Assembly (NCBI RefSeq): GCF_016650035.1
Contig: NZ_JAENWM010000023.1
Span: 1-45,029 of the forward strand
Length of the DNA: 45,029 nt
Source of the DNA: Clostridium sp.
GTDB lineage: Bacteria > Bacillota > Clostridia > Clostridiales > Clostridiaceae
Direction: 5' to 3'
Shown here: piece by piece, positions 1-45,029 of the stretch
How the letters are laid out: every line of letters begins with the position of its first letter
How positions within the stretch are numbered: position 1 is the first letter of the stretch
The notes under the pieces: model-generated
What the model was told of the DNA's origin: nothing
The model's database searches: none
Seen by the model: the letters and a program-made list of their open reading frames with translations, nothing else
Translations under genes and position numbers: made by a program

Positions 1-191
1 GTCCAATCACCATTTAGCCTTAAAATCTTTATTCCTTCTTTTACCTCGGCTTCTTTTATCCATTTATATATTGTACCTTTGTTTATTTTTTTATCTAGAG
101 AAACTTTAGTAATACTTTCTTTTTCAGAACCAGTTACTCTTGCAATCACTTCTTTCTTTATTTCTTCAGTGTATCCAATTTTACTCACCAT
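1..191 (-). CDS. IS3-type transposase OrfA, N-terminal part (cut by window edge)
   Basis: An open frame reads leftward off the window edge from an ATG at 191, giving 63 residues that begin MVSKIGYTEEIKKEV. The stretch ending TIYKWIKEAE has the look of the helix-turn-helix that opens OrfA proteins of IS3-like elements, which binds the element ends. A purine-rich GAGAGAAG lies about 8 bases before the ATG. The gene continues outside the window, so completeness cannot be judged. The identification rests on general resemblance of a short segment; another small DNA-binding protein is possible. Confidence 0.55.
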   Translation of the reverse strand, partial: MVSKIGYTEEIKKEVIARVTGSEKESITKVSLDKKINKGTIYKWIKEAEVKEGIKILRLNGDW

Positions 192-244
192 GCTATATTT
201 CTTCTCTCGTAAAGACTATACTGTATTTTTCTCTACGACAAACT

Positions 245-562
245 ACCTTAACACATAGGGTTATTGAGGAAATCGAGCAGTTTGATACCCATGGAAGATA
301 CCCATACAGTAGACACGGTCATAAACTTTTCGAAAGGGGAGGTTATCCCTTATTGTCATCGGAATTCAAATCCGTCATTGACTATTACTGTAAAGCAGAA
401 AATCAACATGGCAAGAAGGTTACTACCATTTATACAGAATCTCATAATGCATCTACATTTTTCTTATCCCTCCAGCAAAATGGAATAGATAACCTAGTTA
501 AAATTACAGAAGAAGCCGTGCTTTCCCAGATATTCCGCAAACAGTTTACAATTAAATTGTAA
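245..562 (+). pseudogene. unidentified 3' gene remnant next to IS3-like element
   Basis: An open frame ends at 562 with about 100 plausible protein residues (around THGRYPYSRHGHKLF and ending RKQFTIKL). The only in-frame Met is far upstream, inside the opposite-strand transposase, and there is no ribosome binding site before the protein-like part. The simplest reading is that the insertion at the window's left edge cut off the 5' end of a host or transposon gene. I do not recognise the family. It could be the C-terminus of another transposase, but no catalytic motif is visible. Confidence 0.35.
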
Positions 563-596
563 AAATACTCTATAAAAAATTATAAAGGGTATTTTT
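561..596 (+). terminator. probable terminator after the gene remnant
   Basis: Arms aaaaatac and gtattttt can pair around an AT-rich interior with further partial pairing (tata/tata), and the hairpin ends in a run of T. It starts at the stop codon of the remnant. The stem is AT-rich and imperfect, so confidence is moderate. Confidence 0.4.
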
Positions 597-770
597 ACTT
601 ATAATAACTAATTTACCAAATGGAATTTAAAATAAAGTTTAAAAATGAATATAACTCCCCTTCCCCATAAAATAACCTTTATTCAATTGTAAAATATTTT
701 GTTAGTAAGAAAAGTCATCACTGCTGAGGAGTAAATGAGAATTTACTACACAAAATACAGCATTAACAAT

Positions 771-2173
771 TTATTCTGTATCTAAAAAAGCTCTTTCGAC
801 AAAGGTATATTTAATTAAAAAACTCAGTATTATTAACTCAAATAGTATTTCTTCTATAAACCACTTTATTGTAGTTTTGCCTTTTGAAAACTGCTGCTTA
901 AAGTTTTTAAATCTCTTAAATAAAAATGCTTGCATCAAATTATAAGCCATGAACATTATGTTTAAAATCGACTCTATAGCTACTGGATCATATTTATAAC
1001 AATGTCCCAAATTACAGTAGCTTTTAAGTTGATGAAAACATGAATTTTCAATATTCCATCTCAAATGAACAATTTTAAGTATCGTTTTTGGATTCATGTT
1101 TTTATTTGTTGTGCCTATAAAAATCTCTCTAAACGAATAATTTTCTTCACCTCGTACAGTGGATTCAATGACTTTTGTAAACTTGTATATTCTTATATCA
1201 GTATATTTTTTAGGTATAGTTGAATCCTCTATTTTAGTATCTTTAGACCAATAGGATACGGTTGTTTTTACATTATTCACCTTATATATAAAGCTATCAT
1301 TGCAAGAATGGTATTGAGCAAAATGCACTATTTCTCTATGAATGCTTCTTGTTTTATCTTCTAATCTTATAACAGCATGTTTTCTTGAATGCAATACAGC
1401 CTTGAAAAAGGGGGCAGTAAAATATAGCGAATCACCAACAATAGTATCTATCCACGATGGAAGCTCTTTGAGTAATGTAAGAGCGCCTGTGTGTTCTCCT
1501 TCAGATTTGGTTACAATGTGTTCTTTATATGTATTTTTATTTATTTTTATTTTTTCGGATTCAACTTTCAACATGTTTTGTTTAATAATATAATTTATCT
1601 CACTGCCAATAACCATTGCTACAACTGTTTTATGAACATAATGATAGCCTGTTTTATTTTTCATAAGTACACAATTGTTACATTTTCTTTTTTCGCCACT
1701 ATTTATAATATCACTTCCATCAAAGGCATATACTGTATAGCCATCTATAGTTCCTTTTTTAAAAGTTTTATTTTTAGCTAATATAGAATTTATAGTTTGA
1801 AAGCTTTTTTCTAAGGCTTCTAGATCCCATTTTGTTAAAGTACGAGCGATTGTATCTATGCTTGGTAATTTTGTTCTTTTAGGAAATAATGGGGTGAAAA
1901 CACCATAATTAATCATCTTCCCTAATCTATTAAAACTCTCTACCCTAAGTACAAACCCCCAAAATAAAATCATAAAAATCACACCTGTATTTACATCTTG
2001 CTTTTCCCTTAAATCCTTTTGATCATATGCTTTTCCCTTAAATCCTTTTGATTCTTGACAATATCATAAAAATGAAATACTCTTTTAATATACTTTAAAA
2101 ATTTCTTTGATTTTTTGAATTCACTTTCTAATAGTTTTTTCTTTTGTTGGAATTTGAATCTAAAAATAGTAAC
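771..2173 (-). pseudogene. IS4-family DDE transposase, frameshifted near N-terminus
   Basis: The main open part (1982 to 771, 403 residues) is a DDE transposase: AFDGSD and VGDSLYF hold the two Asp residues and LRWNIENSCFHQLK the Glu region, close to the IS4 Y-R-E-K signature. Protein-like sequence continues upstream of the apparent Met: DLREKQDVNTG reads straight into it. Further upstream the frame is shifted. FHFYDIVKNQKDLREK is legible in another frame and can be followed back to about 2173. The break coincides with a 24-bp direct repeat (2000-2023 and 2029-2052); removing 29 bp restores one continuous frame. No good start codon is seen at the far end (GTT or ATT in frame after an AAGGAG), so a second lesion is possible. 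Confidence 0.8.
2000..2052. repeat. 24-bp direct repeat that breaks the IS4 transposase frame
   Basis: Two identical 24-bp copies (2000-2023, 2029-2052) are separated by 5 bp. The 29-bp period is not a multiple of three, so the duplication shifts the transposase frame and brings in a TAA seven codons later. It looks like a replication-slippage event. Confidence 0.9.
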
Positions 2174-2284
2174 ATCTCCTTTTTTTCGGTGTGCAAACTA
2201 TATTATAAGGGGATGTTATTTCTTTGTCCATTTTTCACAAAATATGCTAATTTAACTTACAATTACAAAAAAAAATCGGTGAAA

Positions 2285-2339
2285 AAAGATAAACCCGCTG
2301 AAAGTATTGATTTGTAACACTTTCAGCGGGTTTATCTTT
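2285..2339. repeat. perfect 21-bp inverted repeat (13-nt loop)
   Basis: Positions 2285-2305 and 2319-2339 are exact reverse complements of 21 bases with a 13-base loop; the arms contain AAACCCGCTGAAAG and CTTTCAGCGGGTTT. The structure could terminate transcription in either direction, as T-rich sequence follows on the plus strand. It abuts the truncated IS66 transposase remnant, so it may instead be a leftover transposon end or the trace of a hairpin-mediated rearrangement. Confidence 0.7.
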
Positions 2340-2361
2340 ATCTCTGCGGAATCTCTGTGCG

Positions 2362-2601
2362 GGAGCAGATGCGTCAGCTACTGTGTTTAGCATTATAAAT
2401 ACGGCAGCAACCAATAATTTGGATGCTTATAAATATCTTGAATATCTCTTGAGAAAGTTGCCCAATATTAATTTTGCATCAAATCCCTCTGTGCTTTATG
2501 AATATTTGCCCTGGGCAGATAAGGTACAACTTGAATGCAGAATAACTACAGCAGAGACAGAAATAACCCAAAAGGAGGACCATTGCAGTGAGTCAGCCTA
2601 A
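2362..2601 (+). pseudogene. IS66-family transposase (TnpC), C-terminal remnant
   Basis: The frame reads GADASATVFSIINTAA, then NNLDAYKYLEYLLRKLPN and LPWADKVQ, the characteristic C-terminal segment of IS66 TnpC proteins. Full-length TnpC is about 500 residues; only the last ~80 remain. Homology starts abruptly at 2362, just after the hairpin at 2285-2339, and no tnpA or tnpB is present. The frame stops at 2601, overlapping the next gene by 14 bp. Confidence 0.8.
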
Positions 2602-2866
2602 TATTGACTATATGATGAATATGACAAAAGAGTTTCTTAGTTGTAAAATCGACGATATAGCATATACTCTTGATTTTCCATATGAGCTGGAACAGCGATA
2701 CAAAAAAATTCATCGAGAAGATGATGATTATTGTGAATTGATATATGAATGTCTTTATGAAGAAGGCATTGCTATATATAATGAGCTATCAGACCCTGAA
2801 TTTAAGAAACTTATTCGAAAACAGTATAATTACATAAAGAAAATTGCAAAAGAAGAATTTTATTAA
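2588..2866 (+). CDS. small acidic protein downstream of IS66 remnant, unknown function
   Basis: A 92-residue protein starts at GTG 2588, chosen because AAAGGAGGA lies 9 bases before it. It is acidic and rich in Tyr, Glu and Ile (DFPYELEQRYKKIHRED, CELIYECLYEEG), with no signal peptide or membrane segment. It overlaps the end of the IS66 transposase remnant, so it was probably translationally coupled to it and may be an IS66 passenger gene. I do not recognise a family. A clear terminator follows. The gene itself looks intact although its partner is truncated. Confidence 0.6.
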   Translation: MSQPNIDYMMNMTKEFLSCKIDDIAYTLDFPYELEQRYKKIHREDDDYCELIYECLYEEGIAIYNELSDPEFKKLIRKQYNYIKKIAKEEFY

Positions 2867-2867
2867 A

Positions 2868-2902
2868 AACAGCTTCACAGAATAATGTGGAGCTGTTTTT
2901 TT
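2868..2902 (+). terminator. rho-independent terminator
   Basis: A 12-bp stem (AACAGCTTCACA with TGTGGAGCTGTT, one G-T pair) is followed by TTTTTTT. It starts two bases after the stop codon of the small protein. Confidence 0.85.
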
Positions 2903-3313
2903 AGGTAACGGTATGTGTTCCATCTCTTACAAATAATAACACTCCCTTGTTTTTTATTGCTACAATAAAAATTTAAAGGAAGTGCTTTTACCTCCATGGC
3001 TATCGCCAAGTTTTTTTCTATTCTTTTCTCAAATTTTCACCACAACTTCAATTCTACTCATCTCGCATCAGCTGTTCCATCTTCGTTTTGCTCCGCATAT
3101 GTTGTTCACTGAAAATTCACAACCCCCATCGCCCTTGCGAGGCCTGGTCTGGGCTTGCTACTAGGAGATGGCTGGAAGTTAGTTCCTTGCTATTTGACTG
3201 TTTCCTTTTGCTTGAGTTTTAAATTTGATTAATTAATATCATTTTCTTTATTTATCTCAATCTTATATGTAAATATTTATTATAAGTTACAAGATTATAT
3301 TTTATTCAAAGTG
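2903..3313. other. 410-bp gap without a gene; left copy of a cassette-flanking repeat
   Basis: No supported gene was found here. The plus-strand frame at 2982-3164 is proline- and phenylalanine-rich, has no family resemblance and no ribosome binding site. The middle of the gap (3063-3138) holds a sequence seen again at 12225-12312. The right third is very AT-rich and contains no clear terminator for the minus-strand polysaccharide genes that end at 3314. Confidence 0.6.
3063..3138 (+). repeat. cassette-flanking direct repeat, left copy
   Basis: This begins TCGCATCAGCTGTTCCATCT and continues with GTTCACTGAAAATTCACAACCC and CCTTGC. The copy at 12225-12312 matches 20 of the first 21 bases, then the GTTCACT...TTCACAAACCC block, with a ~15-bp length difference between. 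Both are in the same orientation, and both lie just downstream of a minus-strand glycosyltransferase gene. Confidence 0.7.
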
Positions 3314-4210
3314 TTAAAAAAATAATTTATGAATTACTTTTTTAATTAGAAAAATATAGTTTATACTACTTACAATACTTTTATTTATCTTTTTATACTC
3401 TTTATGTTTTAAACTTTTAAGATACATATTAGTTTTAAATTTTTCAATTATCTCTTCATCTTTTTTCTTGTTTAAATAATATAGTCTTGCCCAATCATAA
3501 TATAACCCTAAATTATTACTACATGTGAAAGAGTCCTTGTGTACTCTAAAGTAACTTCTTGTAGAATAAACAAAACCAATCTTTTTATATTCAAGTAATG
3601 GTAATAAAAATAATAATAGATCATTTCCAGCCCCAAATTTATTGAAAATCAAACTATCTTCATTAGGTATCTCCACCATTAAATTTTGAACTACATCTTT
3701 TTTTCTAAATATTGCACACCCAGGTGAAACTGGAACATTACCACCAAGTATTGATAACTCTTCAAATATATTAAAATTAAATATTTTATCAACATTAAAA
3801 ACGTTGAATGCCAATTTTTGTTTATTTTCATAAACTATCCAAGCCGGGCTGTAAACAAATGCTATTTCATTATCCTTGTCTAGAAGCTCAGTTGTCTTTT
3901 CGATAAAATCATTATCCATCCAATCATCAGACCATAAAAATTTTATATATTCCCCAGTAGAATATTTTAAACATTCTAACCAATTTCTAACTGGACCAAT
4001 ATTTTCATTATTTTTATAAACACTTATTCTATCATATTTTTTCTCAAATTCTTGACATATTTCATATGTTTTATCTGTACTACAATTATCGACGATTATG
4101 ATTTCAATGGATTTACAAGTCTGAGCTAAAGCACTTTCGATTGTTTCACTGATTATTTTCTCCCTATTGTATACTGGTATAAGAATACTTGTTTTAATGT
4201 TTTGGTCCAT
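3314..4210 (-). CDS. GT2 glycosyltransferase
   Basis: A 298-residue GT-A fold enzyme, predicted to transfer a sugar from a nucleotide donor to the lipid-linked repeat unit on the cytoplasmic face. The N-terminus has the GT2 nucleotide-binding pattern TSILIPVYNRE (8-18) and VDNCSTDKT (40-48); WSDDW at 93-97 supplies the metal-binding acidic motif. There is no membrane segment apart from a weakly hydrophobic, basic C-terminus. It is the last gene of the tyvelose cassette and is clearly paralogous to the next gene upstream (shared DNCSTD and NIGP..NW motifs). Donor and acceptor cannot be read from sequence; the neighbouring CDP-tyvelose genes make tyvelosyl transfer possible for one of the pair. 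Confidence 0.85.
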   Translation of the reverse strand: MDQNIKTSILIPVYNREKIISETIESALAQTCKSIEIIIVDNCSTDKTYEICQEFEKKYDRISVYKNNENIGPVRNWLECLKYSTGEYIKFLWSDDWMDNDFIEKTTELLDKDNEIAFVYSPAWIVYENKQKLAFNVFNVDKIFNFNIFEELSILGGNVPVSPGCAIFRKKDVVQNLMVEIPNEDSLIFNKFGAGNDLLLFLLPLLEYKKIGFVYSTRSYFRVHKDSFTCSNNLGLYYDWARLYYLNKKKDEEIIEKFKTNMYLKSLKHKEYKKINKSIVSSINYIFLIKKVIHKLFF

Positions 4211-4226
4211 AATTATCTCCCATTTC

Positions 4227-5159
4227 TTAATTTAAATATTTGTGTAATTTTCTACTAACACTTCTTTTAATTAACTTGCCTTTGAGATTTAAATAATAAT
4301 AATAATTTAAATGTATATCTATTATATTTAATATTTTTTTATACAAATTTATATCAATTTTAAAATTATATATACTATTCACAAATAAAATATACCTATT
4401 AACTATTTCATATATTAACTTTTTACTATCTTTTTGGTTCATGATGTTATTTTTTATTAATAATAACCTTAAATTCAAAATAAATCTTGAATTGTCTATT
4501 ATTGTATCTAAATCCATATTAGTTACTATATTGTCATCATGAAAATTATAGTAAACACTTTGTTTATTTATATATCCTACATTACCATTACACATCAACA
4601 TTAACCATAATTCTATATCTGAATATAATATAGAATTATTACTAAAAGCATTAATTTTCATTGCCTCTTCTCTTATAAAAACATTGCTAATTACTGGTAT
4701 GTGATAATTCTTACTCCAAAAATTTCGTAAAAATTCTTTTCCATCAGTAACCTGTTTTAAACTTATATTAGTGCTAACTTGTTGTTTTCTTCCCAATACA
4801 CAATCTGTTATTACTAAATTTATAGAATTATCTTTAGTAAATAGGTTAATAGCATTTTGTACATATTCATTATCAATGAAATAATCATCGTCACATAAAA
4901 TTACACAATATTTACCTTTTGATTTCATTAATGCATTTTTCCAATTTAAAATTGGTCCAATATTCCTAAAATTTTTTACATACCTTATTTTAGTATCATT
5001 ATACTTACTTACTATTTCTTCAGTATTATCGGTTGAACAGTTATCCGAAATAATTATTTCTAAATTACCATAAGTTTGATTCAATGCAGATTTTATACAC
5101 TTTTCCAAAAAAATTGCTCTGTTGTATGTTGGAATAAGTATGCTAACTAAAGAATCCAT
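4227..5159 (-). CDS. GT2 glycosyltransferase
   Basis: About 310 residues, GT2 family. Motifs are SILIPTYNRA near the N-terminus, SDNCSTDNTEEI, and CDDDYF at about 93-98 (full-frame numbering) as the acidic metal site. The frame is open to a GTG at 5171, but I prefer ATG 5159 because AAGGTG lies 9 bases before it. That start overlaps the end of the wzx gene by 17 bp, suggesting translational coupling. The C-terminal third is rich in Asn, Ile and Tyr and lacks recognisable motifs. It is a tandem paralogue of the downstream GT. Its role is to add one residue to the repeat unit; the sugar is unknown. Confidence 0.85.
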   Translation of the reverse strand: MDSLVSILIPTYNRAIFLEKCIKSALNQTYGNLEIIISDNCSTDNTEEIVSKYNDTKIRYVKNFRNIGPILNWKNALMKSKGKYCVILCDDDYFIDNEYVQNAINLFTKDNSINLVITDCVLGRKQQVSTNISLKQVTDGKEFLRNFWSKNYHIPVISNVFIREEAMKINAFSNNSILYSDIELWLMLMCNGNVGYINKQSVYYNFHDDNIVTNMDLDTIIDNSRFILNLRLLLIKNNIMNQKDSKKLIYEIVNRYILFVNSIYNFKIDINLYKKILNIIDIHLNYYYYLNLKGKLIKRSVSRKLHKYLN

Positions 5160-6507
5160 TTGTTTTTTCACCTTCTTTTTTATTTAATACATATATAGTT
5201 TGAATAGGTCCCAATATTACTCCAGGTAATAAGCAGCATATAGTCCCTAAAATCACCCCTGGATTTCCTAAATTCATATTTTCAGAGAAATAAATAGATA
5301 AGGGTATATTTGCTATAGCAGCAATTATTGATACATACATAGATAAATTTAAAAACCCAGCACCATTCAAGAAATATGAATATATATTATTCCACACAGA
5401 TATAAGTGTGTACAATGCCATACAACCTATTAGATATTTAGGGAAAATTATACTGTCTCCAATCCAAACCTTTAAAATTTTATCTGATAGTAACGCTAAA
5501 ATCCCAACACATATTACTATAGGAATCATTAATAGGTTTAATTTTTTTAACAACTTTTTAATCCACGCTATATCTCCCTTAAGGTAGGCTTCTGTATAAG
5601 CTGACCACAATGGTGTAACAATTATTGTATGCCCAACTATAACCGCACTAAACAACTTTTTTGCGATATTATAAGAAGTTACCTCTGCTGGTCCTAATAC
5701 TTGAGTTATAATCATGTTATCTGTTGTAAATATTACTACTACTGCAATTTGAATAATAAAGAATCTAATTCCTATACCTAATATATCTTTCACTCTATTT
5801 TTTCTTACTAATTTTAGTTCTGGTAATAAATTCTTATGGCGTATGAAAAAATATGTAGTTAAAATCATACTAGAAGTGACCATAGCCAACCCATAGCTTA
5901 TGCCAATATATACTAAATCACCACTACTTATTTGCTTTAATATTAAAAGATTTATTAATGAAAATAAATTCATTAACAACATACCTATGCCTGTAAAAGC
6001 GGATTCTTGTACTGCATGAAAAAGTTGATTACACAGAGATAATACAAAATTAAATAAGAAAAAGCATACTACTATTATAACAAGCTCTATAAATACGCTA
6101 TTATTAAGTGTATTAGTATTAAATATCTTATTCCAATTTAAACTTGGTATTATAATCATTAATACTATAAATATAAATATTACAATAGCACTTATTGCTG
6201 CATAAGCTGTAGATACATATTCTTTAGCACTTTTTATATCATTTTTACTTAATGATTCTGTTAATTTATTTCTCAATCCATTTCCAAGTCCTATATCAAA
6301 AAAACTCATCCATGATATTATTGCTAAAAGAGTCATCCACACTCCATATTGTTCTGAATTCAAATAACTAATTGTCATAGGAATAAGTAAGTAACTTATT
6401 CCTATGCTTATAGTTTTAAATATAAAACTTAAAGATATATTTGTCTTTACATTTTTACTCCTACTACCACCATCTATTTCTGATATTTTTTGTACTTTAG
6501 CCCTCAA
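5143..6507 (-). CDS. wzx: Wzx-type lipid-linked oligosaccharide flippase
   Basis: 454 residues with about 12-14 hydrophobic segments and the N-terminal pattern of the MATE/MVF-like polysaccharide transporters (SYLLIPMTISYLNSEQYG, then FDIGLGNGLRNKL). Such proteins move undecaprenyl-linked repeat units across the membrane. The start is TTG 6507, with GGAG 8 bases upstream. It sits between the tyvelose pathway genes and two GTs, so the flippase travels with the sugar it may recognise. It is the only flippase in the window. Base composition is very AT-rich, like the wzy gene at 13.1 kb. Confidence 0.88.
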   Translation of the reverse strand: MRAKVQKISEIDGGSRSKNVKTNISLSFIFKTISIGISYLLIPMTISYLNSEQYGVWMTLLAIISWMSFFDIGLGNGLRNKLTESLSKNDIKSAKEYVSTAYAAISAIVIFIFIVLMIIIPSLNWNKIFNTNTLNNSVFIELVIIVVCFFLFNFVLSLCNQLFHAVQESAFTGIGMLLMNLFSLINLLILKQISSGDLVYIGISYGLAMVTSSMILTTYFFIRHKNLLPELKLVRKNRVKDILGIGIRFFIIQIAVVVIFTTDNMIITQVLGPAEVTSYNIAKKLFSAVIVGHTIIVTPLWSAYTEAYLKGDIAWIKKLLKKLNLLMIPIVICVGILALLSDKILKVWIGDSIIFPKYLIGCMALYTLISVWNNIYSYFLNGAGFLNLSMYVSIIAAIANIPLSIYFSENMNLGNPGVILGTICCLLPGVILGPIQTIYVLNKKEGEKTNGFFS

Positions 6508-6520
6508 CTTTTTTTCTCCT

Positions 6521-7546
6521 TCAGTAAACTGACTTTTCTAACCAGCTTAGCATTCGCTCAATTCCTTCTTCTTTGCTAACCATCGGTTTCCATCCAGTAA
6601 ATTTTGTTATTTTTTCATTATTAGCAACAAATACTTTTTGATCGCTCTCTCTCCATGGAGTTTCTCTATAATTTAATTTTATATTAAGCCTTTTTTCTAG
6701 TAAATTAAAAAGTTCAAGTAATGAAAGGCTGTTTTCTATTCCTCCACCTATATTAAATACTTGTCCTTTTGTTTTTTCTATGTTCTCTATTGCTGCGAAG
6801 TAACATTTAACAATATCATCAGCATATAGCACGTCTCTTACTTGTTTACCATTACCTGAAATAGTAAATGATTCTTTAATCATTTCTAACTTAGTTTCAA
6901 TAGCCTTTTGACAAAACCAACCTATCCAACCTTGATCATAAGTTGCATATTGATGCCCACCATACATTGAAGAATGTCTAAATACCACTGTATTTAACCC
7001 ATACATTCTATGATAATCTAAAAGGTACTGATCCGCCGCGCCTTTTGAACATCCGTATGGAGAATGAAAATCTAATCCTGTATTTTCATTAAATCCCTGT
7101 GGATAATCTTTAAGTTTATATCTTGTACTTGTTTCTTCATATTCTAAATCTTCAAAATCTCCATAAACTTTATTGGTTGATGAGTATGTTACTATAGTTT
7201 TAGGTGAATATTTTCTTACAGTTTCAAGTAGATTGTGCGTTCCCATAGTATTTATCTCAAAATCGAGTCGTGGATTTTCAATTGATGTCGTCATTGCAAC
7301 TTGTCCTGCTAGATGAAATATTACATCTGGTTTTAAATTCTTTATTGCATTTTCCACATCATTATAATTTCTTATATCTCCATGTATATGAGTAAACTCT
7401 CCTTGCTCTTTAAGCCAATTTAAGTTTTTTTCTGCTCCATTTCTAAAAAGATTATCGAAGACATATAGTTCTTCTCCTCTTTTCATAACTTCTGCTGCTA
7501 AATTACTTCCTACGAAACCGCAGCCACCGGTAATAAGAAACTTCAT
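6521..7546 (-). CDS. rfbE: CDP-paratose 2-epimerase (makes CDP-tyvelose)
   Basis: 341-residue extended short-chain dehydrogenase/reductase that inverts C2 of CDP-paratose using bound NAD. The Rossmann motif is TGGCGFVG (6-13). The catalytic set is YSSTNKVYG (121-129) and Y164-x3-K168 in SPYGCSKG. The patterns STNKVYGD, FHLAGQVAM and SMYGGHQ are typical of the RfbE/Tyv group and set it apart from UDP-glucose 4-epimerases. It follows rfbH within 25 bp in the order rfbF, reductase, rfbG, rfbH, rfbE. Its presence indicates that the end product is tyvelose rather than paratose or abequose. Confidence 0.88.
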   Translation of the reverse strand: MKFLITGGCGFVGSNLAAEVMKRGEELYVFDNLFRNGAEKNLNWLKEQGEFTHIHGDIRNYNDVENAIKNLKPDVIFHLAGQVAMTTSIENPRLDFEINTMGTHNLLETVRKYSPKTIVTYSSTNKVYGDFEDLEYEETSTRYKLKDYPQGFNENTGLDFHSPYGCSKGAADQYLLDYHRMYGLNTVVFRHSSMYGGHQYATYDQGWIGWFCQKAIETKLEMIKESFTISGNGKQVRDVLYADDIVKCYFAAIENIEKTKGQVFNIGGGIENSLSLLELFNLLEKRLNIKLNYRETPWRESDQKVFVANNEKITKFTGWKPMVSKEEGIERMLSWLEKSVY

Positions 7547-7568
7547 AAATAAGGACTCCCTTCAACTA

Positions 7569-8897
7569 TTATTTGGTGAAAAATGATTTGAATTGTTCTA
7601 TAATGTATCCAATCTGTTCATCATCAATTCCTGGCCAAACTCCTATCCAAAATGTATTATTCATAACTATATCCGTATTAGTTAAATCCCCAACTACTCT
7701 ATAGCTAACTTCATTTTCCGTAAATAAAGGCTGTTTTAATATATTTCCTGCAAACAATAATCTTGTTCCTATTTTTCTTTCTTCTAAAAACTTTACAAGG
7801 CTGTTTCTATCATACTTATCATTTTGCTTAAGAGTTATAGTAAACCCAAACCAACTAGGTTCACTATTTTCCGTAGGTTCTGGCAAAATTAAATATTCTT
7901 CAAATTGTTTTAGTCCTTCATAAAGTTTTTCGTAGTTATCTATTCTTTTCTCTATAAACTTAGGTAGTTTTTTAAGTTGTGATACTCCAAGTGCTGCCTG
8001 CATATCTGTTACTTTTAAGTTGTATCCAAAGTGAGAGTATACATATTTATGGTCGTATCCAGCAGGTAATTCACCATGCTGTTGAGTAAATCGTTTGCCA
8101 CATATGTTATCTTTCCCTGGTGGGCATATACAGTCTCTTCCCCAGTCTCTTACTGAACGTATAATATTATGTAATTTAGCATCATTTGTAACAACAGCTC
8201 CACCTTCACCCATAGTCATATGGTGTGCTGGATAAAAACTAAATGTGGATATATGTCCAAAGTTTCCCGTATACTTACCATCATATTTTGCACCCAATGC
8301 ATCACAATTATCTTCTATTACCCACAAATCATGTTTTTCAGCTAGTTCCATAACCTTAGCTAGATTAAATGGATTTCCTAAGGTATGCGCCATAACAATA
8401 GCCCTGGTTTTGTCTGATATAGCTTTTTCTAAATCTTCTGCTTTTACATCATAAGTACCAAGTTCTACATCTACAAACACTGGTACAAGGCCACTTTGAA
8501 TAAGAGGAACCACTGTTGTTGGAAATCCAGCTGCTACAGTTATAACTTCATCCCCAGGCCTTAATCTCTTTTGCCCTAGTTTATGAGATGTAAGGGCAAC
8601 CACTGCTACCAAGTTTGCGGATGAACCTGAATTTACAAGCGAACAAAATTTTGATCCTATAAATTCAGGAAACTCTTTTTCAAATTCATTTCCATATCTA
8701 CCTGAAGTAAGCCACATATCAAGAGATGCATCTATTAAATTTGATAAGTCATCTTCATCTACAACCTTACCTGCTGCTGGTATATATGTTTCACCAGCTA
8801 TAAATTTTTTTCCTGCATTTTTATCTTTATGAAACTGTTTAACTTTATCCAATATTTCGTTTCTTGCAAAATCTTCATTAAATTTTATATCACTCAT
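7569..8897 (-). CDS. rfbH: CDP-4-keto-6-deoxyglucose 3-dehydratase (E1)
   Basis: PMP-dependent iron-sulfur enzyme that removes the C3 hydroxyl, the key step to 3,6-dideoxyhexoses. The fold is aminotransferase type, but the PLP-binding Lys is replaced by His in SFYPAHHMT (223-231), the diagnostic change of E1 enzymes. Cys201, Cys259, Cys261 and Cys269 (numbered from the GTG at 8906) match the C-x57-C-x1-C-x7-C pattern that holds its [2Fe-2S] cluster. ATG 8897 is preferred over GTG 8906 because GGAG lies 8 bases before it; it follows the rfbG stop directly. The reductase partner E3 (RfbI/AscD type) is not in the window. Confidence 0.93.
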   Translation of the reverse strand: MSDIKFNEDFARNEILDKVKQFHKDKNAGKKFIAGETYIPAAGKVVDEDDLSNLIDASLDMWLTSGRYGNEFEKEFPEFIGSKFCSLVNSGSSANLVAVVALTSHKLGQKRLRPGDEVITVAAGFPTTVVPLIQSGLVPVFVDVELGTYDVKAEDLEKAISDKTRAIVMAHTLGNPFNLAKVMELAEKHDLWVIEDNCDALGAKYDGKYTGNFGHISTFSFYPAHHMTMGEGGAVVTNDAKLHNIIRSVRDWGRDCICPPGKDNICGKRFTQQHGELPAGYDHKYVYSHFGYNLKVTDMQAALGVSQLKKLPKFIEKRIDNYEKLYEGLKQFEEYLILPEPTENSEPSWFGFTITLKQNDKYDRNSLVKFLEERKIGTRLLFAGNILKQPLFTENEVSYRVVGDLTNTDIVMNNTFWIGVWPGIDDEQIGYIIEQFKSFFTK

Positions 8898-8898
8898 T

Positions 8899-9990
8899 TT
8901 ATTCACTCCACATCAGATTCTGTATTTTTGCTTCTTCTACATATTCCACTATTTGCTTTAAAGTATATTCATACATATTTTCATTTTTATTTCCATAATA
9001 ATTCTTATACCATTGTATAGTTCTATCTACTGCTTTGTTAACATCATATACTGGATGCCATTTTAAATGAGCCTTTGCCTTACTTATGTCAAGCTTTAAT
9101 AAATTAGCTTCATGAGGTTGTGCATTTTCTTCCAACTCTATATTTCCTTTGCCCCATGCTTTTATTGAGAGTTTTAGTATACCTTCTACACTTAGCACAT
9201 CTGTATCCCTAGGTCCAAAATTCCAACCACTATTATATTTCTTTGCATCCTTAAGCATTTCTGAACCAAGCCACAAGTAACCTGACAGAGGTTCTAACAC
9301 ATGCTGCCAAGGTCTTGTTGCAATAGGATTTCTTATAACTATTGATTTTTCTTCTGAAACTGATCTTACAAAGTCAGGAATTAATCTATCTTCTGCCCAA
9401 TCTCCTCCACCTATTACATTACCTGCCCTTACAGAGGACAATCCTATACCTCTTTCATCATAAAAACTATTTCTATAGGATGAAACAATCAGTTCAGCAC
9501 ATCCTTTACTAGAACTGTATGGGTCGTATCCACCCATAGGATCTGTTTCTCTATATCCGTACACCCATTCTTTGTTTTCATAGCATTTATCAGTTGTAAT
9601 AACAACTACACCTTTGACGCTACTTGAATTTTTAGCTGCTTCAAGTACATTTACCGTTCCCATAACATTTATTTCATATGTTTCTTTTGGTGACTTATAT
9701 GATAGTCTTACCAACGGTTGTGCAGCTAGATGAAAGACTATCTCAGGTTTGTACTTTTCAAAAACTTCATTTAATTTTTTTTCTTCTCTTATATCCCCAA
9801 TTATACTTGTAATCTTCTCATTTAGTTTACATATTTCAAACATTGATGGTTCCGTTGGAGCATCCAAGGAATATCCGATAACCTCTGCTCCAAGATTTTT
9901 AAGCCATATTGAAATCCAAGACCCTTTAAAACCAGTATGCCCAGTTACAAGTACTTTTTTACCTTTATATATATTATTAAACTGATTCAT
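8899..9990 (-). CDS. rfbG: CDP-glucose 4,6-dehydratase
   Basis: Converts CDP-glucose to CDP-4-keto-6-deoxyglucose. It is an extended SDR with VLVTGHTGFKGSW, the variant Rossmann motif (TGHTGFKG) characteristic of CDP-glucose 4,6-dehydratases, plus TTDKCYEN and DPYSSSKG (Tyr and Lys of the active site). The frame is open to 10023, but ATG 9990 is the likely start: GGAGG sits 8 bases before it and the N-terminus then begins just before the nucleotide-binding strand. It overlaps the end of the upstream reductase gene by 14 bp. Length (363 residues) fits the family. Confidence 0.93.
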   Translation of the reverse strand: MNQFNNIYKGKKVLVTGHTGFKGSWISIWLKNLGAEVIGYSLDAPTEPSMFEICKLNEKITSIIGDIREEKKLNEVFEKYKPEIVFHLAAQPLVRLSYKSPKETYEINVMGTVNVLEAAKNSSSVKGVVVITTDKCYENKEWVYGYRETDPMGGYDPYSSSKGCAELIVSSYRNSFYDERGIGLSSVRAGNVIGGGDWAEDRLIPDFVRSVSEEKSIVIRNPIATRPWQHVLEPLSGYLWLGSEMLKDAKKYNSGWNFGPRDTDVLSVEGILKLSIKAWGKGNIELEENAQPHEANLLKLDISKAKAHLKWHPVYDVNKAVDRTIQWYKNYYGNKNENMYEYTLKQIVEYVEEAKIQNLMWSE

Positions 9991-10966
9991 TATATTTCCT
10001 CCAATTAACTTTATACCATTCATAGGTTCTCTTTAATCCCTGTTGTAAATTGTATTTAGGCTCCCATTTAGTATATTTCTTTATCTTCGAATTGTCTCCT
10101 ACAAAATGCATAACTTCATTTTTTCTATAAGGAACAGCTCCGAGATTAAATGATTTTAAACTATCATTTGCAATTTCTGCAACTTTAATTGCTAAATCTT
10201 TTATTTTAACTTCTTCTCCTGAGCAAACATTATAAGCCTCATAAAGTGGAAGATCTGTTAAAGCTATGGCAATATAAGCTTCTGCTAAATCTTTTATATA
10301 CAAATAATCTCTTACTTGTTCTCCACTAGTCATTTCCATATTTTCATTTAATATAACTGCTTTCATAAGTTGTGGAACAAATTTATGTAATCCTTCATTT
10401 TCTCCAAATATACCAAATGGTCTAACTGTAACTAAGGGAATATTATTCTTTTCAGAATAAGCATTTGCCATAATTACACTAGAGGCTTTGGCTGAACCAT
10501 ACAACGAATGAGGATTTAACTTATCTTCCTCATTTATTTTTTTCCCCTCATTTAATCCATATTCAAAACATGAGCCTGTATTAATTACCTTTTTAGTCTT
10601 GTTATCTTTACAAAAATTAAGAACATCCAGTGTGAATTTTATATTACCATCAATAAGTTCATTAACATTTTGCTGTCTATAATCTACCCCATAAGCTGCA
10701 AGATGAAAGCATATATCAAATTGAGGTAAAGTCTTCGCAATATCTTCATTATCTAATGCAACTTCGTCAAGCTCTTTATAGTTATGTTTAAACAACTCTT
10801 CTACATATATATATTTGATATTTTTTACACCTTTTAATCTCTTATATCCTAAGCTTGAATTCTTTCTTACTAAGGCATATACAATCCAATTTTTTTCCAA
10901 TAGTTCTTTTATAAGGTTAGATCCAATAAAACCCGTACCACCAGTGACTAATGCTGTTAATCCCAT
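9977..10966 (-). CDS. rfbS: CDP-paratose synthase-type NAD(P)H-dependent 4-ketoreductase
   Basis: About 330-residue extended SDR: TALVTGGTGFIGSN at the N-terminus, CFHLAAYGVDYRQQ, NTGSCFEYG, and Y-x3-K in SLYGSAKAS. Within the rfbF-G-H-E cluster the missing step is reduction of CDP-4-keto-3,6-dideoxyglucose, done by RfbS (paratose) or RfbJ (abequose). The RfbE epimerase downstream acts on CDP-paratose, so paratose stereochemistry is inferred; the sequence alone does not settle it. Start choice is uncertain: ATG 10966 or GTG 10975, neither with a strong ribosome binding site; both overlap the end of rfbF, implying coupling. Confidence 0.75.
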   Translation of the reverse strand: MGLTALVTGGTGFIGSNLIKELLEKNWIVYALVRKNSSLGYKRLKGVKNIKYIYVEELFKHNYKELDEVALDNEDIAKTLPQFDICFHLAAYGVDYRQQNVNELIDGNIKFTLDVLNFCKDNKTKKVINTGSCFEYGLNEGKKINEEDKLNPHSLYGSAKASSVIMANAYSEKNNIPLVTVRPFGIFGENEGLHKFVPQLMKAVILNENMEMTSGEQVRDYLYIKDLAEAYIAIALTDLPLYEAYNVCSGEEVKIKDLAIKVAEIANDSLKSFNLGAVPYRKNEVMHFVGDNSKIKKYTKWEPKYNLQQGLKRTYEWYKVNWRKYNESV

Positions 10967-11730
10967 AGTTTCCACGCTGCTTTCCCACTATTCCATAATT
11001 CATCTAATTCATTTTTATCTCTTAATGTATCCATAGGTTTCCAAAATCCTTTATGTTTATATGCATTTAGTTTATTTTCTTTAGCTAAATTTTCTAGTGG
11101 TTCTTTTTCAAAAACTGTTCTGTCATCTTTAATATAATCAAAAATTTCAGGTTCTAGGACAAAAAAGCCTCCATTTATCCATGCCCCATCACCCGCAGGT
11201 TTTTCAATAAAGCTTTTTACATTAGCACTACTGTCTATAGTTAAAGCTCCAAATCTTCCCGAAGGTTGTACTGCTGTTACTGTAGCTATTTTACCATTAC
11301 TTTTATGTAATTCTAATAATTTGTTTAAATCAACATCTGCTACGCCATCACCATAAGTTAGCATAAACGTTTCATTATCAACATAATCTTTTATTCTTTT
11401 TACCCTGCCACCTGTCATTGTGTTTAATCCAGTATCAACAAGGGTTATTTTCCATGGTTCCGCCTTGCTATTATGATACTCAATATCCCCATTTTTTAAA
11501 TCAACAGTAACATCACTCATATGCATAAAATAATTTGCGAAGTATTCTTTTATAACATATCCTTTATATCCACAACATATAACAAAATCATTTATTCCGT
11601 AGTGTGAATAAATATTTAATAAATGCCATAAAATTGGTTTTTCTCCTATCTCAACCATTGGTTTTGGTTTTAAACTTGTTTCCTCACTTAGTCTTGTTCC
11701 GAACCCACCTGCTAATATCACTGCTTTCAT
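10957..11730 (-). CDS. rfbF: glucose-1-phosphate cytidylyltransferase
   Basis: 257 residues, the standard length. It makes CDP-glucose from CTP and glucose 1-phosphate, opening the 3,6-dideoxyhexose pathway. The nucleotidyltransferase signature is LAGGFGTRLSEET (6-18), followed by KPKPMVEIG, LTYGDGVADVD (metal site) and WINGGFFVLEPE. This combination identifies cytidylyl- rather than thymidylyltransferases. It is the first gene of the tyvelose cassette in transcription order; upstream lie only a dead fcl fragment and a gap, so a promoter should be there, though I could not point to a convincing one. Confidence 0.95.
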   Translation of the reverse strand: MKAVILAGGFGTRLSEETSLKPKPMVEIGEKPILWHLLNIYSHYGINDFVICCGYKGYVIKEYFANYFMHMSDVTVDLKNGDIEYHNSKAEPWKITLVDTGLNTMTGGRVKRIKDYVDNETFMLTYGDGVADVDLNKLLELHKSNGKIATVTAVQPSGRFGALTIDSSANVKSFIEKPAGDGAWINGGFFVLEPEIFDYIKDDRTVFEKEPLENLAKENKLNAYKHKGFWKPMDTLRDKNELDELWNSGKAAWKLWD

Positions 11731-11750
11731 ATTAATTCATCTCCATACTT

Positions 11751-11864
11751 TTATTTTTTTTCAACGCCTTTGTATGCTTCTTTAATCTCTCCCCTAAGTT
11801 CTATTTTATGTTTTAATCCACTACCTTCAAGTTTACTTACATTCAAAAACTTTCTAGGTGTCCC
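11751..11864 (-). pseudogene. remnant of the 3' end of a GDP-L-fucose synthase gene
   Basis: The last 37 residues of a short minus-strand frame read GTPRKFLNVSKLEGSG and end KEAYKGVEKK. This matches the C-terminus of GDP-L-fucose synthases (compare [16 protein letters not shown] in the intact gene at 25212-26141). The 66-residue frame upstream of this part has no family resemblance, and the rest of the gene is missing. The fragment is divergent from the intact fcl in the window, so it is not a recent copy of it. It marks a recombination scar at the upstream edge of the tyvelose cassette. Confidence 0.75.
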
Positions 11865-12319
11865 TCTGGTTTTCCATCCAAATTTATTTCCATATTCATT
11901 CATATTAAATACACCATTTTCACCGTTTTTTGCTCCTATCCCCTTTTTCATGCTATTATCTAGGTCTTCTTGGATATTTGAAGTGTAATAAAGAGTTGCT
12001 ACTTGTAATTCACCTCTATTGCTATCGCTAATTTTTTTGTTTCTATTTTCCTAAACCTTTAACTTTTTAACTAACCTTTTTTTCTTCTTTATTTGCATCA
12101 AATATCCATTTATATCAGCCTTTCCACTCTTTCGTTCGTAATTTGTTCCTTTGCCCCGTGGACCATTGCTCGAGACTTACCTTTAGCTTTCTAACTTTTC
12201 AACCTAATTTCTGCGCTTCTAAATTCGCATCAGATGTTCCATCTTTGCATAGCCTACGCCTTGGTCGTTCACATACTGTTCACTAAAACTTCACAAACCC
12301 TGGACGCCTTGCTTCATAT
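11865..12319. other. 455-bp gap; right copy of cassette-flanking repeat
   Basis: No supported gene. A short frame covers 11865-11951 upstream of the fcl remnant, but it has no family resemblance. The part 12050-12220 is C/T-rich on the plus strand and shows no transposon motif I recognise. The repeat described at 3063-3138 recurs at 12225-12312, ending 8 bp before the stop of the next gene. Confidence 0.55.
12225..12312 (+). repeat. cassette-flanking direct repeat, right copy
   Basis: Starts TCGCATCAGATGTTCCATCT and continues with GTTCACTAAAACTTCACAAACCC and CCTTGC. It is a diverged direct copy of 3063-3138. The two copies enclose exactly the tyvelose genes, wzx and two GTs. Confidence 0.7.
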
Positions 12320-13096
12320 TTAATGAAATTTCTCAAACTTGTTTGCTTTTAATTTATTATTAATTTCCTTTTGTTTCTTCCAATTAAACACCAACAGTAT
12401 CGGAGAATTGAAAATGTTAACTCCATTATTTTTTATAATAAGCTGATCTTCCTTATATATTTTATTGATATTTCTAACATCCTTAGAAATTCCATGATCA
12501 GATGAAACTGCAACTATATAATCTAATTTTAAAAATTTATATTTTTTCAAATAAAGTCTTTGAAAAAAATCAAAATCTGCACTTATTTTATAATTGAGGT
12601 TAAACTTATATTGTTTTTGCAATTTTGTCTTCACAAAAGCTGCCTGATGATAAAATGGTTTTTTATATTTCAAATACCATGATGCGCGTGTCGTAAACTC
12701 ACTAATGCCATTACTCGTTTCCCATAATGCTCTCCCATATACTACATTAAAACTACCTAAATCGTTTGAAAAAACTTCTTTCAAAACATTACCATCAAAA
12801 AAAATATCATCTGAATTCATAAAATTAATCCAATGACCACGTGCTAATTCCGCACCCTTATTCATGGCATCATAAATCCCCTTATCATGCTCTGAAATCA
12901 ATTTGACTAAAATCTTTCTTTCTTTAAACAGAGGAATATATCTATTAATAATAGATAATGTATTATCTGTTGATGCTCCATCGATAATTATGTATTCATA
13001 ATCATTATAATTTTGTTCTAAAATCGATTTGAGTGTTTTTTCAATTGAATCTTGTGCATTATAACAAACAGTTACTATAGATATCATCGCTTCCAT
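12320..13096 (-). CDS. GT2 glycosyltransferase (WcaE-like)
   Basis: 258 residues. ISIVTVCYNAQDSIEKTL (5-22), IIDGASTDNT (37-46), EHDKGIYDAMNKG (69-81) and NSDD (94-97) form the pattern of the GT2 subgroup that includes colanic acid GTs such as WcaE. The enzyme should act in the cytoplasm on a nucleotide-sugar donor. ATG 13096 is supported by AAGGAG 8 bases upstream and overlaps the wzy gene end by 13 bp. It is the last gene of the right-hand part of the locus; the flanking repeat follows 8 bp after its stop. Confidence 0.88.
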   Translation of the reverse strand: MEAMISIVTVCYNAQDSIEKTLKSILEQNYNDYEYIIIDGASTDNTLSIINRYIPLFKERKILVKLISEHDKGIYDAMNKGAELARGHWINFMNSDDIFFDGNVLKEVFSNDLGSFNVVYGRALWETSNGISEFTTRASWYLKYKKPFYHQAAFVKTKLQKQYKFNLNYKISADFDFFQRLYLKKYKFLKLDYIVAVSSDHGISKDVRNINKIYKEDQLIIKNNGVNIFNSPILLVFNWKKQKEINNKLKANKFEKFH

Positions 13097-14277
13097 AATT
13101 TGTTCTCCTTAAATTTATTCACAACATTTGGTAATGTACTCTTCCATTTAGTATTAGTATATATTAGATACCCAAAAAATATAATTGAATAATTATAAAA
13201 TACATTTGTATATTGGCTTTCAAAAATACTGTATACAGCAAAGATTATTGTTATACATAGTTCTGCATAAAGATTTTCATCCATAAGATAACGACATAGT
13301 TTCGTATATAATATTATAAGAATTATAGCCGTAACTAAACCAAAAGAAAGAATAACAAACATATACATATTATCAAATGGGAGTGTTTTGGTTACATCAC
13401 GTCCAAAAAAATTCAATTTATAAGCTTGCAAATAATTTGCAGCAATTGTAAACCTCCCCGTTGTCCAATAATTTATTTGCATTATTAGAGAATTTTTATT
13501 ATTATTATTATTACTTACCAAACTAAAAACTAATGAAAGTAAAAACAAGCAGGCATATAAATATGTACATAATAGTTTAATAATTTTTACTTTTAAAATA
13601 TTAACCTTTAATAATAACCAACGAAATAGCAAAAGCATAACAATACAAAATAACCCTGCTCTTGAAAAAGTTGTTGTATAGAAATAGAAGCTTACTGATA
13701 TAATTATAATGATTTCAATTGTTTTCAGTCGGTAAAATCTACAATATACATACGAAGATACCAATATATAAAACATCCAATAAAATGTATTAGAATGATG
13801 AAACCCATATGCTATACATGTAATCCAAATTCCTGAAGAAGTTCCTTTTGACACACTTGTATTTTCAATAAGTCCCATCTTTAGGAACACAAATAACATG
13901 AAAAATAAAATTGCATAAGTATTTCTCAGTAGCTTAACAAATCTAGACGGTTCAATGGATTTTACAGTAATGATTGCAATAATATTAATTAAAAGGTATT
14001 CATTTTGTCTACCATTAATAATATATATTATACAAAAAAATAATAATATACCAGCTATTATATACAGTTCGCGTCTTGAATATTTTTTTCTTATAATTTC
14101 AAATATAGCAAAACCCAATGCGACCAACAAAAGCGCTGTGAAATATGATTCTACTCCTGAAACCGAAGTCACTTTCAATTGGCGAGAAAACATTCCAATT
14201 ATCATTAGTACAATAAAAATTGTTTCACCACATAATTGTCTACTACTATCTATGTTATTTATATCCCGTTTATTCAT
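13084..14277 (-). CDS. wzy: Wzy-like repeat-unit polymerase
   Basis: About 397 residues, almost entirely hydrophobic, with roughly 10-12 membrane segments and larger polar loops around GTSSGIWIT and the ~NYLQAYKLNFFG region. Wzy proteins have little sequence conservation; the call rests on topology, length and position among GTs, with a Wzx elsewhere in the locus. ATG 14277 is chosen over TTG 14292 since GGAG lies 9 bases before it; this start overlaps the upstream GT stop by 8 bp. It would polymerise lipid-linked repeat units outside the membrane. A ligase or another membrane protein cannot be excluded. Confidence 0.72.
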   Translation of the reverse strand: MNKRDINNIDSSRQLCGETIFIVLMIIGMFSRQLKVTSVSGVESYFTALLLVALGFAIFEIIRKKYSRRELYIIAGILLFFCIIYIINGRQNEYLLINIIAIITVKSIEPSRFVKLLRNTYAILFFMLFVFLKMGLIENTSVSKGTSSGIWITCIAYGFHHSNTFYWMFYILVSSYVYCRFYRLKTIEIIIIISVSFYFYTTTFSRAGLFCIVMLLLFRWLLLKVNILKVKIIKLLCTYLYACLFLLSLVFSLVSNNNNNKNSLIMQINYWTTGRFTIAANYLQAYKLNFFGRDVTKTLPFDNMYMFVILSFGLVTAIILIILYTKLCRYLMDENLYAELCITIIFAVYSIFESQYTNVFYNYSIIFFGYLIYTNTKWKSTLPNVVNKFKENKLWKR

Positions 14278-15175
14278 CTTTATATTCTCCAAATTTAATA
14301 TTAAAAAAATCTATCAGTTTGCCAAATGCAATATCATTTAAATTCCCATCCACATTGATATCCATCAAACTTACATCCTGTGAACGCCTAATTGTAAACC
14401 ACTCTTTAGTATATAAGTTAACTTTAACTACTTTTTTCTTTTTTATAAGAGAAACTATTTTTAACCATAAATCATCCGTAGTTGGACAAATTTCTTTTAT
14501 CACTTCATAATTTATGTCGACATTTTCAAAAAATAATGATGGGTATAATACTCCTCCAACTCCTGTAGGTAAAAGATGGTATGATGGTCCCTTAATGCCA
14601 TCTGGCCTCCATTCTTTATATGGAAGTATATTATAATCATTATCTACTACTATTTCACTTGCACGATAACAACATACACACTCTGGATTCTGATCATGTG
14701 TATCAATCAACTTTTCAATCCAATCTTCTGGATAAAGAACATCATCATCTGCCGTAATAATATTATCCTTTGGATAAAGTTTAGCGGTGTAAAATATTTT
14801 CTTGTATGATTTTAAATCCTCACAAAATCTAATATCTACCCCAATTTTTTCAAGATTTAAAAGTTTCCTAGGTAAAGATTCTTTATTCTTAAATTGAGAT
14901 TTCGCTAACCATAATATAACTTTATCTGCTGGGTGTGATTGTCTGAGAATACTCTCTAGACATAAATTAACCTTATCAATCCGAGCCGGAAAAGATGTCA
15001 ATGAAACTATTACTTCAGGTTGTCCAAATGACTCAGAAAGTTTAGTTGGATGATTCAGTATACAATATATTGGATATATCAAATTTGCAACTCTCCCAAG
15101 TACACGATTTTTTAATATCTGTGTTCTATTTGACTTTCCCCATGGTGTTACTAATTTATATAATAAATTTAGCAT
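14270..15175 (-). CDS. glycosyltransferase with DDD motif (capsule/O-antigen type)
   Basis: 301 residues. The motif VIVSLTSFPARI (55-66), then LCLESILRQSHPADKVILWL (71-90) and TADDDVLYPEDW (141-152), is the pattern of a GT-A-like group common in capsule loci. DDD 143-145 is the likely metal and donor site. The first 50 residues include a hydrophobic patch (VANLIYPIYCIL) that may attach the enzyme to the membrane. It overlaps the wzy start by 8 bp. Donor and acceptor are unknown. Confidence 0.75.
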   Translation of the reverse strand: MLNLLYKLVTPWGKSNRTQILKNRVLGRVANLIYPIYCILNHPTKLSESFGQPEVIVSLTSFPARIDKVNLCLESILRQSHPADKVILWLAKSQFKNKESLPRKLLNLEKIGVDIRFCEDLKSYKKIFYTAKLYPKDNIITADDDVLYPEDWIEKLIDTHDQNPECVCCYRASEIVVDNDYNILPYKEWRPDGIKGPSYHLLPTGVGGVLYPSLFFENVDINYEVIKEICPTTDDLWLKIVSLIKKKKVVKVNLYTKEWFTIRRSQDVSLMDINVDGNLNDIAFGKLIDFFNIKFGEYKDE

Positions 15176-15203
15176 AATCCTCCTTATATATGTAAATACA
15201 TAC

Positions 15204-16220
15204 TTATTTATTTTTTGGTTTTAGTATAACCCTATTCTCACTAAGACTATATTTACCACCTTTCAAAAGCTTATGCTTAAAAACCCACCAGCTGGGAATC
15301 CAAATGTATTTATGCATAGCCGGAGAAGCACTTCCAATCATCCAGCAGTTTCTATCACATTTTTTTGTGCATTTTCGAACCTCATTAGCTTGTTCGCCAT
15401 TCCATAGTTCATCCCAAGATTGTTCATGCAAATTGCCCATAACAGCTTTCTTTGCCATTCCATTACATGGAATAACATCACAGAATGGGTCAATGAAAAA
15501 AGCATTTTCCGACATATCACAAGGAAGTAATCTTTTATTTCCGTAAATGTAATTAATAAGTCCGTGGTTAAAATAAGCACGAAACCATTTTTTTGGAGAA
15601 TTACTTTTAAGTAGTTCATTAATCAATTTTTCAAAATTCTGTGCCACATGGTATTTATCAGAAATTTTATTATCTGTTTTTCTAAAATAGAAAGAATTGT
15701 GCAACGTAGCCGTTGCAAATTCCATACCCAGATTATTAGATAATTCATACAGAGGAACAAGATCTTCACAGTTCATATCCTGGACTGTCATGCCAAAGCC
15801 AACATCAGGATGAGACATTTCCACAAGAGTATTTAATCCAGTATTTGCTCTTTCAAATCCATTTGGAATACCACGAATTGTATCGTTTGTCTTCTGAAGT
15901 CCTTCAATGCTAATACGAATACCAATTTTAGGAAATTTTTTACATAGATCGATAATTCTATCAGTAAAATAACCATTAGTAGAAATAACAATACGGTCAG
16001 ATTTCTTGTACAGTTCTTCTACAATTTCAGAAATATCTGTCCTGATGAAAGGTTCTCCACCTGTAATATTAGTAAAAGCCATCTCTGGTAACTTTTTTAT
16101 GTCCTCTAATGTAATTTCTTCACTCTGCTTAGTCGGATCTTTATAACAGTCACACATATTACAATGTGCATTACAACGATAAGTAATGATCACAGTTCCA
16201 TAAAGTGTTCTTTTAGTCAT
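15204..16220 (-). CDS. radical SAM / SPASM-like protein in polysaccharide locus
   Basis: 338 residues. C16-x3-C20-x2-C23 in YRCNAHCNMCDC is the radical SAM [4Fe-4S] motif; TGGEPF at 53-58 contacts SAM. The C-terminal third carries a further set of Cys (FCDVIPCNGM, KCTKKCDRNC) with GNLHEQSWDELWNG between, a SPASM/twitch-type auxiliary cluster domain. ATG 16220 has GGGAGGGG before it. The substrate is unknown. Its place between the dideoxysugar genes and the GTs suggests it alters a sugar nucleotide or a repeat-unit residue (dehydration, epimerisation or deoxygenation by a radical route), but this is inference. The family also holds peptide-modifying enzymes; no precursor peptide was seen nearby. 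Confidence 0.85.
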   Translation of the reverse strand: MTKRTLYGTVIITYRCNAHCNMCDCYKDPTKQSEEITLEDIKKLPEMAFTNITGGEPFIRTDISEIVEELYKKSDRIVISTNGYFTDRIIDLCKKFPKIGIRISIEGLQKTNDTIRGIPNGFERANTGLNTLVEMSHPDVGFGMTVQDMNCEDLVPLYELSNNLGMEFATATLHNSFYFRKTDNKISDKYHVAQNFEKLINELLKSNSPKKWFRAYFNHGLINYIYGNKRLLPCDMSENAFFIDPFCDVIPCNGMAKKAVMGNLHEQSWDELWNGEQANEVRKCTKKCDRNCWMIGSASPAMHKYIWIPSWWVFKHKLLKGGKYSLSENRVILKPKNK

Positions 16221-16275
16221 GATTTTTCCCCTCCCTTTACACTATAATTGTACTAACTAACATAAGCTTTATAAA

Positions 16276-17172
16276 TTATCGGCTTAAACACCATTCTTTA
16301 AAACATTTTTTGTCTTTAATTTTTAGAATAAGATCTAATTTATCAGAATCAAAAACTGTATCTCCAGACTCAATCTTCAAAGCTACTTCTGGCCATGGGA
16401 TAAATTCGATCTCTATACCATATTTTCCTGCAATCATTGTAGCCATCTCTAAGAGGCTATAATCTTCGCCACCAATATTAAAAACATCATTTACGCATTT
16501 TTCTGAAAGTCCGCCCACAATAAGTTTGTTACACAAATCACCCATATAAGTAAGTGTTCTTCTTACACCACCATCTCCATACAACGTAATATTCTCACCC
16601 TTAGTTGCCTTACTCAGCATGAACTCAGCCGTCCCATAAGATGAAGCGTTAGGTATGAGCGTTCCGTAAGGAATACAAATTCTAAAAATACAATACTGAA
16701 CTCCATACACACGACTATACATTTCAATATACTGTTCGCAAGCATACTTATTAATAGCATAGATCGTCTTGAACTCTTTCTCGGCATCCTCTTTGAGTTT
16801 GCCATGCTTTCCTTTAAACACAAGCCTTGTTGAAGGAAATATAATTTTAGCCGCTGATTTCTGTACTCTGTATTCATTTAAAACATTAAGCAATGCTCTT
16901 TCATTGATATCTATAAAAACATCTGGGTTATCAAAACCATCAGCGCTGCCTGTTTTTCCAATAAACATAAAAATCACATCGCATTCAAAACTGATATTTT
17001 TCACAGCATCTTTGGAAAGAATGTTAATACTCTTGTAATTCTCAAGATTATCAATCTGGCATTCTTTATTATCGTACAAGGATAATTCGTATAATTCCGG
17101 TGATTGCATAAGTACATAAATAATGTTTCTTGCGATATAGCTATTAGCTCCTATTATCACTATCTTCTTCAT
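16276..17172 (-). CDS. NAD(P)-dependent SDR epimerase/4-ketoreductase
   Basis: 298 residues, extended SDR. The N-terminal IIGANSYIARNI is the nucleotide site. The catalytic set is FPSTR (112-116), Y138 and K142 in IYAINKYA; IGGEDYSL and the Rossmann fold are conventional. It ends the run of 2,3-dehydratase, MocA reductase and cupin genes and would suit the final C4-keto reduction of a 2,6-dideoxyhexose nucleotide. A 4-epimerase or other reductase is equally possible on sequence alone. Spacing to the cupin gene is 24 bp, so co-transcription is likely. Confidence 0.75.
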   Translation of the reverse strand: MKKIVIIGANSYIARNIIYVLMQSPELYELSLYDNKECQIDNLENYKSINILSKDAVKNISFECDVIFMFIGKTGSADGFDNPDVFIDINERALLNVLNEYRVQKSAAKIIFPSTRLVFKGKHGKLKEDAEKEFKTIYAINKYACEQYIEMYSRVYGVQYCIFRICIPYGTLIPNASSYGTAEFMLSKATKGENITLYGDGGVRRTLTYMGDLCNKLIVGGLSEKCVNDVFNIGGEDYSLLEMATMIAGKYGIEIEFIPWPEVALKIESGDTVFDSDKLDLILKIKDKKCFKEWCLSR

Positions 17173-17196
17173 ATTATCTCACCCGCTATTCTTTGA

Positions 17197-17592
17197 TTAA
17201 ATTATGGTTTCACAAAACTCTTTGTAATCTTCATAGTATTGATTTTTTTCATACTGCCTGCTTGCCAAAGCTAGTAGAACAGAATCAGAAGAGAAATTAT
17301 ATGTTTTCATCCATGTCATATGTGGAATATATAACCCCACGTTAGGAGATGACAGTTCGAAAACTACTTTTTTTATTCCATCATCTACTTCAATACTTGA
17401 TGTACCGTAAACGTTAATTAAAACAAAGTCGGTATTTTTGTTTGCATGATCTGCCCTTGTCGCACCTTTCGGTGTGCTGAAAATGTAAAATACTCTTTTG
17501 ATTTCAAAAGGAATTTCTTTCATGCCTTCCATAAACACAATACTACCATCTTCTTCATTCACTTGACTGAAATAAATTAATTTACAATCCAT
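17197..17592 (-). CDS. FdtA/QdtA-like cupin (sugar 3,4-ketoisomerase family), active-site variant
   Basis: 131 residues with the WxcM/FdtA cupin pattern: RVFYIFSTPKGATRADHANK (33-52), VYGTSSIEVDDG (61-72), GLYIPHMTW (86-94) and SVLLALASRQY. Family members shift the keto group of dTDP-4-keto-6-deoxyglucose between C4 and C3. They normally have HAHK where this protein has HANK: His49 is kept and the second His of the catalytic pair is Asn51. No aminotransferase or acetyltransferase for Fuc3NAc or Qui3NAc is nearby, so the usual context of FdtA is absent. It may isomerise or epimerise a 2,6-dideoxy keto sugar, or have lost the original activity. The fold assignment is firm, the reaction is not. 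Confidence 0.8.
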   Translation of the reverse strand: MDCKLIYFSQVNEEDGSIVFMEGMKEIPFEIKRVFYIFSTPKGATRADHANKNTDFVLINVYGTSSIEVDDGIKKVVFELSSPNVGLYIPHMTWMKTYNFSSDSVLLALASRQYEKNQYYEDYKEFCETII

Positions 17593-17634
17593 AAGTTTTC
17601 TCCCAACATTTATACAAAACCTTCTCCAACAGAA

Positions 17635-18669
17635 CTACTTCCTAGCCATTCTCAAAAATTCGTCTATCAACGTAGCCTGCTTAACAAGTACTTGATAGTT
17701 TTCTTTTCTTACATCTTTATTCTTTATGCACTCCTGAAATCTCAAAATAGACTTTTCGAAAGTGTCATCAGCAGGAAGTTTTCTAACTTCATCTGTATTT
17801 TCTTTTCTTATGCTCATTTGAGGAACAAATCCAACTGGCGCCGTGAAAACTCTCCCTGCAGTCAAAGACCCTTTGCTACCCCATACTTCGAGTTCACATT
17901 TATAGTCATTGTCCATACCAAAAGAAATTTGAACTGTAGTTCCTTTATCGTTAACCATCACAGCAGATCCGTATATATCAACTTCAAATTCATCAATATA
18001 GTTCAGTTGTGCATATGCAATTCTTGCTGTTTTCCCAAGAAGCATCGATCCGTATTTAATAGTATACCCACCGGCATCCATTAAGGCACCACCACCGAGA
18101 TCTTTATTATATCTGAAATCATTTGCCGCTCTTCTTGGAAATCCAAAGGAAAGCCTATATACCCTTATTCCACCAATTTCTCCACTCTCAACCAGTTCAT
18201 TGATTGCTATTAACTGGTCATGGAAAGCAAACATATAGTTCTCATGAAGAGCAAGTCCTTTTTCTTCTGCTAATATAGCCAGCTCTACTGATGTTGCTAC
18301 GTCAGTTGTGGAAGGTTTTTCAATTAATACATGCTTACCACTTGCAAGAGCAATCTTCGCCCATTTATAATGCAATGACGGAGGAAGCGGAATATAGAGT
18401 GCATCAATCTCATCAGAAGTAGCAATTGTTTGATAGCCATCAAAAACTTTACCTCCGTATACTTCGACAAATGATGCTGCTTTATCATGTTCGGCCTTAA
18501 GTACACTTTTTCTTACTCCTAGCGGAACATCTAAAGTTTTCTCTCCAAATCTTTCTTCTACGGTACATACAGCAATTCCTACATATTCAAATTCTGTTGT
18601 ACTTTTTAGTGCTGGCATGAATCTGCGTAACGCGATTTCTGACGGACAAATAACACCTATTCTTATCAT
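17635..18669 (-). CDS. Gfo/Idh/MocA oxidoreductase, probable sugar 3-ketoreductase
   Basis: 344 residues. N-terminal Rossmann domain (RIGVICPSEIALRRFMPAL), EKPSTT with Lys118 as the family's catalytic Lys, and GGGALMDAGGYTIKYG (192-207). Members of this family such as SpnN and KijD10 reduce the C3 keto group made by the NDP-hexose 2,3-dehydratase in 2,6-dideoxysugar pathways. The gene directly follows a 2,3-dehydratase gene here, as in those actinomycete clusters, which supports the same role. Myo-inositol- or UDP-GlcNAc-type dehydrogenases share the fold, so the step is inferred from context. The gene looks less AT-rich than the wzx and wzy genes (not computed). Confidence 0.8.
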   Translation of the reverse strand: MIRIGVICPSEIALRRFMPALKSTTEFEYVGIAVCTVEERFGEKTLDVPLGVRKSVLKAEHDKAASFVEVYGGKVFDGYQTIATSDEIDALYIPLPPSLHYKWAKIALASGKHVLIEKPSTTDVATSVELAILAEEKGLALHENYMFAFHDQLIAINELVESGEIGGIRVYRLSFGFPRRAANDFRYNKDLGGGALMDAGGYTIKYGSMLLGKTARIAYAQLNYIDEFEVDIYGSAVMVNDKGTTVQISFGMDNDYKCELEVWGSKGSLTAGRVFTAPVGFVPQMSIRKENTDEVRKLPADDTFEKSILRFQECIKNKDVRKENYQVLVKQATLIDEFLRMARK

Positions 18670-18741
18670 TTCACTTTTCCTCTCTATAATAAAAAATTAA
18701 TTCAACATACTGTAAAAAAACATTACCTTTAAAACAACTGT

Positions 18742-20133
18742 CTAAATATTCAATAGTGATAATAGGTTCCTCAATTGAATATTTAGACAGTTATTAATCT
18801 GAATCATATAATTTAAAGTACTATAATCAACCCAGAAATATCCCTTAGGGAGTTCTCCCAATTCTTTTGCATCAAGTTTCATAATTACATTTCGATTCTG
18901 TTCATGATAGAATCGACCGCCTTCTTCTGAAAGCATTACATCTAATAGAATACCTTTCTTGTTTTCAAGATTTTTCCTGAAAACTTTTTCAATAGAATTA
19001 TCATAATACACGTAGTGTGTAGGATCTAACTGAATACTCGAACCGACTTCCAACATATCAAAAGAACCGATTTCCGACCTAGCTGTTACTAAATATTTTG
19101 CTACCCCCTCAATCTCGGTTACAATCAATCCAAACGTTGCCTGGCCGATAGCTTTAAATAACGGCTGCACCCATTGTTGTACCTCTCTTCCAGAAATTGC
19201 TATGTCATAATACCTCACCATAAAGTCAGCTTGTTTCTTACATGTTATTCCATATTCATCAATCTTCCAGTCAACCAACTGACTAAGTGGCACCGTGGCT
19301 ATTTCAATATCTTGAAACATTTTATAATTATTCACATACTGGTATATATCTATTATTGATGAAGCGGGTCTAGTTTTGAATGCTGACTTGAAAAATTCTT
19401 TATCAGTAAATAAAGTTTCTATATACGTCATTTCCTTCTCAGTAAACCTTGTAGTCATTAATGGAATACCTGAAAGAACTGTTCGTGTATCCATATTAAC
19501 AAGGTTATCAATCTCCATCAGCTTCTTGATCTGGCCAAGAGTCATCCACTTGAAGTTTGGATAAACTTCTAAGCTACCTGTAACCTCCATAATCATGTTA
19601 CGATTTCTTTTTTTATAGAAACGTGAAGCCTGTTCAGACTGAATCTGATCAAAGATAACATTGTACTTCGTAGAACTTTCAAAGTATTCTAAATAACTAG
19701 GTAGATTACCTCCATGCGCTCTTGTAAAATTACTTTTTGTAGCCTGAATGGTGGGCGAAATTTGTACACAATTCACGTTTCCCGGTTCTATCTTAGCCTG
19801 CATAAGAAAGTTCATTACACCATCAATTTCTTTACATACTATTCCAATATATCCAATTTCAGCCTGTATTATAATCGGCTGCTCAGATATAAATTTTTCA
19901 TTTTGAAAACGACGCATTCCTTTGATTGAAAAGAAACTCCGTTTACGATTCGAAACTTCCCCATTATAGTCATCATAAAACCAAAAATCACTTTTATATA
20001 TACTACATTCATTGATATTCACATATGTGGTTCTATTTAGATTTCCAATCCACTCTAAAAGGTCAGATGTAGAGTTTATATTACCTTCCGTATTCGCCCA
20101 GGATTCCAAAATTTTAATTAATGTTTTATTCAT
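18742..20133 (-). CDS. NDP-hexose 2,3-dehydratase (EvaA/SpnO type)
   Basis: 463 residues in two homologous halves, as usual for this family. The first half has QPIIIQAEIGYIGIV, MQAKIEPGN, QISPTIQATKSNFTRAH and YLEYF, the conserved core; the second half has a weaker copy (TEIEGVAKYLVTARSEIGSF, VGSSIQLDPTHY). EvaA-type enzymes eliminate the C2 hydroxyl from dTDP-4-keto-6-deoxyglucose, the committing step to 2,6-dideoxyhexoses. ATG 20133 is chosen over TTG 20148 because GAGGGGGAG precedes it. rmlA and rmlB in the same locus would supply the substrate. The family is best known from actinomycete antibiotic clusters, so its presence in a clostridial polysaccharide locus is unusual. Confidence 0.9.
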   Translation of the reverse strand: MNKTLIKILESWANTEGNINSTSDLLEWIGNLNRTTYVNINECSIYKSDFWFYDDYNGEVSNRKRSFFSIKGMRRFQNEKFISEQPIIIQAEIGYIGIVCKEIDGVMNFLMQAKIEPGNVNCVQISPTIQATKSNFTRAHGGNLPSYLEYFESSTKYNVIFDQIQSEQASRFYKKRNRNMIMEVTGSLEVYPNFKWMTLGQIKKLMEIDNLVNMDTRTVLSGIPLMTTRFTEKEMTYIETLFTDKEFFKSAFKTRPASSIIDIYQYVNNYKMFQDIEIATVPLSQLVDWKIDEYGITCKKQADFMVRYYDIAISGREVQQWVQPLFKAIGQATFGLIVTEIEGVAKYLVTARSEIGSFDMLEVGSSIQLDPTHYVYYDNSIEKVFRKNLENKKGILLDVMLSEEGGRFYHEQNRNVIMKLDAKELGELPKGYFWVDYSTLNYMIQINNCLNIQLRNLLSLLNI

Positions 20134-20154
20134 ATTTCTCCCCCTCAAAATTAA

Positions 20155-21387
20155 TTATAAATTCAGTTGGCGCTTATAAATTCCCATCAATTTCTCTAAA
20201 TAGATATCACCATCAAAAGTTATTTTTGCCTTTTTGTATATTAATACACTCATTCTTTCAAACTCTTGATCATCCAACATTGAAACCCTTTTGAGAACAC
20301 CGCACAATGCATTTTCATTACCAGATTCAAACATGTAACCATTAACTCCATCATCTATAAGTTCTGGAAGACCACCAATATTACTAGCGATAACAATTTT
20401 ACTTTTAGCCATTGACTCTATTATAGAATATGGACAGTTCTCGTACCATTCAGATGGCACTATAATAGCCTTACTATTGCGTATATATTCTTCCATTTGG
20501 CTCCCATACACATACCCAAGGAAATTAACTCTATCTGATAGGTTATTCTTCCTAACATAATCTTTTACGATACCCTCTTCCGGTCCACCTCCAATTATAA
20601 ATAATGGAATATTTAATCCAGACTTTTTATAGCCTGAAATCAAAGTTAATACTCCCTTTTCTCTACTAAATCTTCCAAAATAGAGAAAATATTCTCCATT
20701 CACTATATTCAATTCAATTGACTTGGACGGAGGTAAAAAATTCGTAATACATTCAATGGGTGAATTCGTAAAATTAGCTTTACTTAATACTTGCTTATAA
20801 AATTCACATTCCGAAATATAAACATCTATTTTATTATAATAATTATTAAACTTAATAAATCTGTTTTCAAGTACCGCTAATATACTTTTTACTTTTGAAC
20901 CTTTTACACAACTTTTTTTTATACAACTGATTACACCCTTATCAATGCACTTTTGGCAGGTACCTTGTGGGGATAACATAGTGTAACAAGGGCATGCTAA
21001 AATCATATCATGGACACTATACACAATCGGAATATTATATCTTTTTATGACACCTATTATTGAAAAAGTTATTTGTTTATGAATTAAGCCCAAATGAACT
21101 ATATCAGGCTTTTCTTTTTCAATTAATTTCTTAATATTTCTTTTCGCCTCAAAAGAATAAAATATTTTACATGCATTTAAAATTTTTTTAATTACTCCCA
21201 TTTTTTTGTTATAATCCACATTTGAAACAAAAAATTCAGATTCACTACATTCAAAATTCTTTTCATCCTGCATTGCAAAATAAATTACTTCATGCCCTGC
21301 TTTCTTAAGAATTTCAGCTAATGCAAAATAGAAAGTCTCAGAGCCACCTTTAAGATAGTGGAATTTGTTTACTAATAATATTTTCAT
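20155..21387 (-). CDS. GT4 glycosyltransferase
   Basis: 410 residues, GT-B fold. The N-terminus MKILLVNKFHYLKGGSE is typical of GT4 enzymes; YSVHDMILACPCY, YFGRFSREKGV and VPSEWYENCPYSIIESMA carry the donor-binding strand and the E-x7-E region. A Cys-rich stretch (CYTMLSPQGTCQKC, then CIKKSC) around 140-165 is found in a subgroup of GT4 enzymes and may bind metal. It lies 21 bp upstream of the 2,3-dehydratase start and is probably co-transcribed. The sugar transferred is unknown. Confidence 0.88.
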   Translation of the reverse strand: MKILLVNKFHYLKGGSETFYFALAEILKKAGHEVIYFAMQDEKNFECSESEFFVSNVDYNKKMGVIKKILNACKIFYSFEAKRNIKKLIEKEKPDIVHLGLIHKQITFSIIGVIKRYNIPIVYSVHDMILACPCYTMLSPQGTCQKCIDKGVISCIKKSCVKGSKVKSILAVLENRFIKFNNYYNKIDVYISECEFYKQVLSKANFTNSPIECITNFLPPSKSIELNIVNGEYFLYFGRFSREKGVLTLISGYKKSGLNIPLFIIGGGPEEGIVKDYVRKNNLSDRVNFLGYVYGSQMEEYIRNSKAIIVPSEWYENCPYSIIESMAKSKIVIASNIGGLPELIDDGVNGYMFESGNENALCGVLKRVSMLDDQEFERMSVLIYKKAKITFDGDIYLEKLMGIYKRQLNL

Positions 21388-21425
21388 ATTGTTTTTCCTT
21401 TCTTATAAAAAGCTTGAAACTACTT

Positions 21426-22574
21426 CTATTTTAAAGACTCATATACTCGAATGATTTTTTCAGATAATACATCCCAAGTGAAGAAATTCATAATTGTATT
21501 ATGAGCCCCTAGCTTTATTTTTTTAGTCAAATCTTTATCATTATATATATTGCATATATGATGAGCCCACTCTGTTGGATTCTTAGATCGAACAATAAAC
21601 CCATTTTTTTCGTTTTCAATTAGCATGTTTGAGCCACCATTTTCTGTTGTCACTGTTATTGCACCAAAATACATAGATTCTAATAGGACCATACCAAATA
21701 TTTCATATTCGGTAGGAAGTAAAAAACAATCCGCCTTTGTATATACAAGCGAAAGATATTTTTGTTCCATTTTATCAATTATGTGAATTAATTGTTTAAC
21801 ACCAATTTCATCAGCGTATTCCATACACTTTTTAACATATTCATCATTTCCATTACCAATCATAAATAAATGAACATTATTCTCCATCAATGAAACCTTT
21901 TTAAGAATATCAAATAATAATGAAATGTTTCGACGTTCCTCTAATCTACCAACGTACAAAAGAACTAATCCATCTTTAAAACTTTCCATTGTATCAATAA
22001 AATCTGGTATGTTTTTCTCCTTATTTGTAGACAATGCCTCTAAATCTACACCAACACCAACAGCCTTTATATTTTCTTCTCTTATTCCTTTAGAAATCAA
22101 AAATTTCTGTGCCAAATTGCTCTTCACTATAAACCTCGTACCAAGTTTTATATATCGTTTTAAAAAGAATATATCAAACACTTTGCTCATCAAATTATAT
22201 CTTTTATTAAACTCCGAATAATAAGGGCCATGATAAATTACCGTTTTATCCGGATATTTTTTAGCTAATACCCATGATTGATATTGATTATATTCACATG
22301 GCTGAATTACGTCATATTGTTGAATTAAAAAATCAAGATTATTGTATATAGCGTTTTTCAGAATATTTTTCCCTTTACGATAATAAACATTTATATGTTT
22401 ATCATGCTCAAAAACATAATCTATTATCCTTTCCTCTTTATCAGCCCAAAAAACGATATCGCAAATATGCCCTTTTCGAACTAATGCTTTAGCAAGTCCA
22501 ATTTCTTGAATATTATATGTATTAAACTGAACATCCATATAATTAGGATAGTTTCTTATAATTAATATCTTCAT
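21426..22574 (-). CDS. GT4 glycosyltransferase
   Basis: About 382 residues, GT-B fold. MKILIIRNYPNYMDVQ at the N-terminus, LLYVGRLEERRNISLL in the middle and LLPTEYEIFGMVLLESMYFG near the C-terminus are the standard GT4 blocks. ATG 22574 is preferred over ATG 22592, as GAGAGAAG lies just before it and the mature start then fits the first beta strand. The stop of the upstream GT4 gene is at 22594, so the genes nearly touch. Donor and acceptor are not evident. Confidence 0.87.
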   Translation of the reverse strand: MKILIIRNYPNYMDVQFNTYNIQEIGLAKALVRKGHICDIVFWADKEERIIDYVFEHDKHINVYYRKGKNILKNAIYNNLDFLIQQYDVIQPCEYNQYQSWVLAKKYPDKTVIYHGPYYSEFNKRYNLMSKVFDIFFLKRYIKLGTRFIVKSNLAQKFLISKGIREENIKAVGVGVDLEALSTNKEKNIPDFIDTMESFKDGLVLLYVGRLEERRNISLLFDILKKVSLMENNVHLFMIGNGNDEYVKKCMEYADEIGVKQLIHIIDKMEQKYLSLVYTKADCFLLPTEYEIFGMVLLESMYFGAITVTTENGGSNMLIENEKNGFIVRSKNPTEWAHHICNIYNDKDLTKKIKLGAHNTIMNFFTWDVLSEKIIRVYESLK

Positions 22575-22593
22575 TGTTCTTCTCTCTCTCATA

Positions 22594-23772
22594 TTATTTC
22601 TGATAAAGCTTCTTGGTCATTTCAACCACAGTATCCCATTTATATTTTTCACAGACAAACTGAGAAGCCAAACTTTTATAGTGTCCAACAATATCCGCAT
22701 TATCAATAAGCCATTCTAGCTTTACTTTCAAATCTTCTACATCGGACCTTTTGAAAGTAACAGCCTTATCCTCCACAACTTCTTTACACTCATGAATATC
22801 CGATACCAAACAACAATTTCCATAACTCATTGCCTCTAACAAACTAATAGGCATACCTTCCAAATCTGAAGGTAGCACATACAGATAAGCATTGCTGTAA
22901 AGTTCTTCGAGCTCCTCACCTTGAACGAAATTAGTGAAAATCACCCTACCATCTTCAACCGATTTTCTTTTTATGTCAACCATGTAGTCACCAGTATGAC
23001 TACTTCCTCCTGCAACTACTAACTTTTTCAATGTGTCTACTCTCTTGTAAGCATCAATCAGATATTGGAGCCCTTTCTCAGGAACGATTCTTCCTAAAAA
23101 CAATATGTACTCATCTTTCTTTAACTCCCATTTCTTAGATATAACATCAGTTTCCCTAATTTCTGGTTTTTCAATACCATTTGGTATAAATTTAACTTCT
23201 CTCCCATATGTATCTAAAAAATACTGCTGGACATTCTTTGAAAGTACTATTACTTCATCTGCATACTTAGCCGCGATTTTCTCACCAAATTTTAAGTACT
23301 TAGTAGCAAAACCACCCCACTTAGCTCTCTGCCAATCAAGACCATGGATCGTTACCACCGTTCTTATACCAAGCAGATGTGGCAGCCATAACATTGCGCA
23401 TGGACCCTCTCCATGGTAATGTACACAATCATATCGTCCGAACAAAGCGCGGAATGTTGCTAAAGCTGAATAAACAAAAGCATTTAATTTTACGTTCTTA
23501 AAAGTAGGTATAGTTATAATTTTGATACCTTTATATTCAGAAATGTTCCCGTTGGATTTCCTATCGAAAGAACTACCTGAAACATGATGCCCTTTACGAT
23601 TGTAGACGTGAACTGTGTTCCCTGCTGCAACCAAGCGCGTGGAAAGTTCTTCTACAACAATTTCTATTCCACCTTCCCTGGACGGAATGCGCTTATGACC
23701 AATCATTGCAATTTTTAGGCCTGTATTGATTATACGATTTAAACCATTCTTCTGACTACCTTTGCTTTTCAT
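22594..23772 (-). CDS. GT4 glycosyltransferase, rhamnosyltransferase-like (Cps2T/DUF1972 group)
   Basis: 392 residues. IAMIGHKRIPSREGGIE and VEELSTRLVAAGNTVHVYNR open the protein in the manner of the Cps2T-like group often annotated as beta-1,4-rhamnosyltransferases; VTIHGLDWQRAKWG, FLGRIVPEKGL and VLPSDLEGMPISLLEAM complete the GT-B fold. These enzymes usually add the second sugar onto the lipid-linked primer. No rhamnose pathway is complete in the window, so the real donor may be another deoxysugar, for example GDP-fucose or the dTDP-2,6-dideoxyhexose. Confidence 0.85.
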   Translation of the reverse strand: MKSKGSQKNGLNRIINTGLKIAMIGHKRIPSREGGIEIVVEELSTRLVAAGNTVHVYNRKGHHVSGSSFDRKSNGNISEYKGIKIITIPTFKNVKLNAFVYSALATFRALFGRYDCVHYHGEGPCAMLWLPHLLGIRTVVTIHGLDWQRAKWGGFATKYLKFGEKIAAKYADEVIVLSKNVQQYFLDTYGREVKFIPNGIEKPEIRETDVISKKWELKKDEYILFLGRIVPEKGLQYLIDAYKRVDTLKKLVVAGGSSHTGDYMVDIKRKSVEDGRVIFTNFVQGEELEELYSNAYLYVLPSDLEGMPISLLEAMSYGNCCLVSDIHECKEVVEDKAVTFKRSDVEDLKVKLEWLIDNADIVGHYKSLASQFVCEKYKWDTVVEMTKKLYQK

Positions 23773-23811
23773 CTATTGCACCCCTCTGTTAATACTTAGT
23801 AGTGAGGATTA

Positions 23812-25179
23812 TTAAGAACTTCTGTCTTCAACTACTCCAACTGCAACCTGTAATATACCATTTTTACATTTCAATCCTTCAACCGCTTTACGACCCACAG
23901 AGTAATAATCAATCTCATACTTCTCTACCTCTTTTACATCATAACAATTTCTTCCATCATACACTATCGCTGTTTTCATAAAACTCACATAATCAGCTAG
24001 ATCAATTGCTATTATCTCTTTCCACTCTGTAAATATAAATGCTATATCAGCATCTTTTAATGCGTTCAGTGGACTATTAACATAACTTACTCCATTTGGA
24101 TACAACTTTTTAAAATTGTCAATCCCTATAGGATCATAAGCTACTATCTCTGCTCCCTCATCTAATAACCTTCTTACATTTGGTATAGAAGGAGCCTCTC
24201 TTAGATCATCAGTTCCAGGTTTAAATGTTAATCCAAGAACAGCTACCTTCATTCCTCTTAAACTTCCAAATCTTTGTTTAGCTTTTCTAAACAACTTGTA
24301 TTTCTGATTTTGATTAACCTCTATAGCAGCTTTTATAGTTTTAATTTCATACCCATGATCATTAGCTAGCCAATGAAGTGCTTTAGTATCTTTTGGAAAA
24401 CACGAACCACCATAACCTATACCAGCACTCAAGAACTTATCACCTATTCTAGGGTCATAACTCATCCCTTTAGCAACATCTTCTATATCTGCACCAACTA
24501 TTTCACAAAAGTTAGCTATTTCATTCATATAAGATATTTTAAGTGCTAAAAAATCATTTGATGCATATTTTATCATTTCAGCACTTCTTCGTTTTGTTAC
24601 AACTATTGGTTGATTAAAAGGTTCGTAAACTTGAGTTAGTATGTTCTTAGCATTTTCTGACTCCACACCAATTACAATTCTACTAGCATGTAAAGTATCT
24701 CTAACTGCTGTTCCCTGAGCCAAAAACTCAGGATTTGAAGCTACTTCAATATGTATATTGCTCAATAAATTACGCTTTAAAATTTCTTCAATTCTATCAT
24801 TAGTTCCTATAGGTACTGTAGATTTCAATACAACCAAACAATCATTTTGTGCATTTTCGGCTATTTGCTGAACTACAAGAAATACATAATCTAAATTAGC
24901 TGACCCATCTTCTCTTTCTGGTGTTCCAACTCCTATAAATATAACATCCGCATCTTTATAAGCCTTTGAATAATCAGTAGTAAAATCTAATTTTTCAGCT
25001 TCATAATTCTTCTTTAATAATTCTTCTAGCCCAGGTTCATATATAGGCGAAATTCCTTTTTTCATCATACTAACCTTATTTTCATCTATATCTACACAGG
25101 TAACCTTATGTCCAACTTCTGATAAACAAACACCTGTTACTAAACCTACATATCCAGTACCAGCTACAACTATTTTCAT
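23812..25179 (-). CDS. ugd: UDP-glucose 6-dehydrogenase
   Basis: 455 residues, standard length. It oxidises UDP-glucose to UDP-glucuronate with two NAD. MKIVVAGTGYVGLVTG is the NAD site, YEPGLEELL and STVPIGT are family motifs, and GGSCFPKDT (about 258-266) holds the catalytic Cys. It supplies an acidic sugar for the polysaccharide. It is followed closely by the GT4 genes and preceded by fcl, all in one direction. Confidence 0.95.
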   Translation of the reverse strand: MKIVVAGTGYVGLVTGVCLSEVGHKVTCVDIDENKVSMMKKGISPIYEPGLEELLKKNYEAEKLDFTTDYSKAYKDADVIFIGVGTPEREDGSANLDYVFLVVQQIAENAQNDCLVVLKSTVPIGTNDRIEEILKRNLLSNIHIEVASNPEFLAQGTAVRDTLHASRIVIGVESENAKNILTQVYEPFNQPIVVTKRRSAEMIKYASNDFLALKISYMNEIANFCEIVGADIEDVAKGMSYDPRIGDKFLSAGIGYGGSCFPKDTKALHWLANDHGYEIKTIKAAIEVNQNQKYKLFRKAKQRFGSLRGMKVAVLGLTFKPGTDDLREAPSIPNVRRLLDEGAEIVAYDPIGIDNFKKLYPNGVSYVNSPLNALKDADIAFIFTEWKEIIAIDLADYVSFMKTAIVYDGRNCYDVKEVEKYEIDYYSVGRKAVEGLKCKNGILQVAVGVVEDRSS

Positions 25180-25211
25180 TTATATCCCACCACTTTCCCT
25201 ATTAAAACTAA

Positions 25212-26141
25212 TTACTTATAATTTTCCCTAAACCACTCATAACTCTCCCTAACTCCATCCTCTAATTCAACCCCATACGTCCATCCAGTCCCCTCAAGCT
25301 TACCAACATCCAAAAGCTTCCTCATAGTCCCATCCGGCTTCTCACTATTAAACTTAAGTTCGCCTCTAAATCCAACAACTTCCTTAACCATCTCAGCCAA
25401 TCCTCTTATAGAAACCTCTTTCCCAGTTCCAACATTAACATGCTCTTCCCCATCATAATTCTCCATCAAATAAACACAAGCATCAGCCATATCATCCACG
25501 TACAAAAACTCTCTAAGTGGCTTTCCACTTCCCCAAACCTCTACGAAAGGACTATCACTAACCTTAGCCTCATGGAACTTCCTAATAAGCGCAGGCATAA
25601 CATGTGAATTATTCAAATCAAAATTATCATTAGGCCCATAAAGATTAGTTGGCATACAGCTTATAAAATCGTCACCAAACTGCCTCTTAAAAAACTGACA
25701 CATTTTAAGTCCTGCAATTTTAGCTATTGCATAACCTTCATTTGTTGGTTCAAGATATCCAGAAAGCAAATATTCTTCTTTAATTGGTTGCGGACAATTC
25801 TTAGGATATATACAAGAACTTCCTAAAAACAAAAGCTTTGTAACTTTAAAATCATGTGATGCTTTAATAATATTATTTTGCATCTCCATGTTTTCATAAA
25901 TAAAATCAGCTGGATATGTACTGTTAGACCCTATTCCACCAACCTTCGCTGCTGCTAGAAACACATATTCTGGTTTTTCTATTTCAAAAAAACTTCTAAC
26001 AGATTTTTGATCCATTAAATCTAATTCACTATGAGTTTTTCCTATTATGTTCGTATATCCTTTTTCTTTTAAGTTTCTAACTATAGCTGAGCCAACTAAT
26101 CCTCTATGACCTGCTACATATATTTTACTGTTCTTCTCCAT
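25212..26141 (-). CDS. fcl: GDP-L-fucose synthase
   Basis: 309 residues from ATG 26141, chosen over TTG 26156 because GGGAG lies 8-9 bases before it. It converts GDP-4-keto-6-deoxymannose to GDP-L-fucose by epimerisation and NADPH reduction. [13 protein letters not shown] is the nucleotide site; FLGSSCIYP, the NEGYAIAKI segment (Tyr and Lys) and [12 protein letters not shown] are typical of the family. It follows gmd by 15 bp, the usual gmd-fcl pairing. A second, dead 3' fragment of an fcl gene lies at 11751-11864. Confidence 0.95.
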
Positions 26142-26156
26142 GTGTATCACTCCCAA

Positions 26157-27230
26157 CTATTTTGTAGTTGCTGCTTCTAAATATTGACCCAATGACATTC
26201 CAGCTATTTCTCTCATGTCTCCATCTATCATCATCTTAATTAATTCTCTAAAACTTACTTTTCTCTCCCACCCAAGTTCCGTTTCTGCCTTTGTACTGTC
26301 TCCCCAAAGAAGTTCAACTTCAGCGGGTCTAAAGTATCTTGAATTTATGTCCACTAAAAGTTTTCCTGTTACTTTATCGTATCCTTTTTCTTCTACTCCT
26401 GTACCTTTCCATACTATATCTATATCTACTTCTTTAAACGCAAGTTCAACAAATTCTCTAACTGTGTGAGTTTCATTTGTTGCTATAACATAATCTTGAG
26501 GTTTATCTTGTTGAAGCATTAACCACATAGCTTCTACATAGTCTCCTGCATATCCCCAATCTCTTTTAGCATCCATATTACCTAGTGAAAGTTTTTCTTG
26601 TTTCCCTGCCATTATACCAGCTACAGCTCTAGTTACTTTTCGTGTAAGAAAAGTCTCTCCACGTCTTGGCGACTCATGATTAAAAAGTATTCCATTGCAG
26701 GCAAACAAATCATAAGATTCTCTATAATTTATAGTGATCCAATAAGAATATAACTTTGCCACTCCATAAGGACTCTTTGGGTAAAAAGGAGTTTTTTCAC
26801 TTTGTGGAGCTGTTCCTGGAATTCCTCCAAAAAGCTCTGATGTAGACGCTTGATAAAATTTGCAGTTTATTCCGCTTTCTTTTAAGGCATCTAATATTCT
26901 AAGAGTTCCCATAGCATCCGTATCTGCAGTATATTCAGGAACATCAAAGGACACTTGCACATGACTTTGAGCTCCTAAATTGTATATTTCATCTGGCCTT
27001 ATTTTTTCTATCAATCTATTCAAGTTACTTGAATCTGTTAAATCACCATGATGTAAAAATAATGTTTTATTACCTATTTCACGCTCATTGAATAAATGAT
27101 CTATCCTTTTTGTATTAAAAGAGCTGGCTCTTCTTATTATTCCATGAACTTCATAACCCTTTTCTAATAAAAACTCTGTTAAATAAGACCCATCCTGTCC
27201 AGTTATTCCAGTTATTAGTGCTTTTTTCAT
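26157..27230 (-). CDS. gmd: GDP-mannose 4,6-dehydratase
   Basis: 357 residues. [35 protein letters not shown] and [16 protein letters not shown] are hallmark Gmd motifs, with Tyr and Lys of the SDR site in the last. It makes GDP-4-keto-6-deoxymannose for fcl. The 148-bp gap before it (27231-27378) contains no gene and could hold an internal promoter; I saw no strong -35/-10 pair there. Confidence 0.96.
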
Positions 27231-27378
27231 GTAATACCCTCCATATTCCTAGTAATTCATATCATCCAATGGCGAGAACTTAGTCTTTTAGCTACTCTAT
27301 TTATTTTTTCTGATATTTTTGGAGATACTATACAATCTATATTCAACTTATATCTAATATCTTTATTCTCTTATTATA

Positions 27379-28428
27379 TTACTGATACATTTTCATATAA
27401 TATTTCTGATACTCTCCTGAAGTCACATTCTTCATCCACTCTTCATTATCTAAATACCATTTTATAGTTTTCTCTATTCCAACTTCAAATGTAGTTTCTG
27501 GATACCATCCTAATTCTTCTTTTATCTTAGTTGGATCTATTCCATATCTTTTATCATGACCTTTTCTATCTTCTACATGCTTTATTAAGTTCTTAGTAAC
27601 TTCTTTATCTACATTTCCATTTATATATTCTATAACAGTTTTAACTATTTGCATATTTGTTCTCTCATTATGCCCACCAACGTTATAAACCTCTCCTATT
27701 GTTCCTCCATTTATAACCATATCTATAGCTTTACAATGATCTTCTACATATAACCAATCCCTTACGTTTAATCCATCACCATACACAGGTAAATCTTTAT
27801 GGTTTAAACAATTGTTAATTAAAAGTGGTATTAATTTTTCTAGAAATTGGTATGGGCCATAGTTATTTGAACACCTTGTTATATTAATTGGCATTTTAAA
27901 TGTATCTGAGTATGCTTTTACCATTAAATCTGCACCTGTTTTACTTGATGCGTATGGACTATGAGGATCTAAGGGTGTTGTTTCCATAAAATATCCTGTA
28001 TCTCCAAGTGAACCATATACTTCATCTGTAGATACTTGTAAATATTTCTTTCCCTGTTTAAAGCCTTCTTTTGTTTCCCATACATTCTTAGCTGCGTTTA
28101 AAAGATTTACTGTGCCTATAATATTAGTCATAGCAAATAATTCTGGTTCTCTTATACTTCTATCCACATGAGACTCTGCTGCAAAATGCACTACGTAATC
28201 TATATCATATTTTTCAAATAATCCATTCACTATGTCCTTATCACATATATCTCCTTGAACAAATATATAATTCGGGTTAGTTTCAATACTTTTTAGGCTT
28301 TCTAGGTTTCCTGCATATGTAAGTTTATCTAAATTTATTATTTTTATGTTTGAATATTTATTTAACATATAGATTACAAAATTCGCTCCTATAAATCCCG
28401 CTCCACCAGTAACTAAATAAGTTTTCAT
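27379..28428 (-). CDS. rmlB: dTDP-glucose 4,6-dehydratase
   Basis: 349 residues. YLVTGGAGFIGANFV, HFAAESHVDRSI, STDEVYGSLG and PYASSKTGADLM are the RmlB signature. It converts dTDP-glucose to dTDP-4-keto-6-deoxyglucose. rmlA lies directly upstream, but neither rmlC (3,5-epimerase) nor rmlD (reductase) is in the window. The product therefore does not obviously go to rhamnose and is a natural substrate for the 2,3-dehydratase at 18742-20133. Confidence 0.96.
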   Translation of the reverse strand: MKTYLVTGGAGFIGANFVIYMLNKYSNIKIINLDKLTYAGNLESLKSIETNPNYIFVQGDICDKDIVNGLFEKYDIDYVVHFAAESHVDRSIREPELFAMTNIIGTVNLLNAAKNVWETKEGFKQGKKYLQVSTDEVYGSLGDTGYFMETTPLDPHSPYASSKTGADLMVKAYSDTFKMPINITRCSNNYGPYQFLEKLIPLLINNCLNHKDLPVYGDGLNVRDWLYVEDHCKAIDMVINGGTIGEVYNVGGHNERTNMQIVKTVIEYINGNVDKEVTKNLIKHVEDRKGHDKRYGIDPTKIKEELGWYPETTFEVGIEKTIKWYLDNEEWMKNVTSGEYQKYYMKMYQ

Positions 28429-28498
28429 ATGTTTACTCTCCTTTGTATTTCATAGCATGTTCAGTTTTTCAATGTTTCTTTTCTATTATAGCTTTCTA

Positions 28499-29407
28499 TT
28501 ATTCCAATGTTGCTGCAGCTTCTTTTGATGACATACTATCTCTCTCTAATTCAATTATATTATAGAGATATTGTCCATATTCAGTTTTCATAAGTGGTTC
28601 TGCTAGTTCCCTCAACTGCTTTGCATTAATATATCCTTTTCGGTAGGCTATTTCTTCAATACATGCTATAAATAGACCTTGTCTTGTTTGAATAGCTTCA
28701 ACAAAATTTGTTGCTTCCAACAGAGCTCTATGTGTTCCTGTGTCAAGCCAAGCCATTCCTCTTCCTAATAATTCAACTTTTAATTTTCCTCTTTTTAAAT
28801 ATTCATTATTTACAGCTGTTATTTCAATTTCTCCTCTGTCTGACGGTTTAACATTCTTAGCTATTTCTACTACATCACTGTCATAGAAGTAAAGCCCTGG
28901 CACAGCATAATTTGATTTTGGATTCTGTGGTTTTTCTTCTATAGACATAACATTATTATTTTCATCGAATTCTACTACTCCGAAATCTTTCGGAGTACTT
29001 ACGTGGTATCCAAATATAGTAGCTTCTTCTCTTTTAACAGCTTTTTCAAGCCTTTCTGAAAACCCTTGTCCATAAAATACATTATCTCCAAGTATTAAAG
29101 CTACTTTATCATTTCCTATAAATTCTTCTCCTATTATGAACGCTTCTGCAAGTCCTCTTGGCTCTGATTGAATTGCATATTGTATACTAATTCCTATTTC
29201 ACTTCCATTACCTAATAGTTCTTCAAAACTTCCAATATCTCTTGGAGTTGATATTATTAATATATCTCTTATACCCGCAAGCATTAAAACTGACAATGGA
29301 TAGTAAATCATTGGTTTGTCATATATAGGTAATATTTGTTTCGACACTGATTTAGTTATAGGATACAGTCTAGTTCCTGATCCTCCTGCTAATATAATAC
29401 CTTTCAT
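28499..29407 (-). CDS. rmlA: glucose-1-phosphate thymidylyltransferase
   Basis: 302 residues. [19 protein letters not shown] is the activation site, followed by [24 protein letters not shown] and [12 protein letters not shown]. It makes dTDP-glucose from dTTP and glucose 1-phosphate and is normally inhibited by dTDP-rhamnose. The gene is 70 bp upstream of rmlB. Together they feed the dTDP-sugar branch of the locus. Confidence 0.96.
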
Positions 29408-29437
29408 GTATCTTCCCCCTTGTTAATATCCTTTATG

Positions 29438-30487
29438 TTAACTAATTCTATTTTTTAATTCTCTTAAACTTTCCATACCATCTTTCTTCCCAACTAATAT
29501 CATATCATCACTTTCAATTACAAATATATCTTGAAGTCCTGAGATCACAATAGGTTTACCATTACTAATAATAACGTTATTGCTACCATCAAAATTTCTT
29601 ACATTCCCCATACTTACATTATTAGAAGCATCTTTCCCTCTATACCTACCAACAGCTTCCCAAGTCCCTATATCATCCCATCCAAAATCTCCTGGAATAA
29701 CGTATATGTCTTTTGCTTTTTCCATAATTCCAAAATCAACAGATATGCTTTCTAAATCAATATATTTTTCTTGTAATACTCTATTATAATCTTCTGCGCA
29801 AGTAGCTGCTATTTCACTTAAAACCTCATATGTATTTGTCAAATATTTCTCTGTAAGTTTTAAAATATTTGCTGCTTTCCAAATAAACATTCCGCCATTC
29901 CAGAGATAATTCCCATTCTGTAAATACTCTTCTGCCTTATGTAAATCAGGTTTTTCTACAAACCTTTTAACTTCTCGCACAGCACATCCATTTATATCAC
30001 ACCGCTTATATCCGTAATTTATATATCCATAACCTATTTCCGGTCTATCTGGTTTCATACCAATAGTTACTATAGCTTCATTATTGTTGCTTACAAATTC
30101 ATCGGCTGAATTTAATACTTCTAAAAAATTCTGTTCATCTTTTATAAGATGATCAGAGGGCAATACTGCTATTGTAGCATCTTCATATATTTTATTAATG
30201 TGAAACGCTGAAAGTGCTATGCAAGGAGCTGTGTTCTTTCCTACTGGCTCTACGATAATGTTTCTATGAGGTAAATCAGGTAACTGTTCCTTAACTAGGT
30301 CAGTATAACGCATGCCCGTCACTATAAATATTCTCTCAATAGGTATAAGTTTTTCTAATCTTTTTACACTCATTTGAATCATTGTATCTTCACCAACAAG
30401 CTTCAAAAACTGTTTTGGCTTTTGTTCCGTAGACAAAGGCCAAAATCTAGTTCCTTTTCCTCCTGCCATTATTAATGCACATAACAT
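29438..30487 (-). CDS. manC: mannose-1-phosphate guanylyltransferase
   Basis: About 349 residues from ATG 30487, preferred over the longer frame to 30523 because GGGGGA lies about 10 bases before it and the chain then begins MLCALIMAGGKGTRFWPL. EQKPKQFLKL, VEPVGKNTAPC, VLPSDH and GDFGWDDIGTW complete the family pattern. This is the short form without the fused phosphomannose isomerase domain of type II enzymes. It makes GDP-mannose for gmd and possibly for mannosyl transfer. Phosphomannomutase and isomerase are not in the window. Confidence 0.93.
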   Translation of the reverse strand: MLCALIMAGGKGTRFWPLSTEQKPKQFLKLVGEDTMIQMSVKRLEKLIPIERIFIVTGMRYTDLVKEQLPDLPHRNIIVEPVGKNTAPCIALSAFHINKIYEDATIAVLPSDHLIKDEQNFLEVLNSADEFVSNNNEAIVTIGMKPDRPEIGYGYINYGYKRCDINGCAVREVKRFVEKPDLHKAEEYLQNGNYLWNGGMFIWKAANILKLTEKYLTNTYEVLSEIAATCAEDYNRVLQEKYIDLESISVDFGIMEKAKDIYVIPGDFGWDDIGTWEAVGRYRGKDASNNVSMGNVRNFDGSNNVIISNGKPIVISGLQDIFVIESDDMILVGKKDGMESLRELKNRIS

Positions 30488-30526
30488 ATGTATCCCATCC
30501 CCCAATAATTTATAATTACTCAAATC

Positions 30527-31195
30527 TTAACTCGCCGTCTTATCCCCAAACAACACTCCAACAGTCCTAAATATAAGTCCTATATCAACCATCGTACTTC
30601 TATCCTCTAAATACTCAACATCCATTTCCATCCACTCTTCAAACCCAACATTACTTCTACCCCTAACCTGCCAATAGCAAGTTAACCCAGGCCTAGCAAT
30701 TAACCTTAATCTTTGATACGATGTAAACTGTGCTACTTCCTTAGGAAGACTTGGCCTTGGACCTACAATTGACATTTCCCCTCTTAATATATTAAATAGC
30801 TGAGGTAACTCATCTATACTTGTTCTTCTTATAAATCTTCCTATTTTAGTTACTCTCGGATCTTCTTTAATCTTAAACATAGGTCCTGTCATTTCATTTT
30901 TTTCTCGAAGGTTATCCAAAAGATACTCTGCATCTGAACACATAGACCTAAATTTATACATTCTAAATCCAGTGCCATCTTGTCCAACTCTATTCTGAAC
31001 AAAAAAAGCAGGCCCTTTAGAACCTATCTTAATCCAAATTCCAACAACAATCATAAGTGGACCCATTAATATAATCCCACATAAAGCCCCTATAATATCA
31101 ATTACTCTTTTAATTCCAAAATACCCTAGATTTTTGTCATACTCGTGAGCAATCTCCACCTGAGTTACTTTTGAACTTCTTTCCAATTGTTGCAT
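30527..31195 (-). CDS. undecaprenyl-phosphate sugar-phosphate transferase (initiating enzyme)
   Basis: 222 residues, the short form: one N-terminal membrane segment (IIGALCGIILMGPLMIVVG) and a cytoplasmic catalytic domain with KFRSM, RRTSIDELPQLFN, GEMSIVGPRPSLP and RPGLTCYWQVRGRSN. These are the motifs of the WcaJ/RfbP/PglC family, which transfers a hexose 1-phosphate to undecaprenyl phosphate and starts repeat-unit synthesis. The sugar could be glucose, galactose or a GlcNAc derivative. It is the first gene of the locus after the promoter at 31338-31366; GAGGGGG precedes its ATG. Confidence 0.93.
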   Translation of the reverse strand: MQQLERSSKVTQVEIAHEYDKNLGYFGIKRVIDIIGALCGIILMGPLMIVVGIWIKIGSKGPAFFVQNRVGQDGTGFRMYKFRSMCSDAEYLLDNLREKNEMTGPMFKIKEDPRVTKIGRFIRRTSIDELPQLFNILRGEMSIVGPRPSLPKEVAQFTSYQRLRLIARPGLTCYWQVRGRSNVGFEEWMEMDVEYLEDRSTMVDIGLIFRTVGVLFGDKTAS

Positions 31196-31605
31196 TGAAA
31201 GTTCCCCCTCTGTTAATCTTTCTCAACATCTCTATCCTATGTCCCATCCCCAATAAATCACTACCAAATATGAACTTTATGCTAACACATTCATTTTCCA
31301 TTGCATCTTTCTAACTTTTATTAACTTCTGCGTTATTATTATATAATTAAAACCAATTTAGTACAACCTTTTAATTTTCTTGCCTCATATGTAATAAAAA
31401 ATCGTACTTTCGCATAATTTTCTTTGTATCATTCAACATCATATTCAATATAATAAAATTTTATTTCTAGCTGTCTAACTATTTAATACATTATAACACA
31501 ATAATTACATCTAAATATTGATTTTATGCAAAGTTTGTTTGTGTTTACTCATATTAAGACATATAATTTGTATGTAATACTATATAATTAAATGGAGTTA
31601 ACCCA
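31196..31605. other. 410-bp divergent control region of the polysaccharide locus
   Basis: The gap separates the minus-strand polysaccharide genes from the decayed plus-strand gene. It contains the promoter at 31338-31366 and a leader of about 135 nt. Around 31237-31262 (minus strand) the leader contains ATTGGGGATGGGA, close to the ATTGGGGGATGGGA before the manC start at 30487. I saw no riboswitch pattern. On the plus strand ATGGAG lies 8 bases before the ATG at 31606. Confidence 0.55.
31338..31366 (-). promoter_or_regulatory. sigma-A type promoter for the polysaccharide operon
   Basis: Reading the minus strand: TTGTAC (31366-31361), a 17-base spacer, then TATAAT (31343-31338). The -10 is a perfect consensus and the -35 matches at four of six positions. 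Transcription would start near 31331, giving a leader of about 135 nt to the first ATG at 31195. Confidence 0.7.
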
Positions 31606-32110
31606 ATGCTAAAAAATAATTTCAATAAATGTATTATCGCACTCATAATATTAATTTCTTTAACAACTATTAGTTATTTTATAACTAATACAAATGCTGA
31701 TGAACTAGTCGTAGAACCTTCTACTACAATCTCTACTCCTTCGATATACGCAAATATGGAATTTTAATAGATGACGATTCATCTTATATTACAATCCATA
31801 ACAATAACTTCGATAACCCCAAAGTTTTTGATGGCTATACCCATGAGCAAATAAGTGGGCATGTTTACTTCTTATATGCAACTAATATCACTTCTCAAAC
31901 AATATGTTGAAAAATAGTGGTAGTCAAGGTGTAATATTTGGTTATAATTCAACAACTGGAAAAGGTACAACAAATTCCGCAGCAAAAAATAATCATTGCG
32001 AAGGCAATAGTCAGGAAGGTGCTACAATTTATGAAGTTAGTAAAAAGGTTACCTCAGGAAATTCCTTCCTTAATAATACACGCAAAAAAATCAGAAGATT
32101 TATCTCCTGA
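31606..32110 (+). pseudogene. decayed secreted beta-helix protein gene
   Basis: An ATG with a good ribosome binding site starts a signal-peptide-like sequence (MLKNNFNKCIIALIILISL...), but the frame stops at 31767. Protein-like sequence continues in another frame (31749-31910; GILIDDDSSYITIHNNNF, HVYFLYATNITS) and in a third (about 31890-32110; NNMLKNSGSQGVIFGYN, KNNHCEGNSQEGATIY). The Asn-rich NNN/NNH turns are typical of right-handed parallel beta-helix proteins, often polysaccharide lyases or surface proteins. At least two frameshifts and loss of both interior and C-terminal repeats are needed, so this is a dead gene. It may once have processed the polysaccharide made next door, but that is inference. 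Confidence 0.7.
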
Positions 32111-32113
32111 TTT
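32083..32113 (-). terminator. terminator of the yihY-like gene
   Basis: On the minus strand AAATCAGGAGAT pairs with ATCTTCTGATTT (one G-T) across a 2-base loop, followed by a run of T. It lies just after the stop of the BrkB-family gene and overlaps the end of the plus-strand pseudogene. Confidence 0.75.
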
Positions 32114-32115
32114 CA

Positions 32116-32952
32116 TTAATACTTTTTACACCTTGGTTTTTCTTTTCCTTCCCTCTCAAAGGCTAATAGCGCATTAATCTCCCCGCCTAAAAGAATTATA
32201 ATAGAAGTAATATACAACCACAACATAAGCACTATAACCGCACCTATGCCTCCATACACGCTAGAATAATTATTGAAATTATTCACATAATATGCAAAGC
32301 CGAGTGAAGAAATCAACCAACCGAGTGTACTAAACGTAGCTCCAGGCATTACTTCTTTCCAGGTAAGCCGCCTACAAGGAGTAAAATGATACAGTGCTGC
32401 AAAAATAAATACCATTCCACATAAAGTCACCAAGTACCTTATAATATCCCAATTTAATATAAAATTACTAGACACATTAAATTTGTCTACAAAAACTCCA
32501 CCTAAGGTTTGACCAAATACAACTAAAGCTACTGCCGCTATAATAACCAGCGCAAGTCCTATCATAAATGATATAGATATAAGTAACGTTCTCCAGTAAG
32601 CTCTTGTTTCTTTCTCATCATAGGCTTTATTAAGTCCCTTTATAATAGCCCTAAAACCACTAGACCCTGACCAAACTAAACCTATCAAACTTATTGAGAG
32701 TAAATTCACAGTTTTTGAATCAAACACATCTATAACCGTAGTATAAATTAAATCAAAAGAACTCTGTGGCATTATTTGGCTTAAATATACTAGTACATCA
32801 TCACTCTTTAGATCGCTATATCCCAGCATACTGAGTAGCAGGAGTAGAAAAGGGAAAAAGGATAACAATAAATAATAAGTAACCTGAGCTGCCAGAGCCG
32901 TAATATCATCATCAATAGCTCTCCTAACAAGTTCTTTTAAATCTTTCAACAT
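32116..32952 (-). CDS. YihY/BrkB-family inner-membrane protein
   Basis: 278 residues with six hydrophobic segments. DDDITALAAQVTYYLLLSFF near the N-terminus, GLVWSGSSGFRAIIKGLNKAY, and PGATFSTLGWLISSLGFAYY with NNYSSVYGGIGAVIVLMLWL near the C-terminus are the conserved blocks of the YihY/virulence factor BrkB family. The function is not established; older annotation as ribonuclease BN is wrong for this family. GAGGTGAT precedes the ATG. It is a monocistronic gene with its own terminator. Confidence 0.93.
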   Translation of the reverse strand: MLKDLKELVRRAIDDDITALAAQVTYYLLLSFFPFLLLLLSMLGYSDLKSDDVLVYLSQIMPQSSFDLIYTTVIDVFDSKTVNLLSISLIGLVWSGSSGFRAIIKGLNKAYDEKETRAYWRTLLISISFMIGLALVIIAAVALVVFGQTLGGVFVDKFNVSSNFILNWDIIRYLVTLCGMVFIFAALYHFTPCRRLTWKEVMPGATFSTLGWLISSLGFAYYVNNFNNYSSVYGGIGAVIVLMLWLYITSIIILLGGEINALLAFEREGKEKPRCKKY

Positions 32953-33025
32953 AGAATCACCTCATAATTTATTGTGCACATGAGGGTTCGGCATGTAGGA
33001 TGTTCTGATAGTAGAGCATTCGTTA

Positions 33026-33151
33026 ACAGACTCTAAGCTTATTCCATGAAAAATTTCCTAACGCACTTATTCGACGTCCTGTCTCAGAAGTGCTAACAGG
33101 CCGTCCTGGCCTGCTCACGGAAATTTTTCATTACATAAACTGAGAGTCTGT
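33026..33151. repeat. structured palindromic element, copy C
   Basis: Nested inverted repeats: ACAGACTCT/AGAGTCTGT (33026-33034, 33143-33151) and a 13-bp pair ATGAAAAATTTCC/GGAAATTTTTCAT (33046-33058, 33119-33131). The core holds GTCCTG, CTCAG, GCTAAC, CCGTCCTGG and CTCACGG in the same order as the minus-strand core of the copies at 34791-35202. It is noncoding and GC-richer than its surroundings. Confidence 0.75.
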
Positions 33152-33389
33152 AAAACTCATTATATACTATCTATCACATTCCTACATACTTTCACCTTCA
33201 TTGTTATAATATATTACTCATCACAGTATTTTAAACCAGTAGGCTTAATTTTCTCTACAAATTAAAATTTAATTTCTTATCAATTTGATGTAGTTTAGCT
33301 ACCCATACTGGACAAGCCTACTTTCATTTAAAAAGATACATTTTACTATAAATTATATTCAGACAATTATAAATTTATCCACAATTCAC
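33152..33389. other. 238-bp gap with no recognised feature
   Basis: AT-rich intergenic sequence between the palindromic element and the hairpin at 33390. I see no gene. It contains one exact TTATCCACA at 33375-33383, discussed as a finding. Confidence 0.5.
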
Positions 33390-33422
33390 AAAAAGTTATC
33401 CACTAAAAGTGGATAACTTTTT
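33390..33422 (-). terminator. perfect 15-bp hairpin terminator (usable on both strands)
   Basis: AAAAAGTTATCCACT (33390-33404) and AGTGGATAACTTTTT (33408-33422) are exact reverse complements with a 3-base loop. T runs end the hairpin on both strands. It lies 104 bp beyond the stop of the minus-strand coiled-coil gene, which it probably terminates. Confidence 0.65.
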
Positions 33423-33526
33423 ATATTTATACACCTAACAAGCCATAAAGCACTAATATGCCCATATTTTATGAGGAATTATTAATATTATCAGAATAGT
33501 TATACACAGGCATGAAAATTTAAGTC

Positions 33527-33934
33527 TTATTGAGCAAGCTTCTTTTTCATCATAAAAAGATCACGTTCATTATTGAATTCTTTCATTCCAATATATTCAA
33601 TCTTATCGCTTAGCTCTACAACATCATTCGAAATATTTTTTACTGCACCTTTAATTACACTTATATCTTCACAAATAGGTTTTATAGCTTCCTTTATTTG
33701 CTTTTCAGTTTGCACTATCATATTCTGCTGAACTTCAGCTAATACTCCGATTTTACTATTTATACTCTCTAACTCCAGCGTGTTTTTATCAACTTTAACA
33801 TTCAGACTTTTCACATCTTCTTTTACGCTAGTTAAATCTTGTCTTATGCCTTTAAACTCATTAGTTACATCAGTTTTAAAAGAAGAAAACTCACTATACA
33901 TCTTCTCCATTAATTCAAACATCTTATCTTCCAC
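33527..33934 (-). CDS. coiled-coil protein, paralogue of the neighbour; function unknown
   Basis: 135 residues, no signal peptide or membrane segment, strongly helical with heptad-like hydrophobics (IRQDLTSVKEDVKSLNVKVDKN). The start is GTG 33934 after AGGTGG with 7 bases between. The first ~60 residues closely repeat those of the gene 19 bp upstream (MFELMEKMYSE; IRQDLTSVKEDVK; KVDKNT), differing by a short insertion (FSSFKTDVTNEFKG). The C-terminal halves have diverged. Such short coiled-coil proteins are common in clostridia and their phages; no function is known to me. Confidence 0.75.
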   Translation of the reverse strand: MEDKMFELMEKMYSEFSSFKTDVTNEFKGIRQDLTSVKEDVKSLNVKVDKNTLELESINSKIGVLAEVQQNMIVQTEKQIKEAIKPICEDISVIKGAVKNISNDVVELSDKIEYIGMKEFNNERDLFMMKKKLAQ

Positions 33935-33952
33935 ACAATTACCACCTTTTTC

Positions 33953-34324
33953 TTATTTTATTGCTTTTAACTTTGCAATTTCATTCCAATTGCTACTTGT
34001 TATTATCTCCACATTTATTAATCCATTTTTTATTTCTTTAACATCCTTTGAGGTATCTTTTACTGCCAATTCTATAACTTCAATTTTTTCACTCATAAGG
34101 TTTTTTACTAAATCCTTATGAGCATTTTCATTTTGCTCCATATGTGATTTTTGTACTTCTGCTATAGTTTCAGATTTAGTAGTTAAATTCTCTAGTAACA
34201 TAGTGTTTTTATCAACTTTGATATTCAGACCTTTTACATCCTCTTTTACACTAGTTAAATCCTGTCTTATGCCTATAACCTCACTATACATCTTTTCCAT
34301 CATTTCAAACATCTTATCATCCAT
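33953..34324 (-). CDS. coiled-coil protein, paralogue of the neighbour; function unknown
   Basis: 123 residues starting at ATG 34324 with GAGGTGG 7 bases before it. The sequence is MDDKMFEMMEKMYSEVIG, then IRQDLTSVKEDVKGLNIKVD, and a helical C-terminal half (IELAVKDTSKDVKEIKNGL). It forms a tandem pair with the downstream gene, and even their ribosome-binding regions look alike (GGTGGTAAT), so a gene duplication is clear. It could form a hetero-oligomer with its paralogue; nothing in the sequence shows a partner or location. Confidence 0.75.
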   Translation of the reverse strand: MDDKMFEMMEKMYSEVIGIRQDLTSVKEDVKGLNIKVDKNTMLLENLTTKSETIAEVQKSHMEQNENAHKDLVKNLMSEKIEVIELAVKDTSKDVKEIKNGLINVEIITSSNWNEIAKLKAIK

Positions 34325-34414
34325 ACTATTACCACCTCTTAATATATATCTGCATAATCTTACCTTTATTGTACCCTAAAAAGACTATAAATTTCAAGCC
34401 ATAAATTATGGAAC

Positions 34415-34684
34415 TTACAGACTACTATAAATGTATTTAAAAAATATAAACAGCTGAACTACCAGTATTAAAGGTATTCCTACCACAAACTTATTATGCT
34501 TTGTTTTATGTCTAAACATACGCATTCCTATAAAAATGCCCAAAGCACCAAAAGCAGAAGCTATAGCAAAAAGCGTATTCTCTGGAGTTCTCCATTTCCC
34601 TTTTCGTGACTTTTGCTTATCTGAATACATTATAAACACTCCAAATAAATTAATAGCCAAATAATAATACAAAAATATTTTCAT
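34415..34684 (-). CDS. DUF1294 small membrane protein
   Basis: 89 residues from ATG 34684; the ATG at 34699 overlaps the ribosome binding site GGAGGT, which fits the inner ATG. It has two to three hydrophobic segments, with the conserved family pattern MYSDKQKSRKGKWRTPE, then LFAIASAFGALGIFIGMRMFRHKTKHNKF. The family is widespread and its function is unknown. Confidence 0.88.
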   Translation of the reverse strand: MKIFLYYYLAINLFGVFIMYSDKQKSRKGKWRTPENTLFAIASAFGALGIFIGMRMFRHKTKHNKFVVGIPLILVVQLFIFFKYIYSSL

Positions 34685-34790
34685 AATTTTTACCTCCATT
34701 TACAATATAATAATACCATATCTTTTCTCCCTATCCCTGTGGCAGATAGGTACGTATATTACAATCCATTTTGACATATATTGCGTAAAT

Positions 34791-34933
34791 GTATGAACTT
34801 TCTCCGCAGTGGCTTGCAATGCGAAGCGCAGAAACATTGAAATTACATTTAGAAATTCTTCTTTTGCGAATGCAAAATTCTCGTAAGCCTGCCAGGACGG
34901 CAGGCTAGCGAACTGAGCCAGGACGGCGAATGT
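34791..34933. repeat. structured palindromic element, copy A (left arm and core only)
   Basis: Nearly identical to the first 145 bp of the copy starting at 34968: the GTATGAACT start, CTCCGCAGTGGCTTGCAATG, AACATTGAAATTACATTTAG, a small hairpin (GCCTGCCAGGACGGCAGGC) and GAGCCAGGACGGCGAATG. The right arm is missing. The small hairpin stem differs from copy B by compensating changes. Confidence 0.85.
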
Positions 34934-34967
34934 TCCGCTACTTTCTTGGTCTTACACATATATCCAA

Positions 34968-35202
34968 GTATGAACTATTCTCCGCAGTGGCTTGCAATGC
35001 GAGGCGCAGAAACATTGAAATTACATTTAGAAATTCTTCTTTTGCCAATGCAAACTTCTCGTAACCCCTCCAGGACGGAGGGGTAGCGAACCTGAGCCAG
35101 GAAGGCGAATGTGAGTGATAGAGAAGTTTTCATGAGCAAAAGTTTAGAATTTCAAATGTAATTTCACGTTTCAAGCTCGCATTGCAAGCCACGCAGAAGA
35201 AT
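34968..35202. repeat. structured palindromic element, copy B (complete)
   Basis: The left arm (34978-35060) and right arm (35121-35202) are imperfect reverse complements over about 82 bases, with shared GTGGCTTGCAATGCGAG and GAAATTACATTT. Between them lie a small hairpin CCCCTCCAGGACGGAGGGG and GCGAACCTGAGCCAGGAAGG. The whole could fold into one long stem with an internal branch. Confidence 0.85.
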
Positions 35203-35204
35203 TT

Positions 35205-38200
35205 TTATACCCTCACCCCTTCATCTATGCCAAACAAATACAAATATCTTTCGCTAACCTGCGTTTCAAGTGTTTGATTCAGCGCCCTTGCATAATAATC
35301 TAACTGAGACTTATACTTCTCCATAATAAGACTAACCTCACCATTTTCTACCTTATCAGTTTTATAATCCACTAGTATTATTACTCCATTTTCCTCGAAG
35401 TAACAATCTATAATTCCTTGAAGGATTATTTTTTCCTCTCCATAAATATCTTTGGTCAGAGTTTTATCTATTTCTGTAGAACTTATTTCTATATGGAAGG
35501 GAATTTCTCTTTTTAACTTATTTTGACCGTATGCACTTACCATTCTTTGACCTAGTGGAGTTTTAAATAACTTCACCAGTTTTTCTATTCGCACTGATTT
35601 ACCCTCTTCTTCTGAAATTAACATTTTATCAATATAAACATCAATTTGCGACTTAATTTCACGTATGCTTCCCACCTTAGTTAAATCTAACCTTTGCAAA
35701 ACCGCGTGCATAGCGGTTCCTTTTTCAGCTGGGCTTAGACCTTTTGTCCCCTCTAAGAATTTCGGTTTCACAATAAGTCTTGGCATATACATATTATCCG
35801 AGGGACCCTCTGTAATCTCTTGATTATATTTTCTTTTAAGTTCTGTTACTGTAAGTACTGTAGGCATTTTTGTGGACATTTCATATTTATAGGTAAAGCC
35901 CAATCTTTTATCAATAGCATCTAGGAGTTCCTGTTGGGTTTCACTTTCATTAAGCCAGGTTAACTTATCTACTGTACTAATCCTTACCGAATCTATCACC
36001 TTTTGATTGTTTGTTACTTCTTCCCTATTCCAGAACCTGGTTTCAAAGCTAGCGGGATGCTTTAATAGGTTTGCACTATTATCATCTATTCCTATTAGCT
36101 GCCTTAGCATCTTTCCATCCTCATGTCTTATTACCGCAGGGACTATCCAATCTAAATAGCTTTTGGCTTTTAATATCTCATATTCCCCAAGCTTTTCACC
36201 GCTTTCCGAAAGCACAGAGCTCATTCTTATTAAATTTTTCTCTATGTTTCTCATTGCGCCAGTTATTATTAACTTTTCCTTTGCTCTTGTGAAGGCTACG
36301 TATAGAACTCTCATTTCCTCTGAAAGGCTTTCTATCCTTATAGTCTTTTTTAGCGCCTCTTTTAGTACTGTGGGATAGGAGATTCTTCTAACTGGATCTA
36401 CGAAATCTGGACCAAAGCCTAATTCCTGATGAAATAATATGCTTTTATTTATGTCCATTAGGTTAAAGTTTTTTCCTGCACCACTTAGAAACACTACAGG
36501 GAATTCTAGCCCTTTACTTTTATGAATACTCATTATCCTAACTACATTTTCATTTTCCCCCAGTGTCTTGGCACTACCCATGTCCCCAGAACTTACTTTT
36601 AGCTTGTTTATAAAATTTATAAAGTTAAATAGCCCTTTATAACTAGTTTCCTCGTACTGCCTAGCCCTTTGGAACAGCACTCGTAGATTTGCTTGTCTTT
36701 GGACTCCTTGCGGCATAGCTCCCACATAACCGTAATATCCAGTGCTAGTATAAAGAAGCCAGATGAATTCATCTATGGGCATATAATATTGAATTTCCCT
36801 AAAGTGGTTTAACTTTTCCATGAATTTTGTTAGCTTCACATTTCCCCCTGTCTTTTCAAGGTTTACCATGGCATCGTAAAAGTTCATTTCTCTTTGACCT
36901 ATTCTTATGTCTACTATCTCCTCAGAATTAAAACCACCTATTGGAGAACGTAGTACTGAAATCATAGGGATATCTTGTCTTGGGTTATCTATAATTTGTA
37001 GAAAGCTCATTATTATTTGAATTTCTATAGTGCTAAAATATCCTGTGCCCGTATCTGCATAAACAGGTATTCCCTCAAGCTTCAACTGTTCTAAAAATGA
37101 AGGTGCCCAGTTTGAGGTGGCACGGAGTAATATTACAATGTCTTTGAAGTCCACAAATCTGTAATCTTTGATTTTCTTATCATATATCTTAAAAGGATGA
37201 ATCACATCTCTGTTCATGAGTTCTCCTATTCTTTTTGCTACAATTCTAGCTTCCAGTTCAATATTAGTTGGAGTTTCCTCCTCAGCTATTGTGCCTTCCT
37301 CGCCTGTTTCACCCTCTTCATTATCAAAGCTATCCTCTGTTAGCTCAGGAGCTGCTTTTTCAATGAGATGTAGCTCCACGGCGCCACCTACTTCTGATCC
37401 ATCCTTGTTGTCTTTAAAGTGTGCTCCTAAATTTAGTGCTTCTTCATCTGTATAGTCAAGCTCTCCTATGTTTTTGCACATTACTTGCTTAAAGATAAAA
37501 TTCACTGCGTTAATAACTGGTTCTCTACTTCTAAAATTCTTGTATAGTGTTATTTTTCTCTTTTTATCCCCATCTATTTTAGAATAACTATTGTATTTAC
37601 CCAAGAACAGTTCTGGCTTTGCCTGTCTAAATCTATATATACTCTGTTTTACATCGCCCACCATAAATAGGTTTGGCGTACCCAATTTCTCTCTGGATAT
37701 TATATTTAATAGAGTTTCCTGAACCATGTTGCTGTCTTGGTATTCATCTATTAAGATTTCTTCATATTTATATCGAAGCCCCAGGGCAACTTTTGAAGGT
37801 TCTGGTTTCCCATCCTCATCTAATACTACCTCGCCTGTCTCATCCCTTTTGGTTAATATATAAAGGCAAAAGTGTTCAAAATCATTGAAATCTATAATGG
37901 ACCTATCTTTTTTCTTTTGTCTGTATTTTTCCTGCAAATCTATAACTAGTTGTGATAGCTCCATCATTTGTGGGTAAAGAGATTTTATATCTTCTAAAGC
38001 TTCGCTTGATGATGCACTGCTTATCTGCTGCTGCGCGACTTGTAATTGTTTTTTCACTTTATTTCTTATGTCCTGCACCATCTTTTGTTTATCTTTGTCC
38101 TTGCATCCCCTTATGGTCGGAAGTTTTTTAAAGGTTAAGAGTTCAAAAGTGGTTGCTAGATTTTCAAAACTATTATTTGCCGCACTTAAAAGATCTGATA

Positions 38201-39050
38201 TATTAGCTAAATCTTCTTTAAAAGCATCAGCGTAAACTTCTATAGCTTCATTTCCCTCTACAATTTTCAGTGCTTTTATCATTACTTTTTCTATACCTTT
38301 TAATTCTGTTTTAAGATCTCTCATTAAAACCGCTGCCCAAGGAGTGTCACTAAAATTGTAACCTTCTTTTATGTTGAAGTCCTCGGCTTTATCTATTAAC
38401 CACTTTGTTGGGTCTGTAGCACTCATGGCGAAATTATATAGACTTAGAACTATTGATTGAAGCCCTAAATCTTCCTTGTTGTTACTATAGGCTTCCACTA
38501 GTTGTAGGAAAGTAGAGTTCTCCTCTTTATTTTCATCACTTAAGGATAGATATCTATCTTCGAACATCTCTTCTAATGCTTCTTGTTTTAGAAGAACCGC
38601 TTCTGTGGTGTCCGCTATTCGAAAATTCGGATCTAAATCCACTACATGAAAATTACTTCTTATAACTTCTAGGCAAAAGGAATGAATTGTTGTGATGCTA
38701 GATTTATTGAGTAGAGTTAATTGCCTTTGAAGAAGTTTACTTCCTGGATTTTTATGAAGCTCCACTGAAATTGCCTCCGCTATTCTCTCTCTCATTTCTG
38801 AAGCAGCGGCGTTTGTAAAGGTAACTACTAAGAGCTTATCTATATCTGTTGGCCTAGCTTCATCTGTTACTATTTTTATTATTCTCTCAACTAGTACCGC
38901 TGTTTTTCCAGAACCTGCCGCAGCTGCTACTAGAAGGTTACAGTCTCTAGTTGTTATTGCACTTTTTTGGTCCGGAGTCCAGGCAACCTCTGCAACTGCT
39001 TCTTCTTTTGCTGGTATTTCCTTGTTATCTACTGAACCTTTAATTGTCAT
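35205..39050 (-). CDS. addA: ATP-dependent helicase/nuclease subunit A
   Basis: 1281 residues. UvrD-like 3'-5' helicase fused to a RecB-family nuclease; with AddB it resects double-strand breaks up to Chi sites for RecA loading. WTPDQ (Q motif, 24-28), AAAAGSGKT (42-50, Walker A), TFTNAAASEMRERI, DEYQDSN near 437 (motif II), VGDVKQSIYRFRQA, SIHKSKGLEFPVVF (motif V) and VAFTRAKEKL are seen. LVDYKTDK near 1228 is the nuclease motif. An acidic linker (EEGETGEEGTIAEEETP) around 570 is longer than usual. ATG 39050 overlaps the addB stop by 11 bp, so the two are coupled. Confidence 0.97.
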   Translation of the reverse strand: MTIKGSVDNKEIPAKEEAVAEVAWTPDQKSAITTRDCNLLVAAAAGSGKTAVLVERIIKIVTDEARPTDIDKLLVVTFTNAAASEMRERIAEAISVELHKNPGSKLLQRQLTLLNKSSITTIHSFCLEVIRSNFHVVDLDPNFRIADTTEAVLLKQEALEEMFEDRYLSLSDENKEENSTFLQLVEAYSNNKEDLGLQSIVLSLYNFAMSATDPTKWLIDKAEDFNIKEGYNFSDTPWAAVLMRDLKTELKGIEKVMIKALKIVEGNEAIEVYADAFKEDLANISDLLSAANNSFENLATTFELLTFKKLPTIRGCKDKDKQKMVQDIRNKVKKQLQVAQQQISSASSSEALEDIKSLYPQMMELSQLVIDLQEKYRQKKKDRSIIDFNDFEHFCLYILTKRDETGEVVLDEDGKPEPSKVALGLRYKYEEILIDEYQDSNMVQETLLNIISREKLGTPNLFMVGDVKQSIYRFRQAKPELFLGKYNSYSKIDGDKKRKITLYKNFRSREPVINAVNFIFKQVMCKNIGELDYTDEEALNLGAHFKDNKDGSEVGGAVELHLIEKAAPELTEDSFDNEEGETGEEGTIAEEETPTNIELEARIVAKRIGELMNRDVIHPFKIYDKKIKDYRFVDFKDIVILLRATSNWAPSFLEQLKLEGIPVYADTGTGYFSTIEIQIIMSFLQIIDNPRQDIPMISVLRSPIGGFNSEEIVDIRIGQREMNFYDAMVNLEKTGGNVKLTKFMEKLNHFREIQYYMPIDEFIWLLYTSTGYYGYVGAMPQGVQRQANLRVLFQRARQYEETSYKGLFNFINFINKLKVSSGDMGSAKTLGENENVVRIMSIHKSKGLEFPVVFLSGAGKNFNLMDINKSILFHQELGFGPDFVDPVRRISYPTVLKEALKKTIRIESLSEEMRVLYVAFTRAKEKLIITGAMRNIEKNLIRMSSVLSESGEKLGEYEILKAKSYLDWIVPAVIRHEDGKMLRQLIGIDDNSANLLKHPASFETRFWNREEVTNNQKVIDSVRISTVDKLTWLNESETQQELLDAIDKRLGFTYKYEMSTKMPTVLTVTELKRKYNQEITEGPSDNMYMPRLIVKPKFLEGTKGLSPAEKGTAMHAVLQRLDLTKVGSIREIKSQIDVYIDKMLISEEEGKSVRIEKLVKLFKTPLGQRMVSAYGQNKLKREIPFHIEISSTEIDKTLTKDIYGEEKIILQGIIDCYFEENGVIILVDYKTDKVENGEVSLIMEKYKSQLDYYARALNQTLETQVSERYLYLFGIDEGVRV

Positions 39051-42000
39051 TTTTCCTCGCCTCCAAAGTATTTGCTTCTAACTTTTCTCCACTCCCCGGG
39101 ATAGCCTTTGAATTTAACAGTTCCCAAATTTCCGCATCTTTTTTATCCTTTATTATCTTATAAGTATTTTCCTTAAGAGTAGCGTCAAATTGGCAAATAG
39201 ACGTATATTTACAATAGCTACAAGGAGTGAAAGTCTTTTTCTTGTAGGGCTTTATTTCTATATCCCCACTTAGCATTTCCTCGCAAGTGTTTATTAGGTT
39301 TTCCTTTACATGGGTCAGTAGAGTTTCAAACTGAGCCGCAGTTGCCACTGAGGAATTTGCGCCTAAATCACCATTTTGTTTAATAGAGGCGGGAACCACT
39401 AGAGATGCCCCCTCTATATTTCTATCCATTTCTCTTATTATCTTTGTATCTGCTAAAAGAAGGCCCTTCATTTTCAGCGCTTTCATTATAGCTTTTTCAA
39501 GTGATTCTTCATCTAAATTATTCTTAGCTTTTATTACTGGGTCATCTATTTTGAAATACAGAATACCTGCTGGGAAAACTGGCTCTTTTGACATCTTATT
39601 TTCATTTGTCAGCATAGCATCTAAATAAGTAAGTAGCTGTATTTGAAGTCCATAATATACGTCTGAGAGTTTAAAGTCCTTATTACCAGATTTATAATCT
39701 ATTATCCTGTAAAATTCTTCTCCCTCAGTTATTAATTTATCCACCCTGTCTATCCTGCCCACTAGATTTACTTTTTCCCCTGTGGATAGTTCTACTGGTA
39801 TCGGTGGATAATCTCCGTCTTTTACTCCAAAGGATACTTCATAGCCAAAGGGTTCAAAGCCACTATTTTTCATTTGCTCAACTATTACATAGATAGTTCT
39901 CTTTAAAACTCTTTTTAATCTTTCAGTAAAATACTTATATCTTGGAGAACTGTTTAATATATACCCACTTGAATTTCCCGATGCTTCCGTTTCTACTATG
40001 GTTGCGATATTCTCTTCACACCAATCTTTTTCGAGATTCGCCCACTTTTTATCACTTTTATCCACAAGTTTCGAAAAATTATCAAGCACACTGTGCATAA
40101 AGCTACCCAGATCTGGGGATGAAAAGGTAAAAGTCTCTCTTTCTTTTGCTTTTAGGCCATATTGCACAAAATATGCAAAGGGACATTCTTCATATTTTTC
40201 TATCCTAGATACGCTAAAATAGTTTTTTTCTCCATAAAGCAAGTGCACTTTTTCTTTTTCTAGCATTTTTACTTCATTCTTATAATCAAAACCTTCGAAC
40301 ATTCTGTTACTCTTTTCTCGAAATTCAGGTTGGTTTTGGTACCATTTATAAACCTGAACCCACATATCAGATATATGACCCTCTTCTAAGTATTTTCTAA
40401 GGGCGAAGATTAATCCGTTAAAGGTGGGAGTTTTAGCACAAACCTTATGCATTTCAATATCAGTTAGTGTATTTTGGTCCTCGCCACTATATTCTACTAT
40501 ATTATTTTCTTCTATTAACCCCTTAAATAAGGCTTTGAACCTAGATATTATAATGGAAGGCCTTAGAGTTTTACCTTCATAATCTCCAATTGGATAACTT
40601 ATATTTAAATATTTACTTGGAATAGTTATGGTTGCATAGATTAAATACTGTTCATTAAAAGCTTCCGTTTTAGTATCATTTGCTATTTCTATTCCACTTT
40701 CTTTTAAAATTACTCTGTCTCCATCTGTAAATATCCCCTCTTCCCTACTTACTTTTGGGAACACTCCATCATTTACCCCTATAATATATAAGACAGTTAT
40801 GTCATGACTTTTTACACGGTCTACGCTACTAACAGACACTCCATCAAGTGCTGGTGGGATAAGTCCCATTTTATGTTTACTAAAGCCCAGGGACATAACC
40901 GATGCAAATTCCTCAAGGGTTAACGTTTCATCGCCTATAACTTCTACCATCTGATCTAGAAGTTCCATTACTAGGTTCCATATTTTACTGTACTCTGTGA
41001 CTTCTGCCTGGGCGCCATTCTTCTTGAAATTTTCTATCCATATTTCTATAGTCTTATATACCTTTATGGTTTCTAAAAATTCGAATAAGGCTGTGCAGAT
41101 TTTAGTGGTGGTGTTTTTGCCTTTTAATTTTTCCTTAAGCGTTAGCAGTGGCTCTATTACAAGATGTCTTGTGTGATTTAGGATTTCTATTGTAGCTTCT
41201 ATTTTTTGATCTTGCGTCTCTTTTTCTGGTTGTTGTGCTTCTTCTGTTTCTTGTGTTTCTTGTGTTTCTTGTGCTTCTTGTGCTTCTTGTGTTTCTTCTT
41301 GAGCTTCTTCTTTTTTTCTTTGGTAATAGTCTCTAAAATAGTATTCTATCTTCTCCTGCCAAAGCTCTGGCTCTGTCCATTTCTTTTTGCCCTTAACTCC
41401 TGTTGCTATTATGAAATTTTCTAAGATATCTATGTGCTCTTTCTCTATATCCAAAAGGCCAGTTTTAAGATATCTAAAAATCGCCTCATAGCTAAAGTTC
41501 TTAGTGAAGATCTCCACAGCTCCAGTTATAAGCACAATTAATGGATTACTTGTTATGTCTTTTTTATTATCTATAAATAAGGGAATATTGTATTCAGTAA
41601 ATATAGCTTTAATTAGCTTTTCATAGGAAGGTAAATCTCCTGTTACTACTGCTATTTTATTAAATCTTATACTTTCATCTCTACATAGCCTTAAGATATC
41701 CACCGCCACATGCTCTATTTCCGAGTATGCATTTAGTGCTTTGAATATTTTTATATTTTCACATTTCTGCGTTCTTTTAGTATATGGAAAAGCGAAATAA
41801 TTTTGCTCTAAAAATCTTAGCTCCACGTTTTCACTATATTTATGATTTTTACTATCCTGTAGCTCTACAGGTTTCTCAAAACTAGTACCTGTTTCTTCTG
41901 CAAGGTCTATTAATTTATTTTCTGTAACCTTTATAGCATAAAAAGCATCCGAGTCCTCTATAGTTTTTGAATGTGCTGAGCTTTTTAGGGGCAGTGTTAT

Positions 42001-42678
42001 ATTTATCCTCTCAGCCTTTTTATATAGCATTTCAAGGATTCCATATTGCTGTGGCGTAAAGCCTGTAAATTCATCAAGCCAAAATTCCCCACCATCAAAT
42101 ATATCGCAGCCTTCAAGGGCAGTATAAAGCCTTGTCAAATCCTCGTCTGGGTCAATATAATTTTTACTTAGTGCCTTATCAAATCCATCATATATAAGGG
42201 ATAAATCCGTTATTTTATCTACTAACAGTGGACTTTCTCCTAAATTTTCTTTTACCTTATTTAAATCCTCTAGGGTTATATTATATTTTTTAAACTCTGT
42301 GATAGCTCCTGCTACATTATCCACGAAGCCCTTTTGCCTAGCAGCTCCACTAAAGACCTTAAACTGGTCTAAGTTTTTTTGAAGGATGCTGTGAATTAGC
42401 ATTGCCTTTCCTGAACCATCCATAGGTTTCTTAGTTATGCCTCCAGCTTCACTAAAAACTTTGTAGGCGAGTCTATTAAAACTAAGTACTTGGATGTTTT
42501 TTATTCCTGTGGATCCAACTACTTTTATAAGATTCTTTTCAGCTTGAAAGGAGAATTGTTCTGGAACTAAAAGTACTAGGGGTTTTTCCTTTTGCGTTAT
42601 GCTTCTAGCTTCTATATCCTTTAAGCAGAACGTACTTTTCCCCATTCCAGCTCCTCCGTAGATAAATCTTAAACTCAC
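39040..42678 (-). CDS. addB: ATP-dependent helicase/nuclease subunit B
   Basis: 1212 residues, slightly longer than most AddB (about 1150-1170). FIYGGAGMGKSTF is the Walker A site; SRIEKYEECPFAYF (Cys near 831) and CSYCKYTSICQF (near 1150-1160) provide the four Cys of the [4Fe-4S] cluster, with the nuclease motif RIIDYKSG between. The start is GTG 42678 with AAGGATG 7 bases before it. The extra length is due partly to a Glu/Gln/Ala/Thr low-complexity insert around 462-490 coded by 9-bp repeats. Confidence 0.96.
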   Translation of the reverse strand: MSLRFIYGGAGMGKSTFCLKDIEARSITQKEKPLVLLVPEQFSFQAEKNLIKVVGSTGIKNIQVLSFNRLAYKVFSEAGGITKKPMDGSGKAMLIHSILQKNLDQFKVFSGAARQKGFVDNVAGAITEFKKYNITLEDLNKVKENLGESPLLVDKITDLSLIYDGFDKALSKNYIDPDEDLTRLYTALEGCDIFDGGEFWLDEFTGFTPQQYGILEMLYKKAERINITLPLKSSAHSKTIEDSDAFYAIKVTENKLIDLAEETGTSFEKPVELQDSKNHKYSENVELRFLEQNYFAFPYTKRTQKCENIKIFKALNAYSEIEHVAVDILRLCRDESIRFNKIAVVTGDLPSYEKLIKAIFTEYNIPLFIDNKKDITSNPLIVLITGAVEIFTKNFSYEAIFRYLKTGLLDIEKEHIDILENFIIATGVKGKKKWTEPELWQEKIEYYFRDYYQRKKEEAQEETQEAQEAQETQETQETEEAQQPEKETQDQKIEATIEILNHTRHLVIEPLLTLKEKLKGKNTTTKICTALFEFLETIKVYKTIEIWIENFKKNGAQAEVTEYSKIWNLVMELLDQMVEVIGDETLTLEEFASVMSLGFSKHKMGLIPPALDGVSVSSVDRVKSHDITVLYIIGVNDGVFPKVSREEGIFTDGDRVILKESGIEIANDTKTEAFNEQYLIYATITIPSKYLNISYPIGDYEGKTLRPSIIISRFKALFKGLIEENNIVEYSGEDQNTLTDIEMHKVCAKTPTFNGLIFALRKYLEEGHISDMWVQVYKWYQNQPEFREKSNRMFEGFDYKNEVKMLEKEKVHLLYGEKNYFSVSRIEKYEECPFAYFVQYGLKAKERETFTFSSPDLGSFMHSVLDNFSKLVDKSDKKWANLEKDWCEENIATIVETEASGNSSGYILNSSPRYKYFTERLKRVLKRTIYVIVEQMKNSGFEPFGYEVSFGVKDGDYPPIPVELSTGEKVNLVGRIDRVDKLITEGEEFYRIIDYKSGNKDFKLSDVYYGLQIQLLTYLDAMLTNENKMSKEPVFPAGILYFKIDDPVIKAKNNLDEESLEKAIMKALKMKGLLLADTKIIREMDRNIEGASLVVPASIKQNGDLGANSSVATAAQFETLLTHVKENLINTCEEMLSGDIEIKPYKKKTFTPCSYCKYTSICQFDATLKENTYKIIKDKKDAEIWELLNSKAIPGSGEKLEANTLEARKNDN
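41247..41291. repeat. five 9-bp tandem repeats inside addB
   Basis: On the plus strand the unit is YTTCTTGTG, five times without interruption, with degenerate units on both sides. It is in frame in addB and encodes repeated Gln-Glu-Thr/Ala on the minus strand. Gain or loss of units would keep the frame. Confidence 0.9.
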
Positions 42679-42756
42679 AAAAACACATCCTTTCTGTTTT
42701 AGTTTATTATACCATGTTAAAGGTGGGAGTGTTGGGGACGGTTATAATAGATATAT

Positions 42757-42785
42757 TAGACAATCATGTTATATTTCGATATAAT
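42757..42785 (+). promoter_or_regulatory. sigma-A type promoter for the 42.9-44.7 kb gene pair
   Basis: TAGACA (42757-42762), a 17-base spacer and TATAAT (42780-42785). Five of six and six of six consensus positions. Transcription would start near 42792, giving a leader of about 128 nt to the ATG at 42920. The region also holds the upstream sequence of addB on the other strand. Confidence 0.7.
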
Positions 42786-42919
42786 ATGAATTGATTGGGG
42801 AATGAATATACCTTTAGGAGAAATAAACAGCTTGAAAAATATGTTATTATATATATAAATTTATTAGTTAATATAAAACGTGTTTTAAACTAAATTTTAA
42901 TAAAGAAGGGAAATGTGTA

Positions 42920-44158
42920 ATGGGAAATTTAAAAGATGTATATTTTATTTTTGCAGATGATGTATTTATAGAACGAATTTCTTATGAAAAATTTAAGAAT
43001 CTAATTAAATTTTATGTTTTGTTATATGATAGAATCATTATTCCAGATGCATTTATAGTAAATAATAAAAATCTACACAAATTTTTCTTAGAAGAACAAG
43101 GGTTGGATTATTTTAAAAAAGGTATAATAGCATTTACTATGAGAGAAGAAATAAAAGATATACAGGATCTGTTATATTCCTACAAAGATAGTAAAACTTT
43201 AAATGATAATATTGAAGATGATACGATAAAGCGAATACTAAATAACTATAATTTTAAGAGTACTTTAAAATGGAAACTATCCAACGTATCATCTAACTTT
43301 TCTAAGCATATTTTAGACTCGCATAATACAATTGCTCTAAGTGATAATGAAAGTGAAGTTTGGAAAGATGTCATCTTAAATTTAAAAGAGAAAAATACTT
43401 TAACGAGACAGGAAATTTATAATCAAGCAAATGAGAAATTTGGGATGGCTACAAAAAATTCAAAAATGATTATGCAACACGCAGACATTGTATATAATTT
43501 TAACCTGCCTAGTATGTTTCATATTTCTGCCGCTTATCCAGAACGATTATTATCAAATGAAATATTATCACCTGAAAAAGTATTTTTTTACAGAGAAGAT
43601 TCAAAGGGAGGGATTTTACAGCCAGAAGATTTGTTTTCTGAGGAAACATTAACTTTAGATGAACCATTAATATTTTACTCTGCAATAATTAATCAACTAA
43701 AATTTGAAAACATATTAGCAATTCGTAATACACAAGAATTTAAAACTTATTTAAAAAGCATTAAAGAGAATGATTCAAAAAATATGGAGAACACCTTTTA
43801 TAAATATTGTGAGATGTGTAATCAACTAATTCCAAATATGATTTCTGCTAATCATCAAGAAATCCAAAAACTTCATACTAAGATCCAAATATCAAAAAAA
43901 GCAGAAAATGTGTCAAGCGGTGTTGTTAGTTTGATAATAGGTATAGCACCACTTGGAAATATAGCAAGTATACCTATTGACTATCTGATTGCAAAAGGTG
44001 TACAAATGACAGGGAAATCTTTAACTGATAGAATTGCATCAGATTATGGAATTAAATCAATAGAAGCTAACCGTAATGTAAAACGAACAATAAGAAGTAA
44101 CCCTAATACTGTTCTAGATGATATGAATGAAGTTTTTCAAATTAATAAATTAAAGTAG
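42920..44158 (+). CDS. protein of unknown function paired with a Nudix hydrolase
   Basis: 412 residues, not recognised. ATG 42920 follows AGAAGGG. The chain is acidic and largely helical. Near residues 335-365 there is a Gly/Ile-rich hydrophobic stretch (SLIIGIAPLGNIASIPIDYL) that could be one membrane segment or a helical hairpin; a basic tail follows (NRNVKRTIRSN). I see no nuclease, ATPase or helix-turn-helix motif. Its stop overlaps the ribosome binding site of the Nudix gene, so the two products are made together and probably act together. It is more AT-rich than addAB and could be an accessory gene. Confidence 0.75.
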   Translation: MGNLKDVYFIFADDVFIERISYEKFKNLIKFYVLLYDRIIIPDAFIVNNKNLHKFFLEEQGLDYFKKGIIAFTMREEIKDIQDLLYSYKDSKTLNDNIEDDTIKRILNNYNFKSTLKWKLSNVSSNFSKHILDSHNTIALSDNESEVWKDVILNLKEKNTLTRQEIYNQANEKFGMATKNSKMIMQHADIVYNFNLPSMFHISAAYPERLLSNEILSPEKVFFYREDSKGGILQPEDLFSEETLTLDEPLIFYSAIINQLKFENILAIRNTQEFKTYLKSIKENDSKNMENTFYKYCEMCNQLIPNMISANHQEIQKLHTKIQISKKAENVSSGVVSLIIGIAPLGNIASIPIDYLIAKGVQMTGKSLTDRIASDYGIKSIEANRNVKRTIRSNPNTVLDDMNEVFQINKLK

Positions 44159-44168
44159 GTGGATTCTT

Positions 44169-44666
44169 TTGAAAAAAGAAGTATATAAGAATGGTTATTA
44201 TCGTGTTTGTGATGAAAATAATATCATTTATATAGAAGCACTCAAGGGTGGAGCAGTTATAGTTCCTGTTACAAAAGATAAAAAAATAATTTTAATCAAA
44301 GAATTTCGTTCAAGAATTAATCAATTATCAATAGAATTCCCAAGAGGTTTTGTAGAAGAGGGAGAATCATCTTTAGATGGAGCTAAAAGAGAACTACTTG
44401 AAGAAATTGGAGGTACTGCTGAACGATTTGAGTCGTTAGGTTCAATCGCAACAAATAATGGTATATCTGATGAAATGGTTGATTATTATATTGCATGGGA
44501 TACCACCTTTTCATATGATAAACTTCAATCAGAAGAAAATATTATAGATGCAGTAGAATGTAGCTTGAATGAATTGATGAATTTGATTAGAGAGGGCAAG
44601 ATTACAGATGCTTTTACATTATGTGCAACTTTAAAATTCATTACTGAATATGGAAAGCTTGAATAA
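44169..44666 (+). CDS. Nudix hydrolase, ADP-ribose pyrophosphatase-like
   Basis: 165 residues. The Nudix box is complete: GFVEEGESSLDGAKRELLEE followed by IGG, matching G-x5-E-x7-REUxEExGU. The preceding ILIKEFRSRINQLSIEFPRG resembles ADP-ribose pyrophosphatases (NudF/YqkG type), which hydrolyse ADP-ribose or related NDP-sugars. The start is TTG 44169: AGGTGG overlaps the stop of the preceding gene and lies 7 bases before it, pointing to coupled translation. Exact substrate is open. The association with an unknown protein rather than with NAD genes is unusual. Confidence 0.9.
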   Translation: MKKEVYKNGYYRVCDENNIIYIEALKGGAVIVPVTKDKKIILIKEFRSRINQLSIEFPRGFVEEGESSLDGAKRELLEEIGGTAERFESLGSIATNNGISDEMVDYYIAWDTTFSYDKLQSEENIIDAVECSLNELMNLIREGKITDAFTLCATLKFITEYGKLE

Positions 44667-44729
44667 AACTGTTCAAAATAATTGATTTGTTGAAAAAATG
44701 TTAGACAACAAATCATATTTTTCTTATTA

Positions 44730-44763
44730 AACGCCACAAACAATAAAAGTTTGTGGTGTTTTT
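44730..44763 (+). terminator. rho-independent terminator of the Nudix operon
   Basis: AACGCCACAAAC pairs with GTTTGTGGTGTT (one G-T) across a 7-base loop, followed by TTTTT. It ends the two-gene transcript about 65 bp after the Nudix stop. Confidence 0.85.
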
Positions 44764-45029
44764 ACTTGTGACGACTTAGGAATAAAAGGTGCTACAACGA
44801 TTCGGGAACCATTGGTGTTTATTTTATATATTTTTTTTATTCTTAGAAGGAAAATAGAGTAATAAATAGAATTATATATCTTAAAGTAAGAGTACTCACG
44901 GAAACTAATAAATAAAACTTGAATTTGTTTTGAGTTGTATAGAATTATAAAATTTAATGATATTAGAGCGGTTTGTAATAAAAACAGGTATAGCAAACAA
45001 GCCTGCACGGTGCAAGAATTTTTAAAAAA
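44764..45029. other. gap at the right edge with no supported gene
   Basis: A minus-strand open frame covers 44727-45008, but it runs through the terminator, has no ribosome binding site, and is dominated by Ile/Tyr/Ser from AT-rich DNA. I see nothing else. Confidence 0.5.

Follow-up and report, generated by a model that had tools for sequence, protein, structure and literature searches.

The window, by which we mean the whole 45,029-nucleotide stretch of Clostridium sp. DNA analysed, carries on its minus strand a run of four adjoining genes (positions 16276-20133) that encode, in transcription order, an NDP-hexose 2,3-dehydratase, a Gfo/Idh protein, an FdtA-like cupin and an SDR, with intergenic gaps of 72, 42 and 24 bases. 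A preliminary description had named four consecutive genes of these families, and the open reading frames and Pfam matches bear it out at these coordinates. The source genome is a draft of 167 contigs, rated 100% complete and 1.7% contaminated. The features of the locus are as follows.

3314-4210, minus strand: GT2 glycosyltransferase (Pfam)
4227-5171, minus strand: GT2 glycosyltransferase (Pfam)
5143-6507, minus strand: Wzx-type flippase (Pfam Polysacc_synt, 49.3 bits; 12 hydrophobic segments)
6521-7546, minus strand: CDP-tyvelose 2-epimerase (PDB 9rl0, 560.3 bits; 1orr, 475.7 bits)
7569-8906, minus strand: RfbH/E1, CDP-4-keto-6-deoxyglucose 3-dehydrase (NF011936, 729.2 bits, cut-off 423)
8899-10023, minus strand: CDP-glucose 4,6-dehydratase, RfbG (TIGR02622, 517.1 bits, cut-off 278.45)
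9977-10975, minus strand: SDR in the CDP-sugar sub-operon, putative CDP-paratose-type 4-reductase (position between rfbF and rfbG)
10957-11730, minus strand: glucose-1-phosphate cytidylyltransferase, RfbF (TIGR02623, 449.3 bits, cut-off 300.25)
12320-13096, minus strand: GT2 glycosyltransferase (Pfam, 86.5 bits)
13084-14292, minus strand: membrane protein, candidate Wzy polymerase (6 hydrophobic segments; position)
14270-15175, minus strand: weak GT2 match (Pfam, 25.0 bits, cut-off 23.3)
15204-16220, minus strand: radical SAM/SPASM protein (Pfam), directly downstream of the SDR
16276-17172, minus strand: extended SDR, putative 4-ketoreductase (Pfam Epimerase, 87.2 bits)
17197-17592, minus strand: FdtA-family cupin, 3,4-ketoisomerase family (Pfam FdtA, 141.7 bits)
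17635-18669, minus strand: Gfo/Idh/MocA sugar 3-ketoreductase, KijD10 type (Pfam Gfo/Idh/MocA domains; PDB 3rbv)
18742-20133, minus strand: NDP-hexose 2,3-dehydratase, EvaA/SpnO type (Hexose_dehydrat twice, 428.8 bits)
20155-21387, 21426-22592 and 22594-23772, minus strand: three GT4 glycosyltransferases (Pfam)
23812-25179, minus strand: UDP-glucose/GDP-mannose dehydrogenase family (Pfam)
25212-26156, minus strand: GDP-L-fucose synthase-like (NF047922, 489.7 bits, just below cut-off 500)
26157-27230, minus strand: gmd, GDP-mannose 4,6-dehydratase (TIGR01472, 572.3 bits, over cut-off)
27379-28428, minus strand: rmlB, dTDP-glucose 4,6-dehydratase (TIGR01181, 467.4 bits, cut-off 365.1)
28499-29407, minus strand: rmlA, glucose-1-phosphate thymidylyltransferase (TIGR01207, 484.7 bits, cut-off 360.65)
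29438-30523, minus strand: mannose-1-phosphate guanylyltransferase-like, ManC (TIGR01479, 311.6 bits, below cut-off 372.95)
30527-31195, minus strand: initiating sugar-phosphate transferase, Bac_transf (Pfam, 216.9 bits)

The cassette thus sits in a polysaccharide setting that includes Bac_transf, Wzx, a candidate Wzy (which matches nothing in Pfam or NCBIfam), six clear glycosyltransferases and one weak match. A copy of the radical SAM/SPASM protein, 69% identical, is found at one other dehydratase locus (L118).

The product of 18742-20133 is, as predicted from its sequence, a two-domain NDP-hexose 2,3-dehydratase of the EvaA type. Two Hexose_dehydrat stretches, as had been anticipated, are matched well over the Pfam cut-off of 25 bits, and the domain occurs at two places in the genome, both in one open frame. 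Its sole PDB match is EvaA (4j7g/4j7h, E 4.7e-74), whose catalytic E139 and E190 (pocket A) align with E116 and E167, both invariant across 10 sequences. A ribosome-binding-like GAGGGGGAG precedes the ATG at 20133, making it a better start than the TTG at 20148, which would give a longer protein. The product shares family, two-domain build and catalytic Glu pair with EvaA, SpnO and TylX3 of actinomycete antibiotic clusters. Against the best 30 of 85 listed plasmid records, most of them from Streptomyces, the protein shows 31.6-35.2% identity, and a quick tree places it apart from three actinomycete plasmid copies. The neighbouring Gfo/Idh protein has as its best PDB match 3rbv, 'Sugar 3-ketoreductase', which we take to be KijD10, at 205.6 bits against 79 bits for the next different protein. 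K118, the lysine of an EKP motif, and Y202 align with the PDB matches, Y202 being replaced by Phe in entry 3rc7, and neither varies among 71 sequences. In actinomycete antibiotic clusters the 3-ketoreductases of KijD10/SpnN type are likewise paired with a dehydratase gene, with rml genes in the cluster, as in the window. The window cassette differs in lying within a polysaccharide assembly locus and in containing the FdtA-like cupin.

The SDR retains S114, Y138 and K142, invariant in 25 sequences. Its PDB matches are SDRs of many functions, and the family cannot separate 3- from 4-ketoreduction. Of 92 related stretches, 24 have the same SDR type close to the dehydratase, 22 of them without RmlC, and in many relatives this type comes after dehydratase-Gfo with no cupin present, which ties it to the dideoxy route. 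In three stretches (L045, L068, L087) an SDR follows the dehydratase directly, without an intervening Gfo gene. As the type occurs together with RmlC in L046 and L088, and as L058 has an RmlC-like gene (38%) just upstream and L061 an RmlC within the stretch, the SDR need not imply a D sugar.

The dehydratase/3-ketoreductase pair is no oddity and is found again in many bacteria of the gut and rumen. One genome scan returned 350 stretches encoding it, and 76 of the 80 loci kept are labelled Bacillota, so that for this pair the earlier view of a mainly actinomycete pathway has to be abandoned. Dehydratase and Gfo genes lie at most 1.5 kb apart in 83 of the 92 related stretches (80 of 89 once three identical duplicates are removed). 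They are adjacent in two of three actinomycete plasmid stretches read, where one has rmlA and rmlB near and one rmlB. In the quick tree the window dehydratase falls in a 30-row clade (SH-aLRT 100), whose 29 other rows comprise 18 with the window SDR type, two with another SDR, nine with no label and none labelled RmlC. Cassettes of other Clostridia share the core, and most labelled rows of the nearest clade also the SDR type; unlike the window, many carry RmlC together with a different SDR, or else a DegT aminotransferase or a GLF mutase. The upstream gene encodes a GtrB-like GT2 in four of the six comparator loci for which that gene was printed.

It is the cupin that is the odd member of the cassette, and its role here is uncertain. 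None of the 92 related dehydratase stretches contains one. The proposal that the four genes follow the order of 2,6-dideoxyhexose chemistry is supported for the dehydratase and Gfo protein, probable for the SDR and not borne out for the cupin, and we know of no 2,6-dideoxyhexose route in which an FdtA-like cupin is a step. The protein matches FdtA, QdtA and WlaRA over its whole length, but in the motif alignment HAN replaces HAH, a His-to-Asn departure from the HxH of FdtA and QdtA. The second His of this motif is needed for FdtA activity. HAN is nevertheless common to WlaRA and to 10 of 19 other copies from a class search, and since WlaRA (5tpv) is a 3,4-ketoisomerase according to its depositors, the cupin may still be active. 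Unlike the usual setting of FdtA-type enzymes, the locus has no 3-aminotransferase, and none was found among the genome's three strong DegT matches, which are RfbH in the window, a LegC type and a WecE type (ten further matches score at most 37.5 bits). In other Clostridia, nine of the 10 stretches read around HAN-group cupins include a DegT-family gene, so such cupins probably belong to amino-sugar routes rather than with 2,3-dehydratases.

The rmlA and rmlB genes stand about 7 kb from the cassette. No PF00908 (RmlC) match was found in the genome by a search that was positive in 11 of 14 control genomes, and none of 17 RmlD-profile matches in the genome exceeds the cut-off (best 170.8 against 224.05). 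Presence of rmlA and rmlB without rmlC or rmlD was reported for the locus, and these searches support it for the genome too. The best RmlD-profile match has as neighbours ORFs that appear to encode a V-type ATPase and proteins of unrelated function. The further claim, that dTDP-4-keto-6-deoxyglucose has no rhamnose outlet and here finds a fitting consumer, stands in part: no such outlet was found and the cassette fits, but a WecE-type transaminase on another contig is a second candidate user. With this transaminase and a second rmlA-rmlB pair in the genome, the presence of RmlA and RmlB cannot be tied exclusively to this cassette.

Two further nucleotide sugar sets are present. The locus contains rfbF, rfbG, rfbH and the 2-epimerase, as in the CDP-3,6-dideoxyhexose (tyvelose) pathway of Salmonella and Yersinia, whereas here they occupy a clostridial locus next to a 2,6-dideoxyhexose route; two kinds of dideoxyhexose are therefore expected. 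PMC7725333 describes tyvelose, paratose and abequose as occurring primarily in Salmonella and Yersinia. The best solved matches of RfbH are CDP-sugar E1 entries (PDB 3bcx, 573.4 bits; 3bb8, 569.3 bits), and the SDR at 9977-10975 has a weak best PDB match to a GDP-6-deoxy-D-lyxo-4-hexulose reductase (90.9 bits). A predicted GDP-fucose route is also encoded.

From the gene order, the families, the nearest solved homologues, the active-site residues and the absence of RmlC matches we infer that the locus likely makes a surface polysaccharide containing a 2,6-dideoxyhexose, which probably belongs to the D-series. The precursor dTDP-4-keto-6-deoxyglucose would come from RmlA and RmlB, and the 2,3-dehydratase would remove its C2 hydroxyl to give dTDP-3,4-diketo-2,6-dideoxyglucose. 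Reduction of C3 by the Gfo/Idh protein and then of C4 by the SDR would yield a dTDP-2,6-dideoxyhexose. For the cupin, our guess is that it might transfer the keto function of the 2,6-dideoxy intermediate from one to the other of C3 and C4, thereby setting which stereoisomer forms. A glycosyltransferase of the locus would place the sugar into a lipid-linked repeat for export by Wzx. Given no RmlC-type 3,5-epimerase in locus or genome, C5 should stay D, as in sugars of the olivose, oliose, digitoxose or boivinose type. A route from dTDP-4-keto-6-deoxyglucose to a 2,6-dideoxyhexose had been suggested previously, and it is supported by the protein families, the nearest solved homologues, the residues of the active sites and the conserved pairing of the genes.

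It is unlikely that only the dehydratase and Gfo protein belong to the 2,6-dideoxy route while the cupin, and perhaps the SDR too, acts in making another 6-deoxyhexose via a 3-keto intermediate. The company that HAN-group cupins keep with DegT-family genes favours such a division, but gaps of only 42 and 24 bases separate the cupin gene from its neighbours Gfo and SDR, and many relatives that lack it have the SDR type after dehydratase-Gfo. SpnQ and UrdQ remove a C3 hydroxyl in antibiotic pathways, and RfbH in the window could act likewise after the dehydratase and Gfo steps to give a 2,3,6-trideoxyhexose; rfbB-rfbH-dehydratase-Gfo stand side by side on a Streptomyces lavendulae plasmid, and in a Treponema MAG (L079) rfbF-rfbG-rfbH precede dehydratase-Gfo-SDR with one small gene between. 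We find this quite improbable for the window, where RfbH is about 7 kb from the cassette, resembles CDP-sugar E1 enzymes and is accounted for by its place in a CDP sub-operon, together with CDP-glucose 4,6-dehydratase and a strongly matching CDP-tyvelose 2-epimerase (560 bits).

The arrangement in L079, where the CDP set comes just ahead of the dehydratase and the genome has no RmlA over cut-off, could also mean that the 2,3-dehydratase of this clade uses CDP-4-keto-6-deoxyglucose to make a CDP-2,6-dideoxyhexose. Among 28 genomes with close dehydratases, the source genome included, 19 have glucose-1-phosphate cytidylyltransferase over cut-off, against 46 of 391 class-sample genomes, a comparison that ignores kinship. 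However, 25 of the 28 have RmlA over cut-off, the window locus itself has rmlA and rmlB, and part of an RmlB is present in the L079 genome (263 bits, 189/321 positions, under cut-off), so that its rml operon may be just broken in the draft; a CDP-linked substrate is thus very unlikely. That the sugar decorates a small molecule instead of a polymer is highly improbable: the review PMC8987622 names 2,3-dehydratases of antibiotic pathways, but a Pfam scan of 35 window proteins gave no polyketide or peptide synthase, and the locus has the assembly genes described above.

Beyond a 2,6-dideoxyhexose in the polymer of this locus, a broader reading is possible, if doubtful as a whole, in which surface polysaccharides with 2,6-dideoxyhexoses, made by a modular kit, are widespread in gut and rumen Clostridia, the window holds a cupin variant of the kit, and 2,6- and 3,6-dideoxyhexose occur in one polymer. 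Added to the core of dehydratase and 3-ketoreductase, the SDR alone would yield a D-pyranose, RmlC with an SDR an L sugar, an aminotransferase an amino sugar and a GLF-type mutase a 2,6-dideoxyhexofuranose. In the variant of the window, so far single, a HAN-type FdtA cupin would have been taken over from amino-sugar pathways and given a 2-deoxy keto sugar as substrate.

2-Deoxy sugars are acid-labile, so that standard hydrolysis could destroy them. That Clostridia carry the gene kit this often suggests that a class of surface sugars has gone unnoticed. If our interpretation is true, the kit would serve as a genetic marker for polymers with 2,6-dideoxyhexoses, and the locus would provide a new setting for EvaA-type enzymes and possibly a new reaction for FdtA-type cupins. 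2,6-Dideoxy sugars, a rare type, may therefore be a missed component of the surface coats of gut and rumen bacteria.

The cassette inside the polysaccharide locus provides a candidate route to a deoxysugar donor, in which RmlA, RmlB, the 2,3-dehydratase, the Gfo/Idh reductase and the SDR together would yield a dTDP-2,6-dideoxyhexose. The four adjacent genes named in the preliminary description are found where it placed them, separated by 72, 42 and 24 bases, within a locus arranged as follows.

3314–31195, minus strand, polysaccharide locus
within 3314–31195, minus strand, Bac_transf initiating transferase, Wzx-type flippase and a membrane protein as possible polymerase
18742–20133, minus strand, 2,3-dehydratase
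17635–18669, minus strand, Gfo/Idh 3-ketoreductase
17197–17592, minus strand, FdtA-family cupin
16276–17172, minus strand, extended SDR

The locus also encodes six clear glycosyltransferases, three of family GT2 and three of GT4, besides a weak match to GT2. A radical SAM/SPASM gene (15204–16220) lies immediately downstream of the SDR, with copies 69% identical in another dehydratase locus (L118) and 41% identical in L049. A transposase (771–1982; DDE_Tnp_1, IS4-like but under NCBIfam cut-offs) adjoins the downstream end of the locus, and addA/addB-type helicase-nuclease genes (35205–42678; UvrD and ADDB_N Pfam matches) lie past its upstream end.

The dehydratase carries the Hexose_dehydrat domain twice, as had been predicted, with a total Pfam score of 428.8 bits, and EvaA is its only match of solved structure (E 4.7e-74). 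According to a review, mutating E139 and E190 of EvaA abolishes its activity completely (PMC8987622). These residues align with E116 and E167 of the window's protein, which are invariant in 10 of 10 aligned sequences. A single family member was found in the genome, its two profile matches being both domains of one open frame. The product of 17635–18669 matches the sugar 3-ketoreductase of entry 3rbv, which we take to be KijD10, with 205.6 bits, against 79 bits for the best match to any other protein; K118, the lysine of the EKP motif, and Y202 (Phe in entry 3rc7) are conserved, and both are invariant in 71 relatives picked by identity. In the SDR, S114, Y138 and K142 are invariant in 25 sequences. 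Because its solved relatives (PDB matches) are SDRs of many functions, sequence does not tell which ketone is reduced. In relatives without the cupin the gene sits beside the dehydratase and Gfo/Idh genes, which speaks for reduction of the C4 ketone.

Profile searches place both rmlA and rmlB of the locus above their cut-offs, and the preliminary description proposed that their product, dTDP-4-keto-6-deoxyglucose, has no rhamnose outlet and is consumed by the cassette. The former holds across the genome: RmlC gave no match in a search that was positive in 11 of 14 control genomes, and none of 17 RmlD matches rose above the cut-off, and on these grounds a rhamnose reading was rejected. As no RmlC was found, a 2,6-dideoxyhexose of D configuration is favoured. 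The cassette is, however, not the sole candidate consumer of the 4-keto sugar, since the genome holds a second rmlA-rmlB pair and a WecE-type transaminase. The second pair, 79% identical to that of the window, is on another contig (C140; L041 4065–5970), where NeuB and LegC-type genes share its locus. The transaminase, on a third contig (C37; L173 5284–8451), scores 517.6 bits against a cut-off of 375 and is another possible user of dTDP-4-keto-6-deoxyglucose; its neighbours are a GtrB-like transferase (150.8 bits, profile cut-off 529) and an ATP-grasp/L-amino acid ligase-like gene.

The dehydratase family is patchy, being present in 3 of 206 genomes of the window's own family and 9 of 391 in a sample of its class, with the window's genome included in each count. 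Scanning genome_contigs gave 401 pattern matches, 350 of which encode a relative. Among the best 80 of these 350, 76 carry the label Bacillota, Synergistota, Spirochaetota and Actinomycetota account for one each, and one is unlabelled; the record titles name Lachnospiraceae for 23 and Oscillospiraceae for 12. Gene neighbourhoods were read in 92 stretches, comprising these 80 and 12 of 15 from the class and family searches (L049, L050 and L055, with dehydratase pieces at contig ends, were excluded); three of the 12 duplicate members of the 80, leaving 89 distinct. Stretches extend up to 10 kb on each side of the match, or slightly more for the 12 that came from the class and family searches, and contig ends truncate many of them all.

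The dehydratase and Gfo/Idh genes lie within 1.5 kb of each other in 83 of 92 stretches (80 of 89 distinct). Among the nine remaining, the dehydratase is followed directly by an SDR in L045, L068 and L087, the Gfo/Idh gene is a few genes off in L059, and contig ends truncate several of the rest. The SDR type of the window lies within 4 kb in 24 of 92, 22 of them without RmlC, and 27 have a different SDR type within 5 kb; RmlC and DegT genes are found within 4 kb in 20 and 25, respectively. L046, whose shortness kept it out of the tree, and L088, a member of another clade, have both the window's SDR type and RmlC. A quick tree of 93 of 96 sequences, each with more than 380 residues in its aligned stretch, places the window's dehydratase in a 30-row clade with an SH-aLRT of 100. 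The long branches of L038 and three actinomycete rows join in this tree, and their joining may be false. Among the other 29 rows of the clade, 18 have the window's SDR type, two the other SDR, nine no label and none an RmlC label, which requires 45% identity within 4 kb; L058 has a 38% identical RmlC-like gene directly upstream, and the stretch of L061 contains an RmlC at another place.

Among the stretches examined, only the window has the added cupin: no FdtA-type cupin was found in the 92 dehydratase stretches, likewise with a looser cut-off. It is full-length, its nearest proteins are FdtA-domain proteins, WlaRA, FdtA and QdtA, and like WlaRA it carries HAN where FdtA-family proteins usually carry HxH. 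Matches to FdtA-type cupins occur in 16 of 391 class-sample genomes, the window's own included. The class search gave 19 other copies, of which ten have HAN and nine keep the second His. The HAN copies form a group among the FdtA-type cupins of Clostridia (L137–L144, L152 and L155), and around them a DegT-family gene, called by blastp at 23–28% identity to reference proteins, is found in nine of ten stretches and is adjacent or one gene off in eight; in one stretch, L165, ORF picking chose the opposite strand where the cupin lies. The window has no DegT gene of this kind, RfbH being its only DegT gene, and the strong DegT matches elsewhere in the genome are of LegC and WecE type. A Fuc3N or Qui3N reading of the cupin was rejected, as none of these three strong DegT genes is a 3-aminotransferase (ten more matches score at most 37.5 bits). 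One of the nine dehydratase-positive class-sample genomes, G290, carries a HAN cupin on a different contig. The simplest idea, and a guess, is that the cupin would interconvert the C3-keto and C4-keto forms of the 2-deoxy intermediate, thereby setting the isomer.

Within the same locus, 6521–11730 encodes rfbF, an SDR, rfbG, rfbH and a CDP-tyvelose 2-epimerase (560.3 bits). A 589-base gap between rfbF and a GT2 gene (11731–12319), the longest in the locus (next 148), sets this CDP sub-operon apart from the rest. Since gmd and a gene resembling fucose synthase are also present, three deoxyhexose routes, each on its own nucleotide, seem to be supplied by the locus. One paper states that tyvelose, paratose and abequose occur primarily in Salmonella and Yersinia (PMC7725333). 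For the less likely alternative that the dehydratase takes a CDP-linked rather than a dTDP-linked substrate, a search for genomes with the dehydratase but no RmlA gave no decisive case. Of 28 genomes that have close dehydratases, the window's included, 19 have the cytidylyltransferase above cut-off, compared with 46 of the 391 class-sample genomes, a comparison uncontrolled for kinship; within that sample, four of the nine genomes positive for the dehydratase have it. RmlA, however, is above cut-off in 25 of the 28. Among the three exceptions, G604 shows two RmlA end-piece matches and RmlB above cut-off, while G599 and G601 have partial RmlB matches below it. In a Treponema MAG (L079 2405–9483), rfbF-rfbG-rfbH, a small gene GtrA-like by eye, the dehydratase, Gfo/Idh and SDR genes are consecutive; its genome has no RmlA above cut-off and an RmlB fragment. 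A Streptomyces plasmid carrying rfbB-rfbH-dehydratase-Gfo suggests a further alternative, that RfbH-type proteins can take part in a dehydratase-Gfo route to a trideoxy sugar, although the RfbH of the window (7569–8906) is tied to CDP-tyvelose.

In relatives, a recurrent order is dehydratase-Gfo-RmlC-SDR-GLF-RmlA-RmlB (for example L047 10339–17726 and L054 10121–17971). Twenty of the 92 stretches have a GLF-type mutase gene (UDP-galactopyranose mutase family, Pfam-checked in L047 and L054 only) within 6 kb of the dehydratase, and RmlC is present in 13 of these; the mutase hints at a 2,6-dideoxyhexofuranose. In L057, L061, L062 and L066 (four of six upstream genes inspected), the gene upstream of the dehydratase is a Pfam-confirmed GT2 with a hydrophobic C-terminal part and the look of GtrB, which suggests that the polymer, once finished, receives a lipid-linked decoration. 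Olivose is counted among bacterial monosaccharides in a modelling-tool preprint (PMC12874011). Among the literature matches listed, from partial coverage with few subscription papers and a term not searchable as written, none reported 2,6-dideoxyhexoses as part of clostridial polysaccharides. The enzymes of the window are of known kinds, and it is their setting, together with the cupin, that makes the variant.
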